From positions 1 to 64,000 of the IMG/VR virus record IMGVR_UViG_3300032236_000815: 64,000 bases of DNA; one strand, written 5' to 3'. The stretch is from a virus. The notes under the pieces are model-generated. The model was not told the DNA's origin. It ran no database searches and saw only the letters and a list, made by a program, of their open reading frames with translations. The stretch's first letter is position 1, and each line of letters opens with the position of its first letter. Shown in pieces: positions 1 through 64,000 of the stretch. Made by a program: the position numbers and the translations under genes.

Positions 1-1
1 A

Positions 2-238
2 TTGGTTGGATACAAAGGTTCGAGCGAGGCTGATGCAGCAGCGTTCTATTGCCCATACATTCCATTGATGAGCAGTGGCGTTGTTTTAGATCCATCAACA
101 TTTGAACCAGTCGTATCATTCATGACACGTTATGGTTATGTTGAGTTGTCAAATACTGCATCTAGCTTGGGTAACGCCGCTGACTACTTAGGTAAAGTTG
201 GTTTAGGATCAACATACCAGAACGTTAAGTTCAGCTAA
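2..238 (+). CDS. 23: Major capsid protein gp23, C-terminal fragment
   Basis: This is the last 78 codons of a gene that begins before the window, so the first codon shown is not a true start. The residues GYKGSSEADAAAFYCPYIPL, followed by a DPSTFEPVVSFMTRYG-type stretch, match the conserved C-terminal region of T4-family gp23, where an aspartate/alanine segment leads into YCPYxPL and then TRYG. gp23 forms the hexameric capsid lattice and is normally cleaved by the prohead protease. A strong hairpin terminator with a UUCG loop lies just after the stop codon, as expected for the end of the head-gene operon. Identification rests on motif recognition over a short piece. Confidence 0.85.
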   Translation: MVGYKGSSEADAAAFYCPYIPLMSSGVVLDPSTFEPVVSFMTRYGYVELSNTASSLGNAADYLGKVGLGSTYQNVKFS

Positions 239-269
239 ATCGAACCTACTAGGTTTATTAGTAACAAAC

Positions 270-296
270 AAAGGGATCTTCGGATCCCTTTTGTTT
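270..296 (+). terminator. Rho-independent terminator after gp23
   Basis: The perfect 9-bp stem AAAGGGATC / GATCCCTTT closes on a TTCG tetraloop and is followed by TTGTTTT. It sits between the capsid stop codon and the next late promoter box. Confidence 0.85.
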
Positions 297-298
297 TG

Positions 299-306
299 AT
301 TAAATA
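299..306 (+). promoter_or_regulatory. Putative T4-type late promoter box (ATTAAATA)
   Basis: TAAATA ends 4 nt before the ATG at 311. By T4 late-promoter geometry (box at -13 to -6) transcription would start at about 312, effectively at the start codon. There is no Shine-Dalgarno. Confidence 0.6.
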
Positions 307-310
307 CTAG

Positions 311-892
311 ATGACAACAACTTCTTTTATTTTTCCAGCTACAGTTAATCAAGTTTCGATCCCTAACGAAATAACTGGATGGAATTCTATCCCGTGGCAC
401 AACTTAGATTTAGTAGTATCAACTGATTCTTATGCATCTACTACAGAAGGATTGTATACTATTAGCGGCTTGTGGATGGAAAAGTTTTTAACTAACACTA
501 ATCAAATATGGTTAACTAATTTTCATATTCCTAACACTGGCCGCACTATTGCTGGCATAGAATTTCAGTTAAATGTAAAACGTCTTGCTAGAATAGAAGA
601 TTTAATTGTACAGTTAACTTATGATGGAGATTTAATAGGAGATAATCGTGCAAGTACTATAAATCCTGTGCAAAGCAACATGTACACAGGCGACTTTGAC
701 GCTCCACCAGTACCACTTGCAGATTATAATATCTACGGAAGCCCTACCGATTTATGGGGAGCAACTATAACAAATGCAATGCTATCGGACCCGTCGTTTG
801 GTGTTGTAGTAAGCCTTAAAAGTAATCAGATTTACCCGCACAGAGATTTAGCACTGGTTAACCAAGTTGCATTAAGAATCACCTACGCATAA
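311..892 (+). CDS. Putative virion structural protein
   Basis: A 193-residue protein of unknown function, rich in beta-strand-forming residues, with no transmembrane segment or signal peptide. It contains a WxxIPWHNLDLVV-like opening and a C-terminal VALRITYA, the look of a beta-sandwich structural protein. It lies between capsid gp23 and the fibre block and has its own late promoter, so a virion role (neck, whisker or fibre attachment) is plausible by position. The ATG at 311 has no Shine-Dalgarno; the late box is only 4 nt upstream, so the mRNA is probably leaderless. No specific family recognised. Confidence 0.6.
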   Translation: MTTTSFIFPATVNQVSIPNEITGWNSIPWHNLDLVVSTDSYASTTEGLYTISGLWMEKFLTNTNQIWLTNFHIPNTGRTIAGIEFQLNVKRLARIEDLIVQLTYDGDLIGDNRASTINPVQSNMYTGDFDAPPVPLADYNIYGSPTDLWGATITNAMLSDPSFGVVVSLKSNQIYPHRDLALVNQVALRITYA

Positions 893-895
893 ATA
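888..895 (+). promoter_or_regulatory. Putative late promoter box (CATAAATA)
   Basis: The box overlaps the stop codon of the 311-892 gene. The predicted start site near 901 gives an 83-nt leader for the gene at 984, containing two hairpins (905-921 and 945-961). Confidence 0.6.
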
Positions 896-904
896 CATAG
901 TACG

Positions 905-924
905 ACTCACATGGGGTGAGTTTT
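905..924 (+). terminator. Hairpin with T-run in the leader of the 984 gene
   Basis: Stem ACTCAC / GTGAGT (6 bp) with a 5-nt loop, followed by TTT. It is a weak terminator or leader structure, lying directly downstream of the predicted late start site. Confidence 0.45.
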
Positions 925-944
925 ATGCAGAAATCCAACTGCGT

Positions 945-965
945 ACGGCCTAGAACGCCGTTTTT
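945..965 (+). terminator. Second hairpin with T-run
   Basis: Stem ACGGC / GCCGT with a 7-nt loop, followed by TTTT. It may end upstream transcription or be a structured leader element. The Shine-Dalgarno of the next gene (aggagaa) begins shortly after. Confidence 0.5.
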
Positions 966-983
966 CTATTAGGAGAAAACAAA

Positions 984-2033
984 ATGGGACGTCCCTTAAA
1001 TAAAAAATATTTTGGTAACCGTAATATTGGTACCAATCGCCCAACTGATGATATGATCGGTGGTCAAGGCGTAGGAAGTGTTAGCCAACCAAGTGGCGGC
1101 GCTGGTAGCTTTGTTGTTAACCAGACATATCAAAACTTTCCAACACTAACAGCATCAGCACCAACTATTGCTAACGGTACAACAGCAGTTCTATCGCCAG
1201 TGTTTGAAATTGAAACAGTTACATACGCATCAGGTGGTGCAACAGGCTACGCTAACGGTCTATCAACCAGCATCTCAGGTATGGGTGGTGGCGCTGTGGT
1301 CAACATCGTGCTAACAACTGGTGCAGTATCATCTGTTAACTTGACTGGTGGCAACCGTGGCGAATTCCGTCGTGGTGATATTACTGGTGTTGGTCTTACT
1401 ACATTTAACGTAAGACAAACTCCTAATGCTGGTACAGACTTGCAAATCAACGTAACTTTCCGTGTTAAGCGTATTGAAGTTACTAATAGCGGTTCAGGTT
1501 ATGTTACAGCTCCATCATTGTCATGGGGTGGACATACATTTACTGGTCAAACAGCTCCATCGTTGAACGTTGTAACAATGGCAACAGACACTGGTGCAGT
1601 TGGTTCTGCAACATATGAAGAAAATGCTATTATAGCATGGGCATATACTGGCGGCCAGTTTGTTGAAGTTGACTTACAAAAACAAATTTCAACAAAACGT
1701 TATCGTTTCAACAAGACAGGCGAAGTAAGTCGTGTTGGTGTTGAAATTGGTCGTATTCGTTATGACCACGTTGCGGACGGTACTGGCGGATATACAGCGG
1801 CTCAAGGTAAAGAACTAAACATTTTTGCTACTGACGCTTCTGGCGGAACATACTTAGTTCGTAAGTTGTACAACCGTACATGTACTTTGTATCCATTTGC
1901 AGTTGGTAGTTCTCTTGCTACTGCTACTGGTTTACCACAAAGTTCAGCAGGTACATTGTACACACGTGGCGAACAAGTTAAATGGTCTTTCGCGGCAGCT
2001 TCAGCTGGCGTTGTACAGATTCAAAACGCTTAA
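984..2033 (+). CDS. Putative virion structural protein
   Basis: A 349-residue protein with a basic N-terminus (MGRPLNKKYFGNRNIGTNRP) followed by Gly/Ser/Thr/Ala-rich beta-repeat sequence. A motif of the type NSGSGYVTAPSLSWGG recurs in the giant fibre protein at 15926 (GSGYTSAPS type), tying it to the fibre/decoration group. The N-terminal motif resembles structural proteins of marine T4-like phages, as far as I can recall. The start is supported by the AGGAGAA Shine-Dalgarno about 7 nt upstream. No enzymatic motif is seen; the exact virion location is unknown. Confidence 0.65.
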   Translation: MGRPLNKKYFGNRNIGTNRPTDDMIGGQGVGSVSQPSGGAGSFVVNQTYQNFPTLTASAPTIANGTTAVLSPVFEIETVTYASGGATGYANGLSTSISGMGGGAVVNIVLTTGAVSSVNLTGGNRGEFRRGDITGVGLTTFNVRQTPNAGTDLQINVTFRVKRIEVTNSGSGYVTAPSLSWGGHTFTGQTAPSLNVVTMATDTGAVGSATYEENAIIAWAYTGGQFVEVDLQKQISTKRYRFNKTGEVSRVGVEIGRIRYDHVADGTGGYTAAQGKELNIFATDASGGTYLVRKLYNRTCTLYPFAVGSSLATATGLPQSSAGTLYTRGEQVKWSFAAASAGVVQIQNA

Positions 2034-2042
2034 TATAAAAAT

Positions 2043-2060
2043 CGGGGACTTCAGTCCCCG
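2043..2060 (+). other. Strong GC hairpin without T-run
   Basis: Stem CGGGGAC / GTCCCCG (7 bp) with a TTCA loop. It lacks a following T-tract and sits just before the Shine-Dalgarno (aagga) of the gene at 2073. It more likely serves as an mRNA stability or processing element than as an efficient terminator. Confidence 0.6.
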
Positions 2061-2072
2061 TAAGGATTATTC

Positions 2073-3071
2073 ATGTCAAGAATTTTAAAAGTTAGTGGTG
2101 GTGATTACAGACTACAAGTACAAACAAGTGGCAATATTATATTGGACACACAAAGTACTTCAGGTACAGTCACGGTCATTGGCAATCTTGATGTAAAAGG
2201 AAATGTTTCGTACATTGAAAGTACAAACACACAAATTACTGATAATATAATTCAACTTAACATTGGACAAACAGGCAACGGTATCGGTGCCGCCAACAGT
2301 TATGTATCAGGTATTGAGGTAGAGCGCGGCAATTATAGTCCAGCTCAAATTATTTTTAACGAACAAGTAACACACTACGATTCGTTCACTAGTTCTAATG
2401 TAAGCGGAACTTGGAGTGCAAGAACTGCTGATGGTAAGTTAAACGGAATTCAACTAAGAACAATTACTAGCGATGGACTTTCTGATATCATTTTTGATAT
2501 GCAAAATCAAAATCCGGTATTAAGAATTGCCAATACTAACAACTATTACTTGCGTATGCAAGATCCAAACGATATTCCAAACTTACAGTACATACAGAAC
2601 TATGTTTTAAGTACATATACAACTGGAGTACCGGGTGTTGCGATTGTTGACAGAGTAATGTATCCAGCACAAACTGGAACAACTTTAGCAAATGCACAAA
2701 GTTCTTTGGAAGTAAACGCTACAAATATTGTATTTCAAGTAGCACAAGCAAACGTAGCTGTAATAAGTACATCAGGTGTAGCATCTGGTAATGTACAAGT
2801 AGGCGGTAACAGCACACCTAACACAATTACAAACACAAGCTCAAACAATTTAATTTTAACTGCAACCAATGGTAACGTTGAAGTAAACGCGGTAGTAAAT
2901 TTAGATAATCAATCTAGTGATCCAACATACGCTTCGGGCAAAACAAAGTTATATTCAAGTGCCACAGTTGGCCCTGCTAATACTGGAATTTACTTTACAA
3001 ATTCTGCCAATCAAATACCTGATGAATTGATAAGTAGACGTAGAGCAGTTCTGTTGAGCATATTATTATAA
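2073..3071 (+). CDS. Tail-fibre-like protein
   Basis: A 332-residue protein. Residues about 1-90 carry the motif typical of phage fibres (TVTVIGNLDVKGNVSYIEST then a TDNIIQLN-type segment), in which short beta-strands build a trimeric shaft. The rest is a repetitive Asn/Thr/Ser-rich beta structure. The small 110-residue gene that follows appears to be a partner, a pairing repeated elsewhere in this block. Shine-Dalgarno AAGGA precedes the ATG. Which fibre it builds cannot be told from sequence. Confidence 0.7.
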   Translation: MSRILKVSGGDYRLQVQTSGNIILDTQSTSGTVTVIGNLDVKGNVSYIESTNTQITDNIIQLNIGQTGNGIGAANSYVSGIEVERGNYSPAQIIFNEQVTHYDSFTSSNVSGTWSARTADGKLNGIQLRTITSDGLSDIIFDMQNQNPVLRIANTNNYYLRMQDPNDIPNLQYIQNYVLSTYTTGVPGVAIVDRVMYPAQTGTTLANAQSSLEVNATNIVFQVAQANVAVISTSGVASGNVQVGGNSTPNTITNTSSNNLILTATNGNVEVNAVVNLDNQSSDPTYASGKTKLYSSATVGPANTGIYFTNSANQIPDELISRRRAVLLSILL

Positions 3072-3080
3072 GGAACAAAC

Positions 3081-3413
3081 ATGGCAATTCAATCGTATCA
3101 GATAGGTAGTGCAAACACAAACTATACAGTTTACACCAGTACAACTAGTGGAAGCCAGATTGGTAATGCTCTTACAACAATGATCATTTGCAATACAAGT
3201 AGTAGTACAACAGCAACAGTAACTATGTATGCAGTTACAAACGGTAGTTCTGCTTCTACAACCAACATGATTATCAATGCCTTGAGTATTCCAGGCGGAG
3301 AAACTGTAAGTTTAGATCAAGAAAAGTTAGTTTTAGGTTCTGGCGACTTTATTGTTGCATCGTGTAACCAAGCTAATCTTTTATCAATAACAGTGAGCAC
3401 AATTCCAGTATAA
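3081..3413 (+). CDS. Small fibre-associated protein, paralogue 1
   Basis: A 110-residue beta-rich protein with no cofactor motif. Together with the genes at 7190 and 28844 it forms a three-member set of about 106-110 residues sharing a pattern: an N-terminal variable strand, an ICNTSS/LTNTT-type strand, a central hydrophobic 'inalsIPGGEtvsLdqekLVLg' segment and a short C-terminal strand. Each copy lies directly after a fibre gene. The family pattern is that of a small beta-sandwich; a role as fibre tip, decoration or assembly factor is inference. The stop codon overlaps the next ATG (TAATG), implying translational coupling. Confidence 0.6.
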   Translation: MAIQSYQIGSANTNYTVYTSTTSGSQIGNALTTMIICNTSSSTTATVTMYAVTNGSSASTTNMIINALSIPGGETVSLDQEKLVLGSGDFIVASCNQANLLSITVSTIPV

Positions 3414-4441
3414 TGAGATACTTAAAACGTCAAACTCTTAATCGCAGAATTGCAAACGATCCATCTTTGTATGTTGATACTAAAGATGTTAATGTTATTA
3501 TGGGTGTTACAAACAGTCTAGTATTACCTAAAGGCGGCACTGCACAACAACCTGGCTATGCTGGAAATACAGATACAGCAACTCCTATTAACGGAATGAT
3601 TCGCTATAATAGCGACACTGATCAGTTTGAAGGATATCAAAATAACGCATGGCGTACATTTAGATTTAAAGAGTCTGTTGGCATTGTACAGCAGAATTTA
3701 GGTGCCGGCGACAGTAATAACTTATACTTTGGACCATTAAATCCTGCACCGCCTAGCACAGTTCAAAGTGGTAGCTCGTGGGGTGGTCAAAACATTTTAG
3801 TTGTAGTTGAAAACGTTCTTCAGTTGAATAACATCAACTATACAGTTGTACAAAACCCAACACTTCCAGCAGAAACATACACTCCAACTACAAGTTTTGC
3901 GGCAACAACTGGCTCTACAGTCTTGTACTTTAATACTAGTCTAAATGCTACAAGTGCTAGCTGGACCGGCAACGTAGCAACAATTACTTTTGCTACACAA
4001 TTACAAACTCCGTTTGCTGTTGGGTCAAGTATTATTGTAACAGGTTTTAGTCCTAGTGGTTATAACGGTACATTTACTGTCACTGGCGGCACAACCAGTA
4101 CAGTAACTTATGCGTTATTATCAAACCCAGGATCATTTCAGTATGCTGGTGCTGTAACAAGTAGTGCGGCTGTATTCCCAGCAGTAAACATTACTGGTGC
4201 CACAGTAACTGGTACAAATATTCAGTCAAGTACAACAGTTGTAAGCTATACAACTGATCCAAATACCGATGCTTTAACCAGTATTACACTGAATAAAGCA
4301 ACTGTAACATCTACTATTGCTGTCAATACTACAATTACTATTGCTGAAAGCACACAATCTGGTTCAGGCTATTACTTGAAGTTCAGTACTCCGGTTCCTT
4401 ATGGAAAAGTTGTTATAGCACTGATCGGCTTCGATCAATAA
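3413..4441 (+). CDS. Tail-fibre-like protein with Ig-like insert
   Basis: A 342-residue protein. The N-terminal 40 residues are basic and hydrophilic. At about residues 60-85 is the fibre motif NGMIRYNSDTDQFEGYQNNA, the GxIRYNTxxxxxExYxGxxW element often found at phage fibre C-termini. At about 180-250 is a Thr/Gly-rich module (VATITFATQLQTPFAVGSSI, then NGTFTVTGGTTSTVTYAL) that recurs at least twice in the 4301-residue giant. The start codon overlaps the previous stop codon. Likely part of the fibre/baseplate decoration; target unknown. Confidence 0.65.
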   Translation: MRYLKRQTLNRRIANDPSLYVDTKDVNVIMGVTNSLVLPKGGTAQQPGYAGNTDTATPINGMIRYNSDTDQFEGYQNNAWRTFRFKESVGIVQQNLGAGDSNNLYFGPLNPAPPSTVQSGSSWGGQNILVVVENVLQLNNINYTVVQNPTLPAETYTPTTSFAATTGSTVLYFNTSLNATSASWTGNVATITFATQLQTPFAVGSSIIVTGFSPSGYNGTFTVTGGTTSTVTYALLSNPGSFQYAGAVTSSAAVFPAVNITGATVTGTNIQSSTTVVSYTTDPNTDALTSITLNKATVTSTIAVNTTITIAESTQSGSGYYLKFSTPVPYGKVVIALIGFDQ

Positions 4442-4453
4442 TCGGAGTAATTT

Positions 4454-5551
4454 ATGGCCCAAATAGGTAGAATTGGCGGCCCACTACTAGCAGATAACTT
4501 ACTACGCAATGGTTCTAATATTGCGTTTGAAACCAGTCTCTTATACGTAGACGTTGTTAATAATCGAATAGGTATTAACACTTCTAGCCCAGGTGTTGAC
4601 CTGTATGTTGCCAATACTATGGATACTGATATCATGTCGGTAGCTTCATTTATTGAGGTTAATGGCAATAGTATCCTGGCTGGAAACATCTTCTATCATT
4701 ACTTTGGTAACTTAGTATTACAACCAGATCAAACTACTAATCCTACAATTACAACGCCAGCACTAGCAACCGACGGACTGTACATTGCAGGAAATGCAAT
4801 CTTAAACGGACTAAATTTAACAGGTACTATTCCTGATGATTTAGTATTAACTCCAAACGGAACTGGCCAACTTATATCAAACAGCGATGTTTTAGTTAAT
4901 GCAAACTTACACGCAACTGGAGATATAACATTTGACGGCAATGTTACACTAGGTGATGCAAGTACTGATAGAATTACTATTACCGCTGAAGTTAAGAGTG
5001 ATATTTTACCAAGTGCAAACAATACATATAAATTGGGTTCATCTAGTTTAAAGTGGAATTCTTTAAATGCTAACGCTTTAAATGTTAATTCTATTAGTCC
5101 TAGTTCGCTTACTGTTACAACATTAAATGCCGGTAATTTATCAATCACTGGCACCACAATTACTAATACATTAACAAATACTAACTTAAACTTTACACCC
5201 AACGGCACTGGTCAAGTATTAGTTAACGGCAGTCCTGTACAGTATGTTAATGGGAATAATCTTGTAAATCCGTACCCCGGAACTGATTTAATTTTTGGAT
5301 CTATTAATACAGGTGTTAGTTCTGGGCACTTTAAATTTAGTGGAACATCGGGTGTTGTAATACCTAACGGTACTTCTACACAATATCCAAGCAATCCTGA
5401 AACTGGTGCAATACGATATAATACTCAGGTCGGTTATGCTGAGATTTTTAGTGGAACACAGTGGCAAGCCGCCGCAGGTGTTGCAAACAATGCCACGGTC
5501 AACGATGTGACCGATGTGTCAGTATTATACTCCATCCTCTTTGGGTTTTAA
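4454..5551 (+). CDS. Tail-fibre-like protein, paralogue of the 5690 gene
   Basis: A 365-residue protein beginning MAQIGRIGGPLLADNLLRNG, nearly the same as the next gene's MAVGRISGPLLKDNLLRNG. Shared features include a GINTSSP-type motif near residue 40, a NLHATGDITFDGNVTLGD shaft element and a DILPSANNTYKLGSSSLKWN element. The C-terminus has the GAIRYNTQVGYAEIFSGTQW fibre motif. The conserved N-terminus probably docks both proteins on the same virion site, with variable distal parts. Shine-Dalgarno CGGAG precedes the ATG. Confidence 0.75.
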   Translation: MAQIGRIGGPLLADNLLRNGSNIAFETSLLYVDVVNNRIGINTSSPGVDLYVANTMDTDIMSVASFIEVNGNSILAGNIFYHYFGNLVLQPDQTTNPTITTPALATDGLYIAGNAILNGLNLTGTIPDDLVLTPNGTGQLISNSDVLVNANLHATGDITFDGNVTLGDASTDRITITAEVKSDILPSANNTYKLGSSSLKWNSLNANALNVNSISPSSLTVTTLNAGNLSITGTTITNTLTNTNLNFTPNGTGQVLVNGSPVQYVNGNNLVNPYPGTDLIFGSINTGVSSGHFKFSGTSGVVIPNGTSTQYPSNPETGAIRYNTQVGYAEIFSGTQWQAAAGVANNATVNDVTDVSVLYSILFGF

Positions 5552-5559
5552 ACCAATTA

Positions 5560-5567
5560 GCTAAATA
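5560..5567 (+). promoter_or_regulatory. Putative late promoter box (GCTAAATA)
   Basis: The predicted start near 5573 gives a 117-nt structured leader for the fibre gene at 5690. Confidence 0.6.
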
Positions 5568-5572
5568 CTATT

Positions 5573-5689
5573 ACTGTAAGATTTGACCAAAATCTTACGA
5601 TATCCGACTGTGGTAAACCCGCAAAGAGCCCTTAGAGCAAGGGATGAAAATGAGGTTATCCGTGAAACGCGGTGTACTAAGGAGCGTAA
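5573..5689 (+). promoter_or_regulatory. Structured 5' leader of the fibre gene at 5690
   Basis: A perfect 9-bp stem GTAAGATTT / AAATCTTAC (5576-5598, loop GACCA) starts the leader. A CCCTT/AAGGG hairpin follows near 5630-5645. GAGGTTATCC (5652-5661) is perfectly complementary to GGATAACCTC (5725-5734) inside the coding region, which would fold around the Shine-Dalgarno (AAGGAG, about 5679) and the ATG. No open reading frame or known riboswitch is recognised here. It could control fibre translation or mRNA stability. Confidence 0.4.
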
Positions 5690-7186
5690 ATGGCTGTTGG
5701 TCGTATTTCGGGTCCGCTCTTAAAGGATAACCTCCTTCGCAACGGGGTTAACTTAGCCTTTGAGACGAACTTACTTTACCTAGATGTTGTAAACGGCCGC
5801 GTGGGCATCAATACAGCAACGCCTTCAAACGATCTTAGTGTTAATGGTACCACAACAACCAACAATTTATTTGCTAGAACATCAGCAACAGTCGGAACAT
5901 TCACACTTACTGGAAATACATTATCCAGCACCAGCAGTCAAATTAATTTATTACCTCAAGGTAGCTATCCTGTAGTATATCAAGGTACAATTAATGTTGG
6001 CAATTTAGCAATCACAGCTAACAGTATTACAGCTACAAATGCTAACGGCAACCTTATTTTAGCAGGATATGGTGCTGGACAAGTTCAAATTGCATCAAAT
6101 ACTTTAATTAACGGTAACTTACACGCTACTGGTAATATTACTGCTGACGGAAATATTCAACTTGGTAATCAAACATCTGATACAATTAGCTTCACAGGCG
6201 AAGTTAATAGCGATATTTTACCAAGTGCAAACAACACATACAATTTAGGTTCAAATAGTCTAAATTGGAACAATGTATATGCTACAACAGCAACAGTTAG
6301 TTCTGTATCAGCAACAACTGTAACAGCAACAGATTTCCAAACTGCTGGTATTGATATCAGCGGAACTACAATTAGTACGCTAGCGGCTAATAGTAACCTT
6401 AATTTTGTTACTACTGGTACTGGCGGTATCGTTTTAAATAATTTAAAATTTTATCAAAATACAATTACAAATATATCGCCCGGCGCAGTAACTAGCTTTA
6501 CAGAAACAGCTAAAGTAGTTACATTTACGGGAAGTATTGCTAATGGTACAGCCGTTACATTTACAGGAAGCATTAGCGGATCAACACTGACAGTTACATC
6601 AACTCCGTCAGGAACAGGACTAGCAGTTGGATTAGTTATTGGCGGTACAAGTGTATTAGCTGGCACATATATTACAGCAAATCTTACAGGAACTGGCACA
6701 AGTTCTAGTAGCACTTGGACTGTAAGCAACAGTCAAGTAGTTGGATCGGAAGCAATGACTGCGGTTCAAGTTACACTAACTGTTACAGGATCTCCATCTG
6801 GAACGATACAAAACGGTATGTTAATTACTGGTGGAACTGTTGCAACTAACACTAATATTATTGGATTAGGTAGCGGTTCAGGTAGCGCAGGAACATATTA
6901 CTTGGGAGTCGCGCAGACTGTTGTATCTTCTAGTTTAACTGGTACAATTACTGGATTTGTAAACTTTTCAGGAACTTACGGTGTTGTAATTCCAACAGGT
7001 AACGGCACAACAGATAGACCAAGTTTAGCAACAACTGAAGTTGGTATGATTCGTTTTAATACAGACCAACAATATGTTGAAGTTTACAACGGAATTGTAT
7101 GGACAAGTATTGCTGGAGCCACTAGTGGTGTAAGTATTAATTCAGCTACTGATATCGCATTAGGTATCGTCTTGAGTTTAGGATAA
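5690..7186 (+). CDS. Tail-fibre-like protein, paralogue of the 4454 gene
   Basis: A 498-residue protein with the same N-terminal docking-like sequence as the preceding gene, the NGNLHATGNITADGNIQLG shaft element and the DILPSANNTYNLGSNSLNWN element. Residues about 285-430 add two copies of a Thr/Gly/Ser module (GSISGSTLTVTSTPSGTGLA type) that is also spread through the 4301-residue giant. The C-terminus again has GMIRFNTDQQYVEVYNGIVW. The first 40 codons look more GC-rich than the rest. Shine-Dalgarno AAGGAG is well spaced. Probably an adhesin of the same fibre system as its neighbour. Confidence 0.75.
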   Translation: MAVGRISGPLLKDNLLRNGVNLAFETNLLYLDVVNGRVGINTATPSNDLSVNGTTTTNNLFARTSATVGTFTLTGNTLSSTSSQINLLPQGSYPVVYQGTINVGNLAITANSITATNANGNLILAGYGAGQVQIASNTLINGNLHATGNITADGNIQLGNQTSDTISFTGEVNSDILPSANNTYNLGSNSLNWNNVYATTATVSSVSATTVTATDFQTAGIDISGTTISTLAANSNLNFVTTGTGGIVLNNLKFYQNTITNISPGAVTSFTETAKVVTFTGSIANGTAVTFTGSISGSTLTVTSTPSGTGLAVGLVIGGTSVLAGTYITANLTGTGTSSSSTWTVSNSQVVGSEAMTAVQVTLTVTGSPSGTIQNGMLITGGTVATNTNIIGLGSGSGSAGTYYLGVAQTVVSSSLTGTITGFVNFSGTYGVVIPTGNGTTDRPSLATTEVGMIRFNTDQQYVEVYNGIVWTSIAGATSGVSINSATDIALGIVLSLG

Positions 7187-7189
7187 ACA

Positions 7190-7522
7190 ATGACTACAGC
7201 ATTTAAGAATAAATTAACAACAAGTCTAGGCGCAGGCCCAGCAACAGTTATGACTAGTAACGCTAGTGCTAATACTACAGTTATTGGTTTTAGTTTGACT
7301 AATACTACAGCGTATTTTGTCACAGTTACAGTACAGTTACAAGATACAATCGCAGGAACTTCATCATACTATATTAGTAATGTAGTAGTTCCAGCTAACC
7401 AAAGTTTAAGAATAGTTACAGGCGGCGAAAAATTAATCTTAGGGCCAAGCACTAATGTTATAATAACCACAAGTATGGCTAATAGTCTCGATTTAGTAAT
7501 GAGCTACGTTGAGATCAGTTAA
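7190..7522 (+). CDS. Small fibre-associated protein, paralogue 2
   Basis: A 110-residue beta-rich protein, second member of the set with 3081 and 28844. It shows the LTNTTAYFVTVTVQL strand, the central VVVPANQSLRIV segment, EKLILGPS and a C-terminal DLVMSYVEIS strand. It starts 3 nt after the stop codon of the fibre gene, so the two are almost certainly co-translated. Function unknown; a partner or cap of the upstream fibre is the simplest reading. Confidence 0.6.
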   Translation: MTTAFKNKLTTSLGAGPATVMTSNASANTTVIGFSLTNTTAYFVTVTVQLQDTIAGTSSYYISNVVVPANQSLRIVTGGEKLILGPSTNVIITTSMANSLDLVMSYVEIS

Positions 7523-7533
7523 GGAGCAAGATA

Positions 7534-7920
7534 ATGGGACCACAGTATGTCGGAGCAGTTGCTGAACAAGGATTGTTTGGTGATAACAAAAGATTTTTCT
7601 ACGCATTATACAGAGATGACGTTGGAAACTTGTACTATTGGAAAATTGATCAACTAACAGACACCGCAGGTTACATTGTAAATAACCCCGGGCTTGCTCA
7701 AAACGACTTCCAAGAGTTTGAATACGGCGTTGACTTTTTTGACGGACGTTTAGCAACGGACCACAGTCGCCCATACACTAACTTGGCATTTGATCAATAT
7801 CGTTGGGATAATCAGAACATCAATTATTATATTAGTACAGCATCAGGTGCAAACAAAGGACAGTTTGTAGCTAGAGTAAATCAACCATATACTTACGCTG
7901 CCGGACAACAAATATCATAA
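7534..7920 (+). CDS. Conserved structural protein, unknown function
   Basis: A 128-residue protein rich in Tyr, Phe and Asp (FFYALYRDDVGNLYYWKIDQ, QYRWDNQNINYY). It lacks signal or membrane sequences. It has a Shine-Dalgarno AAGGAG and lies between the small paralogue and the first giant fibre gene, so it probably belongs to the same adhesin assembly. The aromatic-rich composition resembles small baseplate or fibre-hinge proteins; no family is named with confidence. Confidence 0.55.
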   Translation: MGPQYVGAVAEQGLFGDNKRFFYALYRDDVGNLYYWKIDQLTDTAGYIVNNPGLAQNDFQEFEYGVDFFDGRLATDHSRPYTNLAFDQYRWDNQNINYYISTASGANKGQFVARVNQPYTYAAGQQIS

Positions 7921-7942
7921 TTAAAGAATAGAGGAATAAAAC

Positions 7943-10900
7943 ATGGCAGAGTTTAAACTAGCTAGATTGCGTTTTACATGGAATGGTACATGGTTACCAG
8001 GCACTGTGTATAACCGAGACGCGATCGTTCAGTATAACGGTAAGAGTTACGTATGTCTAGTACCAAACACTTCTAGTACAGTATTTGAAACAGACTTAAA
8101 TGCACCAATCCCAATTTGGAGTTTATTGATTGATGGTAAACAATGGAATGGTGCTTGGGTAACTGGAACAGCATACGGTGTAGGCGATATCGTTACATAC
8201 GGCGGAGCAGTTTATATCTGTAGTACTAAAAATGTCAGCACTACATTCACAGCAGATCAAGCAAACTGGACTATCTTAGTTCAAAATGACAAATGGGAAG
8301 GCGCCTGGACAAACAATACAGCATATGGTATTGGTGATATTGTTAGTTACGGCGGCATTGTTTATCGTTGTTTAGTTGACCATACTTCTTTAAATCAGTT
8401 AGATGCTAATCCTTCATACTGGGCAGTATACGATAACGGTTTAAATTACAAAGGCAATTTTACTTCAGCTACAAATTATAAGTTAAATGATATTGTTAAA
8501 GTAAACGCAGAATTGTTTATTTGTACAACTGCACATACATCAGCTGGCGGATTTAATCCTGCAAACTGGACATTATGGATGCCTGGCGAAGACTGGAAAG
8601 GCAGCTGGGATACTGCTGTCATGTATCAGATTGGCGATATTGTCAGTTATGGCGGCTACGATTATGTTGCGGTTACTGCTAACAATATAGCAAACAACCC
8701 TGCCGCTTCAGTAGGTGTTAACTGGAATACCATTGCTACTGGCTATAGTTTCCAAGCTGAGTGGCAATCTAGCACAACCTATAGAGTTGGTGCAGTAGTT
8801 ACTAGACACGGTCAAGTGTTTGATGCGACAGCAGATAACACTAATCAAGACCCTACTGGCGGTTTAGCAGTTGCGGCCACTTATAACCCAACTGGTAGTA
8901 GCGGTACAACTCTCAACGTTACTGGTGTTTACTTAATTCAAATTGTTCCTGGTATGACTGTCACCGGTCCTGGTTTTACTAGCGGTCAAACAGTAATTAG
9001 TAATACTGGAACTGCTTATGCGGCAACTATTGTACTAAGTGCGCCTCCTGAAGGCACACCAAGCTCAATGAGCTTTGTAGGTATCAACCAAGGATTCTGG
9101 AAACTAGTAACACCTGGTGTATTCTGGAAAGGATTCTGGGCACAAAACATTAACTATGTATTTGGTGATTTAAGTGTATGGCAAAATGCAACATATCGTT
9201 GTATTCAAGGACATACAAGTATTCCAGCATTGCGACCTGATTTAGATACTAATAATCAATATTGGGTAGTTTATTTGTACCATGCACGTCGTAACGCTGG
9301 ACAAACAACCGGTGACTTGACAACAAATAGTAACGGTTCAAACATTGCACTACCGATTGGTCCAAGTACTTACAGCTTAAGAGCTACAAACAATCTTCCA
9401 GGCTGGAGATATATTACTCCATTAGCTAACGTATATTATGTAGATACTGCAATTGGTCAGGATATTAGCACTTGCGGAACAACTTATGACCAACCTTGGA
9501 AAACAATCGCATACGCTTGCCAAGTTTTATTAGCAGGAACACAAAATAAAAACGCTGAAAGTTTCTTAATAGCAAATAAGAGTTTTATTATTGCAGAAAT
9601 GTATCAGTGGATGTTGTACCAAGTGGCACAACAAATTTCTCCGTTCACTTCTTCATCAGTATTTGATGCTACTAAAACTCAACGCGATGCTGGATTTGTT
9701 TTAGATGCAATTATCTATGACCTAGCCCGCGGTGGAAATAGTCAAACAGTTGCGGCAACATTAGCTTATTTTAACACAGCCGGTACATACTATAACTCAG
9801 CAGTCACAACAGAAATTTCTTATTTCACAGCATCGTTAACTTATTTAGGCACGCTAGTTCAAAACGTATTGAACAATACTGCGCCAGCTGTAAGCTATCA
9901 ATTGGTTAATAATGTGGCTGCAGGAAATAGAATCAGTCAAGTAATCAATAATAGCACAGCAGTTTCTGAAACAGGATCGACTACGCCAGCAACTGGAAGC
10001 ACTATTAACGTAGGTAACTATGCTAACATTGCATGGACATTAAATGGTATTCAAAATCAACAATTAAATTTAGTAAGAGGCGCAACATATTATTTCTATC
10101 TAAGTCTTGCAGGTCAAACATTTAATATTCAAACTACAAGCGGTGGTTATGTTTCTGCTAATCAATGGACACAAGGTGTAACTGGTAACGGTTCAACTAC
10201 TGGTACTGTTACATTTACAGTTCCATTCAGTGCTCCAAATAGATTATATATTCAAGATTCATCACAGCCAACGTTGTTTACACAACTAAACATTTATGAT
10301 TCTAGTGCTACAATCACTAATCAACCAAGTGCAGTTTCAGCGGCCTCTACTCTTGTAAGTATATTAACTACAGCGTTGAGTACACAAACTACTGCGGCAG
10401 TTCCAGCACCTAACACAGGTATTAGTGCAACAATTTTTGTTAAGACAGGTACATATAACGAGTCATTACCAATTGTAGTTCCAGCTAACGTTGCAATTTA
10501 TGGCGATGAATTGAGAGGTGTAGTAGTACAACCTAAAGTTATTGTCAACACATATACAACTCAGAATACATCAACTAAATTTATAGTAACTACTACTGCA
10601 AGTATGTATGATCAGTGCCCAGTTCAATTTGCCGGTACTGTGTTTGGTGGAATTACCATTGGCCAAACATATTATGTTGTTGGATCATCTATAACTCCAA
10701 CTACATTTAGTATTAGTGCAACACCTGGCGGATCAGTAATAGGATTAAGTACTGGTAGTCTTGGAGCAATGTATGTATATGGAGGCGATGCATTAAAGAA
10801 TATGTTCTTAATGCGTAATGGTACAGGTTTACGTAATTTAACATTAAATGGTTTACTAGGTACGCTATCGGCTGTAAATGCATATCAAACAGCACGACCA

Positions 10901-13900
10901 ACAGGTGGTGCATACGTTTCATTTGATCCGGGTACTGGCCCAAGCGACACTAGCACTTGGATTTATCGCAGAAGTCCATACATTCAAAACGTTACTACGT
11001 TTGGTCAAGGCTGTGTAGGTATGAAGATTGACGGTACATTACACAATGGCGGATTTAAATCAATGGTGTCTAACGATTTTACACAAATTGTTAGCGATGG
11101 TATCGGTATCTGGTGTTATGGTCCTGACTCTAAAACAGAAGCAGTTAGCGTGTTCTCTTATTATGCGTATGCTAGTTATTTTGCAGAAGCAGGCGGGCGT
11201 ATTCGTGCAACCAACGGTAACAGCTCATACGGTACATACGGTGTAATTGCTGAAGGATACGACACTACAGAATCTCCAGCATCCGGAGTAGTATTCAATC
11301 GTTCAAGTCAAGTTCAAGCTAACGTTCAAAGTAGTTTAGGTTTAAATGCTACATTACTAAAATTAGCTTATGCCAACGCAGGTAGTGCATACAATACAAC
11401 TACAACTAACATGTTGTATTATAGTAATAACCTAGTGAACCCAGTATGGTCACAAGATGGAACATTATCAATATTCCAAAATAGTATCGCACCAACTGGA
11501 AATGCAGAAGCATGGACACTAACTAGTACAACAGGAACAGCTGGACAAGGATACATTTATGAAAACGTTCCAATTCAACCAGCGGCTGCAATTTATAACG
11601 GGTTAACAGGTATTAACTTATCTGGCTCAGGTGTTAACGCAACCTTTAACATTACTGTAACAAGTACATCGTATGTAGTTACTGTGAACAACGGTGGTTC
11701 AGGTTATGTTGTTACTAACCAAATTTTAATCTTAGGATCTACACTTGGCGGCGTCAATGGAACAAACGATTTAACTATAACAGTTTCAAGCGTGGCAGGT
11801 AGTACAATTCTTACTGTAACACAAAGCGGTACAGTTCCAGCTGGCGCAAGTAAAACTTATTTTATCAGCACTTATATTAAACAAGGTAATGCACCGAGTG
11901 TTGATGTATACGCATTGTTTAGTGGTAGCATAGGTAACAGTGTAGGTAGTCATATGACATTTACATTCTCTACCGGGGTACTTACAGTTTCAAATACAAA
12001 CAATCCATCAGGATATGCTAGCGGTGTGATTCCACTAGCGTTTGGCGCTATTCCTCAGACAACAGCTGGCTGGTATAGAATTTGGATGAGTGTTTACGAT
12101 AGCACAGCCCAGAATAACATCTTACAGTACAGAATTTATCCAAGAGGATTTAACGGTAGTGCTGGTAATACTGTTGTTTACGGAAATCAAGTACAAACTG
12201 ATAACAATACACTAAGCTATTATCTAGAAACACAAGGAACACAATGGACTGCCTATGCTAACTATCAAGTTACTGGATCTGGAGTTGGCGCAGTAGTAGT
12301 AGGAGACGAAATCCGCGGTGGTGGCGTATTCCAATCGTTTGTTAATACTGGTGGCTCAGGTTATCTAACATCAAGTAATAATGCTCAAGGTGGTACAGTT
12401 AATTCAATCATCTTATCACAATCTGATACAAATGCCGCAAGTAATTATATTGGTATGCGTATTTTCCTTAATTCAGGTACTGGTGTAGGACAATACGGTT
12501 ATATTTCAACATACAATCCTACTACTAAAGTAGCTCAAGTGTTGCAAGAATCTTTTAACAACATAAACATTACTGCAACTAGTTCGAGCAATAATCAATT
12601 TACTCTAGCAGGCGGGTACGACACTACACAATTATATACTGGACAACTTGTACAATTTATTCCAACATATAATACTGCCGCTATTACGCAGACTAGTTAT
12701 GGTACAACTGGTATTACAGCAATTACTGGCGGAATTACAAACGTATTGAGTATTGCAAGTACAGCAATTTTACAACTTAATATGCCAATTACATTTAGTG
12801 GCGCAGGCTTGCCATCGGCTAACTTGACAACTAATTACACATATTATGTTGCTAGCATTGCTCCTAACGGAACAGATTTTAGTATTACTACAAGCATTTA
12901 CGGAGCTACATGGCCATTACAAACTCCTGCTAGTTATACTTCAGGCACAATTACAATGACATATCCAACTAATACTGGATACTTGTACGGTACAAATGCT
13001 ACAGCAAACATGTCAGTTAATCAGCCAGTAGTATTTTCTGGATCATTAATTGGCGGTGTAAGTTCTGCTACTACATACTACATTAATGATATTTTTGATT
13101 CTAATACATTTACAATTAGTAATACACTAGTGACATTAACATGTACTGCTACAAGTAGTGCAACAAACGGCATAACTGTTGGATCGACAGCAAGTTTATC
13201 AACATTTAACCCAATTTATTTTACTGGTAATACATTAGGCGGATTAATTTCTGGAACAAAATATTATGTTGCTAGAATTTTAAATAGCACTGCATTTACA
13301 GTCACTACTAACTTAGTAGTAACTACTGCTACAGCAAGCGCATTAACTAGTAACTTGATTACTGTTGCAAGCACATCTGGATTCATTGCAAACCAACCAA
13401 TTGTGTTTACAGGTCAGACTTTTGGTAATATTTCTGTTGAAACAACTTACTATATTCTAGCGATTAATAATGCTACTACATTTACAATTAGTACACAGCC
13501 TAATGGAAGTGCTGTTACATTGACTAACGGTAGTGGTAGTTTAATTGTAAGAACTAGTTCAGGAGATTCAATATTAAGCACAGGCGGCCCTGGCTCGTTT
13601 ACTGGAACAACTACAAGTGTAAAACGTTTAGTTACATTTGGTTCAGGTACCATGAATGCTACACTATCTACTAGTTTATTTGGCGGAGTAACAGCAGGTA
13701 CAAACTATTATATTGCAACTATTGGATCTAATTATTTTACAGTTAGTGCAAACGTTGGATTAAGTCCAGTACTTACATTAACATCTGCAACTGGTACTAT
13801 GAGTATTGGTAGTCCAGGTTGGGACCATGTAATACCTGGAACTCCGGTTCCAACATCATTAGATACAACAACTATCTACTTTATTGAACCAAGACCAGTA

Positions 13901-15898
13901 TTTGCTGATCCTCCGTTTACTCAAACTAGTGCAACATTAGTAGCACAAAGTATTGGTGTTAATTACATAGCAGTTGCATACGGAAATAATTATTGGATTG
14001 CGTTGCCAAGTGCTAATAGCACTGCGGCAGGTTCTAGTAACGGTTCAACATGGACAACTATTTCATTACCTATCAGCGGAACATGGACTGGCATTGCATA
14101 CGGTAATAGCTATTGGGTTGCAATTAGTTCAGGATCTAATCAAGCATTGTATTCTGCGGCAGCTGGAGCAGGTTGGAAGACAAGTACACTACCGCAAACC
14201 ACAGCATGGAGTCAAATTGCATACGGTTTTGGTATATTTGTAGCTATTGCAACAGGCACATCATTCTCAGCATATAGTACAAACTATGGCGCAACTTGGA
14301 GTGCAGGTACAGGCATGCCAAGCGGCACATGGTCTGGTTTAACATATGGTGCAGGCACGTTTGTGGCAATATCAAGTGCATCTGGAACTACTGCTTATAG
14401 TACAGATGGCAAAACATGGACACAAGGTTCTTTACCAAGTTCAACAACTTGGTCAAGTGTTACTTACGGTGCTGGAAGATTTGTAGCAGTTTCAAGCACA
14501 AGTAGTGTAACTGCATATAGTTTTAACGGTATCACATGGTATTCATCAAACTTACAAATTGCCGCAACTAGTGTGACATACGGTCAAGGAGCATTCTTAG
14601 CTGTAACATCAGGTGCAACAGGTGCGTATGTCAGCGATGACGGATTTACTTGGAAGTTAAAAACTGTTACAAACAATACTGTTGGTGCAGTGGCATTTGG
14701 TTATACAGCTAGTTCATACAACGGAGTATTTGTAACAGTTGGCGGACAAAGTACAGGAAGTAATATTTCAGCAGGTATTAGACCAAAAGGTCGTCCAGCG
14801 ATTGTAAGTAATACAATTCAGACAATTAGCGAATGGGAGCCAGGATCTGGTTATACTAGTGCTCCATCACTACAATTTATTGATCCTAATGCTACAAGTA
14901 TTGCAAGTGTAACACCTAGATTCAGTAACGGTGTTTTAGGAAATCCGACAATTGTTGTACGTGGTATTGGTTATAGTGTTAACTCAACTTATATTGCTAT
15001 CAGTGGTAACGGTTATGCTAATTCATACCAAACTGGTTATACTTTAATTGTTAACGGATTAACATCCTTACCTAGCCCAGGTGCAAACTTAACGATTGCA
15101 GGCAATCCAAACGTATATAAGATTTCAAGTGCAACTGCAATTTTTGGAACAACTGCTCCAAACATTGAAGCAAACTTGCAGATAAATCCTAATATTACTA
15201 CAACCTACAGTCCAGCAGACGGAACTGTAATTAGTATTAGAAGTAAGTATAGTCAAGCACGTTTAACAAATCACGATTTCTTAAATATTGGCTACGGAAA
15301 TTTTGTTAACTCAAATTATCCAAATACACCACTTCAGGTAACTAACGCTATTGCGTCTAATCAAACTGTAGAAAACAACTTCGGTCGTGTGTTCTACACC
15401 AGTACTGACCAGGACGGTAACTTTAAAGTTGGTAGTTTGTTTGGTGTTCAACAGTCAACAGGTATTGTAACACTGAGCGCCGCAAACTTTGGATTAAATG
15501 GATTAAGCTCATTGAGTTTAGGCGGTATTGCAGTTGGTGGATCAAGTACTATTATTACACAATTTAGTACAGACGGTACTTTTGCGGCCAACAGCGATAG
15601 CGTAATTCCAACACAAAAGGCAGTTAAAACTTATTTGGCAAGTCGTTTAAGTCAAGGTGGTAGTAATACATTTACCAACCAGTTGGTTGCAGGTGTTGTA
15701 AGTTTTGGTAATCCAAACATAATCGGCGACCAAATTCCAAAAGGTTTACCATATTCAGCATTACAAGTTAATCGAAGAATGAAAATTCTTAGCGTAGACG
15801 GTAATTTAACCGCCCTAAATTACTTTATGTCGCACTCTTGGAACGTGGCAAACCAGGCACAGATACTTGGGCAGACTTTCACCCAGAATCAATCATAA
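7943..15898 (+). CDS. Giant tail-fibre/adhesin protein (2651 aa)
   Basis: Domains in order. Residues 1-450: seven repeats of about 50 residues of the type WxGxWxxxTxYxxGDxVxYxGxxYxCxxxHTS, the layout of small carbohydrate-binding (CBM5/12-like) modules. About 550-630: one helical unit [19 protein letters not shown]. About 825-1130: a right-handed beta-helix-like region starting KTGTYNESLPIVVPANVAIY and including NLTLNGLLG and an [13 protein letters not shown] motif. About 1500-1960: Thr/Ser modules with YYVA...TTFTIS signatures. About 2010-2290: propeller-like repeats (YGxGxFVAI...YSTDGKTW). C-terminus: [15 protein letters not shown] and IPTQKAVKTYL, typical of phage fibres. Homologous end to end with the next gene. 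Shine-Dalgarno GAGGA. Predicted host-binding organ; receptor unknown. Confidence 0.8.
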   Translation: MAEFKLARLRFTWNGTWLPGTVYNRDAIVQYNGKSYVCLVPNTSSTVFETDLNAPIPIWSLLIDGKQWNGAWVTGTAYGVGDIVTYGGAVYICSTKNVSTTFTADQANWTILVQNDKWEGAWTNNTAYGIGDIVSYGGIVYRCLVDHTSLNQLDANPSYWAVYDNGLNYKGNFTSATNYKLNDIVKVNAELFICTTAHTSAGGFNPANWTLWMPGEDWKGSWDTAVMYQIGDIVSYGGYDYVAVTANNIANNPAASVGVNWNTIATGYSFQAEWQSSTTYRVGAVVTRHGQVFDATADNTNQDPTGGLAVAATYNPTGSSGTTLNVTGVYLIQIVPGMTVTGPGFTSGQTVISNTGTAYAATIVLSAPPEGTPSSMSFVGINQGFWKLVTPGVFWKGFWAQNINYVFGDLSVWQNATYRCIQGHTSIPALRPDLDTNNQYWVVYLYHARRNAGQTTGDLTTNSNGSNIALPIGPSTYSLRATNNLPGWRYITPLANVYYVDTAIGQDISTCGTTYDQPWKTIAYACQVLLAGTQNKNAESFLIANKSFIIAEMYQWMLYQVAQQISPFTSSSVFDATKTQRDAGFVLDAIIYDLARGGNSQTVAATLAYFNTAGTYYNSAVTTEISYFTASLTYLGTLVQNVLNNTAPAVSYQLVNNVAAGNRISQVINNSTAVSETGSTTPATGSTINVGNYANIAWTLNGIQNQQLNLVRGATYYFYLSLAGQTFNIQTTSGGYVSANQWTQGVTGNGSTTGTVTFTVPFSAPNRLYIQDSSQPTLFTQLNIYDSSATITNQPSAVSAASTLVSILTTALSTQTTAAVPAPNTGISATIFVKTGTYNESLPIVVPANVAIYGDELRGVVVQPKVIVNTYTTQNTSTKFIVTTTASMYDQCPVQFAGTVFGGITIGQTYYVVGSSITPTTFSISATPGGSVIGLSTGSLGAMYVYGGDALKNMFLMRNGTGLRNLTLNGLLGTLSAVNAYQTARPTGGAYVSFDPGTGPSDTSTWIYRRSPYIQNVTTFGQGCVGMKIDGTLHNGGFKSMVSNDFTQIVSDGIGIWCYGPDSKTEAVSVFSYYAYASYFAEAGGRIRATNGNSSYGTYGVIAEGYDTTESPASGVVFNRSSQVQANVQSSLGLNATLLKLAYANAGSAYNTTTTNMLYYSNNLVNPVWSQDGTLSIFQNSIAPTGNAEAWTLTSTTGTAGQGYIYENVPIQPAAAIYNGLTGINLSGSGVNATFNITVTSTSYVVTVNNGGSGYVVTNQILILGSTLGGVNGTNDLTITVSSVAGSTILTVTQSGTVPAGASKTYFISTYIKQGNAPSVDVYALFSGSIGNSVGSHMTFTFSTGVLTVSNTNNPSGYASGVIPLAFGAIPQTTAGWYRIWMSVYDSTAQNNILQYRIYPRGFNGSAGNTVVYGNQVQTDNNTLSYYLETQGTQWTAYANYQVTGSGVGAVVVGDEIRGGGVFQSFVNTGGSGYLTSSNNAQGGTVNSIILSQSDTNAASNYIGMRIFLNSGTGVGQYGYISTYNPTTKVAQVLQESFNNINITATSSSNNQFTLAGGYDTTQLYTGQLVQFIPTYNTAAITQTSYGTTGITAITGGITNVLSIASTAILQLNMPITFSGAGLPSANLTTNYTYYVASIAPNGTDFSITTSIYGATWPLQTPASYTSGTITMTYPTNTGYLYGTNATANMSVNQPVVFSGSLIGGVSSATTYYINDIFDSNTFTISNTLVTLTCTATSSATNGITVGSTASLSTFNPIYFTGNTLGGLISGTKYYVARILNSTAFTVTTNLVVTTATASALTSNLITVASTSGFIANQPIVFTGQTFGNISVETTYYILAINNATTFTISTQPNGSAVTLTNGSGSLIVRTSSGDSILSTGGPGSFTGTTTSVKRLVTFGSGTMNATLSTSLFGGVTAGTNYYIATIGSNYFTVSANVGLSPVLTLTSATGTMSIGSPGWDHVIPGTPVPTSLDTTTIYFIEPRPVFADPPFTQTSATLVAQSIGVNYIAVAYGNNYWIALPSANSTAAGSSNGSTWTTISLPISGTWTGIAYGNSYWVAISSGSNQALYSAAAGAGWKTSTLPQTTAWSQIAYGFGIFVAIATGTSFSAYSTNYGATWSAGTGMPSGTWSGLTYGAGTFVAISSASGTTAYSTDGKTWTQGSLPSSTTWSSVTYGAGRFVAVSSTSSVTAYSFNGITWYSSNLQIAATSVTYGQGAFLAVTSGATGAYVSDDGFTWKLKTVTNNTVGAVAFGYTASSYNGVFVTVGGQSTGSNISAGIRPKGRPAIVSNTIQTISEWEPGSGYTSAPSLQFIDPNATSIASVTPRFSNGVLGNPTIVVRGIGYSVNSTYIAISGNGYANSYQTGYTLIVNGLTSLPSPGANLTIAGNPNVYKISSATAIFGTTAPNIEANLQINPNITTTYSPADGTVISIRSKYSQARLTNHDFLNIGYGNFVNSNYPNTPLQVTNAIASNQTVENNFGRVFYTSTDQDGNFKVGSLFGVQQSTGIVTLSAANFGLNGLSSLSLGGIAVGGSSTIITQFSTDGTFAANSDSVIPTQKAVKTYLASRLSQGGSNTFTNQLVAGVVSFGNPNIIGDQIPKGLPYSALQVNRRMKILSVDGNLTALNYFMSHSWNVANQAQILGQTFTQNQS

Positions 15899-15906
15899 GA
15901 TAAATA
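15899..15906 (+). promoter_or_regulatory. Putative late promoter box (GATAAATA)
   Basis: Precedes the second giant fibre gene. The predicted start near 15912 leaves a 14-nt leader beginning at the Shine-Dalgarno AGAGGA. Confidence 0.6.
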
Positions 15907-15925
15907 TTATCAGAGGATATAAAAA

Positions 15926-18900
15926 ATGGCAGAATATTTACTAGGTAGAATTAAATTTGTATGGCAAGGTGCATGGACTAACGGTACTGGTTACCTAGTC
16001 GATGACGTAGTTAGCTATAACGGAAAAACATATATTTGCGTTGTAGCACATACGGCTTCAACTTTGTTTGATACAGATTTCCTAAACGTAGTTCCAAAAT
16101 GGAACTTAATGTCCGATGGTATTACATGGGGCGGGTCTTGGGCAAATGCTACATATTACGATCAAGGGAGTTTGATCAAATACGGCGGTGTTGTATATGT
16201 TTGTACAACAGGTCATACTAGTGCGGCAAGTACCGCATCATTAGCTACCACTTCTGCTAGCTCAACTGGCGGAACAGCAACCTTAACATTTGCCAGTCAA
16301 GTAGTTCAGCCATTCTTAGTAGGTGCAACTATTACAGTTTCTGGAGTATCTCCAAATAACTTTAATGGAACATTTACTGTAACTTCATGCTCTACAACTC
16401 AAGTACAATATGCACTTGTTGGAACATACGGTCCACAATCACAAGCAGGTACAGTTGCAGGTACAAGTCAATTAGGTTTAGAATTAAACCAAAGCAGTTG
16501 GAATGCATTTGCTACAGCATTCAACTGGGCAGGTCCTTGGGCCGCGAATACTCGTTATAAGACAAGCGACTTAGTTAGCTACGGCGGGTACACATACATC
16601 TGTACAACAGGACATGTTAGTGCATCAACTGCTACACTAGGTTTAGAAGCTAACTCTGGTAACTGGCAAGTATTCAATGCCGGTATTTCATATATCGGTT
16701 CATGGAACACTGGCGGCGGTGTACGTTACAAATTAAATGACGTTGTAAAATACGGCGCTGACTTATGGATTTGTACAACTGCACACACATCTACTACAAC
16801 ATTCGATACTGCTAAATTTGCAATATTTATAAACGGATTTGAATTCGTAAACAGCTGGTCAAGCAGTGCAGTTTACGAAATTGGTGATACAGTAACTTAC
16901 GGTGGTTATACATACGTAGCTATTCAAAACGGAACAAATCAAGTTCCAAGTACAGCCAGTACATACTGGCAACCATTCACTACTGGCTTCAGTTTCCAAG
17001 GAGATTGGTTAGTAGGAACTAGCTATCAAATTGGTAGTGTTGTTCGTTTAAATGGTTACACATATCTTGCTAAGGCTGACAACGTAGGACAACAACCTCC
17101 TAACAGCACTTACTGGTATCAATTAAACAGTGGTTTAAAATGGAGCAACGTACAACAGACTTATACTAACGTTGGTGGTACTAACGTAATTGGTACAGGT
17201 TCTGGTGCAACATTTAACATTGTTAGAAATTCTACAACATATTCTGTAACAGTAAATGCCGCAGGTACTGGCTATGCTGTTAACAACACAATTAAAGTTT
17301 TAGGTACAGCATTAGGCGGCCTAAGCCCAGTTAACGACTTAGTAATCACCGTAGCATCATTAACTTCCACGCCAACAACTAGCGGTGTTGCAACTATCAC
17401 TACAAGTGGTATTGCTGTAAGCTGGACTAGTGGTACAGGTTATGTACTAGGTGACGTTGTACTGTACGGTGCAAACAGTTATATTTGCGTATTAGCTCAC
17501 ACAGCTGGAAGTGGAAATACACCAGTTGCAGACACAACTGGTACTTACTGGAACTTGTTATCGGCTGGTGCAGAATCTGCACAGTTAAGTGTAACAGGTG
17601 ACATGTTCTATTATAGTGCTACAGGTCCTGCACGTTTACCAATTGGTAAAGAAGGACAAGTATTACGTGTACAAAACGGATTGCCAGCATGGCAATATTT
17701 TGGCCTAATCAACAACGTAGTTTATGTGTCTAATACACAAGGTACAGACCGTCCAGATTTTGGTATCACTCCTGAAAATCCATGGGCAAGTGTTCGTTAT
17801 GCATGTCAACAAATTGAAGCAGGTTACTTAAACACTAACGCTGGCACATTGTTAACATTGAACAAACAGTTCATGATGAAAGAAGTTAACAATTATATTA
17901 AAGTTCAATATAGTGTTAACGTAACAGGTACATCAGGTACAACAATTACTGTTGGCGGGTCAAGTACTACTTCACAAGTAACTACTGCTAACTTAACTGC
18001 TGGCATGCCAATTATATTTGCCAACAGCTCAGGTAATATTGTTGCAGGTACAACTTACTATGTTGCTCAAGTAATTTCTGCAACAACATTTAACATTGCA
18101 ACAAGTGCCGCAAATGCATTAGTTCCAACATTGTATACTGTTGGTACTGGTACAGCAAATACAGGTACATACGTTTACGATCCAGCTAAAGCAGAAAGAG
18201 ATTCTGGTTTAGTAATTGAAGGCGCAATTTTTGACTTAACACACAGCGGTAATTTAAAAACAATTACTAATGCTAAATCATTCTTTACAGCAACTGGTAA
18301 TAATTTAATCAGCGGTGTTAACAGTTATGATATTGCACCGTTTGTTAGTTCTTTAAGCTATCTAAATGGAACATTAATTCCTAATGTATTAGCTAATACT
18401 GCTCCATCTACTAATTATCAATTGGTATTGAATCCAACTATTGCAACAACTGGTACAAGTGCTACTGGTGGTGTTGCTACTATCACTTATACTGGTGCGG
18501 CATTTACTGTTGGTAGTTTTATTACAGTTTCAGGCGTAACACCTACAGCATATAACGGAACTTGGCAAGTTACTGCAAGTAGTTCTGGTAGTGTAAGTTT
18601 CCTAAGTTCAGCTACTGGTAGTCAAACTGTTGCTGGTACTGTACAAACACAAAAAGCTATACAGCAGATTAATGCTAGTTACCCAGCTGAGTCTGGAGCC
18701 GCAACTACTGTACAAAGTTTAGTAACAGTTGTTACTAGTGCATTGTCAGCAGGAACAACAGCAGGATTACCAAACCTTGCTACACCAAACACAACAATCA
18801 GTATCAAGACTGGAACATATAACGAAGTATTACCTATCAACGTTCCAGCTTATACTGCTCTAGTAGGTGATGAACTACGTAGTACAGTGGTACAACCGTT

Positions 18901-21900
18901 CCAAGCTGATCCGCAGTTGGCAACCGTTGTTCCAAAAGCTCAAGTAGCATTGAATCGTATTAAAACTTTAGTTCCAAACTTGATGAGTAATACTGCAATT
19001 ACTCCGTCAAGCGGCAATACTGTTGCACAAGTTACATCGTTACCAGCGGCAAGCATAGGTAGTACAACTGCCGTGAGCAATGTACAAAGCAGTATTTCTA
19101 TTCTTTATAACTTAGTTGCAAGTGGACTTACAAACGAGCCGGCTATCATAATGCCAACTCCAACTGGATTTAATACATCTACGTTGACTAATACTGCTTA
19201 TGCTAGTACAACTGGTAGCAATTCAACAGGCGATACAACTGGTTTTGGATACGCTATTACACAAATTCGTCAAAACTATCAGTACTTGATATCAGATACA
19301 TTACAATATTTGATTAACAATCCAGGTACTTCTGGTTATACTGGCCAATCTACACAAATAGGTTTAGGTTATCGTGATATTCAATATATTTTAGATAGTA
19401 TTATCTATGATATGACTTATGGTGGAAACACACAAAGTTTAATAGCAGGTTCTGCATATTATTCATTGAATACACTACAGATTACACAACCACAATTAAC
19501 ACCATATGTTAATGCGTTGACAAATCGTTTGAAATTATTAATTAGTAACGTTATTACTAAAACTACAGCTGGTTCACTATCAGGTAACAACATTGTACAA
19601 GTTACAACAGGTACTGCTGGTAGTGCAGGCGCCGCAGGCTTTGCACAAGACCGTGTACAAAACGTTATTAACTGGATTAGCAACGGCGCTGCCGATGCAA
19701 CTATTAGTCCGTACTACGGTTGGGTAAGCCAGTCTTTACAAACTGCTTTTAATAATGTTATTGCAACTAAAGCAGAAATTGCCAGCGATGCAACTGTATG
19801 GGTAAACAAATTCTATCAATCCGTTTCATTTGCTAATAGTAGTTTAATCAACAGAGATGCAGGTTTAATTACCAACGCAGTTGCCTACGATATGATGTTT
19901 GGTAGCAACTTTAATGCTATTCAAGCAGGCCGTGCATTCAACAGAGCAAACACTAGTGCTACAACTTTACGTACTACAACAGAGCTTGCTCCAAGCCTTG
20001 GCGCAATTAATTTCTTATCTTATAAGATTAAAAATATTGCCGCAAGTGGTGCAAGTGCTCAAATACAAACAACTATTGATGATTTAAATGCTTACCTACA
20101 ATGCGGTACCGCAAACACAGGAACAACATTTACAACTCCTCCGCAACAAATTACTTGGCCACAACCAGCATTGCCAATTGCAACTTACACAAACGTAAGC
20201 GGTCTTACACTAACTGGTTCTGGTGGTTCAGCAACATTTACCATCACACGTAATACAAACGGAAATGGATATTACACTTATACTGTCCAACCAACTGGCG
20301 GCAGCGTAGGTACTGGTTGGGCGGTTGGAAACACTATCAGAATTTACGGTGACACAATTGGCGGACAACGTTCTACTAACGATTTTGTTATCAACATTAC
20401 TCAAGTAAGTGGTGGCGCAATCACAGCCGTAACATATTCTGATGCTCCAGCTACAATTGGATTATTAGAATCTAACCGTGCATTCTTATTAGCTGAAGTT
20501 ATTGCTTATATCAATGCAAACTACTCAAGCATTACAACCAACCCTAACTACACAGTTGCTAAGACACAACGTGATGCTGGATTTGTACTTGATGCTATCC
20601 ACTATGACATGCAATACGGTGGTAACTGGGCAAGTCAAAATGCTGGTATGGCATATTACTCAGCATTGTATGGCACACAAATTGCTTCAGGATTGACTAC
20701 AGCATTTTCTGCCGCACTTGGTTATGTAAGTACACTTGCTCAACAAGTTGTAGTAGGTACTACTGTTGCAACACCATTGCAAGCAACTGTTACACAAGTA
20801 TTACCAACAGCTACTTCATATGTTGGCAGTGCTCGCGATGCAGGCCGTATTGGTACATTGATGACACTAGTTACAAACTTTGTAACTAACGGTTTAACAA
20901 GCGGCGCACCAACAGCAACCATTACAACTATTGCTAGTGGTACAACATTTACAACCGGTTCTGCACATGGTTTACTTGTAGGTGATATTGTTATTCCACA
21001 AACAAGTTCAAACGGTTTAGTATCGACAATTATCGGTTCTGGTACACCGTACTATGTTGTTAGCGTTCCAAGCACAACTCAATTTACATTAAGTTTAAGC
21101 TACAACGGCGCCGCAATAACATCATTTACAAACGGTACTGGATTATCAATCGCTGTACAAACTATCAGTATGCCATATCTAAGCTGGGCAAGTTCTGCCG
21201 CGTTAAGTGCATACGCAACAGTTAGTGCAAGTATACCAACATATCAAACTGGTGCTACTGCATCATTTACTGCTAACCTTGCTGGTACAACAACTATCAA
21301 CGTTACAGCAGTTGCATCAGGTACAATCGCACTAGGTATGGTAATCAGCGGTGCTGGTATCGTAGGCGGTTCAACTATTACAGGTTATGGAACAGGTTCA
21401 GGCGGCACTGGTACTTACACTATCAGCAATGCAAACACAACTGGTACAGTGACTGGCGTGACTATAACAGCAGTTTCTTCTGGTGTAATTGCATACTTGA
21501 ATACAAATTATCCAGCATTGACATATAATCAAACTTATGCAAACCGTGATACATTTAACGTAACGCTAGCCGCAATGTTAGATATGGTAACTGGTAGCAC
21601 ATTTGCTAGTATCCAAGCAGGTCGTGCATACAACAGAACACAAGATTATCAAGTTCAAGGTTACGAAAAGACAGCAACTATTGCTTCTCTAAATTACTTA
21701 CAAACATTAATTGCAAGTACTTTGAGTAGTGCAACATATAGTTCACAACTATCTTCAGCAACTAACAACATCTATCTAATTATTGCCATGTTGACAAACG
21801 GACAATATGTTCGTCCAGAAGTTACTGGTACAGTAACATACAACAATACTTTAGGTATTATTAACGGTGCAGAAATATTACGTGCTAATATTCCATTCTT

Positions 21901-24900
21901 GGCAGCAGAAGTTGTAGCATACTATAACACCACTTACACATATACTGTAAGCAGTTTAGCAAGTTCAGGTAATTTAATTACAACAAGCTCTGCTCATAGT
22001 TTAACAGTTAACGATCCAATTGTGTTTGCTGGAACTAGTGCAGGTGGAATCACTGCTGGTACTGTATATTATGTTGCTAGTGTTCCAAGCACAACAACAT
22101 TTACAATTACAACAGCTGAAGGATATTTAAACAGCAATGCAGGAAGTACATATCCAACAGTTACTTTATCAACTGTAGGAAGTCCAACACTAACTGTTGC
22201 TTACTACTTTAACGTTGCACAAACACAAAGTGATATTACATATTACTTGAATGCAATCATTTACGACTTACAATACACTGGTAACTACAGAAGTTTACGT
22301 TACGCTCGTGTATTACTAAATTCAGTAAACGGTTCTGCTGGTGATAACATGTGGTTAGTTCGTAATGCTTGCGGTGTTCGCAACATGACTATGAACGGAT
22401 TGACTGGTTCATTAACTAATCCAAACAGTTATGGTACAAAACGTATCACAGGCGGTGCGTACACAAGTTTAGATCCAGGATTTGGTCCTAACGATAGTAA
22501 TGCATGGGTTAACACACGTTCAACATACGTACAAAACTGTACAATGTTTGGATATGGTGTATCAGGTGCTAAAGTCGATGCGGCTTTACACGCTGGCGGC
22601 AACAAGTCTATGGTTGCTAACGACTATACATGTATTATTGGTGACGGTATTGGTTGGTGGACAACTGGATCTGGTGCATTGGCCGAACTTGTTTCAGTGT
22701 TCAACTACTATTGCTGGGCAGGTTACCTAAGTGAATTAGGTGGCAAGATGCGAGCAACCAACGGTAACAGCTCATATGGTACATATGGTGTTGTAGCTGA
22801 AGGCACTGATACATACGAAGTTCCGTTATATGGAACAGTAAACAACCGTTATAACGCGGCACAGATTACTAATACTATAACAGACGGTACTAATCAAATT
22901 TTACGTTTAGAATTTGCAAATGCTGGTATAGCATACACTAACGCAACTACAACAATTAGCGGCAGCGGATATAATGCTACAGCATTGCAAGATGAATTCC
23001 GTGATGCAAGTATTTTTGAAACACGCCTAATTGACTTAAACAACGGCCAAGGTGTTGGTGGCACTAGCTACGTTTCAATATCTAACACTGGCCAAGGTAA
23101 CGCTACTTCTGGTATCGGTACATTTGTAATTGCCGCAACTGATACAGCATTGAGTACAGCATACGTTGGTATGAGAATTCAACTTACAGCTGGTACAGGT
23201 GTTGGACAATATGCAAACATCTTAACATATCAAAACGCAAGTAAGATTGCTCAAATTGTTAAAGATAGTTTTGTTCCATTACAAGTTGCATCAACAAGTT
23301 CAACTAACAACTTGATTACAGTGCCAAGCACAGCAACATTGTATGCAGGTCAACCAATTTATTTTGGAACAGCTATCAGTAACCTTACAGCTGGAACATT
23401 ATATTATGTAATCAGTGCAAACTTCTCTGCAACACAATTTGCAGTAAGTACTACACTAAACGGTGGCGCAGTTACATTAACTAACGTCAGTCAAGCAACA
23501 GTTACAGTTACCGCAACAGCAACAACTAATAACTTAATCACAGCAACTAACACATTAGTTGCAGGACAAGGTATTGTGTTTAGCTCTAGCTTTAACGGTA
23601 TTAATGCTGGACAAGTTTACTATGTACTATCAAATAACTTATCAACAAGTGCATTTGCAGTTAGCGTAAGTCCATTTGTAACAACTCCTGTTACAATTAC
23701 AGCAACTGGTTCAGCAAGCTCAACAGGTACAGTAAGTACAGCATTGTATGCCGCTGGTTGGGATCATGTAGTTCCAGGTACAACTATTCAGAACACATTA
23801 GATGTAACTTCATACTACATTATTGAACCACGCTTACAGTATACTGGTCCTGGATTCACAAGTACTGCTAGAACATTAGCTACAGCCGCAACATATTCTA
23901 ACGTTGCATATGGAGCTGGCAACTATGTTGCAGTAGCAACTGGTTCTACTAATACTCAATACAGTACTAACGGTAAGACTTGGGCAAGTGCTGGCGCATT
24001 ACCAAGTAGTTCAAACTGGGTTGATGTTGTATACGGTGGCGGTTACGGCGCAACAGCAACAGCAATCGTTGGCGGGTTAGGCGGATCTGGTGCAGTATTA
24101 ACAGCAGTATTAGGTACTGGATTAACAGCTGGTCAAGTTGTTGCGGTTAACGTTGTTAACGGCGGCATCAATTACAGCAGTCCTCCAACAATTACATTCA
24201 CTGGTGGTAACGGTGCAAATGCAACAGCAATAGCAACAGTATTGAATGGTGTTATCCAAACAGTTACTATGAGTGTAACCGGTTCTGGTTATACATCTGC
24301 TCCAAGTGTTGCCGCAATTACATCAGTTGTAACCGGATTTACAGTTACAAGTTATGGACAAAATTACTTCACAGCACCAACAGTAACAGTTACTGGTGGC
24401 GGCGCAAGTGTTCAAGCAACTGGTGTAGCAACATTGAACAATAACGGTGTTTATACTATTGCATTGTCAACTGGTGGTACTGGTTACACATCTCAACCAA
24501 CTGTAACAATTACAGATTCATTGGCTAAATTTGTAACAATCGCAAGTGGTACAAATAATACTGCTTATAGTACAGTTGCTAACTTAGGTAGTTCATGGAC
24601 AGCAGGTAACGCATTACCTAACACAAACTTCTTAGCATTAACATACGGTAACGGTGTTTATGTTGCAGTTGGTGGTACAACTACTACTCCAGCTATTGCA
24701 TCAAGTACAGACGGTGTAACATGGGTTAACAGAACCGCAGTTGGTTCAGTGACTTATACATCGGTTGCATACGGCAACGGATATTTCATTGCAATTGCAA
24801 GCGGAAGTAACGTAACTGCTCTAAGTACAAACGGTGTTTCATGGTCGTTAGGCGGTGTATTGCCAAGTTCAACAACTTGGTCAAGTATTACATACGGTAA

Positions 24901-27900
24901 CGGACGTTTTGTTGCTATTGCAAGCAACGGTGTTGCGGTAGCTTACAGTTATAACCAAGGTACAACATGGTATTCAAGTACTAACGTTGGTAGCCCAGGT
25001 TTACCATATACACAAAACTGGACTAAAGTTCGTTACGGTGCAGGACAATTTATGGCGGTTGCCGCAAGTCCAAACGTAACATTAACTGCTACTGCCGCAA
25101 GTACTAACTTGATTACATTAAGCAGTACTGCTAACGTTAACGTTGGTAATACTTTAATTCCAACAAGTGTGACAGAAGCTACAACAGCTACAGCTACTAC
25201 TCACGCAACAGCAACTTCAGCATCTGGAGCAATTATTACTAACGGTGTATTGACAGCTAGCAATAGTACAGGCACATTAACAAACGGTATGTTGTTGACA
25301 AGCTCTGGTACAATCGTAGCAGGTACATACATTCAAAGTACAAATACTGCATCATTTAACAGTATGATTAATACTACATTGATGACAGTGTTCAGTGGAA
25401 CTGCGCCAAGTGTAGGTATGACAGTTACTGGTGCTGGTTATGCATCTGGTACATACGTAACTAACGTAAACGTTGCTACATTTACTGGATTTATCAGCAA
25501 CGGTAACTCGGGCGTGGCTGGTACACAGCTAACAGCCGCAACTATAACATCTGGTACACTAAACACATTCCAGTTAATTACTGGCGGTACTGTAAGTGCT
25601 AACACTTATATTAGTGGTAATACACAGTTTAACACAAACAACGGTAGCTTAACTGGTAGCACACTAACATTAGGCACTGTATCTGGTTCAGTTGCTTTAG
25701 GTCAAGCAGTTGCAGGTACTGGTATTCCAACTGGTACATATATAACTGCGTTTGGTTCAGGCGGCGCAGGCGGTAACGGTACATATACTGTAGCAGGTCC
25801 TGGTATTCCAGCAGCCGCAACAGGCACAATTTCTGTAGTTGGTATTGTTTATACATTAAACAACAGCCAAGCAGTTGGTACAGGTGCAAGCCAAACATCG
25901 TTTACAGCAACTAGCTATAACGTAACTAACAGTCAATCGGTTGGTTCTGCCGCATCGCAAATTACATCAACTGGTACTAGCTATGTATTAGCTGGCCCAG
26001 GTACTGCATCGACACAAACTCAAACATCTGCAACTATTACTGGTACTAACGATTTAGTAACTGTTGGTAGTACAGCAGGTATGACAGTTGGCGAACCAAT
26101 TGCGTTTACATACTTTACAATTAGTACAACGTTAACTGCTACAAACAGTTCAGGTAACCTGTTAACAGTTGCATCAACTAGCGGCTTTACAGTTGGCGGA
26201 AGTATTATATTCACAGCAGTAACACAAAGTGGTTTATTAACTGCAAGTGCAAGTACAGGTAACTTGTTAACATTGAGCAGTACTAGTGGTTTAGTTAACG
26301 GTGAGACAATTGTATTCACCAGCGTAACACAAGCTACTACATTAACAGCAACTACTCCAAGTGCATCAACATTTACTGGTTACATTGCAGGTACAACATT
26401 GACTGTTGGTACTGTTGGTTCTGGTACGATTGCAATTGGTCAAGTATTAACTGGATCAACAACAGTTGCTGGTACTTACATTGTTGCTAACATCAGTGGT
26501 TCTGGTAACGGTTCTACATGGCAAGTAAGCGTAAGTCAAACAGTTGGTAGCTCAGGTTCACTACAAGCATTGACTGGTACAGGTAACTTGATTACATTGA
26601 ACACATCAACTGGTATGGTTGTTGGTGAATCATTTGTAGTAGGTACAAACGTCGGTAACTTGTTAACATCAAGCACATACTACATTACTAAGATTATTGG
26701 TAACCAAATTGCAGTTGGTACAAGTTCAGGCGCAACTAGCGACTTTACAGTTTCTAATACAACTGGACAAAGCGTATCTGTAACTGCTGGTACAGTATTT
26801 GGCGGCATCACAAGTGGTACAACTTATTATGTAACAAGCATAAGTGGTAGCCAAATCACTATCAGTGCATCTTACTCTGGTGCTAACTTGACATTGACCA
26901 ACGCCGCTGGAGCATGGACTTATGCATCAGGCGCCGCTTTTGGTGGTATTACAAGTGGTACAACATACTATATCTTAAGTATTCCAACACCAGGTACAAA
27001 CGGTACAATTACTGTAAGTACAAGTTATGGTGGTAGCGTACAAGCTGTAACAAGTGCCAACGGTGCTTGGACAGCAGTTGAAGGTAGTGTGTTTGGTAAC
27101 TTAGTATCAGGTACAACTTATTACATTAGCGAGGTTATTGGTAGCACACAAATTGCGCTTTCAACATCTTACGGAGCAACTACTAACTTTACACTAGCAA
27201 GCCAAAACGGTAGCTGGAGTACAACAGCTGGTAGTATATTAGGTAACTTAGTATCTGGTAACACATACTACATTACAAGTATTAGCGGTAACAACGTAAC
27301 TGTAAGTACAAGTTTAGGCGGATCAACATTCAGCTTAATTAGCGATACAGGTGCATGGACTGCCGTAATTGGTAATGCGTATGCCGCTACAAGTTGGGAC
27401 GGTATTAACTGGAGTACACAACTATTAGGCACAAGCAATAGTTGGAGTGCATTGACATACGGTAACCCAATCAGTGCTACTTTAGGCGCTCAACCAACTT
27501 GGGTAACATTAAGTAATGCGGCCGGTACAACTACCGCAGTAAGTACAAGAGCAGGTGCTACACCATTAGGCCGTGTAACTGCTAAGAGTGGTGTAATTAC
27601 TGAAATCCGTATGATTGAACCAGGTAGCGGTTATGCAAAAGGTAACGTTTCTGCAACTACAATTACAACTAACGTGATTACAGTTGATGATACTACTAAC
27701 TTACAAAACAATCAACCAGTTACATTTAATCAAAGTTCAGGTGGTATTGTAGCTGGTACAGTATACTATGTTCTATACGGTAGTATTACAGTTAGTAGCT
27801 TCCAGATTACAACAGCCTCTGGTGGTACAACAGCAATATCGTTAACAACTAGTGCGCCAACTGGTATGATTTATCGTGCAGGTGCAATTGTCACACAGAT

Positions 27901-28831
27901 TGATCCTAACAAGGTATTGACTGCGGCAATTAACCCACGTCAAGGTGACGGTGCATTAGGTAACCCAAGCTTCGGTAATAGAGGTACAGGTAACTCTACT
28001 GCTACAGCAAGTACATCAGGTGACGGATATGCTGATTTATTCCAAACTGGCGGATACTTAAACGTGGCTAATTTGTTTAGTTTACCAACACCGGGATCAA
28101 ACGTACAGTTTGCAAGTATTCCAGGTGTATGGTATAAACTGGTTACAGTTACAAACGTATTAGGTATTGCTGGCGCATACACAGCACAGATTCAAATTAA
28201 TCCAAACATGAGTGCATTGTTGGCACCCCCACACAATGATATCATTACAACAAGATTAAAATACTCACAAGTACGTTTAACAGGACATGACTTCTTGTAT
28301 ATTGGTACAGGTAACCAAGTACAGACGAATTATCCAAACGTAATTACAACTAATGCAATCCAAGCTAACCAAACTTACAGTTTAGGCGGTGGTCGTGTGT
28401 TCTACACCAGTACTGACCAAGACGGTAACTTTAACGTTGGTGGATTGTTTGGAGTTCAACAAGCAACTGGTACAGCTAGTTTGAACGCTACAGCGTTTAA
28501 CTTAGCAGGTTTACAATCATTGCAGTTGGGCGCAGTTAGTTTAGGTGTTGGTTCAGCTACAGTTACTCAATTCAGTACTGACCCATACTTTACTGCTAAC
28601 AGCGATAATATTGTTCCAACCCAAAAGGCTATTAAGTCTTACATTACCAGCCAAATTGGTGGCGGAGCAAGTACATTGAACGTAAATACTTTGACAGCGG
28701 GTGTAATTTACTTGAGTGGTAATACAATTACAACTACATCAGGCGGACAAATCATTGTATCGGCAAAAATGAACTTTACAGGTGGCGTAGACGGAAGTCC
28801 AGTGTCGCTTGCATACTTTATGACAAAATAA
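15926..28831 (+). CDS. Giant tail-fibre/adhesin protein (4301 aa)
   Basis: A single 12.9-kb reading frame, paralogous to the 2651-residue gene. Residues 1-560: seven Trp-rich carbohydrate-binding-like repeats, some split by Ig-like modules. From about 955 a beta-helix opens ([20 protein letters not shown]) but is interrupted by about 1150 residues containing repeated helical units of the type RDAGxxxDAIxYDMxYGGN. The helix resumes near 2140 ([16 protein letters not shown], later [13 protein letters not shown]). About 2650-3060: propeller-like YGNGxFVAIA...STDGxTW repeats. About 3060-3820: many Thr/Ser/Gly modules with GTTYYVxxI signatures. The C-terminus ([26 protein letters not shown]) matches the sister. 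The frame is intact. Predicted long, multi-domain host-adhesion protein. Confidence 0.8.
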
Positions 28832-28843
28832 CGGAGAAATAAC

Positions 28844-29164
28844 ATGGCATCAGGACGAGTCGCATCGGTTGCACCAAACGCAACATCAATCACAACAATT
28901 TACCCAGTACCAACTGGGTACTATGGCATCTATAATGTTAGTATCACAAATACTAACACTACGCCAGTAACCATTCGTTTAGCAGTAGCCGCAGGCGCTA
29001 CACCAAACGCTAACGAATACATCGAGTACAATGCAACTATTGTACCTAACGGTGTACTAGAGCGTACAGGTATTGTTGCTGCCGCTGGTACATACATTGT
29101 TGGTTATGCAAGTGCTTCACTTGTAAACTTTAATGTATGGGGCATTGAGACATCAACATCATAA
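28844..29164 (+). CDS. Small fibre-associated protein, paralogue 3
   Basis: A 106-residue beta-rich protein, third and most divergent member of the set with 3081 and 7190 (strand YNVSITNTNTTPVTIRLAVA, central EYNATIVPNGVLERTG, short C-terminal strand). It starts 12 nt after the giant fibre gene with Shine-Dalgarno CGGAGA. The repeated association of these small proteins with fibre genes points to a structural or assembly partner. Function otherwise unknown. Confidence 0.6.
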   Translation: MASGRVASVAPNATSITTIYPVPTGYYGIYNVSITNTNTTPVTIRLAVAAGATPNANEYIEYNATIVPNGVLERTGIVAAAGTYIVGYASASLVNFNVWGIETSTS

Positions 29165-29176
29165 GAGAGAATTTAA

Positions 29177-30049
29177 ATGGCAAGATATAATACCCAACTA
29201 GGTATGGCAACAAGTCCAACTACTGGACTTATACAGTACGTAACTAGTGCAACTACAATAACTACACCGTATCAAGGTCTGTATACAGAAATTGGATCAA
29301 CTACTGCGGCAATATTTACTATTAACTTGCCAACGCCAGCGAGTTTCCCAGGAACTACGCAGACATTTTTTAATAACTCTGCTTACGCAGTTACTTTATC
29401 TATTACTGGTGGTATTTTTACAGGTAGTATCGGCTCAGCTGGTACAAATTTTATTTTAAATCCAACTGCTACAGTTACAATATTTTCAGACGGTACAAAC
29501 TATGTTTGTATGAGCGGTACTGGCGGCGCCCAAGCTGTAAGTACGTTGTCTGCTAGTTCAACTGTAAACTTGAGCCCATCTAATGCTAACGTAACACTTA
29601 GCCCAACTGGTTCAGGACAAGTGTTTATTAGTCCAGCAACAACTGGTTCTATCAGTAACATGACATTTACTGCTGGCGGTTTAACAACATTACAACAAAC
29701 TACTGAAGTTCTTGCTACTATTGCAAGCCCAGGCGGCACAGCTACACTAAACTATAACACTACTGACATTTGGTATTTGACTGGTTTAAGTGCAAACTTT
29801 ACAGCCGCATTTACTAACGTGCCAACAACATTGCTAAGAACTGTTACTATGACATTGATTTTAGTGCAAGGTGGTACAGCGTATATTCCAAACGCGGTAA
29901 CAATTAACGGTACAAGTTATAGTATTACATGGCCAGCTGGTATTGTTCCAACTGGAACAGCTAACAGGGTTAACATTGCAACATTCTTTATTGTCAATGC
30001 TACAGCCGCACCTAACTATGTGTTAGGACAAATCAGTGAATACGGTTAA
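29177..30049 (+). CDS. Putative virion structural/fibre protein
   Basis: A 290-residue Thr/Ala/Gly-rich beta protein. It contains the shaft-like element SNANVTLSPTGSGQVFISP, close in style to LVLTPNGTGQLI of the 4454 gene, and ends in a compact non-repetitive domain (VTINGTSYSITWPAG, FFIVNATAAPNYVLGQI). No signal peptide or catalytic motif. Shine-Dalgarno AGAGAG. It lies downstream of the giant gene in the same operon and is probably part of the same adhesin apparatus. Confidence 0.6.
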   Translation: MARYNTQLGMATSPTTGLIQYVTSATTITTPYQGLYTEIGSTTAAIFTINLPTPASFPGTTQTFFNNSAYAVTLSITGGIFTGSIGSAGTNFILNPTATVTIFSDGTNYVCMSGTGGAQAVSTLSASSTVNLSPSNANVTLSPTGSGQVFISPATTGSISNMTFTAGGLTTLQQTTEVLATIASPGGTATLNYNTTDIWYLTGLSANFTAAFTNVPTTLLRTVTMTLILVQGGTAYIPNAVTINGTSYSITWPAGIVPTGTANRVNIATFFIVNATAAPNYVLGQISEYG

Positions 30050-30071
30050 TCAATAATTTAGGAGAATAAGA

Positions 30072-31742
30072 ATGCCAATTACAAGTACCGTTGGAGGAAC
30101 AGTTGAGTTAAAAGGACTTGGCGGCGCCCACCCAGGAGTTGCACCAGTAGATACTTCGGCTAGTACAGCCGCAGGCTCTATCGGAACTATGACAGTAACC
30201 GCAGGCGGCTGGGTAAGTTCAGGAACTACACCACCAGGCTATCCGTCAGGATATTATCCACTCAGCATTTCAAGTGTATCTGGAAGCCGTGTAGCATTTG
30301 ATCCGTTTGGTCAAGGCGCTATCACTTATACACTTCCAAACGCACTTAGCGGTACTATAACATCTGTTAGTGGCGCAACTGTAACCATCAGCGGATCTAC
30401 ATCCGGTATGGCTCAAGGTAGCGACTTTACAGTATATTTTTCAGGTGGTGGTACAAACGCTCAACAGTCTACATATGGTGGAGTATGGCCAGGAACATGG
30501 TATGTTGCCAGTGTTGTTAGCGGAAACCAAGTTACACTAGCAACTACTTACGGTAATGCTATTGCAAATAGTCCAACTACATTCCAAAGTTATAACACTA
30601 GCTATACAGTAAGCGGTTTGAATTATGTTAGCGGAGCATTACCTAGCGGATTGTCGTTTAACTCAAGTACAGGAACTGTAAGCGGAGCCATTTCTATTAA
30701 CTCAACTAGTAACCCAGGTTATAATAATGGAATGCTTTTAAACTATCCACCTAGCGGCGGCCTATACGACGGAAGAACTGTTCCAACAACCTCATACCAA
30801 TTTAAAGTACGTGCTACTGATGCGTTAGGTATTAATCAAACAGATCGTCAATATAGTATTAACTTGAGTGTGCCATATGCATATCGTCAAGTTATCACAA
30901 CAACTTACTTGCAAGCTGGTTATGCAAACAGCTCATGTTGGCAAACTACTTGCCGTACAACAAACTCGACAGACACTACTATCGACTTGGGTTCAAGTGG
31001 TTACCAGGAAGTTGCTCATAACTACCAGATGAGTGCTCACAACTTAACTCGTTCGTTCACATTTGGTGCAGGATCGGCTCACTGTGCCGCGGCAAGTAAC
31101 GTTATTGCATTTAATATGCGTACTGAAACTGCTAATACTGCGGGTTATTCACGTGGTTATCCAGTAAGTCAAAATAACTGTTCTACACTACGTCAAGAAT
31201 ATTACTATGCATGGTGTACAAGCCCAGCGGCAACTACAGTATATGAAATGAATTTGACAACCGAACAAGGTTATACTGCTCCTACTTCATGCCCAGGCCC
31301 TAATGCATTAACTGGAAATAGCTGGGACGGTTATGGTGTTTGGATGAGTCAAAACTACAACATGACTTACTCTAATCGAACAGTTACCAGCCGTGGCGGT
31401 ACTACTGTTACTGGTGATGCTCAAGGTAAAGTAATGGAAGGTAAGATTAACGCTTACGGTGGCCGTGAAGGTTGCCCAAGCACAAACTGGCGTAGAACTG
31501 TTCAAAGTACTAACACCAGTGTTGATGCGGCTGGCGCAAAACCTTACAACTCAGGCGAAGAAAACAACATGACTGGCCAAGATTGGGGATATTGTATCGG
31601 ATTCTACGGACCTGCAGGACACGTTAATACATCATTTAAATTTATCTATGCTACAGAAGCAGGGTATGGAACTAATGCTAGTTTGGAAGCTAAAGGCGGA
31701 CACGCAGGTAACAGTTCAGGAACCACATGTTGGCGAGATTAA
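30072..31742 (+). CDS. Fibre/adhesin protein with Ig-like domain and Cys-rich C-terminus
   Basis: A 556-residue protein. Residues about 170-215 (YTVSGLNYVSGALPSGLSFN, then STGTVSGA) match the putative-Ig He_PIG pattern, where GALPxGLxxNxxTGxxxG is diagnostic. The C-terminal 280 residues are non-repetitive and unusually rich in Cys, Trp and Tyr, including SSCWQTTCRTTNS, NNCSTLRQEYYYAWC, TSCPGPN, EGCPSTNW, WGYCIGF and a terminal TTCWRD. This looks like a folded, possibly disulfide-stabilised head such as a receptor-binding tip. It is the last gene of the fibre operon. Shine-Dalgarno AGGAGAA. No enzyme family recognised. Confidence 0.65.
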   Translation: MPITSTVGGTVELKGLGGAHPGVAPVDTSASTAAGSIGTMTVTAGGWVSSGTTPPGYPSGYYPLSISSVSGSRVAFDPFGQGAITYTLPNALSGTITSVSGATVTISGSTSGMAQGSDFTVYFSGGGTNAQQSTYGGVWPGTWYVASVVSGNQVTLATTYGNAIANSPTTFQSYNTSYTVSGLNYVSGALPSGLSFNSSTGTVSGAISINSTSNPGYNNGMLLNYPPSGGLYDGRTVPTTSYQFKVRATDALGINQTDRQYSINLSVPYAYRQVITTTYLQAGYANSSCWQTTCRTTNSTDTTIDLGSSGYQEVAHNYQMSAHNLTRSFTFGAGSAHCAAASNVIAFNMRTETANTAGYSRGYPVSQNNCSTLRQEYYYAWCTSPAATTVYEMNLTTEQGYTAPTSCPGPNALTGNSWDGYGVWMSQNYNMTYSNRTVTSRGGTTVTGDAQGKVMEGKINAYGGREGCPSTNWRRTVQSTNTSVDAAGAKPYNSGEENNMTGQDWGYCIGFYGPAGHVNTSFKFIYATEAGYGTNASLEAKGGHAGNSSGTTCWRD

Positions 31743-31745
31743 CCT

Positions 31746-31753
31746 GCTAAATA
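31746..31753 (+). promoter_or_regulatory. Putative late promoter box (GCTAAATA)
   Basis: Precedes the gene at 31781 with a predicted leader of about 22 nt carrying Shine-Dalgarno AGAGGA (31771-31776). GCTAAA here and TTTAGC at 31764-31769 can also pair. Confidence 0.55.
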
Positions 31754-31780
31754 TTCAACAATTTTTAGCAAGAGGAATTT

Positions 31781-32644
31781 ATGATAGATAGAATTAAACA
31801 ATTTAATGATCGAAGTGTTGACGTTGATTTGCATTCAGATACTAGTATGATGTCTGATTCGGACAAACAGCATATTATTAAAGCGTTGAATAAAGAATGG
31901 ACTAACCCAAAATTTAAAATGCGTTGGTTCGTTGGGCAAGCCCAGGTAACTATCTATGCAAAATATCGTCAATTCTTAATGGAACTAAAAAGCCGCGAAG
32001 AAGGTATTGAAGATCTTGAGTATAAAATGGAACAATGGTCCATTGATATTGCTCGCCACGAGATGATTGCATCTGAAGCAGTTGACGATTTAGACAAAAG
32101 AATGGCAAAACTTGAAATTAAAAAGTTAAGTCGTGATTTAAGTCGTAGTCGTCGAATTGTAGAAGGTTGGTATTTAGAGCGTCAATTATATTGTGATTTA
32201 ATTAACGAATTTTTGGCAAGCCCCGAAGCACTACTTCCCGATAATAGTGGTAGAACTTATGCAGATATCATTAATACAGATGAAGAAGATGTATACGAAG
32301 AATTGCTATGGACTCATAGACTAGCAAAGCAAGCCGCTTGTGATTTAATGTTTTACGGAAAGATCAATAGCGGTAACATGGATGCTATTCTTAGTATGCA
32401 TCCAGACCAGCAAGCACAAACGTTTGCACTAGCAACAAATTTTAGTATGCAAGTTCAAAGCTATTTGCTAGAGTTACAAGATCAAGCACAAACACATGCT
32501 AGCCTAGGCAAACCATTTAACAACGGTGATCTAGCATTGCCCAGAGCATTTAACAGAGCTCCTCCAGCAGAAGACATTACTAAAATAGATAATCCTCAGC
32601 AATCAACAGAAATTAAGGATATGTTAAATGTATATAATATTTGA
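31781..32644 (+). CDS. Conserved T4-like phage protein, unknown function
   Basis: A 287-residue soluble, charged, mostly helical protein. The opening (MIDRIKQFNDRSVDVDLHSD, then ALNKEWTNPKFKMRWFVGQA) is a sequence I recognise in outline from other marine T4-like phages, but without a known role. Residues about 70-150 are heptad-like and probably form a coiled coil (REEGIEDLEYKMEQWSIDI...KKLSRDLSRSRRIVEGW). It overlaps the next gene by 17 nt. Position after the fibre genes suggests virion assembly or morphogenesis; this is inference. Confidence 0.6.
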   Translation: MIDRIKQFNDRSVDVDLHSDTSMMSDSDKQHIIKALNKEWTNPKFKMRWFVGQAQVTIYAKYRQFLMELKSREEGIEDLEYKMEQWSIDIARHEMIASEAVDDLDKRMAKLEIKKLSRDLSRSRRIVEGWYLERQLYCDLINEFLASPEALLPDNSGRTYADIINTDEEDVYEELLWTHRLAKQAACDLMFYGKINSGNMDAILSMHPDQQAQTFALATNFSMQVQSYLLELQDQAQTHASLGKPFNNGDLALPRAFNRAPPAEDITKIDNPQQSTEIKDMLNVYNI

Positions 32645-33182
32645 ATCTAGACGACACGACGAACCTAAAATTAAAGATTACGGTAAGTTTTGGTTTTATC
32701 TCATAGGCTATATTGCTCCAGAAGATGAAGCAAGTGTCGATTTATCAGATTTTAGTTATACTGAAATTTCCGAAGCTGTAGCAAATGCTGATTTATTAGC
32801 ACCATCGAATGACGGTGTTGCAGTTGTTAGACAGCTTAAAGAAAATATGACTCGTGCTGATTTTGTTGGTCCAACTGGTTTGAACTACGGCGACAATCAA
32901 GGTAAGAAAGAATATTACGTTTTAACAGACGAAGATAAAACTAATTGCTGTACTTTGTTAAGAGAAATAATGAAGTTACAAATTGCCAATCACGGCCATC
33001 GTAAAGATCCTATAGAATTAGAAGCACTAAAAACGGCTATTGATCAGTTGCCAACTAGCGATTTAAATTCTACTCAAATGTTTATGAGTACATATTTTGA
33101 ATTTGAAACTGCATATACTCAGTTTAAAACCAAACAACCAGTTATTAATATCAAATTCAAGTTTGATGGCGACGGTTTTTAA
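32628..33182 (+). CDS. Hypothetical protein
   Basis: A 184-residue soluble protein with mixed alpha/beta composition and no recognised motif. Its ATG lies within the end of the preceding gene, with AAGGA upstream, so the two are translationally coupled. Visible features are an acidic helix (SYTEISEAVANADLLAPSND) and a Lys-rich C-terminal strand (NIKFKFDGDGF). It is followed by a strong terminator, so it closes this transcription unit. No function proposed. Confidence 0.5.
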   Translation: MYIIFESRRHDEPKIKDYGKFWFYLIGYIAPEDEASVDLSDFSYTEISEAVANADLLAPSNDGVAVVRQLKENMTRADFVGPTGLNYGDNQGKKEYYVLTDEDKTNCCTLLREIMKLQIANHGHRKDPIELEALKTAIDQLPTSDLNSTQMFMSTYFEFETAYTQFKTKQPVINIKFKFDGDGF

Positions 33183-33204
33183 ACCAATCCACTTCTAAAA
33201 TTTT

Positions 33205-33243
33205 AAAAGAGATGCTAAACTAAGTAAGTTAGCATCTTTTTTT
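33205..33243 (+). terminator. Strong Rho-independent terminator
   Basis: A GATGCTA / TAGCATC stem, extended outward by A-T and G-T pairs, is followed by an uninterrupted run of seven or more T. It lies only about 10 bp before the first gene of the modification cassette. Confidence 0.85.
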
Positions 33244-33253
33244 ACGGCGGCGT

Positions 33254-34936
33254 ATGTCTAAAATCTTTAGTATTCCAATTAATCCAAAATTAAACGCTGA
33301 TCAATTCAATCAGTTTTATAAATTCTTAGCAGAATACAAAGACTATATCCGCGACATTTATTTCACCAGTAGAATCGCACCATTTATGCAAGACGCAATG
33401 GGCGATGTATTTGTTATCCACGAAGATCATTCTTATCTAATTGAAACAGCCTTGCATATTCAACGCACATTAGGGATTCCCGTTAGTGCTACATTTAACA
33501 ATATACAAGTTGCACCAACACAAAAGAATTTAGACATTTTCATTAGTAATTTTAAACCATTATATGATGCAGGAGTACGTAGTGCTACAATTCCTCATAC
33601 ACATTGGATGGCAACGGGACAGATTAAAGCGGCCTTTCCTGAATTATATGTTAAGAACACTATCCTAAGAGAAGTACATACTGCACAGGAAGTAGTTAAT
33701 TTAGCACAATACGGATTTGATTACATAAACTTAGACCGAGATCTAATGCGTGACCATGATAAATTACGAGAAATAAAACGAGCAAAAGAATATATTAAAA
33801 AAACATTAGGTAAGGATATTGCAATTAGTTTGCTTGCCAACGAAGGGTGTGCAGGCGGATGCAGTATGATGGAGGAACATTATCATTTTAACAATATACG
33901 TGAAGGTGTAAACAGTCCTCAATACTTCAATGATACAATCAGCCGTGTAAGTTGCCCTAATTGGAATGTACAAGATTCATCTATATTTCTTAAACAAGCT
34001 AATTTTACTCCTTGGAAAGCAGACTGGGACGAGTTTGTTAATGACCTTGGAATAGATAGCATTAAAATGCATGGAAGAGAAGGTATAACTAGGCTATTTG
34101 AAACTATGGAAATTGTTCGTAGATACGCTGCCGGGGAAGAATTTCTATATCCAGGATTTGAAAGATATTTAGAAGAAACTAATCTTGTTGAAAAACCTAT
34201 TAACATATGGCGCAACAAGATTAAAACATGTCGGTTTGAATGCTGGGATTGTAACTATTGCGACAAAGTATATGAAAAGAAATCTGATATAGAATTTTCA
34301 GAGTTGGTAAAACATGCCGCAGATTGTGTATTAAAATCAGGTGTACCCACTGTAAGAGTTGATGCTCCAGGATTGACTAGTGTTAGAGTACAAACGCTAT
34401 TGAACTTACTAGCGCAAGGTGTTAATACATACTTAGAAATAGGTGCCGCTCAAGGAGCAACATTCTGTGCAGTATTAAAAGACAATCCGATTCGTGCTAT
34501 TGCTGTTGATAACTGGAAACAAAATATCCAACCAGCAAATGGTCAAGTTACAATGCCGGCAAACTCTTTAAATACTTTTATTAAAAACTTTGAAAAATAT
34601 AAAGGCAATTCAAATATTAGCATTATTGATCAAGATTTATTTGAAGTAGATGTAACACCGTTTGCTGGAACAATTAAAATGATGTTCTATGACGGCCCGC
34701 ACGAAGAAGAAGTAACTAAACGTGCTATGATGCATTATGCTCCAGCATTAGAAAACGAGGCAATTGTAGTATTTGATGATGCAAACTGGCCGACAGTTGT
34801 TGCAGGTGCAAAAGCAGGTATTAAAGAAGCTGGGTTTGAAGTAGCATACGAAAAGTTAATGTTAAACGACTTAGAAGATCCTAATGCTTGGTGGAACGGA
34901 GTATATGTAACAGTTATTAGGAAAATAAATGATTAA
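33254..34936 (+). CDS. U32-family hydroxylase-like protein fused to SAM methyltransferase
   Basis: A 560-residue, apparently two-part enzyme. Residues about 1-320 look like the TIM-barrel U32 'peptidase' family, with the signature LLANEGCAGGC (C199, C203) and a further C234. Known U32 members (UbiU/UbiV, RlhA, TrhP) are 4Fe-4S, oxygen-independent hydroxylases. A Cys cluster follows at C326, C330, C333 and C336 (spacing x3, x2, x2). Residues about 385-560 are a class I SAM methyltransferase: motif I YLEIGAAQGATF (393-404), acidic VDN (418-420), FYDGPHEEE (478-486) and VVFDDANW. It heads a coupled operon; its only Shine-Dalgarno is weak (GGCGG). Domain assignment is by motif; the substrate is unknown. 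The C-x3-C-x2-C spacing also resembles radical-SAM enzymes. Confidence 0.65.
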   Translation: MSKIFSIPINPKLNADQFNQFYKFLAEYKDYIRDIYFTSRIAPFMQDAMGDVFVIHEDHSYLIETALHIQRTLGIPVSATFNNIQVAPTQKNLDIFISNFKPLYDAGVRSATIPHTHWMATGQIKAAFPELYVKNTILREVHTAQEVVNLAQYGFDYINLDRDLMRDHDKLREIKRAKEYIKKTLGKDIAISLLANEGCAGGCSMMEEHYHFNNIREGVNSPQYFNDTISRVSCPNWNVQDSSIFLKQANFTPWKADWDEFVNDLGIDSIKMHGREGITRLFETMEIVRRYAAGEEFLYPGFERYLEETNLVEKPINIWRNKIKTCRFECWDCNYCDKVYEKKSDIEFSELVKHAADCVLKSGVPTVRVDAPGLTSVRVQTLLNLLAQGVNTYLEIGAAQGATFCAVLKDNPIRAIAVDNWKQNIQPANGQVTMPANSLNTFIKNFEKYKGNSNISIIDQDLFEVDVTPFAGTIKMMFYDGPHEEEVTKRAMMHYAPALENEAIVVFDDANWPTVVAGAKAGIKEAGFEVAYEKLMLNDLEDPNAWWNGVYVTVIRKIND

Positions 34937-36455
34937 AAAAGTTAAAAAAATTATAGTATTTGGTGGCGGAACTAGCGGTTGGCTAACAGCCGCCTACTTA
35001 GTTAAAAACTTAACTATACCTGCAGAAGTTGTTCTTATCGAAGATGCAAGTGCAGGCCCTATTGGAGTAGGTGAAGGTACACAACCATTTACTGCTAGAT
35101 TTTTATACGAAGCTGGAATACCGCCTAAGGCATGGATGAAGTCTAGTCAAGCGGTATTTAAATACGGTGTAGAAATTACAGGATTTAACGAAGAACCATA
35201 TTTTGTCGATAACGATGTGCCAACAAATTGCATGATTGGTCAAGGGTTATTTGTCAGCGATTATTTTGTCGACAGACCATACAGCGAAGTACGAGATTGG
35301 CACCCAGCATATCAGCTTGCTAAAAATAATATTAGTAGCAAATACGACGATTACCTAGATGCTAATCACGGTTCGGGTCCTGATAGCTACGGTGCAGTAC
35401 ATTTTAATGCATTTGATATTATTAAAACAATCAAAGAAATCATACTAGATAAAATTACATACGTCGACACACGCATTTCAGATGTAAAACAAGATAAAGA
35501 TGGCATAACAAAACTAGTAGCACAGGACGGTAGCGAATATATTGCAGATTTATATTTGGATTGTACAGGTTTTTCTAGTTTACTATTAGAAAAGACACTA
35601 GGATCTCCGTTTACCAACTATTCGCCTTGGCTCCCATGCGATAGTGCTGTAGCAATGCCTACTGAATTTAAAGATAAGCGAGCAGAAATGCATCCTTATA
35701 CAAAATCAACAGCTATGACTTCTGGGTGGAGATGGACTATTCCTACCTTCACGCGAATAGGCAATGGTTACGTTTACAGTAGTAAACACATTACGCCCGA
35801 GCAAGCTGAGAAAGAGCTACGTGAAAGTATTGGCGAATTTAATGCTCCTGCAAAACATCTTAAAATGAAATGCGGAGTACACAAAGAAATCGCAGTTAAA
35901 AATGTGTGTGCTGTTGGACTAAGTGCTGGATTCATTGAGCCTTTAGAAGCGACTGGCATTACGTTTACAACAGCAACAGTACAAAGCATTGCAGAAATAT
36001 TAAACATCAACGGCAACGTGTGGAATGACTATGCAAGAACAAATCTAAATGCTGGATTTTACGAAATGACTACTGAAATTTTTGCATTTGTATGGGCACA
36101 CTATTATTTTAGTAGTAAAAATGATACACCATTCTGGCAAGATATTAGAAATATGAAAATTTCTGACTTACCACAAGAAGTACAAGACATATTAAATGTA
36201 TTTTTAGAAAGACCACTGCCGTTTATTTTCTTAAAACCAAACAGCATGTTCTGTACATTCCAATGGTTTACGATGTTACATGCTGGAGGCGCATATAAAA
36301 ATGTTACTAGTAGCTTAACTCCTAAGCAAAAAGAATACAGTAAATATTTCTTAGATTCTCACTCGGCTCGAGTCGAGCTGGCGAAGAAGATGTTTCCTAA
36401 TCAATACGAATATTTACAATCTTGGTACAGCGACTGGGAATCAGAGGAGATATAA
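34929..36455 (+). CDS. Flavin-dependent (tryptophan-type) halogenase
   Basis: A 508-residue protein of the Trp_halogenase family. It shows the FAD-binding GGGTSGW near residue 12, GVGEGTQP near 46, K78 within AVFKYGVEI (the position of the catalytic Lys79 of PrnA), the family signature WRWTIP at 267-272 followed by GYVYSS, and FIEPLEATG at 335-343 with E340 at the position of PrnA Glu346. All main catalytic elements are therefore present. The family uses FADH2, O2 and chloride or bromide to halogenate indoles and related aromatics. It overlaps the preceding gene by 8 nt; no flavin reductase is visible nearby. The substrate (free Trp, peptide or other aromatic) cannot be told. Confidence 0.85.
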   Translation: MIKKVKKIIVFGGGTSGWLTAAYLVKNLTIPAEVVLIEDASAGPIGVGEGTQPFTARFLYEAGIPPKAWMKSSQAVFKYGVEITGFNEEPYFVDNDVPTNCMIGQGLFVSDYFVDRPYSEVRDWHPAYQLAKNNISSKYDDYLDANHGSGPDSYGAVHFNAFDIIKTIKEIILDKITYVDTRISDVKQDKDGITKLVAQDGSEYIADLYLDCTGFSSLLLEKTLGSPFTNYSPWLPCDSAVAMPTEFKDKRAEMHPYTKSTAMTSGWRWTIPTFTRIGNGYVYSSKHITPEQAEKELRESIGEFNAPAKHLKMKCGVHKEIAVKNVCAVGLSAGFIEPLEATGITFTTATVQSIAEILNINGNVWNDYARTNLNAGFYEMTTEIFAFVWAHYYFSSKNDTPFWQDIRNMKISDLPQEVQDILNVFLERPLPFIFLKPNSMFCTFQWFTMLHAGGAYKNVTSSLTPKQKEYSKYFLDSHSARVELAKKMFPNQYEYLQSWYSDWESEEI

Positions 36456-36886
36456 TGTTAAACCAATTAAATTCAAATCAATATACAATATACACAGTAC
36501 AAACTCGAGGCAAGAAAAACGATGCTTATGAAGATTCAAAAATTGACAGAGATCGTTTTAAATTACGTCGATGGGTTGAAGCATTGTTAGCAGATAGGGA
36601 AGTTATCATGTTCTGGACTGAAGAGGATACAGATTACATGATGGTTGGAACTACAAAAGTTAATCCTGGTGAAGGATTTGCTGAGTTGCCAAAAGATTTG
36701 CCAACAATAAAATGTAACGTAAACGGCAAAGAAGTTGACGAGCCGCAATTTATTACTTTTCACTGCGTACCTGGAAGGGAAATTGCTACAGTCGATGTTG
36801 ATCACATAACAAAGTTCATAGTTAGTATTGAAGGTCTTGTAGAATTAACACAAAAAGTACTAAGGGAAGAAGCAAATGGTTCGTGA
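36455..36886 (+). CDS. Hypothetical protein inside the modification operon
   Basis: A 143-residue protein if the ATG at 36455 is used. This start is preferred over an upstream ATG at 36422 because it has a GAGGAG Shine-Dalgarno and overlaps the halogenase stop codon (TAATG). It is mixed alpha/beta and acidic with a hydrophilic N-terminus (SNQYTIYTVQTRGKKNDAYE) and no family match. Its place between a halogenase and an oxygenase and its coupling on both sides suggest an accessory or substrate-presenting role, which is inference only. Confidence 0.55.
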   Translation: MLNQLNSNQYTIYTVQTRGKKNDAYEDSKIDRDRFKLRRWVEALLADREVIMFWTEEDTDYMMVGTTKVNPGEGFAELPKDLPTIKCNVNGKEVDEPQFITFHCVPGREIATVDVDHITKFIVSIEGLVELTQKVLREEANGS

Positions 36887-37448
36887 TGATTTTATTGGTA
36901 TCTTTGACAATGTACTCACTCCTGCCGAATGTGGTGAGTTAATTGATTATTTTGTAAAAATGCGAAAACTAAATTTAGTTTACAAACGTCCAGATGCTCC
37001 TCATGAAAAGAAGGACGAAACAGTATATCCGTTCGAACCAGATTCTTTACATTTTGTTGGCACAAATCCAGTAGTACAAAGTATTATGGAAAAAGTCTGG
37101 AAGTGTTATAACGAATATTGTGATAATTTCAGTATCCTGACACTAAAAAATGAACAGGGTGTAACTGGTATGCGTGTACAACGTACCCAGCCAGGCGGTG
37201 GATACCATCAGTGGCATTATGAAAATCAAGGAATAATGCATTCAAATAGATTTTTAGTTTTTCAAATCTATCTTAATACAGTTACAGAAGGCGGCGAGAC
37301 TGAATTCTTGTATCAAAAAACTAGAGTAAATGCACAGCAAGGCAGGGTGTTGCTATGGCCAGCGGCATTTACACATACACATAGAGGAAATCAACCATTA
37401 AGCGGCGACAAATATATTGTTACCGGATGGATTGAATACTTAAACTAA
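36876..37448 (+). CDS. Fe(II)/2-oxoglutarate-dependent oxygenase (HxE type)
   Basis: A 190-residue protein with the double-stranded beta-helix pattern of prolyl-4-hydroxylase-like oxygenases. The metal site appears as H114 and E116 in GYHQWHYEN, with the distal His in AAFTHTHRG (H167 or H169). K179 in GDKYIVTGW is the likely 2-oxoglutarate-binding base, and GGETEF lies between them. The usual HxD is HxE here. The family hydroxylates peptides or small molecules using O2, Fe(II) and 2-oxoglutarate. The start overlaps the previous gene by 11 nt. Related small oxygenases are common in marine T4-like phages; their targets are largely unknown. Confidence 0.8.
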   Translation: MVRDDFIGIFDNVLTPAECGELIDYFVKMRKLNLVYKRPDAPHEKKDETVYPFEPDSLHFVGTNPVVQSIMEKVWKCYNEYCDNFSILTLKNEQGVTGMRVQRTQPGGGYHQWHYENQGIMHSNRFLVFQIYLNTVTEGGETEFLYQKTRVNAQQGRVLLWPAAFTHTHRGNQPLSGDKYIVTGWIEYLN

Positions 37449-37449
37449 C

Positions 37450-38631
37450 ATGAAAAAACGTCTCGGAATTATCGGAGTAGGATCAGCAGGTATACTAAGT
37501 CTAAGTTACTTCTGTGCCCACTTGGATAATACATGGGAAGTTGTTAGTATTAACGATCCTAACGGTAAAATATTAGGAATTGGAGAAAGTTCTAACCCGA
37601 GTTTTGTTTCAGCATTAGAAGCAGGGCTTGGATTTAATATGTATGACGATATTAAAGAGCTAGATGCTACATATAAATTTGGCACAATGTGGAAAACTTG
37701 GAGAGACAAAGAGTTTATATCTCCACTGCTAGGTGGTAATACTGCTATACATTTTAACAATTTTAAATTAAAAGAATTTGCTATTCCTAGGTTACATCAA
37801 CGTTGGCCGCATAAGTTTAGCGAGCTATCGGGTAAGGTAGAAGAACTTATCGGCCACGCTTCTCATGTTGATGTTGTTGTAGACGGCGTTAATCATCAGT
37901 ACAATTATATTATAGATTGCAGAGGTTTCCCTACAGAATGGGACGATTATAATATTTGTGAAAATATGCCAGTTAATCATGCACTAGTACACAACAAAGA
38001 TCTACCCGGCGATTGGATGTACACAGGACACCGTGCCCACAAAAATGGTTGGATGTTTGAAATCCCGTTAACTAACAGACAAAGCTATGGATATTTGTTT
38101 AACAATAACATAACTACAGTAGAAGATGCTAAGAAAGATTTTAGTCAAGAAATCGATGTGCCAGTTGATCAGCTACAAAATATAGAATATAAGTTTCAAA
38201 GTTTTTATACTACTAAACTTTTAGATGGTAGAATTTTAAAAAATGGAAATAGAGCTATTTTCTTTGAACCTATTAGTGCTACTAGTTTGTTTATGTATGA
38301 TCAAGCTAATCGAATATTCCTTAGCTACTTAAATCACAGTATTGAAACTCCTGAAAGAGTTAATAAAGAATTTATAAATGTAGCAAGTGCATTGCGCGAG
38401 TTAATTTGCTGGTTCTATCACGGTGGCAGTACATATGATACACCGTTTTGGCAAGCAACGAAAGAAAAAACTCGACCAGTAGTAGAAAATAGTCAGATGA
38501 TGAAAATGTTAAAACATAGTTATGCTGAGTGGATTGCTAAAGATAGTCCTATGTATGCTGACAAATTTTTCTTCGAACCGCATTTAATGTTACAACTAGA
38601 CAAAAACTTTCAATATAATTATTTCAAATGA
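37450..38631 (+). CDS. Divergent flavin-dependent halogenase-like protein
   Basis: A 393-residue, shorter relative of the 34929 gene. The Rossmann FAD site (GIIGVGSAGI), GIGESSNP and a Lys at position 76 (ATYKFGTMW, matching PrnA Lys79) are kept. The WxWxIP signature is altered to WMFEIP (201-206). The EPLExTG element is FEPISATS (272-279), with Ser276 where the catalytic Glu is expected. It may therefore be a monooxygenase, an enzyme with altered chemistry, or an inactive partner of the first halogenase. It starts 1 nt after the preceding stop codon and has no clear Shine-Dalgarno, consistent with coupling. Confidence 0.7.
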   Translation: MKKRLGIIGVGSAGILSLSYFCAHLDNTWEVVSINDPNGKILGIGESSNPSFVSALEAGLGFNMYDDIKELDATYKFGTMWKTWRDKEFISPLLGGNTAIHFNNFKLKEFAIPRLHQRWPHKFSELSGKVEELIGHASHVDVVVDGVNHQYNYIIDCRGFPTEWDDYNICENMPVNHALVHNKDLPGDWMYTGHRAHKNGWMFEIPLTNRQSYGYLFNNNITTVEDAKKDFSQEIDVPVDQLQNIEYKFQSFYTTKLLDGRILKNGNRAIFFEPISATSLFMYDQANRIFLSYLNHSIETPERVNKEFINVASALRELICWFYHGGSTYDTPFWQATKEKTRPVVENSQMMKMLKHSYAEWIAKDSPMYADKFFFEPHLMLQLDKNFQYNYFK

Positions 38632-39245
38632 CATATAAATTATCAAATGACCCATTCGTAACTGCCGCAACTATGCCGCCTTTTGCTAAACTAGGGCAAG
38701 TGTTTACACCTGAAGAGATGAATCGCATGTGTGCATATTTTACAAGCAAAGGTACGGAGCCTGGACTAATCGGAAAAACTGACGGTGATACCATGGATAC
38801 TGGGTTACGTAAGTCGGGTATTAAAATGCACGAATATACTGCTGATACTGCTTGGATTTTTGAAAGATTGAATACTGCAATATCCGATGGCAACAGTCAT
38901 TTTTTCAGATTTAATATTGTAGGATACGACTACTTACAATATACAGAATATAATGCACCAGACGAACGCTATGGATATCACACAGATATGCCTTATGGTC
39001 CTAATCATAATTTAGAAAAACACTTAATGCGTAAACTGTCTTTTAGTTTAATCTTAAGTGACCCATCAGAGTACGATGGCGGCCAATTTGAGTTTATGAT
39101 CGAGTCCGATAAGCCCTGGGCCGTGCCACAAAATAAAGGAGATTTGATTATATTTCCTAGTTGGTTACTACATGAAGTTACACCGGTAACAAGAGGTCTG
39201 AGAAAAAGTCTTGTTGGTTGGTGCTTAGGACCTAAATTTGTATGA
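38628..39245 (+). CDS. Fe(II)/2-oxoglutarate dioxygenase, PKHD/PiuC-like
   Basis: A 205-residue prolyl-4-hydroxylase-type oxygenase. The facial triad is H118 and D120 (YGYHTDMPYG) and H182 (SWLLHEVTPV), with R192 as the 2-oxoglutarate anchor. The segments LSFSLILSDPSEYDGGQFEF and KGDLIIFPSWLLHEV are the standard DSBH strands of this family. PiuC-type proteins are cytoplasmic hydroxylases of unresolved substrate. Its ATG overlaps the preceding stop codon (ATGA) and there is no Shine-Dalgarno, so translation should depend on the upstream gene. Confidence 0.85.
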   Translation: MTYKLSNDPFVTAATMPPFAKLGQVFTPEEMNRMCAYFTSKGTEPGLIGKTDGDTMDTGLRKSGIKMHEYTADTAWIFERLNTAISDGNSHFFRFNIVGYDYLQYTEYNAPDERYGYHTDMPYGPNHNLEKHLMRKLSFSLILSDPSEYDGGQFEFMIESDKPWAVPQNKGDLIIFPSWLLHEVTPVTRGLRKSLVGWCLGPKFV

Positions 39246-39820
39246 TAAAAAGATTTCCACTTTATCATAGTGATTTATTTGTTATAGAAAATGTTGGATC
39301 TGACGAACAGGTAGACGCATTAGTTAAACAAATTGCTATTGAAAAGCAAACAACACCTTCGGATGAGTTTACAAACAGAGGATGCTGGCGAAGTACAAAA
39401 TGGTGGAACGATGTTGACTGGTTATGCCAAGCAGTTTGTACGTTAGCCGAAACAGCATCTACCCATTATAAAGAAATTGATTCTAATTTTGAAAAAGGAT
39501 CTAAATTTAAACTAGGCATGTGGACTAATGTTAACGATCCTGGTAGCAAAAATGTCATGCACAATCATGTAAGAGATGTTTTTGCCGCTTGCTATTATAT
39601 ACAATCAGAAGATACTGGCGATTTAAGACTAGTAAATGGAAGTAATCTAATGCAAGATCTAAATCCATCTGCTCCTTTTAGTAGAGATTTCAGATTTGCT
39701 CCAAAAAATCGCACACTTGTATTATGGCCTAGTTGGGTTCCACATGAAGTAGAAACCAATTTAAGTAATAAACAACGTATCAATATAGCGTTCAATGTAA
39801 ATTTCGACACCGACTCCTAG
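39242..39820 (+). CDS. Putative Fe(II)/2-oxoglutarate oxygenase (2OG-FeII_Oxy_5-like)
   Basis: A 192-residue protein matching the pattern of the family with an HxH metal motif: H107 and H109 in NVMHNHVRD, YYIQ strand, NRTLVLWPSWVPHEV with H168, and R179 in RINIAFN. It is the third oxygenase in the operon and from a different subfamily than the other two. The start overlaps the preceding stop codon (ATGA). It is the last gene of the cassette, followed by a late promoter and a terminator. Catalysis is inferred from motif conservation; substrate unknown. Confidence 0.75.
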   Translation: MIKRFPLYHSDLFVIENVGSDEQVDALVKQIAIEKQTTPSDEFTNRGCWRSTKWWNDVDWLCQAVCTLAETASTHYKEIDSNFEKGSKFKLGMWTNVNDPGSKNVMHNHVRDVFAACYYIQSEDTGDLRLVNGSNLMQDLNPSAPFSRDFRFAPKNRTLVLWPSWVPHEVETNLSNKQRINIAFNVNFDTDS

Positions 39821-39823
39821 CCC

Positions 39824-39831
39824 CATAAATA
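39824..39831 (+). promoter_or_regulatory. Putative late promoter box (CATAAATA)
   Basis: Precedes the membrane transporter gene. The predicted start near 39837 falls inside the palindromic terminator and leaves a leader of about 34 nt with Shine-Dalgarno AAGGAGAA. Confidence 0.6.
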
Positions 39832-39835
39832 AACG

Positions 39836-39859
39836 GCACTATAATTATAGTGCTTTTTT
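39836..39859 (+). terminator. Terminator after the modification operon
   Basis: An 18-bp perfect palindrome GCACTATAATTATAGTGC is followed by six T. It closes the enzyme operon. Confidence 0.85.
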
Positions 39860-39870
39860 AAGGAGAAACG

Positions 39871-40917
39871 ATGGAGTTTATAACTTCGGTCCTGTTAAAG
39901 GACATTACATACTTGTGGATGATCTTCTTCATTATGATCACCGCTGGACTAGCTAAAGAGTACGCTCTATTTGCCCCAGCGTTTGCCTATGTTAGAAATA
40001 CTTTCCGCAGTAACAAGTTCGTAGTTGTTATCCTAAGTGCGATTGGTGGTATTTTACCAATCGAAGGTCGAGTTACAGTCTCAGCAGGTTTGCTGGATAC
40101 TGTAGCACCTAAAGAAGGTCCTGGTCGTGAGAAACTAGGCATTGTAGACTATCTAGCCAACCATCACTATTACATGTGGTCACCGTTAGAGAAAACTGTA
40201 ATCCTACCTATCGCGGCATTTGGATTGACTTATGGTGCTTTCCTCGGTCTAGTTGCTCCGTTGCTAATCACTAGTTTGTTGTTTATCAGCATCTACATCT
40301 GGACACAAGTCAAAGATGAAGAGCTAGTTATTACACCGGGAAACTTTAAATTGAGTGCTGTTCTACGTAACGTGCTTCCAATGTTTATTGCCCTCGGCGT
40401 TTACATTTGGGGCGGCGGCGAAGAGCATGTATTTCCAATTTTTGGTTTACTAACTTTATACTATGTAATCATCACACAACAATGGAACTACAAGAAATTG
40501 TTGGGCTATGTTCGTTGGGATGTACTAGTATGGGTAGGTGCAGTTATTATCTTAGGTAACTATTTCAAATCACATAACGGAGCATTTCTAGAGCTAATCA
40601 AGAGCGTAGGGTTGAACCCTCATACTTTTGCTGGTATGCTAGCGATATCAGTTATTGGATTTGTCATTAGCTTCTTAATGGGTAGTTCAGGTAAGTTTAT
40701 TGCTGTTGCTGTTTTAATGGCACAAGTATTTGGCGTAGAATATTTCTTATGGTTCTTTGCTATTGACTTTACTGGATATCTGTTAAGCCCTACGCATAAA
40801 TGTGTTATGATTGGTAACCGTTATTTCGGCACACCAGTTGGCACTTATTATAAAGCCCTAGGTTTATGGGGCGCACTACTTCTGCTTGTAAGCGGAGTAG
40901 TAACATTTTTGATTTAA
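39871..40917 (+). CDS. DUF401-family integral membrane transporter
   Basis: A 348-residue polytopic protein with about nine or ten hydrophobic segments. Two conserved blocks fit the DUF401 permease family: GGILPIEGRVTVSAGLLD, then VDYLANHHYYMWSPLEK in the first half, and MGSSGKFIAVAVLMAQ, then GYLLSPTHKCVMIGNRYFG in the second. The halves are probably inverted repeats, as in ion-transporter-superfamily carriers. The substrate of DUF401 proteins is not established; organic anions are a guess from related carriers. It would sit in the host inner membrane. It has its own late promoter and shares an operon with an outer-membrane protein 11 nt downstream. A transporter is unusual cargo for a T4-like phage and is probably host-derived. 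Confidence 0.75.
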   Translation: MEFITSVLLKDITYLWMIFFIMITAGLAKEYALFAPAFAYVRNTFRSNKFVVVILSAIGGILPIEGRVTVSAGLLDTVAPKEGPGREKLGIVDYLANHHYYMWSPLEKTVILPIAAFGLTYGAFLGLVAPLLITSLLFISIYIWTQVKDEELVITPGNFKLSAVLRNVLPMFIALGVYIWGGGEEHVFPIFGLLTLYYVIITQQWNYKKLLGYVRWDVLVWVGAVIILGNYFKSHNGAFLELIKSVGLNPHTFAGMLAISVIGFVISFLMGSSGKFIAVAVLMAQVFGVEYFLWFFAIDFTGYLLSPTHKCVMIGNRYFGTPVGTYYKALGLWGALLLLVSGVVTFLI

Positions 40918-40928
40918 AGGAATCACAT

Positions 40929-41519
40929 ATGAAGAAAATCTTCGCAATCTTGGCCTTGGCCGCAACAACATCTGCATTTGCAGACAGTGGTGTTAGTTTT
41001 GAATTTGAACGCGAGCGCGGTACAGCATCTCCAAACACAATGTCAAACACTATTAAAGTAGCACCATATGTTAAACTAGATAACGGTGTTAAACTTGATT
41101 TGCAATTCGGCGGTAGCCGTGATGATGGTCAAGTATCTGGTAACAACAATGCGCTTGAAAACACAATTGAAGCTCGTGCTCAAAGAATGTATGAAGTGTA
41201 CCCAGGCTTGAAGCTTGGTGCCCGTGTTGGTATCGGCCAAGTAGTTAACGGCACAAACTCAGCAGGCAAGACTGTTGACTTTGGATACTATACAATTACA
41301 CCGAAGGCTGAATATGCCTTCAATGATAAGTTGAGCGCATTGGCTAGCTTCCGTTTCCGTAATGGTTTTAGCGATAGTGACAACTATCTAACACGTACAG
41401 CTAAAGCTGGTCTAGGTTACAATGTAACTAAGAAAGACACAGTTGAAGTTCAATACTTCCAAAAACGTGGCGATCAAAGCGTTAACGGTGTTGAATTAGC
41501 TTACTCACGTAGTTTCTAA
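40929..41519 (+). CDS. Outer-membrane beta-barrel (porin-like) protein with signal peptide
   Basis: A 196-residue protein if started at 40929, where AAAGGA precedes the ATG. An upstream in-frame ATG at 40866 would bury the signal peptide and overlap the transporter gene. Residues 1-18 are a classical Sec signal (MKKIFAILALAATTSAFA, cleavage after AFA). The mature part alternates amphipathic strands with short turns (about 8-10 strands), and the chain ends in SRSF, the terminal-Phe signature recognised by the BAM complex. It is therefore expected in the outer membrane of a Gram-negative host. Possible roles are solute entry together with the DUF401 carrier, or altering the host surface. Confidence 0.8.
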   Translation: MKKIFAILALAATTSAFADSGVSFEFERERGTASPNTMSNTIKVAPYVKLDNGVKLDLQFGGSRDDGQVSGNNNALENTIEARAQRMYEVYPGLKLGARVGIGQVVNGTNSAGKTVDFGYYTITPKAEYAFNDKLSALASFRFRNGFSDSDNYLTRTAKAGLGYNVTKKDTVEVQYFQKRGDQSVNGVELAYSRSF

Positions 41520-41534
41520 TTATTTAGAAATCAA

Positions 41535-41562
41535 TAAAAAAGGACCCAAAGGTCCTTTTTTA
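41535..41562. terminator. Bidirectional terminator
   Basis: A stem of about 12 bp (TAAAAAAGGACC / GGTCCTTTTTTA) with loop CAAA has A-runs and T-runs on its two sides. It serves both the + outer-membrane gene and the - NUDIX operon. Confidence 0.85.
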
Positions 41563-42009
41563 TATTAAGTCTACTAAATCAAATACTGTTTGAAGTTTAG
41601 TACGTATTGTCTTAGAACTAAAACTATTACGCAACCCCTGATGCAACGGTTTAGGAGCTCTATCTATCGTAGCCCATGCCCATGCGATATGTTCGTCGCT
41701 TAATTCAGGTATAAATTCTTTATCTACTACACACAAGTATGTGTGAAAACTAAACACTTTATCATTACTAACAAAAGTTTCTAGTGGAAGTGTTTTAATT
41801 ATTGTTGGAAGTGGCCCTATTTCTTCAACCATTTCTCTTTGAAGACCCTGCCACGGAGTTTCGCCTTGTATGTTTGTACCGCCTACAAGCCCCCATGTTC
41901 CTTCATGCTTACCATGGGCTTTTTGTAATAACAAGAAACGTCGTGTAGACTTAGCGTAGAACAATGCTCCGCTACACACAATACGATCTGTTATAGTTCT
42001 ATTCTCCAT
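41560..42009 (-). CDS. NUDIX hydrolase
   Basis: A 149-residue NUDIX-fold pyrophosphohydrolase. The Nudix box is complete: GGTNIQGE, seven residues, then REMVEEIGPL (GX5EX7REUXEEXGU pattern), with the metal-binding glutamates in REMVEE. Family members cleave nucleoside diphosphate-X compounds such as oxidised NTPs, ADP-ribose or capped RNA; the exact substrate is not predictable here. It overlaps the gp15 gene by 19 nt on the minus strand, so it is the last gene of the gp14-gp15 late operon and ends in the bidirectional terminator. Confidence 0.9.
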   Translation of the reverse strand: MENRTITDRIVCSGALFYAKSTRRFLLLQKAHGKHEGTWGLVGGTNIQGETPWQGLQREMVEEIGPLPTIIKTLPLETFVSNDKVFSFHTYLCVVDKEFIPELSDEHIAWAWATIDRAPKPLHQGLRNSFSSKTIRTKLQTVFDLVDLI

Positions 42010-43505
42010 TGGCCTATTTCGTACACTCCGTCAAAGCTCTTGTTCCATGAAATACCATTCCACAAATACTGAACTCCTGTGTATATATTCGTTTGCCATA
42101 TCATTGTGTCTGGATACTGGCTAGCATTGAAGATAATATTCCATGCAGAGCCTGACCATTCTATAATATCGTTTGCACGAGCTATTAAGTCTTCACCGCC
42201 TGTAGATTTCCATCCGTCTGCGCCATCTACATTACCAGTATCTCCAATGTCTTCTACTAACAAAAATCTTGTTCCAACAGCTGGAGTTGTCGTAGTTCCG
42301 TGATTTTGAGGATCTAATGGATTGTATGTTTGCGGATTAATGATAGCATCGATTGTGCCAGTACTGTTTGGGCGATAACTACCAGCGGCATTGTAATGAA
42401 TACTATTATCTAGATTTCCTTGACTGTCTATACCTGTGTTTGAAACTAGTGTATCAGGATTCCAGTTAACATGTAATACACTACTATCTACTGGGTCTAT
42501 GGCAATAGTACCGATTACTTGGGATCCGTTCGGTTGTGTCAGATAAATTCTACTTGATCCAGCCATGTATTTTCCAGGATAATTAGAAAATGCTGTTTCC
42601 CAATCAACTACAGAACCGATCTTTGCAGGTGCTGGATCTAAATTTGGTTCTCTTGGATATGTTGTGCCACCAGCACTTAACAAAACTACAGTCCCTTGAT
42701 TAGCAGTTGGGCTAGCATACACTTCTATTTTATAATTAGTAATAGTTGTTACAACCACATCTATGAAATCGCCCATACTTGTAGTTTCAGGCATAGGATC
42801 TTGACCTAGCCCTTCAATATAAGTTCCGCTAGTAACAGATGTACTGTTAAGACTGGTAATAATTTTTGTAATAACACCAAGATGCTTAACCTTAACTGGA
42901 GGATTAATGTAAATCGGTGTTTTTAAAGTTAGTGTTGCAATTTCATTTGGGGTATCATTACCTACCGGTACTTGTCTACTAGACCAATTTATATCATTAA
43001 GTTCTAAAACAGTTAAACTTGTCCAGTCGATATAGTTGTCAGTAGTTTGTAATTCTAAACTTGGATTGAACAATACTAAGATTTGTTCAAGTATTTGTAA
43101 TTTTTGTTCAGTGCTAGAACTCCAGATATCAACTTTAAGGGTCAAATCAAATGGTGTTGGCATTAGACGTTCAATAGTATAATTTTTACCTTCACTAAAA
43201 TCGTAAGAATTTGTATTAAGGTCAATTCCTCTTTCGCGTACATGTACTTTACCAACAAAACTTTGATCGCTTAGTCTGTCTCTACTAAGTGCTAAACTTG
43301 TTACATACACAGCAATACGAGGCACGCTATTAACTTTGTTTTCGCTATTTTGTCTAATAATGCTAGCTACTTGTCTATCAGGATCTCCATACATTACTGG
43401 AATACGATGTAATGTTCCGTCGCCGTATTTTACCACAAAGTTACTAAACACACGCACAACTTGTGTAATATATCTTCTAATTTGTCCATCGTAAAAAAAT
43501 TGCAT
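41991..43505 (-). CDS. 15: Tail completion / sheath-terminator protein gp15
   Basis: A 504-residue protein. The N-terminal about 210 residues match T4 gp15: an FFYDGQIRRYITQVVRVFSN opening, RIPVMYGDPDRQ, the MPTPFDLTLKVDIWS strand and a later IYINPPVKV segment. gp15 caps the distal end of tube and sheath and joins tail to head. It is nearly twice as long as T4 gp15 (272 residues). The extra C-terminal half carries repeat-like elements (GTRFLLVEDIGD, DTMIWQTNIYTGVQYLWNG) similar in style to the insertions in the sheath protein. It abuts gp14 (the shared base at 43505), implying coupling. Confidence 0.8.
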   Translation of the reverse strand: MQFFYDGQIRRYITQVVRVFSNFVVKYGDGTLHRIPVMYGDPDRQVASIIRQNSENKVNSVPRIAVYVTSLALSRDRLSDQSFVGKVHVRERGIDLNTNSYDFSEGKNYTIERLMPTPFDLTLKVDIWSSSTEQKLQILEQILVLFNPSLELQTTDNYIDWTSLTVLELNDINWSSRQVPVGNDTPNEIATLTLKTPIYINPPVKVKHLGVITKIITSLNSTSVTSGTYIEGLGQDPMPETTSMGDFIDVVVTTITNYKIEVYASPTANQGTVVLLSAGGTTYPREPNLDPAPAKIGSVVDWETAFSNYPGKYMAGSSRIYLTQPNGSQVIGTIAIDPVDSSVLHVNWNPDTLVSNTGIDSQGNLDNSIHYNAAGSYRPNSTGTIDAIINPQTYNPLDPQNHGTTTTPAVGTRFLLVEDIGDTGNVDGADGWKSTGGEDLIARANDIIEWSGSAWNIIFNASQYPDTMIWQTNIYTGVQYLWNGISWNKSFDGVYEIGQWRIEL

Positions 43506-45082
43506 TAGAAATCCGCCTTAGGTCTAAGTACTTTAGAAATGCTCTGTCTTTGAGCTTCTCTAATATTGTATAATGTTACACTCCATTGACCTGCTAGTGG
43601 TATAACTTGTTGTCCGCCTGCAATATCTACTAAATTGCCTTGTCGTTGTACATCAGATACTGGATTGGCAGCAGGAGTATCAGGTACTGGATTACTTGAC
43701 AATGGAGGTATAGTTCCTGCACCTGTAGTTGAGGTTGGACTGGTAATTATAGGTAAATTAATTTGAATACAATTAGTAGTTATACCAGCCGGACTAACAT
43801 ACGTGTAACTAGTTAATAATCCTGTATGCTCACTAACAACATAATCAAGCATAGTTGTATCTTGTTTTAATACCACATATAATCCAGTAGTATTGAAAGG
43901 AATCTTTGTACGAACGACAGTCGCATTTGCTGTCAACGTAACAACATCACTAGCAACAGCATCGTTATAAGTCCAGTTAGTATTGTTAATGAATCCAGTT
44001 TTTAATGTAGCTCTAGAATCGTTATTAGTCATACTCATGCGTACAGCATCTTCAACAGCAATCCATGCATTAGACGTACCATCAAATCTAAAAAGTCTGT
44101 TAGGTAAAAAATCTGTTCTTAAGAAAAAATCATCTGCTTGCGGACTCATGGGAAATTGTATTCCAAATCCAAAATCGTAACCGTTTGATGGATAACCGTC
44201 GCCTAACAAATAACCAGTGTATCCAGTGCGTTGTGGGACAGCATTAACACTACTTGCATGTAATTTATTAGAAACATTACTGGCTAATAAATCAGTTTCA
44301 TCAGCAGTTTTAAGTAAAGGTTTACCTGTATTTGGATCTGCTGCCAAGGTATAAAACTGACGTGTTTCATAACCACTATAAGGTGCATCAGCTTCTGCTT
44401 GTGCTACTACTTGATCATTAATAGTCAATTCTTGATTATATGTACTCAATAAATCTTTAAGTGTTGTGCCATCTGTCATTGGATCGCCATTCGCATCCAA
44501 TGCAGGTTTATTAAAGATATCGGCAAACTGTTGATTGTCAGTTACCTTCTTAAGTTTTAATCTATACAAGTGTGGAAACCATGTTACACTAAAACCTTCG
44601 CTAGCACGACCCACATCCTCAATTACATAATATCGCGGTAATGCCATGTCAAAGTCGTTAAGTGCAAAGTCGTCGCGTAAATGCGGCAACTCTAATACAT
44701 CGCCGCTTATAGGTTTACGGCCTATATATTTTATAAAATCATTAATATGTACAGTCATGTACAATGTATCGTTATCAATAAACAATCCAAATTGACTTAG
44801 ATTAAAATCAATATTTTGTACATTATACATTCCACGAATACGGTAAATTTCTTGGTCGTATTTTCTATCTCTATTTTCAAGAAATAACAAATCTTGGATA
44901 TTTGTAGGACTTAAGGTTTGATGAGGCTGATCTGCTGTTGCGTTTGCAGAAGCCGTAGTAGCACCTAGATACTTGTGTACATACACATCAGTACCGCCCG
45001 CTTGGAACATCTCGCTGGCTTGACGATCTATGAATTTATAGTCGTTGCCTTTTTCTGGTTTGTATAAGGATAATCGTGGCAT
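43505..45082 (-). CDS. 14: Neck protein gp14
   Basis: A 525-residue homologue of T4 gp14, which with gp13 forms the neck complex at the portal. The diagnostic region is at about residues 60-150: LLFLENRDRKYDQEIYRIRG, NLSQFGLFIDNDTLYMTVHI and the GDVLELPHLRD stretch, parallel to the LIFGED...FGMQVQDEVTL region of T4 gp14. It is much larger than T4's 256 residues because of a long central and C-terminal extension with Thr/Pro-rich linkers. The ATG lies exactly 5 nt after a minus-strand late box with no Shine-Dalgarno, so the mRNA is probably leaderless. Confidence 0.75.
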   Translation of the reverse strand: MPRLSLYKPEKGNDYKFIDRQASEMFQAGGTDVYVHKYLGATTASANATADQPHQTLSPTNIQDLLFLENRDRKYDQEIYRIRGMYNVQNIDFNLSQFGLFIDNDTLYMTVHINDFIKYIGRKPISGDVLELPHLRDDFALNDFDMALPRYYVIEDVGRASEGFSVTWFPHLYRLKLKKVTDNQQFADIFNKPALDANGDPMTDGTTLKDLLSTYNQELTINDQVVAQAEADAPYSGYETRQFYTLAADPNTGKPLLKTADETDLLASNVSNKLHASSVNAVPQRTGYTGYLLGDGYPSNGYDFGFGIQFPMSPQADDFFLRTDFLPNRLFRFDGTSNAWIAVEDAVRMSMTNNDSRATLKTGFINNTNWTYNDAVASDVVTLTANATVVRTKIPFNTTGLYVVLKQDTTMLDYVVSEHTGLLTSYTYVSPAGITTNCIQINLPIITSPTSTTGAGTIPPLSSNPVPDTPAANPVSDVQRQGNLVDIAGGQQVIPLAGQWSVTLYNIREAQRQSISKVLRPKADF

Positions 45083-45087
45083 AATGA

Positions 45088-45095
45088 TATTTATC
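45088..45095 (-). promoter_or_regulatory. Putative late promoter box, minus strand (GATAAATA)
   Basis: By late-promoter geometry the predicted start falls at 45082, the A of the gp14 start codon. It is divergent from the box at 45100-45107 that serves gp13. Confidence 0.65.
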
Positions 45096-45099
45096 GTTA

Positions 45100-45107
45100 G
45101 CTAAATA
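45100..45107 (+). promoter_or_regulatory. Putative late promoter box (GCTAAATA)
   Basis: The predicted start near 45113 lies at the Shine-Dalgarno AAGGAGA, giving a 12-nt leader for gp13. Confidence 0.65.
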
Positions 45108-45124
45108 TGTAAGGAGAGTAAAAA

Positions 45125-45910
45125 ATGGATGATCTAGCACCTTCAAATCAGTCAAATTCAACAACAGAACGTAACAAAGTCTTTGACTATGTTCGCGATA
45201 TGCTGGGCAACGGCATGGTAGATGTTGAACTAGATCCTAACCACTACGAAACAGCCCTTGATAGAGCACTAAATCGCTACCGTCAAAAGAGCCCAAATGC
45301 TGTTGAAGAAAGTTACTTATTTTTGGAATTAATCCAGGATCAAAATGAATACAGATTGCCAGATGAAGTTATCACAGTCCGTCAAGTTTTTCGTAGAGCT
45401 ATTGGCTCAAGAAGTGGTATGGGTGCGGGCGGTACTTTATTTGAACCGTTTAACTTAGCCTATACTAACACTTATATGATGTCGGGTAGCATGATGGGCG
45501 GGTTGGCAACATACGATGCGTTTGCTGGATATCAAAAATTAGTAGGACGTATGTTCGGTAGTTATATTGAATTTTTATGGAAACCTACTAGCCACTTGCT
45601 AGATATTTTACAACGTCCATTTGCTCAGGGCGAGCAGATTCTTGTACAAAGTTATAACTATCGTCCGGACTGGGTATTGCTACAAGATTACCAAGCTAAA
45701 CAATGGTTACGTGACTACACTCTAGCAGTTTGTAAATCAATGTTGGCACAAGCACGTAGCAAATTTGGCTCTATCGCAGGCCCTGGATCACCTATAACAT
45801 TAAACGGTGACAAATTGGCAGCTGAAGCTAAAGAAGAATTTGAGCGTCTTGATAAAGAAATCGACACTTACGTTGCTGGCGGCACCGGTTATTACTTTAT
45901 AACTGGCTAA
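45125..45910 (+). CDS. 13: Neck protein gp13
   Basis: A 261-residue protein matching T4-family gp13: an N-terminal helical part with DYVRDMLGNGMVDVELDPNH and ALDRALNRYRQKSPNAVEES, then EYRLPDEVITVRQVFRR and a C-terminal helix (LAAEAKEEFERLDKEIDTYV). gp13 binds the head portal and gp14 to form the tail-attachment site. A Gly/Met-rich segment (MSGSMMGGLATY) lies mid-protein. Unlike in T4, gp13 and gp14/gp15 are on opposite strands, transcribed from back-to-back late promoters. Confidence 0.85.
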   Translation: MDDLAPSNQSNSTTERNKVFDYVRDMLGNGMVDVELDPNHYETALDRALNRYRQKSPNAVEESYLFLELIQDQNEYRLPDEVITVRQVFRRAIGSRSGMGAGGTLFEPFNLAYTNTYMMSGSMMGGLATYDAFAGYQKLVGRMFGSYIEFLWKPTSHLLDILQRPFAQGEQILVQSYNYRPDWVLLQDYQAKQWLRDYTLAVCKSMLAQARSKFGSIAGPGSPITLNGDKLAAEAKEEFERLDKEIDTYVAGGTGYYFITG

Positions 45911-45918
45911 GAAAAGTC

Positions 45919-45947
45919 TTGCTCTTGTAATAAAACTGTTATATACT
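45919..45947 (+). promoter_or_regulatory. Sigma70-like (early) promoter upstream of gp1
   Basis: TTGCTC (45919-45924), a 17-bp spacer, then TATACT (45942-45947). The same -35 hexamer and first spacer bases (TTGCTCTTRTAA) occur before gp32. Confidence 0.6.
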
Positions 45948-45968
45948 AGCGTTACTTACGGAGGCGCT

Positions 45969-46673
45969 ATGATTATAGGTGTGTGCGGTTTTATTGGTTC
46001 TGGCAAAGATACTATTGCCGATTACTTAACTAACTTTCACGGATTTCGACGAGAATCTTTTGCTAACAGTTTGAAAGATGCTGTAGCGCAAGTGTTTGGT
46101 TGGGACAGAGTTATGTTAGAAGGGCGTACAAAAGAAGCTCGAGAATGGCGTGAACAGGTAGATCCGTGGTGGTCAGAGCGTTTAGATATGCCTAATTTAA
46201 CTCCTAGATGGATCTTACAGTACTGGGGCACAGAAGTATGTCGTAAGGCATTCCATGATGATATATGGATTGCTAGTTTAGAAAATAAACTCCGTAATAG
46301 TAAAGACGATATTGTTATTAGCGATTGCCGTTTTCCTAACGAAATTAAATCAATCAAATCTGCCGGTGGCATGGTAATTCGTGTAGTACGTGGCCCTGAA
46401 CCCGCATGGTACAAAGACGCCGCTGATATGAATGCCGGCGATCGCTGTTTAAATTACGCATTGGCTAAAAGCCGTATGTCTGCTCTAGGAATTCATGCTA
46501 GTGAAACAGCATGGGTTGGAACTAAGTTTGATGCTATCATGGATAATAATAGCACTATTGACGATTTATACAAACAAGTGCAAGCACTTATAAGTCTGGA
46601 ACAAGATCCCCTTGACGCCATGTCACGCCATCTTTGTGAAGAATCCGCTGACAGTTTGAACACACAGTCTTAA
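45969..46673 (+). CDS. 1: Deoxynucleoside monophosphate kinase gp1
   Basis: A 234-residue P-loop kinase like T4 gp1. Walker A is GFIGSGKDT (residues 7-15). SDCRFPNEI is a conserved nucleotide-kinase block, and WILQYWGTEVCRKAFHDDIW is the family's substrate-binding region. The enzyme phosphorylates dNMPs, supplying dNDPs for phage DNA synthesis. Shine-Dalgarno GGAGG precedes the ATG, and a sigma70-like promoter just upstream fits early expression. The last 86 nt overlap, in antisense, the end of the minus-strand gene at 46588-46914. Confidence 0.9.
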   Translation: MIIGVCGFIGSGKDTIADYLTNFHGFRRESFANSLKDAVAQVFGWDRVMLEGRTKEAREWREQVDPWWSERLDMPNLTPRWILQYWGTEVCRKAFHDDIWIASLENKLRNSKDDIVISDCRFPNEIKSIKSAGGMVIRVVRGPEPAWYKDAADMNAGDRCLNYALAKSRMSALGIHASETAWVGTKFDAIMDNNSTIDDLYKQVQALISLEQDPLDAMSRHLCEESADSLNTQS

Positions 46674-46914
46674 GATTAGTATGGCGGCAGTTATTTAAAT
46701 TGCCGTCCATATGAAACACATTAAACACTTCTTTATGCGGGCTTCTAAACCCGCATTTATCGCATGTGTTTTTCATTTTATAACCTGCACTAGCCCATCG
46801 CGGCTCTTTTACACCGCGAATACATAGCCCACACTGACTTCTATAGTAAGGTTTTCCTTCTTTATAGTAATTTACAGCAACGGGCCCACGTCCGCATAAA
46901 CACAAAGGTCTCAT
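46588..46914 (-). CDS. Small zinc-binding, HNH-like protein
   Basis: A 108-residue Cys-rich protein. The cysteine pairs C5xC7, QCGLC, KNTCDKCGF and TVCSNCQR, with the core VFHMDGNLNNCRHTNLKTVC, resemble the H-(D/N)-N-(x)n-N arrangement of HNH/zinc-finger nuclease folds (HxDGNxxNCRxxNLxxxCxxCH style). I recall very similar short proteins in marine T4-like phages, without a proven role. It is convergent with gp1 and overlaps it by 86 nt. A minus-strand late box lies 4 nt before the ATG. It may be an inactive HNH relative or a nucleic-acid-binding regulator. Confidence 0.7.
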   Translation of the reverse strand: MRPLCLCGRGPVAVNYYKEGKPYYRSQCGLCIRGVKEPRWASAGYKMKNTCDKCGFRSPHKEVFNVFHMDGNLNNCRHTNLKTVCSNCQRILHKDGVTWRQGDLVPDL

Positions 46915-46918
46915 ATTT

Positions 46919-46926
46919 TATTTAAG
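46919..46926 (-). promoter_or_regulatory. Putative late promoter box, minus strand (CTTAAATA)
   Basis: It lies 4 nt before the ATG of the 46588-46914 gene; the predicted start is at about the start codon. Confidence 0.55.
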
Positions 46927-46948
46927 CCTTTTTAGAGCCTTTTCGGAT

Positions 46949-46969
46949 GCTTATATAAGCGTTGTTTTT
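46949..46969 (+). terminator. Palindrome with T-rich tail
   Basis: The 12-bp palindrome GCTTATATAAGC is followed by GTTGTTTTT, just before the gp18 promoter. It probably ends gp1 transcription. Confidence 0.45.
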
Positions 46970-46978
46970 CCAAAATAC

Positions 46979-46986
46979 CATAAATA
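46979..46986 (+). promoter_or_regulatory. Putative late promoter box (CATAAATA) for gp18
   Basis: The predicted start near 46992 gives a leader of about 27 nt with a GGAGA Shine-Dalgarno before the ATG at 47019. Confidence 0.65.
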
Positions 46987-47018
46987 CATTAAGAACATGT
47001 ACTCATGGAGATAACACA

Positions 47019-50000
47019 ATGGCTCAATTAAGTTCACCAGGAATTAGCGTAACAGTCGTAGACGAATCGTTCTACACACCGGCAGCTCCTGGAACCGTAC
47101 CCCTTATTATAGTTGCTTCTCAAGAAAATAAGAGCAACAGTGCTGGAACAGGAACAGCACCAGGAACACTAAAAGCAAACGCTGGTAAAGTATATCTACT
47201 AACTAGCCAAGCAGATTTAGGCGCAACATTTGGAGTTCCATACTTCCAAACTGATGCAGAAAATAACCCAGTACACGCTGGCGAATTAAACGAATATGGT
47301 CTAGAGGCGGCTTACAGCTTCTTAGGAGTAAGCAATCGTGCATACGTTGTACGTGCTGACTTAGATACTAAGCAACTTATTGCTAGAACAAGTGCTCCAA
47401 CAAGTCCTCCAGCAGATGGTACTTTCTGGTTTGATACAGCAGATACACATTTTGGTGTATTTGAATGGAATAGTGCATCAGCAACTACAACAGGCGGTCA
47501 AATTTTTACTGACCAAGGAACAGCTGGTAGCCTAAACGTTATTACAAATATTGCGTATGTCAATAACAGTACATACGCTCCGTTACCAAGTTACGGAAAA
47601 ATTGGCGACTATGCAGTTGTTTCAGTAACTAACTGGAACAAGTTATGGTTCAAGAAATATCAAACTAATACATCTGCAGGTACATGGGTTGAAGTAGGTA
47701 CTTCAAACTGGGCCGCAAGTTGGCCAACAATCACAGCCGCTGCCGCTCCAAGTAGCATTAGCACTGGCGACACATTGATTATTAATGGTACAACAGTTAC
47801 TGGTGTAAACACAGTTAGCGCATTAGCAACTGCTATTACTACAGCATTGTCAAGCAGTGGTATTACTGCCGCAGTTATTAACGGTTACTTACAGATTTAT
47901 TCAAACGGTACTGCTAGCTACAATTCACACGTAGCAGGTAGCTTAACTGTTTCTGGTACTTTAACAGGAACTGTAAATGCTCCAGGTGTACTAGGTCTTG
48001 TATCTGGTTCATATCTATGCCCAGCACTAACAGTTAGTCCACACTATCAAGTTCCGTTGTACGGCTACTACGACCAAAGTGGTTACATCGGTGGCAACCC
48101 AACTGGTTCAATTTGGGTTAAGACTACAAGTATTAACTTGGGTGCAAACTGGTTTATTAAGAAATACAATGCGGCTTCTAGCACATGGATTTTACAATCA
48201 GCTCAGTTATTTGCAAACAACCAATCAGCATTAGCTGTATTAGACCCAACAGGCGGCGGACAAAACTTGCCAGTTGGTGCAGTTTATGTAAAATACAATG
48301 ATGCAGAAAGTGCAACTCCATTGGCTAACTTTAAGATTTATGGACGTACTGGAACTGGTGCTACTAATATTGTATCTAATATTATTGGTGCAAGCACCTT
48401 TGGTACTGCTACTAACACATTTACAATTAGCCAAAGCGTTCCAGGGTCAAGTACATTAACTAGTCCAATAACTGTAACATTTAATACAACTGGCGTAGCT
48501 TTAAGCGATGCTCAAGCACTATTAACTGCGTTCACATCTGTAGTAACTGACCCAAATGTTACTGCTAGTCTAAACACAGTATCAAATACAATCACAATCA
48601 CACACGTGGGCGGTGGAGATATTCGTTTAGTAGACGGTACAAATACTCCGTTGAGCAAGATTTTCTCAACAAGTACAACAGCTAACTACTACTTAGATCC
48701 AACTGGTGTATCTAATCACTACATTGCTACTCAGTGGGCCGCAACAGTTAATGGTTCAGGCTTTGCAGTTGCTAGCTTAACACCTCCAACTAATACTCCA
48801 ACAGATGGTACATTATGGTATGACAACAATTTAGAAGATGTTGATATCATGGTACACAACGGCACACACTGGGTTGGTTATTTAAACTATACTCAGAACC
48901 AAGCAGGTGGCACAACAACAGATCCAATGGGTCCAATTACTAGTGCTACACAACCAACAACACAAAGCGATGGTACTCCATTAGCTAACGGTGACTTATG
49001 GATCGACACTAGCGATATTGAAAACTATCCAATCATCCACAAGTACAACTACTTGACTAAGAAGTGGGTTGTAATTGATAACACTGACCAAGTAACAGGT
49101 AACGGTGTTTTATTTGCGGATGCTCGCTGGTCTAATAACAGTACAAGCAATCAGATTCAAACTGGTGCAGGTACTCCTGATTCTATCGTGTCATTGCTTT
49201 CAAGCGATTACTTAGACTTTGATGCTCCAGATCCTGCACTATATCCAAAAGGTATGTTGCTATGGAACTTACGCCGTTCAGGATTTAACGTTAAGCGTTA
49301 TGTAGTTAACCATGTTGATACAACAGCATTTAACGTTCGCAAGAGCAACGAAATTCAAACTAACTACTATCCAGATCGTTGGGTAACAGATGCTCCTAAC
49401 GATGTTATGGGTGTTGGACAATTTGGACGTAAAGCTCAACGTGCTGTAGTATTAAAAGCACTAAACGCATTGATCCAAGGTAATCAAAATATTCGTCAAC
49501 CTGACACAGTTATCTATAACTTGTTAAGTTGCCCAGGATACTTAGAAACAGTTAGCGAACTAATTGGTCTAAACACTGACAACGGACAAACAGCGTTTAT
49601 CGTTGCAGACAGTCCAGCTCGTTTAACACCAGATGCTACAACATTAAGCAACTGGGGTAATAACACAATGGGCGCGGCAGTTGACGGTCAAGACGGTTTA
49701 ATTGCTACAGATCCATACACAGCAGTTTACTATCCATGGGGTTATACAACAGACTTGTTAGGTAATAACATTGTTGTTCCTCCAAGTCACATTATGTTAC
49801 GTACAATCGCTCTAAGCGATAACGTTTCTTATCCATGGTTTGCACCAGCTGGTGTACGTCGTGGCGGTGTAACAAATGCAAGTAGCGTAGGTTATGTAGA
49901 CGGACAAACTGGCGAGTTCCGAACAGTTGCATTGAACGTTGGACAACGTGACACTTTAGCCGCAATCCATGTAAACCCAATTACATACATTGCAGGTACA

Positions 50001-50375
50001 GGTTTAGTATGCTACGGACAGAAGACACGTCAGTTAATTGCTAGCTCATTGGATCGTATCAACGTTGCACGTCTAGTAATTTACTTACGTTATCAATTGA
50101 ATCAATTGGCTAAACCATTTGTGTTTGAACCAAACGATACAATTACACGTAACGAAATGAAACAACAAGTTGAAAAACTATTGTTAGAATTGACGGCAGA
50201 ACGTGCATTGTATGACTACCTTGTAGTTTGTGATACAAGCAACAATACACCAAGCAGAATCGACAGAAATGAACTTTATGTTGACATTGCTATTGAACCA
50301 GTTAAAGCAGTTGAATTCATTTACATTCCACTACGCTTAGAAAATACTGGCGCAATCAAAGGCCTTGGAAAATAA
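47019..50375 (+). CDS. 18: Tail sheath protein gp18 (enlarged)
   Basis: An 1118-residue tail sheath subunit, much longer than T4 gp18 (659). The start at 47019 (MAQLSSPGISVTVVDESFYT) is chosen for its GGAGA Shine-Dalgarno and canonical N-terminus; an ATG at 46962 lies before the promoter. The C-terminal about 330 residues are the conserved sheath core (GMLLWNLRRSGFNVKRYV, YPWGYTTDLLGNNIVVPPSH, IHVNPITYIAGTGLVCYGQK, IDRNELYVDIAIEPVKAVEF). Residues about 130-740 hold inserted repeats with a DGTxWxDT...Y.W....W pattern, likely surface domains. gp18 contracts to drive the tube through the envelope. Confidence 0.95.
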   Translation: MAQLSSPGISVTVVDESFYTPAAPGTVPLIIVASQENKSNSAGTGTAPGTLKANAGKVYLLTSQADLGATFGVPYFQTDAENNPVHAGELNEYGLEAAYSFLGVSNRAYVVRADLDTKQLIARTSAPTSPPADGTFWFDTADTHFGVFEWNSASATTTGGQIFTDQGTAGSLNVITNIAYVNNSTYAPLPSYGKIGDYAVVSVTNWNKLWFKKYQTNTSAGTWVEVGTSNWAASWPTITAAAAPSSISTGDTLIINGTTVTGVNTVSALATAITTALSSSGITAAVINGYLQIYSNGTASYNSHVAGSLTVSGTLTGTVNAPGVLGLVSGSYLCPALTVSPHYQVPLYGYYDQSGYIGGNPTGSIWVKTTSINLGANWFIKKYNAASSTWILQSAQLFANNQSALAVLDPTGGGQNLPVGAVYVKYNDAESATPLANFKIYGRTGTGATNIVSNIIGASTFGTATNTFTISQSVPGSSTLTSPITVTFNTTGVALSDAQALLTAFTSVVTDPNVTASLNTVSNTITITHVGGGDIRLVDGTNTPLSKIFSTSTTANYYLDPTGVSNHYIATQWAATVNGSGFAVASLTPPTNTPTDGTLWYDNNLEDVDIMVHNGTHWVGYLNYTQNQAGGTTTDPMGPITSATQPTTQSDGTPLANGDLWIDTSDIENYPIIHKYNYLTKKWVVIDNTDQVTGNGVLFADARWSNNSTSNQIQTGAGTPDSIVSLLSSDYLDFDAPDPALYPKGMLLWNLRRSGFNVKRYVVNHVDTTAFNVRKSNEIQTNYYPDRWVTDAPNDVMGVGQFGRKAQRAVVLKALNALIQGNQNIRQPDTVIYNLLSCPGYLETVSELIGLNTDNGQTAFIVADSPARLTPDATTLSNWGNNTMGAAVDGQDGLIATDPYTAVYYPWGYTTDLLGNNIVVPPSHIMLRTIALSDNVSYPWFAPAGVRRGGVTNASSVGYVDGQTGEFRTVALNVGQRDTLAAIHVNPITYIAGTGLVCYGQKTRQLIASSLDRINVARLVIYLRYQLNQLAKPFVFEPNDTITRNEMKQQVEKLLLELTAERALYDYLVVCDTSNNTPSRIDRNELYVDIAIEPVKAVEFIYIPLRLENTGAIKGLGK

Positions 50376-50388
50376 TTAGGAGAATACA

Positions 50389-51012
50389 ATGGCAATCGCA
50401 GCCTTATCAAACTTTACAGTACCTCTAGCATCAGACCAAAGTGCAAGTTCACAAGGTCTTTTGATGCCAAAACTAAAGTACAGATTCCGTCTGAACTTTG
50501 AAAATTTTGGTGTAAGTACTCCAACAACAGAACTAACTAAACAAGTTTCAGATTGTGCTCGTCCAAACGTTAAGTTTGCTGACCAAGTTATTGAAATTTA
50601 TAACAGTAAAATTCACTATGCTGGTAAACCAGCTTGGGAAGCAATCGCTGTTAAACTACGTGACGATGTCACCGGTCAAGTTAGCAAGCTAGTTGGTGAA
50701 CAAAACCAGAAACAATTCGACTTCTTTGAACAAAGTAGTGCGGCTAGTGCAGGTGACTATAAGTTTACACTACGCATTGAAATGTTAGACGGTGGAAATG
50801 GATCTAATGCTCCTAATGTTCTAGAAACATGGGAATGTTATGGTTGCTACTTAGAGTCAACAAACTGGCAGACATTGGACTACAAAGAACAAGGTCCTGC
50901 TATGATTGACCTAAGCATTCGTTTTGACAACGCTGTTCAAACAACTGGTGGCGCAATTGGTTCACCAACAAGTGTACAGACAAAACGTGGTACAAGTACT
51001 TTAGGTTCATAA
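50389..51012 (+). CDS. 19: Tail tube protein gp19
   Basis: A 207-residue tube protein. Recognisable elements are the YRFRLNFENFG strand after a short N-terminus, TKQVSDCARPNVKFADQVIE, IHYAGKPAWEAIAVKLRDDV and an LETWECYGCYLESTNW block, all typical of T4-family gp19. Hexamers stack to form the inner tube inside the sheath. It lies 13 nt after gp18 with Shine-Dalgarno AGGAGA and is followed by a strong terminator, so gp18-gp19 is a complete late unit. Confidence 0.95.
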   Translation: MAIAALSNFTVPLASDQSASSQGLLMPKLKYRFRLNFENFGVSTPTTELTKQVSDCARPNVKFADQVIEIYNSKIHYAGKPAWEAIAVKLRDDVTGQVSKLVGEQNQKQFDFFEQSSAASAGDYKFTLRIEMLDGGNGSNAPNVLETWECYGCYLESTNWQTLDYKEQGPAMIDLSIRFDNAVQTTGGAIGSPTSVQTKRGTSTLGS

Positions 51013-51018
51013 TAAAAC

Positions 51019-51040
51019 AGCCTACGAAAGTAGGCTTTTT
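51019..51040 (+). terminator. Terminator after gp19
   Basis: Stem AGCCTAC / GTAGGCT with a GAAA (GNRA) loop, followed by TTTT. Confidence 0.9.
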
Positions 51041-51041
51041 A

Positions 51042-51069
51042 TTGACTATTCATTAACTACGTATATTAT
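51042..51069 (+). promoter_or_regulatory. Sigma70-like promoter
   Basis: TTGACT (51042-51047), a 16-bp spacer, then TATTAT (51064-51069), between the gp19 terminator and the late box of the next gene. Confidence 0.45.
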
Positions 51070-51071
51070 TT

Positions 51072-51083
51072 TCTAAATAAATA
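51072..51083 (+). promoter_or_regulatory. Putative late promoter, double box (TCTAAATAAATA)
   Basis: Two overlapping TAAATA copies. The downstream one places the predicted start at 51089, the A of the ATG. No Shine-Dalgarno is present. Confidence 0.65.
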
Positions 51084-51088
51084 ATAGC

Positions 51089-52333
51089 ATGGCCTTCACA
51101 AAAACTTCTAATTTACACTCCGATCAGTCAGTAATTCTAGCTGACTATGCACACGCGGCACGAGTATTTGGTGATCAAGGATTTAGACTTGCACCTAAAT
51201 TTGATTTTTTATTCCACTGTAGTTTTAAAATTAATACTGCCGCACTAAAAAATGCAAATATTGTACAACGATACGGACAAGAAATTAACCTGATGGTGAA
51301 GAGTATTGATTTACCTAATTTTACAATACAAACAGAAACACTAAATCAGTATAATAGAAAAAAGAACATACAGTATCAACATAGTTTCGGAGAAGTTACA
51401 GTTAAATTCCATGACGATAATATGGGATTAATTAATCAACTCTGGCAAAACTATTATAGCTATTACTACGCCGATAGTACCAGTGCTCAGAATTTAGGAG
51501 CATACACTAGGAATGCCACGCAGAATAGTGACCATATTCCTACACCTTACGGATTAGATAATAAAAGCACTAATCCTTTCTTTAGTCAAATTAAGGTATA
51601 TCAAATGGCAAGACACGAATATGTCTGCTACACTTTAATTAATCCTATTATAACTAGCTTTGATCATGCAAGAGTAGATTACAGTTCTAATAAGACTCGA
51701 GAATTTTCAATGAAGTTTAAATTTGAAGCAGTGACTTATAGTGTAGGAGCAGTCGGCGCTGGAGACCCAGAAGGGTTTGAATTATCTCACTATGATACTG
51801 CACCTAGTCCTTTACAAGGTGTTAATCCAGATCCTACAGTAATCGATCCAAGTTTTGTGCAGGCCCTCGATACTGCGGCACTTGCTCCAGGTATACTTAA
51901 CAATGCAATAAGTCAGATCAATGCTAACCAGAACGCACAAGCAAATGGTGCCGCATCAAACGGCGGTAGTAGTGGAATAAATGTTGGATCCATACTAGGT
52001 GGATTAGCCGCAGGTGCCGCGGCAATTGGTATCGGTGGTCGACTTATTAGTAGCATTGGGAATCTTGCTAGCGGAATTGGCCTGCCTGATATATCATTCC
52101 CAGGCTTAGGAGGAAGTAGTACTGCTACTACCGAAGCAACTCCTAGTGCAGTTAATACAGATACTGCTGCCGCACAAGCTGACGCAGGTGGACAGGGTGC
52201 CGCACCTAACGATCAAACAACTACAACTGATCCTAACGCAGACACCGGCGGTGGTGGTGGTGATGGAACAAGTCAAGATCCAGCAGCCGACTACGGCGGA
52301 TCAAGTAGCATGGACGAACAATCAGGAACATAA
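51089..52333 (+). CDS. Tail-tube-fold/baseplate protein (gp19/gp48/gp54-like)
   Basis: A 414-residue protein. The first about 230 residues share the outline of T4 tube-fold proteins: KFDFLFHCSFKIN strand, MVKSIDLPNFTIQTETLNQY, VKFHDDNMGLINQLWQNYYS and a TREFSMKFKFEAVTYSVGAV strand. This suggests a tube initiator, tube cap or second tube protein. The C-terminal half is low-complexity: Asn/Ala linker, a hydrophobic Gly-rich stretch at about residues 300-345 (GSILGGLAAGAAAIGIGGRL) that could be membrane-active, then an acidic Gly/Asp/Ser tail. The probably leaderless ATG follows a double late box. Exact T4 counterpart uncertain. Confidence 0.6.
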   Translation: MAFTKTSNLHSDQSVILADYAHAARVFGDQGFRLAPKFDFLFHCSFKINTAALKNANIVQRYGQEINLMVKSIDLPNFTIQTETLNQYNRKKNIQYQHSFGEVTVKFHDDNMGLINQLWQNYYSYYYADSTSAQNLGAYTRNATQNSDHIPTPYGLDNKSTNPFFSQIKVYQMARHEYVCYTLINPIITSFDHARVDYSSNKTREFSMKFKFEAVTYSVGAVGAGDPEGFELSHYDTAPSPLQGVNPDPTVIDPSFVQALDTAALAPGILNNAISQINANQNAQANGAASNGGSSGINVGSILGGLAAGAAAIGIGGRLISSIGNLASGIGLPDISFPGLGGSSTATTEATPSAVNTDTAAAQADAGGQGAAPNDQTTTTDPNADTGGGGGDGTSQDPAADYGGSSSMDEQSGT

Positions 52334-52335
52334 TT

Positions 52336-52704
52336 ATGGCAGCAGGAAATTTACCAGCAAAACAACAAACATCTGTACAATCAGTTAGATCATTCTTTGA
52401 CAATTATTTTATAAAACAAAATAGTTTTCCGGCCGCTGAGATAGATGCAGTTATTGGTTTCTTTACTAAACGTGGTTTTGATCAACCTAGTGCTCGTAGT
52501 GTAAGCATAATAATGCTAAATCAAGCTCGTACAGAAAACGTAAGTGTATTTCAATTTTTAGATACACTAAAAGGTTTAACAGATGTTCAACTAGGACAAT
52601 TGGTTGCTCAAGTGTTAAACACCTATAGAGAAAATACAAGTTATCTAGGTTATAGAATACAACCAGTAACCGATACGTACGAAAGTAGAAATATTTTAGT
52701 ATAA
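52336..52704 (+). CDS. Conserved T4-like phage protein, unknown function
   Basis: A 122-residue helical protein: FFDNYFIKQNSFPAAEIDAV, GFFTKRGFDQPSARSVSIIM, then a C-terminal TSYLGYR with a strand-like ending. I recognise this layout from other marine T4-like phages, next to structural genes, but know no function. It starts 3 nt after its neighbour and is followed 2 nt later by gp4, so it is probably a small virion or morphogenesis protein. Confidence 0.6.
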   Translation: MAAGNLPAKQQTSVQSVRSFFDNYFIKQNSFPAAEIDAVIGFFTKRGFDQPSARSVSIIMLNQARTENVSVFQFLDTLKGLTDVQLGQLVAQVLNTYRENTSYLGYRIQPVTDTYESRNILV

Positions 52705-52705
52705 T

Positions 52706-53134
52706 ATGGCCAAATTTGCTCGTGGAAAGTATGTAATGAAACACCCAGAGAAGTATGTAGGAACTAAACAGCCTACATACCGTTCGAGCTGGGAATGGAG
52801 TTTCATGAACTTTTGCGACAACAATAAAAGCATAATGAAGTGGGCAAGCGAAGCTGTACAGATACCCTACCGCGATCCACTTACTAATCGCCAAACAGTT
52901 TATGTTCCAGATTTTTTCATACAGTATCAAGATAAATTTGGAAGAATACTTACTGAACTAATTGAAATAAAACCTGCTAGTCAGACTATTTTGGAACGTG
53001 TGGGTAAGAACAAATATAATCAAGCACAGTATGTTAAGAATCAAGCTAAATGGGCTAGTGCTAAACTTTGGTGTAATCAACAAGGTATAAAGTTTAGGAT
53101 TCTAAACGAAAATGATATATTCAGTCAGACATAA
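52706..53134 (+). CDS. 4: Head-completion protein gp4 (gp50/65), nuclease-like
   Basis: A 142-residue protein similar to T4 gp4: RGKYVMKHPEKYVGTKQPTY, RSSWEWSFMNFCDNN, ILTELIEIKPASQT and AKWASAKLWCNQQGIKFRIL. The pattern E...(P)D...ExK...W is that of PD-(D/E)XK nuclease folds (E in RSSWEW, D in VPDFFI, ExK in IEIKP). gp4 acts after packaging to finish the head, possibly trimming DNA or helping neck addition. It starts 2 nt after the previous gene without a clear Shine-Dalgarno. Confidence 0.85.
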   Translation: MAKFARGKYVMKHPEKYVGTKQPTYRSSWEWSFMNFCDNNKSIMKWASEAVQIPYRDPLTNRQTVYVPDFFIQYQDKFGRILTELIEIKPASQTILERVGKNKYNQAQYVKNQAKWASAKLWCNQQGIKFRILNENDIFSQT

Positions 53135-53148
53135 GCATAAGTAATATT

Positions 53149-53631
53149 ATGACTAAAAAACTTGAAGAAATCCTCAACTTACCTGAAAGCAAAAAGATTG
53201 TAAAACAGGAAGAAAAGAAACAAGCAAAGGCAGAGCTTGCTCAACCGTTTTTGCGTGACATGTCAGAATATGACAAAATTTCTGCGGCGCTTCCACAAGT
53301 AAAAGGGCTAGGTGATGCAGGCGATGCCGAGCTAGATGCACTAGCTCAAAAAGCACAAGATGCGTATGACGATATCATGGACTTGGGCATGAACGTTGAA
53401 GCTAGATATAGCGGCCGTTTGTTTGAAGTAGCCGCAAGTATGTTAGGACATGCTATCAGTGCTAAGAGTGCCAAGTTAGACAAAAAGCTGAAAATGATCG
53501 ATTTACAGCTTAAGAAACAGAAATTAGACCAGGATACAGTAGCCGCAGATGAAGGAATTAATATCCAAGGTGAAGGCTTTATTGTTACAGATCGTAATAG
53601 TTTGCTGGAAAAATTAAAGAATATGAAATAA
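53149..53631 (+). CDS. 16: Small terminase subunit gp16
   Basis: A 160-residue helical protein with a charged N-terminus and a long central helical hairpin (LAQKAQDAYDDIMDLGMNVE, SGRLFEVAASMLGHAISAKS, KLDKKLKMIDLQLKKQKLD), ending in a short hydrophobic segment (GFIVTDRNSLLEKLKN). This is the layout of T4 gp16, which forms rings that regulate the gp17 motor and recognise DNA for packaging initiation. It is separated from gp17 by two head-protein genes rather than being adjacent as in T4. Confidence 0.8.
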   Translation: MTKKLEEILNLPESKKIVKQEEKKQAKAELAQPFLRDMSEYDKISAALPQVKGLGDAGDAELDALAQKAQDAYDDIMDLGMNVEARYSGRLFEVAASMLGHAISAKSAKLDKKLKMIDLQLKKQKLDQDTVAADEGINIQGEGFIVTDRNSLLEKLKNMK

Positions 53632-53634
53632 ATA
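53627..53634 (+). promoter_or_regulatory. Putative late promoter box (AATAAATA)
   Basis: Overlaps the gp16 stop codon. The predicted start near 53640 gives a 13-nt leader with AGGA for the gene at 53653. Confidence 0.55.
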
Positions 53635-53652
53635 TAGTACTAGGACTATAAC

Positions 53653-54276
53653 ATGAAATCATTTAAAGAATATTTAACCGAGAGCAAAAAAGTTTACGAA
53701 TTTAAAGTAAAAGTTGCTGGTGACTGCCCAAAAGACTGCACAAGTCTAGTTAAAGCGGCTCTATCAGAATTTAACGTAAGTTCAGTAAGTGCTCCTCGTC
53801 GTACGCCAATCCAGGAACATCACAGCGAGTTCCCTGAGCATAAAAACATCCATATGACTATTATCGATGTTACCACAGATTATCCAGCAACTAGTTTACA
53901 AATTCGTGAAAGAGTTGCAAGCGGCCTTGGCTTGGCACAGTCTTCTGTTAAAGTTAAATCTATGTTTGAAGAACGCGAACATGCAATTAATCATGCAAAT
54001 GATGAAACAACCGGCGAAGCCATTCTTGGTGTTGATTACGAAGCAAGCGATAATCAAGATTTAGTTGGTGAAAAGCGTAAGTTAAATTTCCTACAAGAAT
54101 TAAACAAAGAAAAACATCAAGGTACCGAGTATACAGGAGTTAATGACCAACTTCTTGCAAAAGGTCAACCTAAACATGTTAAAGAAACCCCGGCTAAACA
54201 AGTAGAGTCAAAAACAAAATTCGTTAATTTGTTTACTAAGACTAAACACGTAGATCCAGTTAAAGGAGTCAAATAA
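53653..54276 (+). CDS. Putative internal/prohead protein
   Basis: A 207-residue, highly charged soluble protein. The N-terminus MKSFKEYLTESKK is a short amphipathic helix of the kind that targets scaffold or internal-head proteins of T4-like phages, and YLTE|S fits the LxE prohead-protease consensus. The middle has a possible ferredoxin-like alpha/beta part (YEFKVKVAGDCPKDCTSLVK, IHMTIIDVTTDYPATS). The C-terminus is Lys-rich. It overlaps the following gene by TAATG. The head role is inferred from its place between gp16 and gp17 and its N-terminus. Confidence 0.5.
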   Translation: MKSFKEYLTESKKVYEFKVKVAGDCPKDCTSLVKAALSEFNVSSVSAPRRTPIQEHHSEFPEHKNIHMTIIDVTTDYPATSLQIRERVASGLGLAQSSVKVKSMFEEREHAINHANDETTGEAILGVDYEASDNQDLVGEKRKLNFLQELNKEKHQGTEYTGVNDQLLAKGQPKHVKETPAKQVESKTKFVNLFTKTKHVDPVKGVK

Positions 54277-55082
54277 TGAATTTTCAAGAATTGGCAGCAA
54301 AATTAAAAGCAATAGAAGAAAACGCAACTGCTGGCGCTACCGGTAGCGGAAACGTTGCATCAGCCGCAATTGGTGCTAGTACACCAGAGATAGATGACGG
54401 TATGGAAGAAGCAATTACTAGTGCTCCTCCAGTTGCACCGACAAAAGATGATGGTCCTGATACAGCAGAATGCGGAATGATGCCTATGCCTCCAATGATG
54501 CCTCATCCAGAAAAACAACAAGACAATGTTACAATGAATGTAAGTATGAATGGATCAGGCGAAGGCGGAATTCGTAGCTTGATGGATATTTTACGTAACA
54601 TTGAAAAAGGTGCAGACACTGCACACCCACATGATGTTAGTGCATTGTTTGGCGAACCAAGTAGCGACCACGAACACGAAGAGCCAATCATGGGCGGCAA
54701 AGTGGATATTATGTCTTTAGAACAAGACATGGAAGAAAATATTGAAGACGGAAAGACTTGGGGCAATAGTACCCACGGTGATTCAGGCGCACACACAATG
54801 GGCATTAAATCAGTTACTCCAAAAGGTAATGATTTGTCCAGCACCGGCGGAACTGAATTTCCAAAAGTAAACGGCGGCGGCAACCCGATGAGCGAATCAT
54901 TAGTTGGACGTTTACAAGCAATGTACCAACAAATCAAAGAAGCAGACGACAATAAAACTATGAGTCGTGCGGCTAAAGGTGTAATGAAATACGGTAAAGA
55001 CGGTATGCAAGCACTTGCCAAAGCTGGTAAAGAAGGCAAGAACTTAGACAAAGTTAGAGACAAATACAACAAATACGATTAA
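54276..55082 (+). CDS. Putative internal/prohead protein
   Basis: A 268-residue hydrophilic protein. It opens with an amphipathic helix (MNFQELAAKLKAIEENA), a common start in this head-gene group, followed by Gly/Ala/Ser and then Met/Pro-rich acidic low complexity (CGMMPMPPMMPHPEK). The C-terminal 60 residues are basic and helical (SLVGRLQAMYQQIKEADDNK, then KAGKEGKNLDKVRDKYNKYD), suitable for DNA contact. IKE|AD fits a prohead-protease site. It overlaps the preceding gene and is closed by a terminator. Function inferred from context only. Confidence 0.5.
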   Translation: MNFQELAAKLKAIEENATAGATGSGNVASAAIGASTPEIDDGMEEAITSAPPVAPTKDDGPDTAECGMMPMPPMMPHPEKQQDNVTMNVSMNGSGEGGIRSLMDILRNIEKGADTAHPHDVSALFGEPSSDHEHEEPIMGGKVDIMSLEQDMEENIEDGKTWGNSTHGDSGAHTMGIKSVTPKGNDLSSTGGTEFPKVNGGGNPMSESLVGRLQAMYQQIKEADDNKTMSRAAKGVMKYGKDGMQALAKAGKEGKNLDKVRDKYNKYD

Positions 55083-55120
55083 TAAATTCGTCGCAGTTAG
55101 CACTCTGTCCGATAGTGCCA

Positions 55121-55147
55121 AATAGACTCTTCGGAGTCTATTTTTTT
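55121..55147 (+). terminator. Terminator before gp17
   Basis: A perfect 9-bp stem AATAGACTC / GAGTCTATT with a TTCG loop, followed by a T-run. It ends 3 nt before the late promoter box of gp17. Confidence 0.9.
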
Positions 55148-55148
55148 C

Positions 55149-55156
55149 GGTAAATA
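55149..55156 (+). promoter_or_regulatory. Putative late promoter box (GGTAAATA) for gp17
   Basis: The predicted start falls at 55162, the A of the gp17 ATG. No Shine-Dalgarno lies between the box and the ATG. Confidence 0.65.
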
Positions 55157-55161
55157 AATTT

Positions 55162-56763
55162 ATGGCAAAATCATTAGATGGCGTTCTAACCAAAAAGGCG
55201 CATACAAGAGAAAAGTTTTCAGAACAAGAGATTCTGGACATGGCCACCTGCATGGATCCAGAGTCTGGGTATTTGCATTTTGCTAAGAACTTTTTTCACA
55301 TTCAGCATCCTGTTAAAGGTAAAGTAAAATTTGAACCTTTTGAATATCAGGAAAGATTACTAAGCGCATATCACGGATATCGTTTTAATATCAATATGCT
55401 ACCACGCCAAAGTGGTAAAACTACTTGTGCATCGGCTTACTTGTTATGGTATGCTATGTTTCATCCAGATCAAACGATTCTAATTGCCGCACACAAATAC
55501 ACAGGCGCACAGGAAATTATGCAACGTATCCGCTATGGATACGAACTATGCCCGGATCACATACGTGCGGGTGTGGTAAACTACAACAAAGGGAGTATCG
55601 AATTTGATAACGGCTCAAGAATTGTATCAGCTACTACTACCGGCAATACTGGTCGTGGTATGTCAATATCCTTATTATACTGTGACGAGTTTGCATTCTT
55701 GCAACCTAATATTGCAGAAGAGTTCTGGACATCTATCAGCCCAACACTAGCAACTGGTGGTAGAGCAATTATTACTTCAACACCTAATAGTGACGAAGAC
55801 ACATTTGCTATCATCTGGAAAGAAAGTCAAGACCAATTTGACTTACACGGTAATACTCGTGAAGACGGTCTAGGTCGTAACGGCTTCCACGGATTTAAAG
55901 CAGAGTGGTGGGAACATCCAGATCGCGGAGAAGAATGGAAAGCAACTGAAATGGGACGCATCGGCGAAGAACGTTTCCGTCGTGAGTATGGTTGCGAGTT
56001 CTTGGTATTTGACGAAACACTAGTTAACTCGCTTAAACTTGCAGAACTTGTTGGTAGAGAACCTATACTAAAAATGGGGCAAGTTCGTTGGTATAAGAAA
56101 CCAACAAAAGGTCATGTTTACCTTGTAGCATTAGATCCTAGTTTAGGAACTGGCGGAGACTATGGTGCTATTGAAGTGTTTGAAATGCCCAGTATGACAC
56201 AAGTTGCTGAATGGCAACACAACATTACACCTATTCAGCAACAAGTTAAAATCTTACGAGACGTGCTGAAATATATCGCAGATGAGCTAGAAGGCGAATC
56301 CTACGATCAAATCTACTGGAGTGTAGAAAATAACACCGTGGGTGAAAGTGCGTTAGTTGTTATAGATAACTTAGGGGAAGAAACATTCCCAGGACTGTTC
56401 TTAAGCGAACCTATACGCAAAGGACATGTTAAAAAATTCCGCAAGGGATTTAATACTACATTTGGTACTAAAATTAGCACTTGTGCTAAGGTTAAGTATC
56501 TGATTGAAGAAGACAAAATGGTGCTTAATAGCCGCCCCTTAATTAGCGAACTTAAAACTTACATTGCCAAAGGCACTAGTTTTGCGGCTAAAGAAGGGCA
56601 ACACGATGACTTAGTATCCTCATTATTGCTAATAGTCCGTATGGGATTATTGCTAGCAGAATGGGATCCTACTGTGCTAGACCGCTTGAGCGTAACTAGC
56701 GACTGGGTAACTGAAGAAGACTTCGAACCGCCCTTACCGATATTCATATCAACCGGTATGTGA
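55162..56763 (+). CDS. 17: Large terminase subunit gp17
   Basis: A 533-residue DNA-packaging motor. The ATPase has Walker A PRQSGKTT (81-88), Walker B LLYCDEFAF, and a STPNS coupling motif. The C-terminal nuclease has the catalytic aspartate in ALDPSLGTGGDYGA and a late conserved KEGQHDDLVSSLLL. gp17 cuts concatemeric DNA and pumps it into the prohead. The gene is isolated by a terminator and reinitiated at a late box 5 nt from its ATG, so its mRNA appears leaderless. The start is fixed by that geometry and by the N-terminal match. Confidence 0.95.
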   Translation: MAKSLDGVLTKKAHTREKFSEQEILDMATCMDPESGYLHFAKNFFHIQHPVKGKVKFEPFEYQERLLSAYHGYRFNINMLPRQSGKTTCASAYLLWYAMFHPDQTILIAAHKYTGAQEIMQRIRYGYELCPDHIRAGVVNYNKGSIEFDNGSRIVSATTTGNTGRGMSISLLYCDEFAFLQPNIAEEFWTSISPTLATGGRAIITSTPNSDEDTFAIIWKESQDQFDLHGNTREDGLGRNGFHGFKAEWWEHPDRGEEWKATEMGRIGEERFRREYGCEFLVFDETLVNSLKLAELVGREPILKMGQVRWYKKPTKGHVYLVALDPSLGTGGDYGAIEVFEMPSMTQVAEWQHNITPIQQQVKILRDVLKYIADELEGESYDQIYWSVENNTVGESALVVIDNLGEETFPGLFLSEPIRKGHVKKFRKGFNTTFGTKISTCAKVKYLIEEDKMVLNSRPLISELKTYIAKGTSFAAKEGQHDDLVSSLLLIVRMGLLLAEWDPTVLDRLSVTSDWVTEEDFEPPLPIFISTGM

Positions 56764-56769
56764 TAAATA
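56762..56769 (+). promoter_or_regulatory. Putative late promoter box (GATAAATA)
   Basis: Overlaps the gp17 stop codon and lies 4 nt before the ATG at 56774. No Shine-Dalgarno is present. Confidence 0.6.
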
Positions 56770-56773
56770 TAAC

Positions 56774-59287
56774 ATGAACACGAATTTAGATAAAATAGCA
56801 TTGGACTTGTATGGAAAGATTGAAACACGCTTTCCTAACATTAAAATTGGTGACGAAAACGCCAAAGTTCTAAGCAAAAAAAGCGATATTCCAAACGCTC
56901 GCTTCTTTGAGTTTGAATACAAAGAAAACGGCAAAGGCTTTGGAACTGTTGCTATTACATTAGATGAAGACGACGGAATAGTTGTACAAATCAGCGGAGA
57001 CCTAGCAGATAGCCAACACCATGGTGCTTTTAGATTCATCCGTAGTTTTAGACAATTTGCTAAAGATCGTTTGTTAAATTTTGATGTGCAAAATATCGGC
57101 AAAGATAATTTAGATAAACGTGATTACGAATTTAGAGCAAAACCCAAGGAAGAACCGATGGAACCTATAATGGAAAACAAAATGTTTGGTACAGCTAAAA
57201 TGAGCTACCAAGATTTAGGCGAAGCAAGGTTGGTTGTTAAACATAGCCAGCCAGTTAATACAGATATTGCCGCTGGACGTACAATGCATATTGAAAGCAT
57301 TTACATCGAAAACGCAGAAGGTGAGCGTTTTAAATATCCATACAAACATTTAAATGGTGCTCGTGCTTTAGCAGAACACATTAAAGCAGGCGGCAATCCA
57401 TATGATCCGATCGGACAACACATTGCTAGTTTAAGCGAAGAATTAGCTCAACTACGCAAGTTTAAAAATTATGTAGGACGCAACGATACATTATCAGAGG
57501 CCATGGATGATATTAATCAGCAGGTTGCTGAACGAATCGAAGCCGTGAAAAAAGAAGTTCATAATCTACAACGTCCTACATACTATGCTCAGTTTGCAGA
57601 ATCGTTTACTGCAAATGAAAATCAAGAAATCCCAGAAGAAATTCTTAATGACTGGATTGATCGTTTAACAGTTCGTTCTTTCAATGAAGAATTAAAAACA
57701 GCATTTCCTTATATCTATCGACTAGTAGGAGAACAAGCCGCTCCGATTAAAGAGCTAGCACCTGACGATATCTTAAGTGAATTACGCTCAGAAGAAAAAG
57801 ATGAAAAGGGCAACGTAGTTCGTTGGAAAGAAGAAGGCGAGTGGAAAAAAGCTGAAAAGAAAGATGGCCGCGGCAAAGTTACTAATTTAAGTGATAAAGC
57901 TCGTCGTGAAACAGAAAAAATGACTAAAGAAGAAATCGAATTAGAGAATTTTTTCAATAGTATAGTTGAAGACGAAGAAAGTCAAGATGGTGAAAATACA
58001 TTGTTTAGTCCTAATAAGGCTACACAACAAGCCGCAATTGACAAGTTTAATGAAATCATGAAGACTGAATTAAAAGGCGGTCCTAATGGTATTAATATCA
58101 TTGACAGTTTGAAAGGCCTTATTGACGATCCAGAGTTCTTGGAAAAGATGAAAAATATCGATCCAGATTTAGATGCACGTGGTGCAATTCAACAAGAACT
58201 AAATGGCATGGCTAAAGATGATTCAGAACTTGCTAGAATTATTCCACAGTTAGATTTTAAAGGCGATGGCGGCGAAGCACCGACAGGCGGAGAGCAAGCT
58301 CCTCCACCAGAGGCTCCATTAGCACCAAGTCCAGCACCAGAAGCAGGCGCAGTTCCTCCAGGTGCTCCGGCGGCTCCTCCAGCACCGGGCGCAGAAGCGG
58401 GCGCAGTTCCTCCAGAAGGTGCTCCTCCAGCACCAGCACCAGTTGCTGAAAGTATGAACACATCAAGACTAAAAGCTAAGTTCATTAAAGCTCGTGAATG
58501 CGGTGCTGAGTTAGATCACAAAATGGATTTTGGTCACAAAACAATGACATTGCACGATGCTATTCGTGAATGCGGACTAACTCCAATGGAATGCGGTTTT
58601 GCATCCGAAGAAGATCTTGGACAAGATGCAAGCGGTATTGACCAAATGCTTAAGAGTGTTTCAGGTTTTTGGAATCGTGAAGAAAAGAATTTTACAATCG
58701 GCGGAACTCGTGCCAAAACTAGAATTGCTAAAGGATTCAAAGACGGTGAATTCCCTAATGCTACCGAGCAAGAACTACAGCATGTATTCCATATGATTGA
58801 TAAAATGGATCCTAGCGAAGAGCATGGACACCATGACGAACTAAGTCGAATTAAACAACTAGCACACGGACACGATAGCGAAGTAGATGAAGGTAGTGAC
58901 GATCAAGAATTTGCTAGTATGATGCAACAGTTTATAGACAAACATCAAGGAGCAGATGTTGATGGTATGTTAGATCAATATCTAAAAAGCCATCCAGATG
59001 CTAAAGTAACACGCAACCATACCAGTAGTGGAACAATTAATGGTAAGTCTGCAAGTTACGATGATGCTATGAAACAAATGCCTAAAATTAGTTTTGGAGG
59101 ACAAGACTTTGATATGAATAATCCAGATCAAATGGGTAAAAACATTCAAGGCATGATGGGAAATATGATGGGCAAGGCACAAGGTCAAATGCCTAATCAG
59201 AACGTACAATTTCCAGGTGGGCAGATGAATCCATCTGACATGATGAAGGGCATCATGAGCAAAATTAATTTTGGAGATCAAAAATGA
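56774..59287 (+). CDS. Large putative internal-head protein (837 aa)
   Basis: An 837-residue hydrophilic protein without a catalytic signature I can name. Residues 1-115 form a compact alpha/beta domain (NARFFEFEYKENGKGFGTVA, VVQISGDLADSQHHGAFRFI). About 115-330 include SYQDLGEARLVVKHSQPVNT and AQLRKFKNYVGRN. About 490-555 are a Pro/Ala/Glu linker (PPPEAPLAPSPAPEAGAVPP type). About 555-680 are folded, and the last about 80 residues are Met/Gln/Asn/Gly-rich. It sits between gp17 and another head-like gene, in a position where marine T4-like phages keep large co-packaged proteins. Capsid-internal or ejected role is inference. Leaderless-type start. Confidence 0.5.
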   Translation: MNTNLDKIALDLYGKIETRFPNIKIGDENAKVLSKKSDIPNARFFEFEYKENGKGFGTVAITLDEDDGIVVQISGDLADSQHHGAFRFIRSFRQFAKDRLLNFDVQNIGKDNLDKRDYEFRAKPKEEPMEPIMENKMFGTAKMSYQDLGEARLVVKHSQPVNTDIAAGRTMHIESIYIENAEGERFKYPYKHLNGARALAEHIKAGGNPYDPIGQHIASLSEELAQLRKFKNYVGRNDTLSEAMDDINQQVAERIEAVKKEVHNLQRPTYYAQFAESFTANENQEIPEEILNDWIDRLTVRSFNEELKTAFPYIYRLVGEQAAPIKELAPDDILSELRSEEKDEKGNVVRWKEEGEWKKAEKKDGRGKVTNLSDKARRETEKMTKEEIELENFFNSIVEDEESQDGENTLFSPNKATQQAAIDKFNEIMKTELKGGPNGINIIDSLKGLIDDPEFLEKMKNIDPDLDARGAIQQELNGMAKDDSELARIIPQLDFKGDGGEAPTGGEQAPPPEAPLAPSPAPEAGAVPPGAPAAPPAPGAEAGAVPPEGAPPAPAPVAESMNTSRLKAKFIKARECGAELDHKMDFGHKTMTLHDAIRECGLTPMECGFASEEDLGQDASGIDQMLKSVSGFWNREEKNFTIGGTRAKTRIAKGFKDGEFPNATEQELQHVFHMIDKMDPSEEHGHHDELSRIKQLAHGHDSEVDEGSDDQEFASMMQQFIDKHQGADVDGMLDQYLKSHPDAKVTRNHTSSGTINGKSASYDDAMKQMPKISFGGQDFDMNNPDQMGKNIQGMMGNMMGKAQGQMPNQNVQFPGGQMNPSDMMKGIMSKINFGDQK

Positions 59288-60270
59288 AAAGAATAGATGA
59301 ATCACAACTATCAGCACGAGTAGCACAACTACGTGAAAAGATGGTTGCTTTAGAAGGTGACACTGCTTCACAAGTTGGCAATGTTATTGGACAAGCCGCA
59401 AGAACAGGAGCAAACGTTGTAACTGCACCTGTACGCGGAGCATGGGACATGGCTAAATCAATAGCTGGCGGTGCAGCCGATGCAGCCAAAGGAGCATGGA
59501 ACGGTTTTACTGGCGGTGGACTAGATCCGTTGCATCCAATTGATTCTGCAACTAATGCCGCAAATAATTTTTCTCAAGCTGGGAAACCTGCGGCGGGCGG
59601 TGCGGCAGCTCCAGCTGGCGCAACAGCACCTGGTACTAAACCTGCGGCACCGGCAGCTCCTGCGGCTAAGCCAGCCGCTGGCAAATCAGATCCTGCTGTT
59701 CTAAAACTTCAACAAGATTTAATTGCTAAAGGTGCAAAAATTAAAGCTGACGGTATTATGGGACCAGCTACACAAGCGGCACAAAAACAATTTGGTGGAG
59801 CACCTGCGGCGGCAACTCCAGCGGCAACTCCAGCGGCAACTCCAGCGGCAACTCCAGCGGCACCAGCGGCAACTCCAGCGGCAACTCCAGCGGCACCAGC
59901 AGGCATGCAAGCAGTCGGCGATGACGAAGGCAACACAACTATTACTCGTCCAGACGGAAGCACAATGGTTGTCGGACCAGATGGTAAACAAATTATGCCT
60001 GGTTCAAATCCTAACTTGCCACAGAATAAAGGTGTTATGAACACTATCAGTAACAAGCTACAAGGTAAAGGCGAATTCCAAAAACCAACAGGATTTATTC
60101 CACCAACTCCTGCGCCTGCGGCAGCACCTGCGGCAGCACCTGCGGCAGCACCTGCGGTACAAGCCCCAACAGCAGATAACAAACCTCAACCACAAGGCGC
60201 AACCGTTTGGACAGAATCTACTGGATTCGATGAAGTTCAACGTTTGGTAAGTTTAGTTCACTATCGTTAA
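59284..60270 (+). CDS. Protein with peptidoglycan-binding domain and PAAT repeats
   Basis: A 328-residue protein overlapping the previous gene by 4 nt (ATGA), Shine-Dalgarno GGAG. The N-terminus (MKRIDESQLSARVAQLREKM) is a charged helix. An Ala-rich region follows, then a PG_binding_1-like domain at about residues 135-170 (PAVLKLQQDLIAKGAKIKAD, GIMGPATQAAQKQFGG). After it come tandem AATP repeats and a later APAA repeat, both coded by exact DNA repeats. There is no lysozyme or amidase motif, so it is not an endolysin by itself. It may be a virion protein that meets the cell wall during entry, or an internal-head protein. Confidence 0.6.
   Translation: MKRIDESQLSARVAQLREKMVALEGDTASQVGNVIGQAARTGANVVTAPVRGAWDMAKSIAGGAADAAKGAWNGFTGGGLDPLHPIDSATNAANNFSQAGKPAAGGAAAPAGATAPGTKPAAPAAPAAKPAAGKSDPAVLKLQQDLIAKGAKIKADGIMGPATQAAQKQFGGAPAAATPAATPAATPAATPAAPAATPAATPAAPAGMQAVGDDEGNTTITRPDGSTMVVGPDGKQIMPGSNPNLPQNKGVMNTISNKLQGKGEFQKPTGFIPPTPAPAAAPAAAPAAAPAVQAPTADNKPQPQGATVWTESTGFDEVQRLVSLVHYR
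59806..59900 (+). repeat. Tandem 12-bp coding repeat (PAAT)
   Basis: About seven copies of gcggcaactcca, two of them shortened, encode Ala-Thr-Pro-Ala. Such exact repeats can expand or contract by slippage. Confidence 0.9.
60111..60157 (+). repeat. Tandem 12-bp coding repeat (APAA)
   Basis: About three and a half copies of cctgcggcagca encode Pro-Ala-Ala-Ala in the same protein. Confidence 0.85.
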
Positions 60271-60308
60271 AACGAATAAAAAATACCACATTTAGGGCAA
60301 GATTTTAC

Positions 60309-60337
60309 TTGCTCTTATAAATAAAAGCGTATACAAT
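60309..60337 (+). promoter_or_regulatory. Sigma70-like (early) promoter of gp32
   Basis: TTGCTC (60309-60314), a 17-bp spacer, then TACAAT (60332-60337). It shares its -35 and adjacent bases with the gp1 promoter. The spacer contains a perfect late box. Confidence 0.6.
60316..60323 (+). promoter_or_regulatory. Late promoter box TATAAATA inside the gp32 early-promoter spacer
   Basis: This is the only full TATAAATA among the intergenic boxes. The predicted start near 60329 leaves a leader of about 97 nt for gp32. Confidence 0.6.
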
Positions 60338-60361
60338 AACATGTATGCGCTTTTGTTTTAT
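60323..60361 (+). terminator. Hairpin terminator upstream of gp32
   Basis: AAAGCGTATAC pairs with GTATGCGCTTT (11 bp, one G-T), followed by TGTTTT. It would stop read-through from the 59284 gene, and it overlaps the -10 element of the early promoter. Confidence 0.65.
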
Positions 60362-60425
60362 GTAGATCATATAACAATACTAGGCAAATAAAAAGCACAT
60401 AAAGGCTAACAATAGGAGATATATT

Positions 60426-61418
60426 ATGGCAACTTTAGCTGAAATTAGAGCAAAACTAAAAGCATCTGAGCAAAAAGGTTCAGACAACAATCGTTCAGGC
60501 GGTGACAAATCAATTTACCCGTTCTGGAATCTTAAAGAAGGTGGCGAATCTACACTTAGATTTTTACCAGATGGTAACACCGACAACACTTTTTTCTGGG
60601 TAGAACGTGCAATGATCAAATTGCCATTCGCTGGAATCAAAGGTGAATCAGAAAGCAAACCCGTTACAGTACAAGTACCATGCGTAGAAATGTATGGCGA
60701 TTCTTGCCCAATCTTGGCAGAAGTACGTGGCTGGTTCAAAGACCCTTCATTAGAAGACATGGGTCGTAAATACTGGAAGAAGCGTTCTTATATTTTCCAA
60801 GGTTTCGTTGTTGAAGACGGACTAGGCGAAAAATCAGAAGACCAACCAGAAAATCCAATCCGCCGTTTCATTATCGGTCCACAAATTTTCCAATCAATTC
60901 GTTCAGCACTTGTTGATCCAGAGTTGGAAGACTTGCCAACTGACTACGTACATGGGTTGGACTATCGCATGAAGAAGACTTCAAAAGGTGGCTATGCTGA
61001 CTACTCAACATCTAGTTGGGCACGTCGTGAGCGTCCACTAAGCGATGCTGAACAAGCGGCTATTGAAACAAACGGCTTGTATAACTTGTCAGACTTTTTG
61101 CCTAAGAAACCAGGCGAAGTAGAATTGAAAGTTATGAAAGAAATGTTTGAAGCTTCAGTAGACGGCGAGCCATATGATATGGAACGTTGGGGTCAATACT
61201 TCAAGCCAGCAGGCATGAGCCAACAAACTGGCGATCCTGTAAAGCAAACTCCTAAAGCCTCTGCTCCAGTAGCAGAAGACAGCTACGAAGACGAAGCACC
61301 TGCTCCAGTAGCAAAGGCAGCACCTGCACCATCAGCACCAAAAGCTGATGCAACAGCAGGCGGCGATTCACGTGCTCAAGACATCTTGGCAATGATTCGC
61401 AATCGTCAAAAGCAATAA
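60426..61418 (+). CDS. 32: Single-stranded DNA-binding protein gp32
   Basis: A 330-residue gp32 homologue. The N-terminal region (LAEIRAKLKASEQK) mediates cooperativity. The OB core includes IYPFWNLKEGGESTLRFLPD, KYWKKRSYIFQGFVVED, NPIRRFIIGPQIFQSIRSAL and GGYADYSTSSWARRERPLS. Only C86 and C94 remain where T4 has three zinc cysteines; L97 stands at the third, so the zinc site looks lost. An acidic linker (EDSYEDEAPAP) precedes a non-acidic end. It coats ssDNA in replication, recombination and repair. A dual early/late promoter and a 90-nt leader precede it; Shine-Dalgarno AGGAGA. Confidence 0.95.
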   Translation: MATLAEIRAKLKASEQKGSDNNRSGGDKSIYPFWNLKEGGESTLRFLPDGNTDNTFFWVERAMIKLPFAGIKGESESKPVTVQVPCVEMYGDSCPILAEVRGWFKDPSLEDMGRKYWKKRSYIFQGFVVEDGLGEKSEDQPENPIRRFIIGPQIFQSIRSALVDPELEDLPTDYVHGLDYRMKKTSKGGYADYSTSSWARRERPLSDAEQAAIETNGLYNLSDFLPKKPGEVELKVMKEMFEASVDGEPYDMERWGQYFKPAGMSQQTGDPVKQTPKASAPVAEDSYEDEAPAPVAKAAPAPSAPKADATAGGDSRAQDILAMIRNRQKQ

Positions 61419-61426
61419 AAAGTACA

Positions 61427-61467
61427 GCTCCCGGTCTTGTTCCTATAAGGTCCTCCGGGGGCGTTTT
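61427..61467 (+). terminator. Hairpin between gp32 and uvsX
   Basis: GCTCCCGG pairs with CCGGGGGC (8 bp, one G-T) across a 20-nt loop, followed by GTTTT. It is a likely terminator or attenuator. Confidence 0.6.
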
Positions 61468-61486
61468 CATTTAGGAGAATTAATTT

Positions 61487-62542
61487 ATGGCCACAAAAGC
61501 CTTCGATTTATCGAAATTTAGAAAGACCTTGACTAAGTCTATTGACGGTCTAGGCATCGGGTTTAATGACCCGACAGATTGGGTTAGTACAGGCAACTTT
61601 GCTTTGAACTACTTAATCAGTGGTGACTTTAACAAAGGCATTCCTTTGGGCAAGGTTACTGTATTTGCCGGCGAGTCAGGTGCTGGTAAGTCATACATTT
61701 GTTCAGGCAACATTGTTAAGAACGCACAAGAGCAAGGCATTTATGTTATCCTAGTTGATAGCGAAAACGCCTTGGATGAAAAATGGTTACACGCACTAGG
61801 TGTAGACACAAGCGAAGACAAGCTATTGAAACTTAACATGGCTATGATCGATGACGTTGCTAAAACTATTCATGAATTTATGTCAGAGTACAAGGCAATG
61901 GAAAACCGTCCTAAGGTCTTGTTTGTTATCGACTCATTGGGCATGTTGTTGACTCCAACAGACATTAACCAGTTTGAAGCAGGTGATTTGAAAGGTGATA
62001 TGGGTCGTAAACCTAAAGCACTTACAGCACTTGTTCGTAACTGTGTAAACATGTTTGGTAACTATAATGTAGGTATGGTATGTACTAATCACACATACGC
62101 AAGTCAAGACATGTTCGATCCAGATGACAAAATTTCAGGCGGACAAGGATTTGTTTACGCAAGTTCTATCGTAGTTGCTATGAAGAAGTTGAAGTTGAAA
62201 GAAGACGAAGACGGTAACAAAGTTTCAGAAGTCAACGGTATTCGTGCCGCTTGTAAGATTATGAAAACTCGTTACGCAAAGCCTTTTGAAACATTACAAG
62301 TTAAAATTCCATACGAAACAGGTATGAATCCTTACAGCGGTTTGGTTGACTTGTGCGAGAAAGCCGGCTTGTTAAAACAAGAAGGTAACAGACTCAAGTG
62401 GGTTGATCCGGAAACAGGTGAAGAGTTCAAATTCTACCGAAAAGAATGGAAAGATGATAAATTAGATATGTTAATGAATAAATTTCATATAGCATATAAT
62501 ACAACTACCATTCCCGAGGAGAACGAAGAAAATGTTGAATGA
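61487..62542 (+). CDS. uvsX: RecA-like recombinase UvsX
   Basis: A 351-residue strand-exchange protein of the UvsX/RecA family. Walker A is GESGAGKS, preceded by GKVTVFA. Walker B is VLFVIDSLGML. Further family blocks are LVDSENALDEKWLHALG and a loop-2-like KISGGQGFVYASSIVV. It forms filaments on ssDNA and drives recombination-dependent replication with gp32. Shine-Dalgarno AGGAGA; no late box, which fits early/middle expression. It overlaps the next gene by 11 nt. Confidence 0.95.
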   Translation: MATKAFDLSKFRKTLTKSIDGLGIGFNDPTDWVSTGNFALNYLISGDFNKGIPLGKVTVFAGESGAGKSYICSGNIVKNAQEQGIYVILVDSENALDEKWLHALGVDTSEDKLLKLNMAMIDDVAKTIHEFMSEYKAMENRPKVLFVIDSLGMLLTPTDINQFEAGDLKGDMGRKPKALTALVRNCVNMFGNYNVGMVCTNHTYASQDMFDPDDKISGGQGFVYASSIVVAMKKLKLKEDEDGNKVSEVNGIRAACKIMKTRYAKPFETLQVKIPYETGMNPYSGLVDLCEKAGLLKQEGNRLKWVDPETGEEFKFYRKEWKDDKLDMLMNKFHIAYNTTTIPEENEENVE

Positions 62543-62777
62543 AACACAAATTGGTGACATCTGGTTGCTATTCGCAGATTATATTGATAAGAAAGTTATC
62601 GACAGCGTAGCAGAGCGTTATGTAGATTTACTAGCCGATTTCGGAACTAGTGACCGTGTAATGCAAAATGCAACAGGTGTTGACAGTGTTTTAGATGCCG
62701 CAATCGACTACTACTTAGATGAAGAAGATGACGGCGAAGAAGACGACAACTACAACGAAGAAGACGAGGATTATTAA
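62532..62777 (+). CDS. Small acidic conserved protein downstream of uvsX
   Basis: An 81-residue protein with a helical N-terminal part (QIGDIWLLFADYIDKKVIDS, AERYVDLLADFG) and a strongly acidic tail (DEEDDGEEDDNYNEEDEDY). It overlaps uvsX by 11 nt and ends on the A of the following ATG, so the three genes are one coupled unit. Similar small proteins occur after uvsX in marine T4-like phages, as far as I recall. The acidic tail could mimic DNA or contact recombination proteins; this is not shown. Confidence 0.65.
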   Translation: MLNETQIGDIWLLFADYIDKKVIDSVAERYVDLLADFGTSDRVMQNATGVDSVLDAAIDYYLDEEDDGEEDDNYNEEDEDY

Positions 62778-63232
62778 TGGGTTGGTATACCGATATTGCT
62801 AAAGACATCAGTAACATCCCTGATGCTGTGCTATACTTTGAAGCAGAACTAGTGGAAGCTCGTAAAGAGGTTAAACTCACTGGTAATGTTGAACGAGCAA
62901 GTGCGGCCATGCCAGGAATTGTTGAGCATCGCTTCGGCCAGTTACAAGAAATCGAAGCAATATTGGAATACCTTAACATTGAACTTCGTAGACTTAAGAG
63001 CAGTTTTTTCCGTAAGTATTTGGAAAGCTATCAACGTGCTCTTAGTAGTCGAGATTGCGAAAGATTTGTTGAAGGTGAGGCAGACGTTGTTGATATGGAA
63101 AAAATTATCAACGAATTTGCCTTGCTACGCAACAAATGGCTAGGAATTACAAAAGCACTAGACCAAAAACAATGGCAAATTACAAATATTGTAAAATTAC
63201 GTGTTGCTGGTATGGAAGATGCAAGTATCTAA
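62777..63232 (+). CDS. Conserved helical protein in the uvsX operon
   Basis: A 151-residue, almost wholly alpha-helical charged protein (LYFEAELVEARKEVKLTGNV, MVEHRFGQLQ-like segment PGIVEHRFGQLQEIEAILEY, NEFALLRNKWLGITKALDQK, then WQITNIVKLRVAGMEDASI). Similar proteins follow uvsX in marine T4-like phages. Its C-terminal pattern loosely parallels that of T4 UvsY (…IKHIQDMRAFEAGK), so a recombination-mediator role is conceivable, but the resemblance is too weak to name it. The start overlaps the previous stop codon by one base (TAATG). Confidence 0.6.
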   Translation: MGWYTDIAKDISNIPDAVLYFEAELVEARKEVKLTGNVERASAAMPGIVEHRFGQLQEIEAILEYLNIELRRLKSSFFRKYLESYQRALSSRDCERFVEGEADVVDMEKIINEFALLRNKWLGITKALDQKQWQITNIVKLRVAGMEDASI

Positions 63233-64000
63233 GAAAATATTGTTTAACGGGTGTAGTTTTGTTCACGGTGACGACTTAATGTGGCCGTATACAATGGTCG
63301 AACACTACGATAAAACAAACCCAGACTATTTAAAAATATTAAAACAATTTAATATATCAGGTCTTACTGAAAAAACAGAAATTTTTGAAAATGTTGAAAA
63401 TATTGCACGATATGGAGCAACTAACGACCTGATTACATTTTCAACAATTGAATTTTTTAATAATATCCCCCAAGAAGAGCGATCAAACTATGTAGCATGT
63501 ATAGGTTGGTCAGATCCTTGTAGAATTATGGTGCCTAACACATGGGCAGATCCAGCTGAGGATTTTTCTAAAGATAATAACATAGAAAATCTCCAAAAAA
63601 TGTGGTTCCATTTGAATTTATACACAATGAATGGTAACGACAGTGACGTGCAACAAAAATATAAATCTTTGGCAGACGAATATGTACGTCAGTTCGACGA
63701 TGCATACTGGTTTAAAGAACATATTAAAAATATTCTAATTCTTGAGAACTACTTTAAGGCAAACAACATAGAATTTGTCTTTTGGAACAGTATTGGCTTT
63801 CCTTTAAAAGCAGTTGACCAGTACACAAAAGATATTTTCCTAAATTTAGTTGATTGGTCACATTGGATCAATTGGGTGGACCTTAAAGTTCAATACATGG
63901 TCACAGGAACACAAATTCCTCCAGGGTTCAGTCACCCTTATGACCAAAAATTAGGAGTTTTTTGCTCTATGCTTGAAGTAATAGGCGAACCACAAGCATG
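63219..64000 (+). CDS. SGNH/GDSL-like hydrolase, N-terminal part (runs off the window)
   Basis: An open frame of at least 260 codons continues past the end of the window. The first residues MQVSKKILFNGCSFVHGDDL carry the GCSFxxG version of the block-I GDS motif of SGNH hydrolases (nucleophile Ser in CSF), and IARYGATNDLITFSTIEFF could supply block III (GxND). SGNH enzymes are esterases or deacetylases, often acting on glycans or lipids. The ATG at 63219 overlaps the previous gene by 14 nt; the Shine-Dalgarno is poor, so the exact start is uncertain. The catalytic Asp/His block lies beyond the window or is not identified. Confidence 0.65.
   Translation, partial: MQVSKKILFNGCSFVHGDDLMWPYTMVEHYDKTNPDYLKILKQFNISGLTEKTEIFENVENIARYGATNDLITFSTIEFFNNIPQEERSNYVACIGWSDPCRIMVPNTWADPAEDFSKDNNIENLQKMWFHLNLYTMNGNDSDVQQKYKSLADEYVRQFDDAYWFKEHIKNILILENYFKANNIEFVFWNSIGFPLKAVDQYTKDIFLNLVDWSHWINWVDLKVQYMVTGTQIPPGFSHPYDQKLGVFCSMLEVIGEPQA

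Follow-up and report, generated by a model that had tools for sequence, protein, structure and literature searches.

Among the accessory genes of marine T4-like phages, those for viral halogenases and Fe(II)/2-oxoglutarate (2OG) oxygenases are some of the commonest that lack an explanation; they are usually read as acting in host metabolism. VirX1, a phage-encoded flavin-dependent halogenase (FDH) of the Trp_halogenase family from cyanophage Syn10 (PDB 6qgm), has reportedly been studied in isolation, with small aromatic substrates. Halogenase genes are also found in clusters in GenBank cyanophages. In syn9, S-RIM44 and P-TIM40, one or more of them, followed by runs of overlapping 2OG genes, lie directly 3' of fibre or fibre-assembly genes, with an FDH-FDH-2OG series just before gp13 in S-RIM44, and in S-CREM1 an FDH and many 2OG genes are located downstream of the gene for a collagen-like protein. 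No description of the function of the cyanophage FDH-FDH-2OG clusters was found in the papers searched.

Two other types of system are relevant here. MibH and SrpI are FDHs that act on proteins, the latter brominating a C-terminal Trp; in these RiPP systems the halogenase modifies a ribosomal peptide alongside reactions such as proline hydroxylation, and a dedicated precursor peptide is used, the leader of which is required by SrpI (PMC12615548). In RNA modification, TrhP uses prephenate to make ho5U, which TrmR (YrrM) then methylates; Phytophthora and Phaeodactylum have TrhO and TrmR joined in one fusion (PMC6599085). TrhP, RlhA and UbiU-UbiV share a TIM-barrel-like domain with Cys ligands, and TrmR is an O-methyltransferase that acts after hydroxylation.

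The seven-gene cassette described here, from the large T4-like phage IMGVR_UViG_3300032236_000815, is a variant of the FDH and 2OG clusters already present in cyanophages, a kind that is functionally undescribed. The first-pass annotation had described each of these enzyme families as occurring singly in marine phages, which the clusters show to be overstated. Unlike the cassette, the clusters of syn9, S-RIM44, P-TIM40 and S-CREM1 are without the fusion gene A in the region shown, and the FDHs of syn9 are 27-28% identical to the cassette halogenase B. Gene A belongs to the same family as phrog_1458/T4-GC 354 of cyanophages and occupies the same place after GC 351-353, but the inspected cyanophage copies are not adjacent to an FDH. 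We propose, with a probability of roughly 45%, that the cassette belongs to the f-p-q-A fibre locus as a module for modifying virion proteins, acting on the fibre-like protein f or on its partner p.

Layout and enzymes of the cassette

The window, that is, the whole stretch of DNA analysed, comprises 64,000 nucleotides of this record. The cassette lies at 33254-39820, beside the tail-fibre genes, and consists of seven plus-strand genes, A to G, all of which were confirmed as ORFs. The features of the region are the following:

f, 30072-31742, plus strand: fibre-like protein, phrog_1417, with a weak Ig-like He_PIG match and the C-terminus SSGTTCWRD; candidate target
p, 31781-32644, plus strand: phrog_1409, homologue of cyanophage T4-GC 353, two genes upstream of A
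q, 32628-33182, plus strand: overlaps p
5' intrinsic terminator, about 33210-33244 (ends approximate), plus strand: hairpin and T-run, -15.3 kcal/mol, z = -2.9
A, 33254-34936, plus strand: Cys-rich TIM-barrel (residues ~1-345) and class I MT24-type O-methyltransferase-like domain (~372-557); phrog_1458
B, 34929-36455, plus strand: flavin-dependent halogenase FDH1; K78, E340 and GWRWTIP intact
C, 36455-36886, plus strand: small protein of 143 aa, predicted beta-rich fold
D, 36876-37448, plus strand: Fe(II)/2OG oxygenase, phrog_61; H114-x-E116 ... H167/H169 ... K179
E, 37450-38631, plus strand: divergent FDH homologue, short at 393 aa; retains Lys76, has Ser276 at the site of the catalytic Glu and the motif GWMFEIP
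F, 38628-39245, plus strand: Fe(II)/2OG oxygenase, PKHD/PiuC-like; H118-x-D120 ... H182 ... R192
G, 39242-39820, plus strand: Fe(II)/2OG oxygenase, TIGR02466/2OG-FeII_Oxy_5-like; H107/H109 ... H168 ... R179
3' intrinsic terminator, 39835-39854, plus strand: -11 kcal/mol, z = -2.4
H, 39871-40917, plus strand: DUF401/TIGR00529-like membrane protein, outside the operon

ORF calls, junctions and hairpin folding bear out the earlier description of seven co-directional genes between terminators, with six junctions that overlap or leave a 1-nt gap. The overlaps amount to 8 nt for A/B, 1 nt for B/C, 11 nt for C/D and 4 nt (ATGA) for both E/F and F/G, while D and E are 1 nt apart. The start of C was placed at ATG 36455, preceded by AGAGGAG, and not at TTG 36422. 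The upstream terminator (33210-33244) was missed by an automatic terminator scan and is supported by folding. In comparison with two close relatives, dN/dS is ~0.02-0.12 for all genes, with dS near saturation, which points to purifying selection across the cassette; these values and the gene order kept in relatives argue that the order is beyond chance.

Protein A is a full-length member of phrog_1458 (E 9e-165). Its C-terminal methyltransferase domain, which matches PF13578 in all 21 homologues, carries the SAM-binding ExG, the acidic YDGPH and the DDxN of class I O-methyltransferases (MT24/COMT-like), motifs that are near-invariant in homologues and degenerate in L074/L190. The N-terminal domain contains seven near-invariant cysteines (C199, C203, C234, C326, C330, C333 and C336), arranged as E197-x-C199-x3-C203-x30-C234 plus C326-x3-C330-x2-C333-x2-C336, and its AF2 model (pLDDT 80.6) has a barrel-like strand order. 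This domain had been labelled U32-like. Membership of peptidase U32 (TrhP/RlhA/UbiUV) found no support in Pfam, Cys motif or profile comparison: none of the 21 A homologues matches PF01136 at E<=10, the U32 motifs CX6CX15CX3/4C and E-x7-C-x6-C are absent from A, which has E-G-C-x3-C-x30-C instead, and HHalign of the domain against U32 gives a probability of 3.3%, when unrelated TIM-barrel controls give 1-12% among themselves. The U32 label is thus not upheld, whereas the MT24, two Trp_halogenase and three 2OG assignments stand. Compatibility with U32 is limited to the fold, with structure 5d88 among the matches (E 1.1e-5, rank 28) and MTHFR ranked above, and to one KIEGR-like motif, as GIDSIKMHGRE resembles the U32 GVxSxKIEGR.

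Protein A might instead combine the roles of TrhP and TrmR in one polypeptide, first hydroxylating and then O-methylating to give 5-methoxyuridine in tRNA or rRNA; the remaining enzymes would then modify RNA or be unrelated. The sequence of the TrhP and TrmR reactions and the natural TrhO-TrmR fusion (PMC6599085) would suit such a role, as would the Cys-rich barrel with its U32 fold match and the closest PDB sequence-profile match of the methyltransferase domain, which is YrrM/TrmR, albeit weak (E 0.011). The results for PF01136, HHalign and the Cys motifs speak against it, and so do a 64-kb window with no tRNA genes and a linkage that runs to the fibre and p genes; RNA modification is thus very unlikely. 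Among 84,980 cellular genomes A is nearly absent, and the search for a host relative with an informative neighbourhood returned just two MAG contigs, probably misbinned phage. This near-absence suggests that A is specific to phages and was not borrowed from host metabolism.

With regard to the halogenases, B (Trp_halogenase Pfam match, E 7.6e-93) has the GxGxxG FAD motif, the catalytic Lys and Glu and the GWxWxIP of flavin halogenases. The catalytic Lys, Glu and GW[W/F]xIP occur without exception in the cassette FDHs (56/56), W269 (W or F) being the sole variable site. Both halogenase homologues of the earlier description are confirmed as such, but two functional halogenases are not supported: the 393-aa E, in which Ser276 replaces the Glu and WMFEIP the WxWxIP, is a family homologue whose residues make halogenation doubtful. 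Most members of the E subfamily, S-SSM7 included, share this loss.

The scores of B are 220 bits against a Trp 5-halogenase, 189 against VirX1 and 154 against the tryptophan 5-halogenase 5uao_A; by its best score it is closer to bacterial tryptophan 5-halogenases than to VirX1. This preference for free-tryptophan halogenases would fit the usual auxiliary metabolic gene reading, in which the enzymes, jointly or separately, hydroxylate, halogenate and methylate a small aromatic host metabolite during infection, such as tryptophan/indole, a quinone, a pigment precursor or a signalling molecule. VirX1, a cyanophage FDH, is reported to act on small aromatics, cyanophage reviews treat such genes as metabolic, and the DUF401 protein H, encoded directly 3' of A in many FDH-less relatives, could be a transporter. 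Nevertheless, the strict companion of A is p, a gene of the virion locus, and the cassette sits inside the fibre locus, contains no precursor-supplying gene and is accompanied by no flavin reductase in the 88.6-kb record, which may be a fragment. Furthermore, the alignment of B to PrnA stops near residue 423, before the region that we take, on weak grounds, to bind the amino-acid group of Trp. A host metabolite as the substrate appears quite unlikely.

The oxygenases D and F possess the HxD/E...H triad and distal basic residue of Fe(II)/2OG enzymes, intact in both. G matches PF13759 (E 7.5e-16) and has conserved H107/H109, H168 and R179, without HxD/E at the expected place. The earlier description placed the three in three subfamilies; these are partly different, D belonging to phrog_61, F being PiuC/PKHD-like and G TIGR02466/2OG-FeII_Oxy_5. 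Protein C, found in 36/52 FDH-containing loci, gave a confident beta-rich model and no significant PDB match in the fold comparison.

Conservation of the locus in relatives

In the 111 non-redundant A loci that were compared, the fibre-p-A order is near-universal; where enough upstream sequence was available, f is upstream of A in this order in 45/45 loci with an FDH and in 36/37 without one. The position directly after the fibre genes and the tight coupling, both pointed out in the first-pass annotation, are conserved. A and p each have 123 matches among 50,697 phage records, and the two sets agree exactly in their organism and host tallies. In the sampled records that were compared, p lies at most ~0.2 kb 5' of A; the S-ShM2/S-RIM14 group is the exception, with 2OG and other genes between them. 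Copies of A in distant cyanophages, 42-45% identical to that of the window, retain the fibre-p-A order; p is a distant match (25-32% identity, 62-79% coverage).

On the A tree, the adjacency of A and FDH was gained or lost once and then retained in all 53 FDH-containing rows. As the FDH state changes once, cassette linkage is to be counted as one well-kept event and not as many, and the existence of FDH-less loci indicates that A needs no FDH. At least one 2OG gene is found within 6.6 kb in 51/52 loci with an FDH versus 7/38 without, and at least two in 43/52 versus 0/38. A core of A-(2OG)-B-2OG-C is stable across the FDH clade, in which A falls to ~55-60% identity to the window copy. Scattering of the genes, which the first-pass annotation took as counter-evidence, is seen in cyanophages only, in which A mostly lies far from FDH and is not linked to it (e.g. 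S-ShM2). Other cyanophage FDHs are far from fibre genes, as in S-SSM5 (next to gp33) and S-B64 (near replication genes). The clusters of syn9, S-RIM44, P-TIM40 and S-CREM1, in turn, connect the fibre locus with halogenase/2OG chemistry in a way that does not depend on A.

The fibre-to-gp13 interval could also be an insertion hot-spot that collects 2OG, FDH and other accessory genes with differing substrates and no common target. Hot-spots have been documented in T4-like cyanophages (PMC3037559), petE and gnd occupy the same interval of S-ShM2, and the content is variable, with D, E and F present in few relatives and cluster 4 (phrog_7084), found in 43/52 FDH-containing loci, absent from the window. 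Such an account is unlikely in view of the translational coupling throughout the cassette, the core that persists despite the divergence of A and the fact that FDH presence predicts 2OG presence.

Candidate targets and proposed mechanism

The linkage of p to A and of the cassette to the fibre genes offers virion modification as a specific, testable alternative that names f and p. From gene linkage, the phage's own fibre is the leading candidate target; since synteny is general among T4-like late genes, however, the substrate cannot be read from gene neighbours alone. The furthest-reaching reading is a phage-encoded multi-enzyme pathway for hydroxylation, halogenation and O-methylation of the fibre or fibre partner, in which phage enzymes would halogenate a protein of their own virion; it is rather unlikely. 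No candidate RiPP precursor, with its leader peptide and recognition element, was recognised at the cassette.

We infer co-transcription, each reaction, the target and the benefit as follows. The cassette would be expressed as one late operon, and the enzymes, possibly as a single pathway on a single target, would act on fibre f or partner p either ahead of assembly or while it proceeds. The Fe/2OG oxygenases would draw on O2 and 2-oxoglutarate to hydroxylate side chains, B would halogenate an aromatic side chain with reduced flavin from the host, and the fusion A would add and/or O-methylate a hydroxyl group, with E and C as putative partner, binding or divergent enzymes. The fibre surface would thereby gain chemical diversity, which may affect stability or receptor binding. 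If correct, virion modification would account for a long-standing orphan gene set and provide protein-acting halogenases.

Individual residues were also considered. The C-terminal Trp of the fibre (...SWRD) seemed to track FDH in the first 80 loci. With 111 loci and the tree, Trp changes nine times and FDH once, never together; it is missing in 8/53 FDH-containing loci, and some FDH-less loci have WRD. The phylogenetic test thus lends this residue no independent support as the FDH target, though it may be one. Two further residues appear FDH-specific: Y285 of p (94% versus 0%), near the end that overlaps q and probably a coding-overlap effect, and W22 of q (95% versus 0%), which rests on the same single FDH event.

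Layout and source of the cassette

The seven open reading frames A–G proposed in the first-pass annotation are present on the + strand throughout (33254-39820), with junctions from A/B to F/G of -8, -1, -11, +1, -4 and -4 nt. The small protein C starts at the ATG at 36455, preceded by the ribosome-binding site AGAGGAG. Two hairpins flank the cassette:

about 33210-33244, + strand: hairpin with T-run, upstream of A (folding z -2.9)
39835-39854, + strand: hairpin downstream of G (folding z -2.4)

Purifying selection acts on every cassette gene, with dN/dS values against the relatives L011 and L012 of about 0.02-0.12, which are approximate owing to a dS of 1.2-2.8. The parent IMG/VR record spans 88,584 bp, and its description as T4-like is backed by gp13-like, UvsX-like, SSB, sheath, tube and terminase proteins, the closest named terminases being those of jumbo Pseudomonas phages of the PA5oct type (52%). 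Two very large genes lie upstream of the cassette (7943-15898, 2651 aa, with a tail-fibre match; 15926-28831, 4301 aa), and a tail sheath protein of 1137 aa is encoded at 46962-50375. For the small protein encoded at 40926-41519, porin-like repeats and an N-terminus resembling a signal peptide suggest a possible outer-membrane beta-barrel.

Proteins of the cassette

A, a TIM-barrel/O-methyltransferase fusion, is a phrog_1458 member over its full length. The ExG, YDGPH and DDAN motifs are all intact in its C-domain, an MT24 methyltransferase. The N-domain has seven conserved Cys and a barrel-like order of secondary structure (AF2, mean pLDDT 80.6). Three tests argue against the U32-like label initially given to A: Pfam yielded no U32 match in 21 A homologues, HHalign scores of the N-domain against 40 U32 domains were not above those of TIM-barrel controls, and the Cys pattern differs from published U32 motifs. 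Fold matches of this domain include one U32 structure, with MTHFR ranking above it. Cellular genomes practically lack A; two contigs carrying it, binned as Dehalococcoidia and Euryarchaeota MAGs (L090, PBPE01000072.1; L091, DANB01000001.1), are probably misbinned phage DNA. At locus L190, on the same contig as L074, A has lost its methyltransferase catalytic motifs (YNGPT, NNAN) with the N-domain intact, and the fibre ends in FGRD.

On all sequence criteria tested, B qualifies as a flavin halogenase (FDH). Its homologue E belongs to a short subfamily, including the S-SSM7 and S-SSM5 copies, in which the WxWxIP motif is altered and the catalytic Glu is replaced except in the S-SSM5 copy. Among the Fe/2OG oxygenases, D and F have the canonical residues, and G is family-typical with an ambiguous triad. 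C has a confidently predicted beta-rich fold, its model giving no significant match in the PDB.

The usual core order in relatives is A-(2OG)-B-2OG-cluster 4-C, from which the window differs by lacking cluster 4 and having D, E and F in addition. Cluster 4 (phrog_7084, about 245 aa), for which Pfam gave no match, recurs as a cassette component in 43 loci with an FDH (e.g. L050:14377-15159). In cyanophage clusters and IMG/VR relatives (L009, L005, L006, L206), members of phrog_274 ('DNA endonuclease V') and phrog_1644 ('minor coat protein') also match 2OG-FeII_Oxy_3 or DUF6445; both families look like misannotated 2OG-oxygenase-type proteins, so the true 2OG clusters of cyanophages would exceed their annotated size.

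Linkage to the fibre locus

A served as query in three scans, which together yielded 111 non-redundant A loci. Where enough upstream sequence was available, the fibre-like gene f and the phrog_1409 gene p preceded A in 45/45 loci with an FDH and 36/37 without, and q, the gene overlapping p, in 45/45 and 28/37. In 40 of the 56 FDH-containing loci FDH comes directly after A, overlapping it or at most 20 nt away, and one 2OG-sized gene intervenes in the other 16/56. The A tree (96 rows) shows just one change in FDH adjacency, which was either gained or lost a single time; from then on it was retained in 53/53 FDH-containing rows. At least one 2OG gene occurs in 51/52 loci with an FDH against 7/38 without, and at least two in 43/52 against 0/38. 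H (39871-40917), a DUF401/TIGR00529-like membrane protein and possibly a linked transporter, follows A within 6.6 kb in 27/38 FDH-lacking relatives and the cassette in 15/52 FDH-containing loci.

In named phages (50,697 records), A and p are each found in 123, with identical organism and host tallies, and p lies immediately 5' of A in the records compared, the S-ShM2/S-RIM14 group excepted. FDH-FDH-2OG clusters lie immediately 3' of fibre or fibre-assembly genes in syn9, S-RIM44 and P-TIM40, as do an FDH and many 2OG genes 3' of a collagen-like gene in S-CREM1. Cyanophage A and FDH are mostly apart (20 kb in S-ShM2, for example), and FDHs are also found in other places (S-SSM5, S-B64).

Possible target of the cassette

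We infer all reactions of the cassette and their target. Fibre modification had been one initial option, and the reading we tentatively prefer, at a probability of about 0.45, is that the cassette modifies a virion protein of the f/p fibre locus. The weightiest fact is that the A fusion and p, a gene of the fibre locus, go together, and that FDH and 2OG genes turn up repeatedly next to fibre genes in the absence of A as well; this favours the reading over three others. One is a hot-spot of genes with no common target, which seems rather improbable. A metabolite pathway is slightly less probable still; genes of this kind have been classed as accessory metabolic genes and linked speculatively to antibiotics or the use of 2-oxoglutarate (PMC3037559, PMC2984593, PMC10452541). 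Modification of RNA, disfavoured by the same linkage, is the least likely of the three. As to virion-protein modification, the FDHs MibH and SrpI act on peptides (PMC12615548), which makes the proposed chemistry plausible. The portion of the open-licence literature covered by our search held no description of such a cassette or of such fibre modification; the cassette appears to belong to a known but functionally undescribed kind, of which this version would be new.

The C-terminus of f, frequently ...W-R-D, gave an early impression that its Trp tracks FDH. This failed with a larger sample and the tree: a Trp adjoining Arg/Lys at the C-terminus is found in 45/53 loci with an FDH against 16/43 without, but it changes nine times without a change in FDH; the pattern thus reflects phylogeny rather than covariation.
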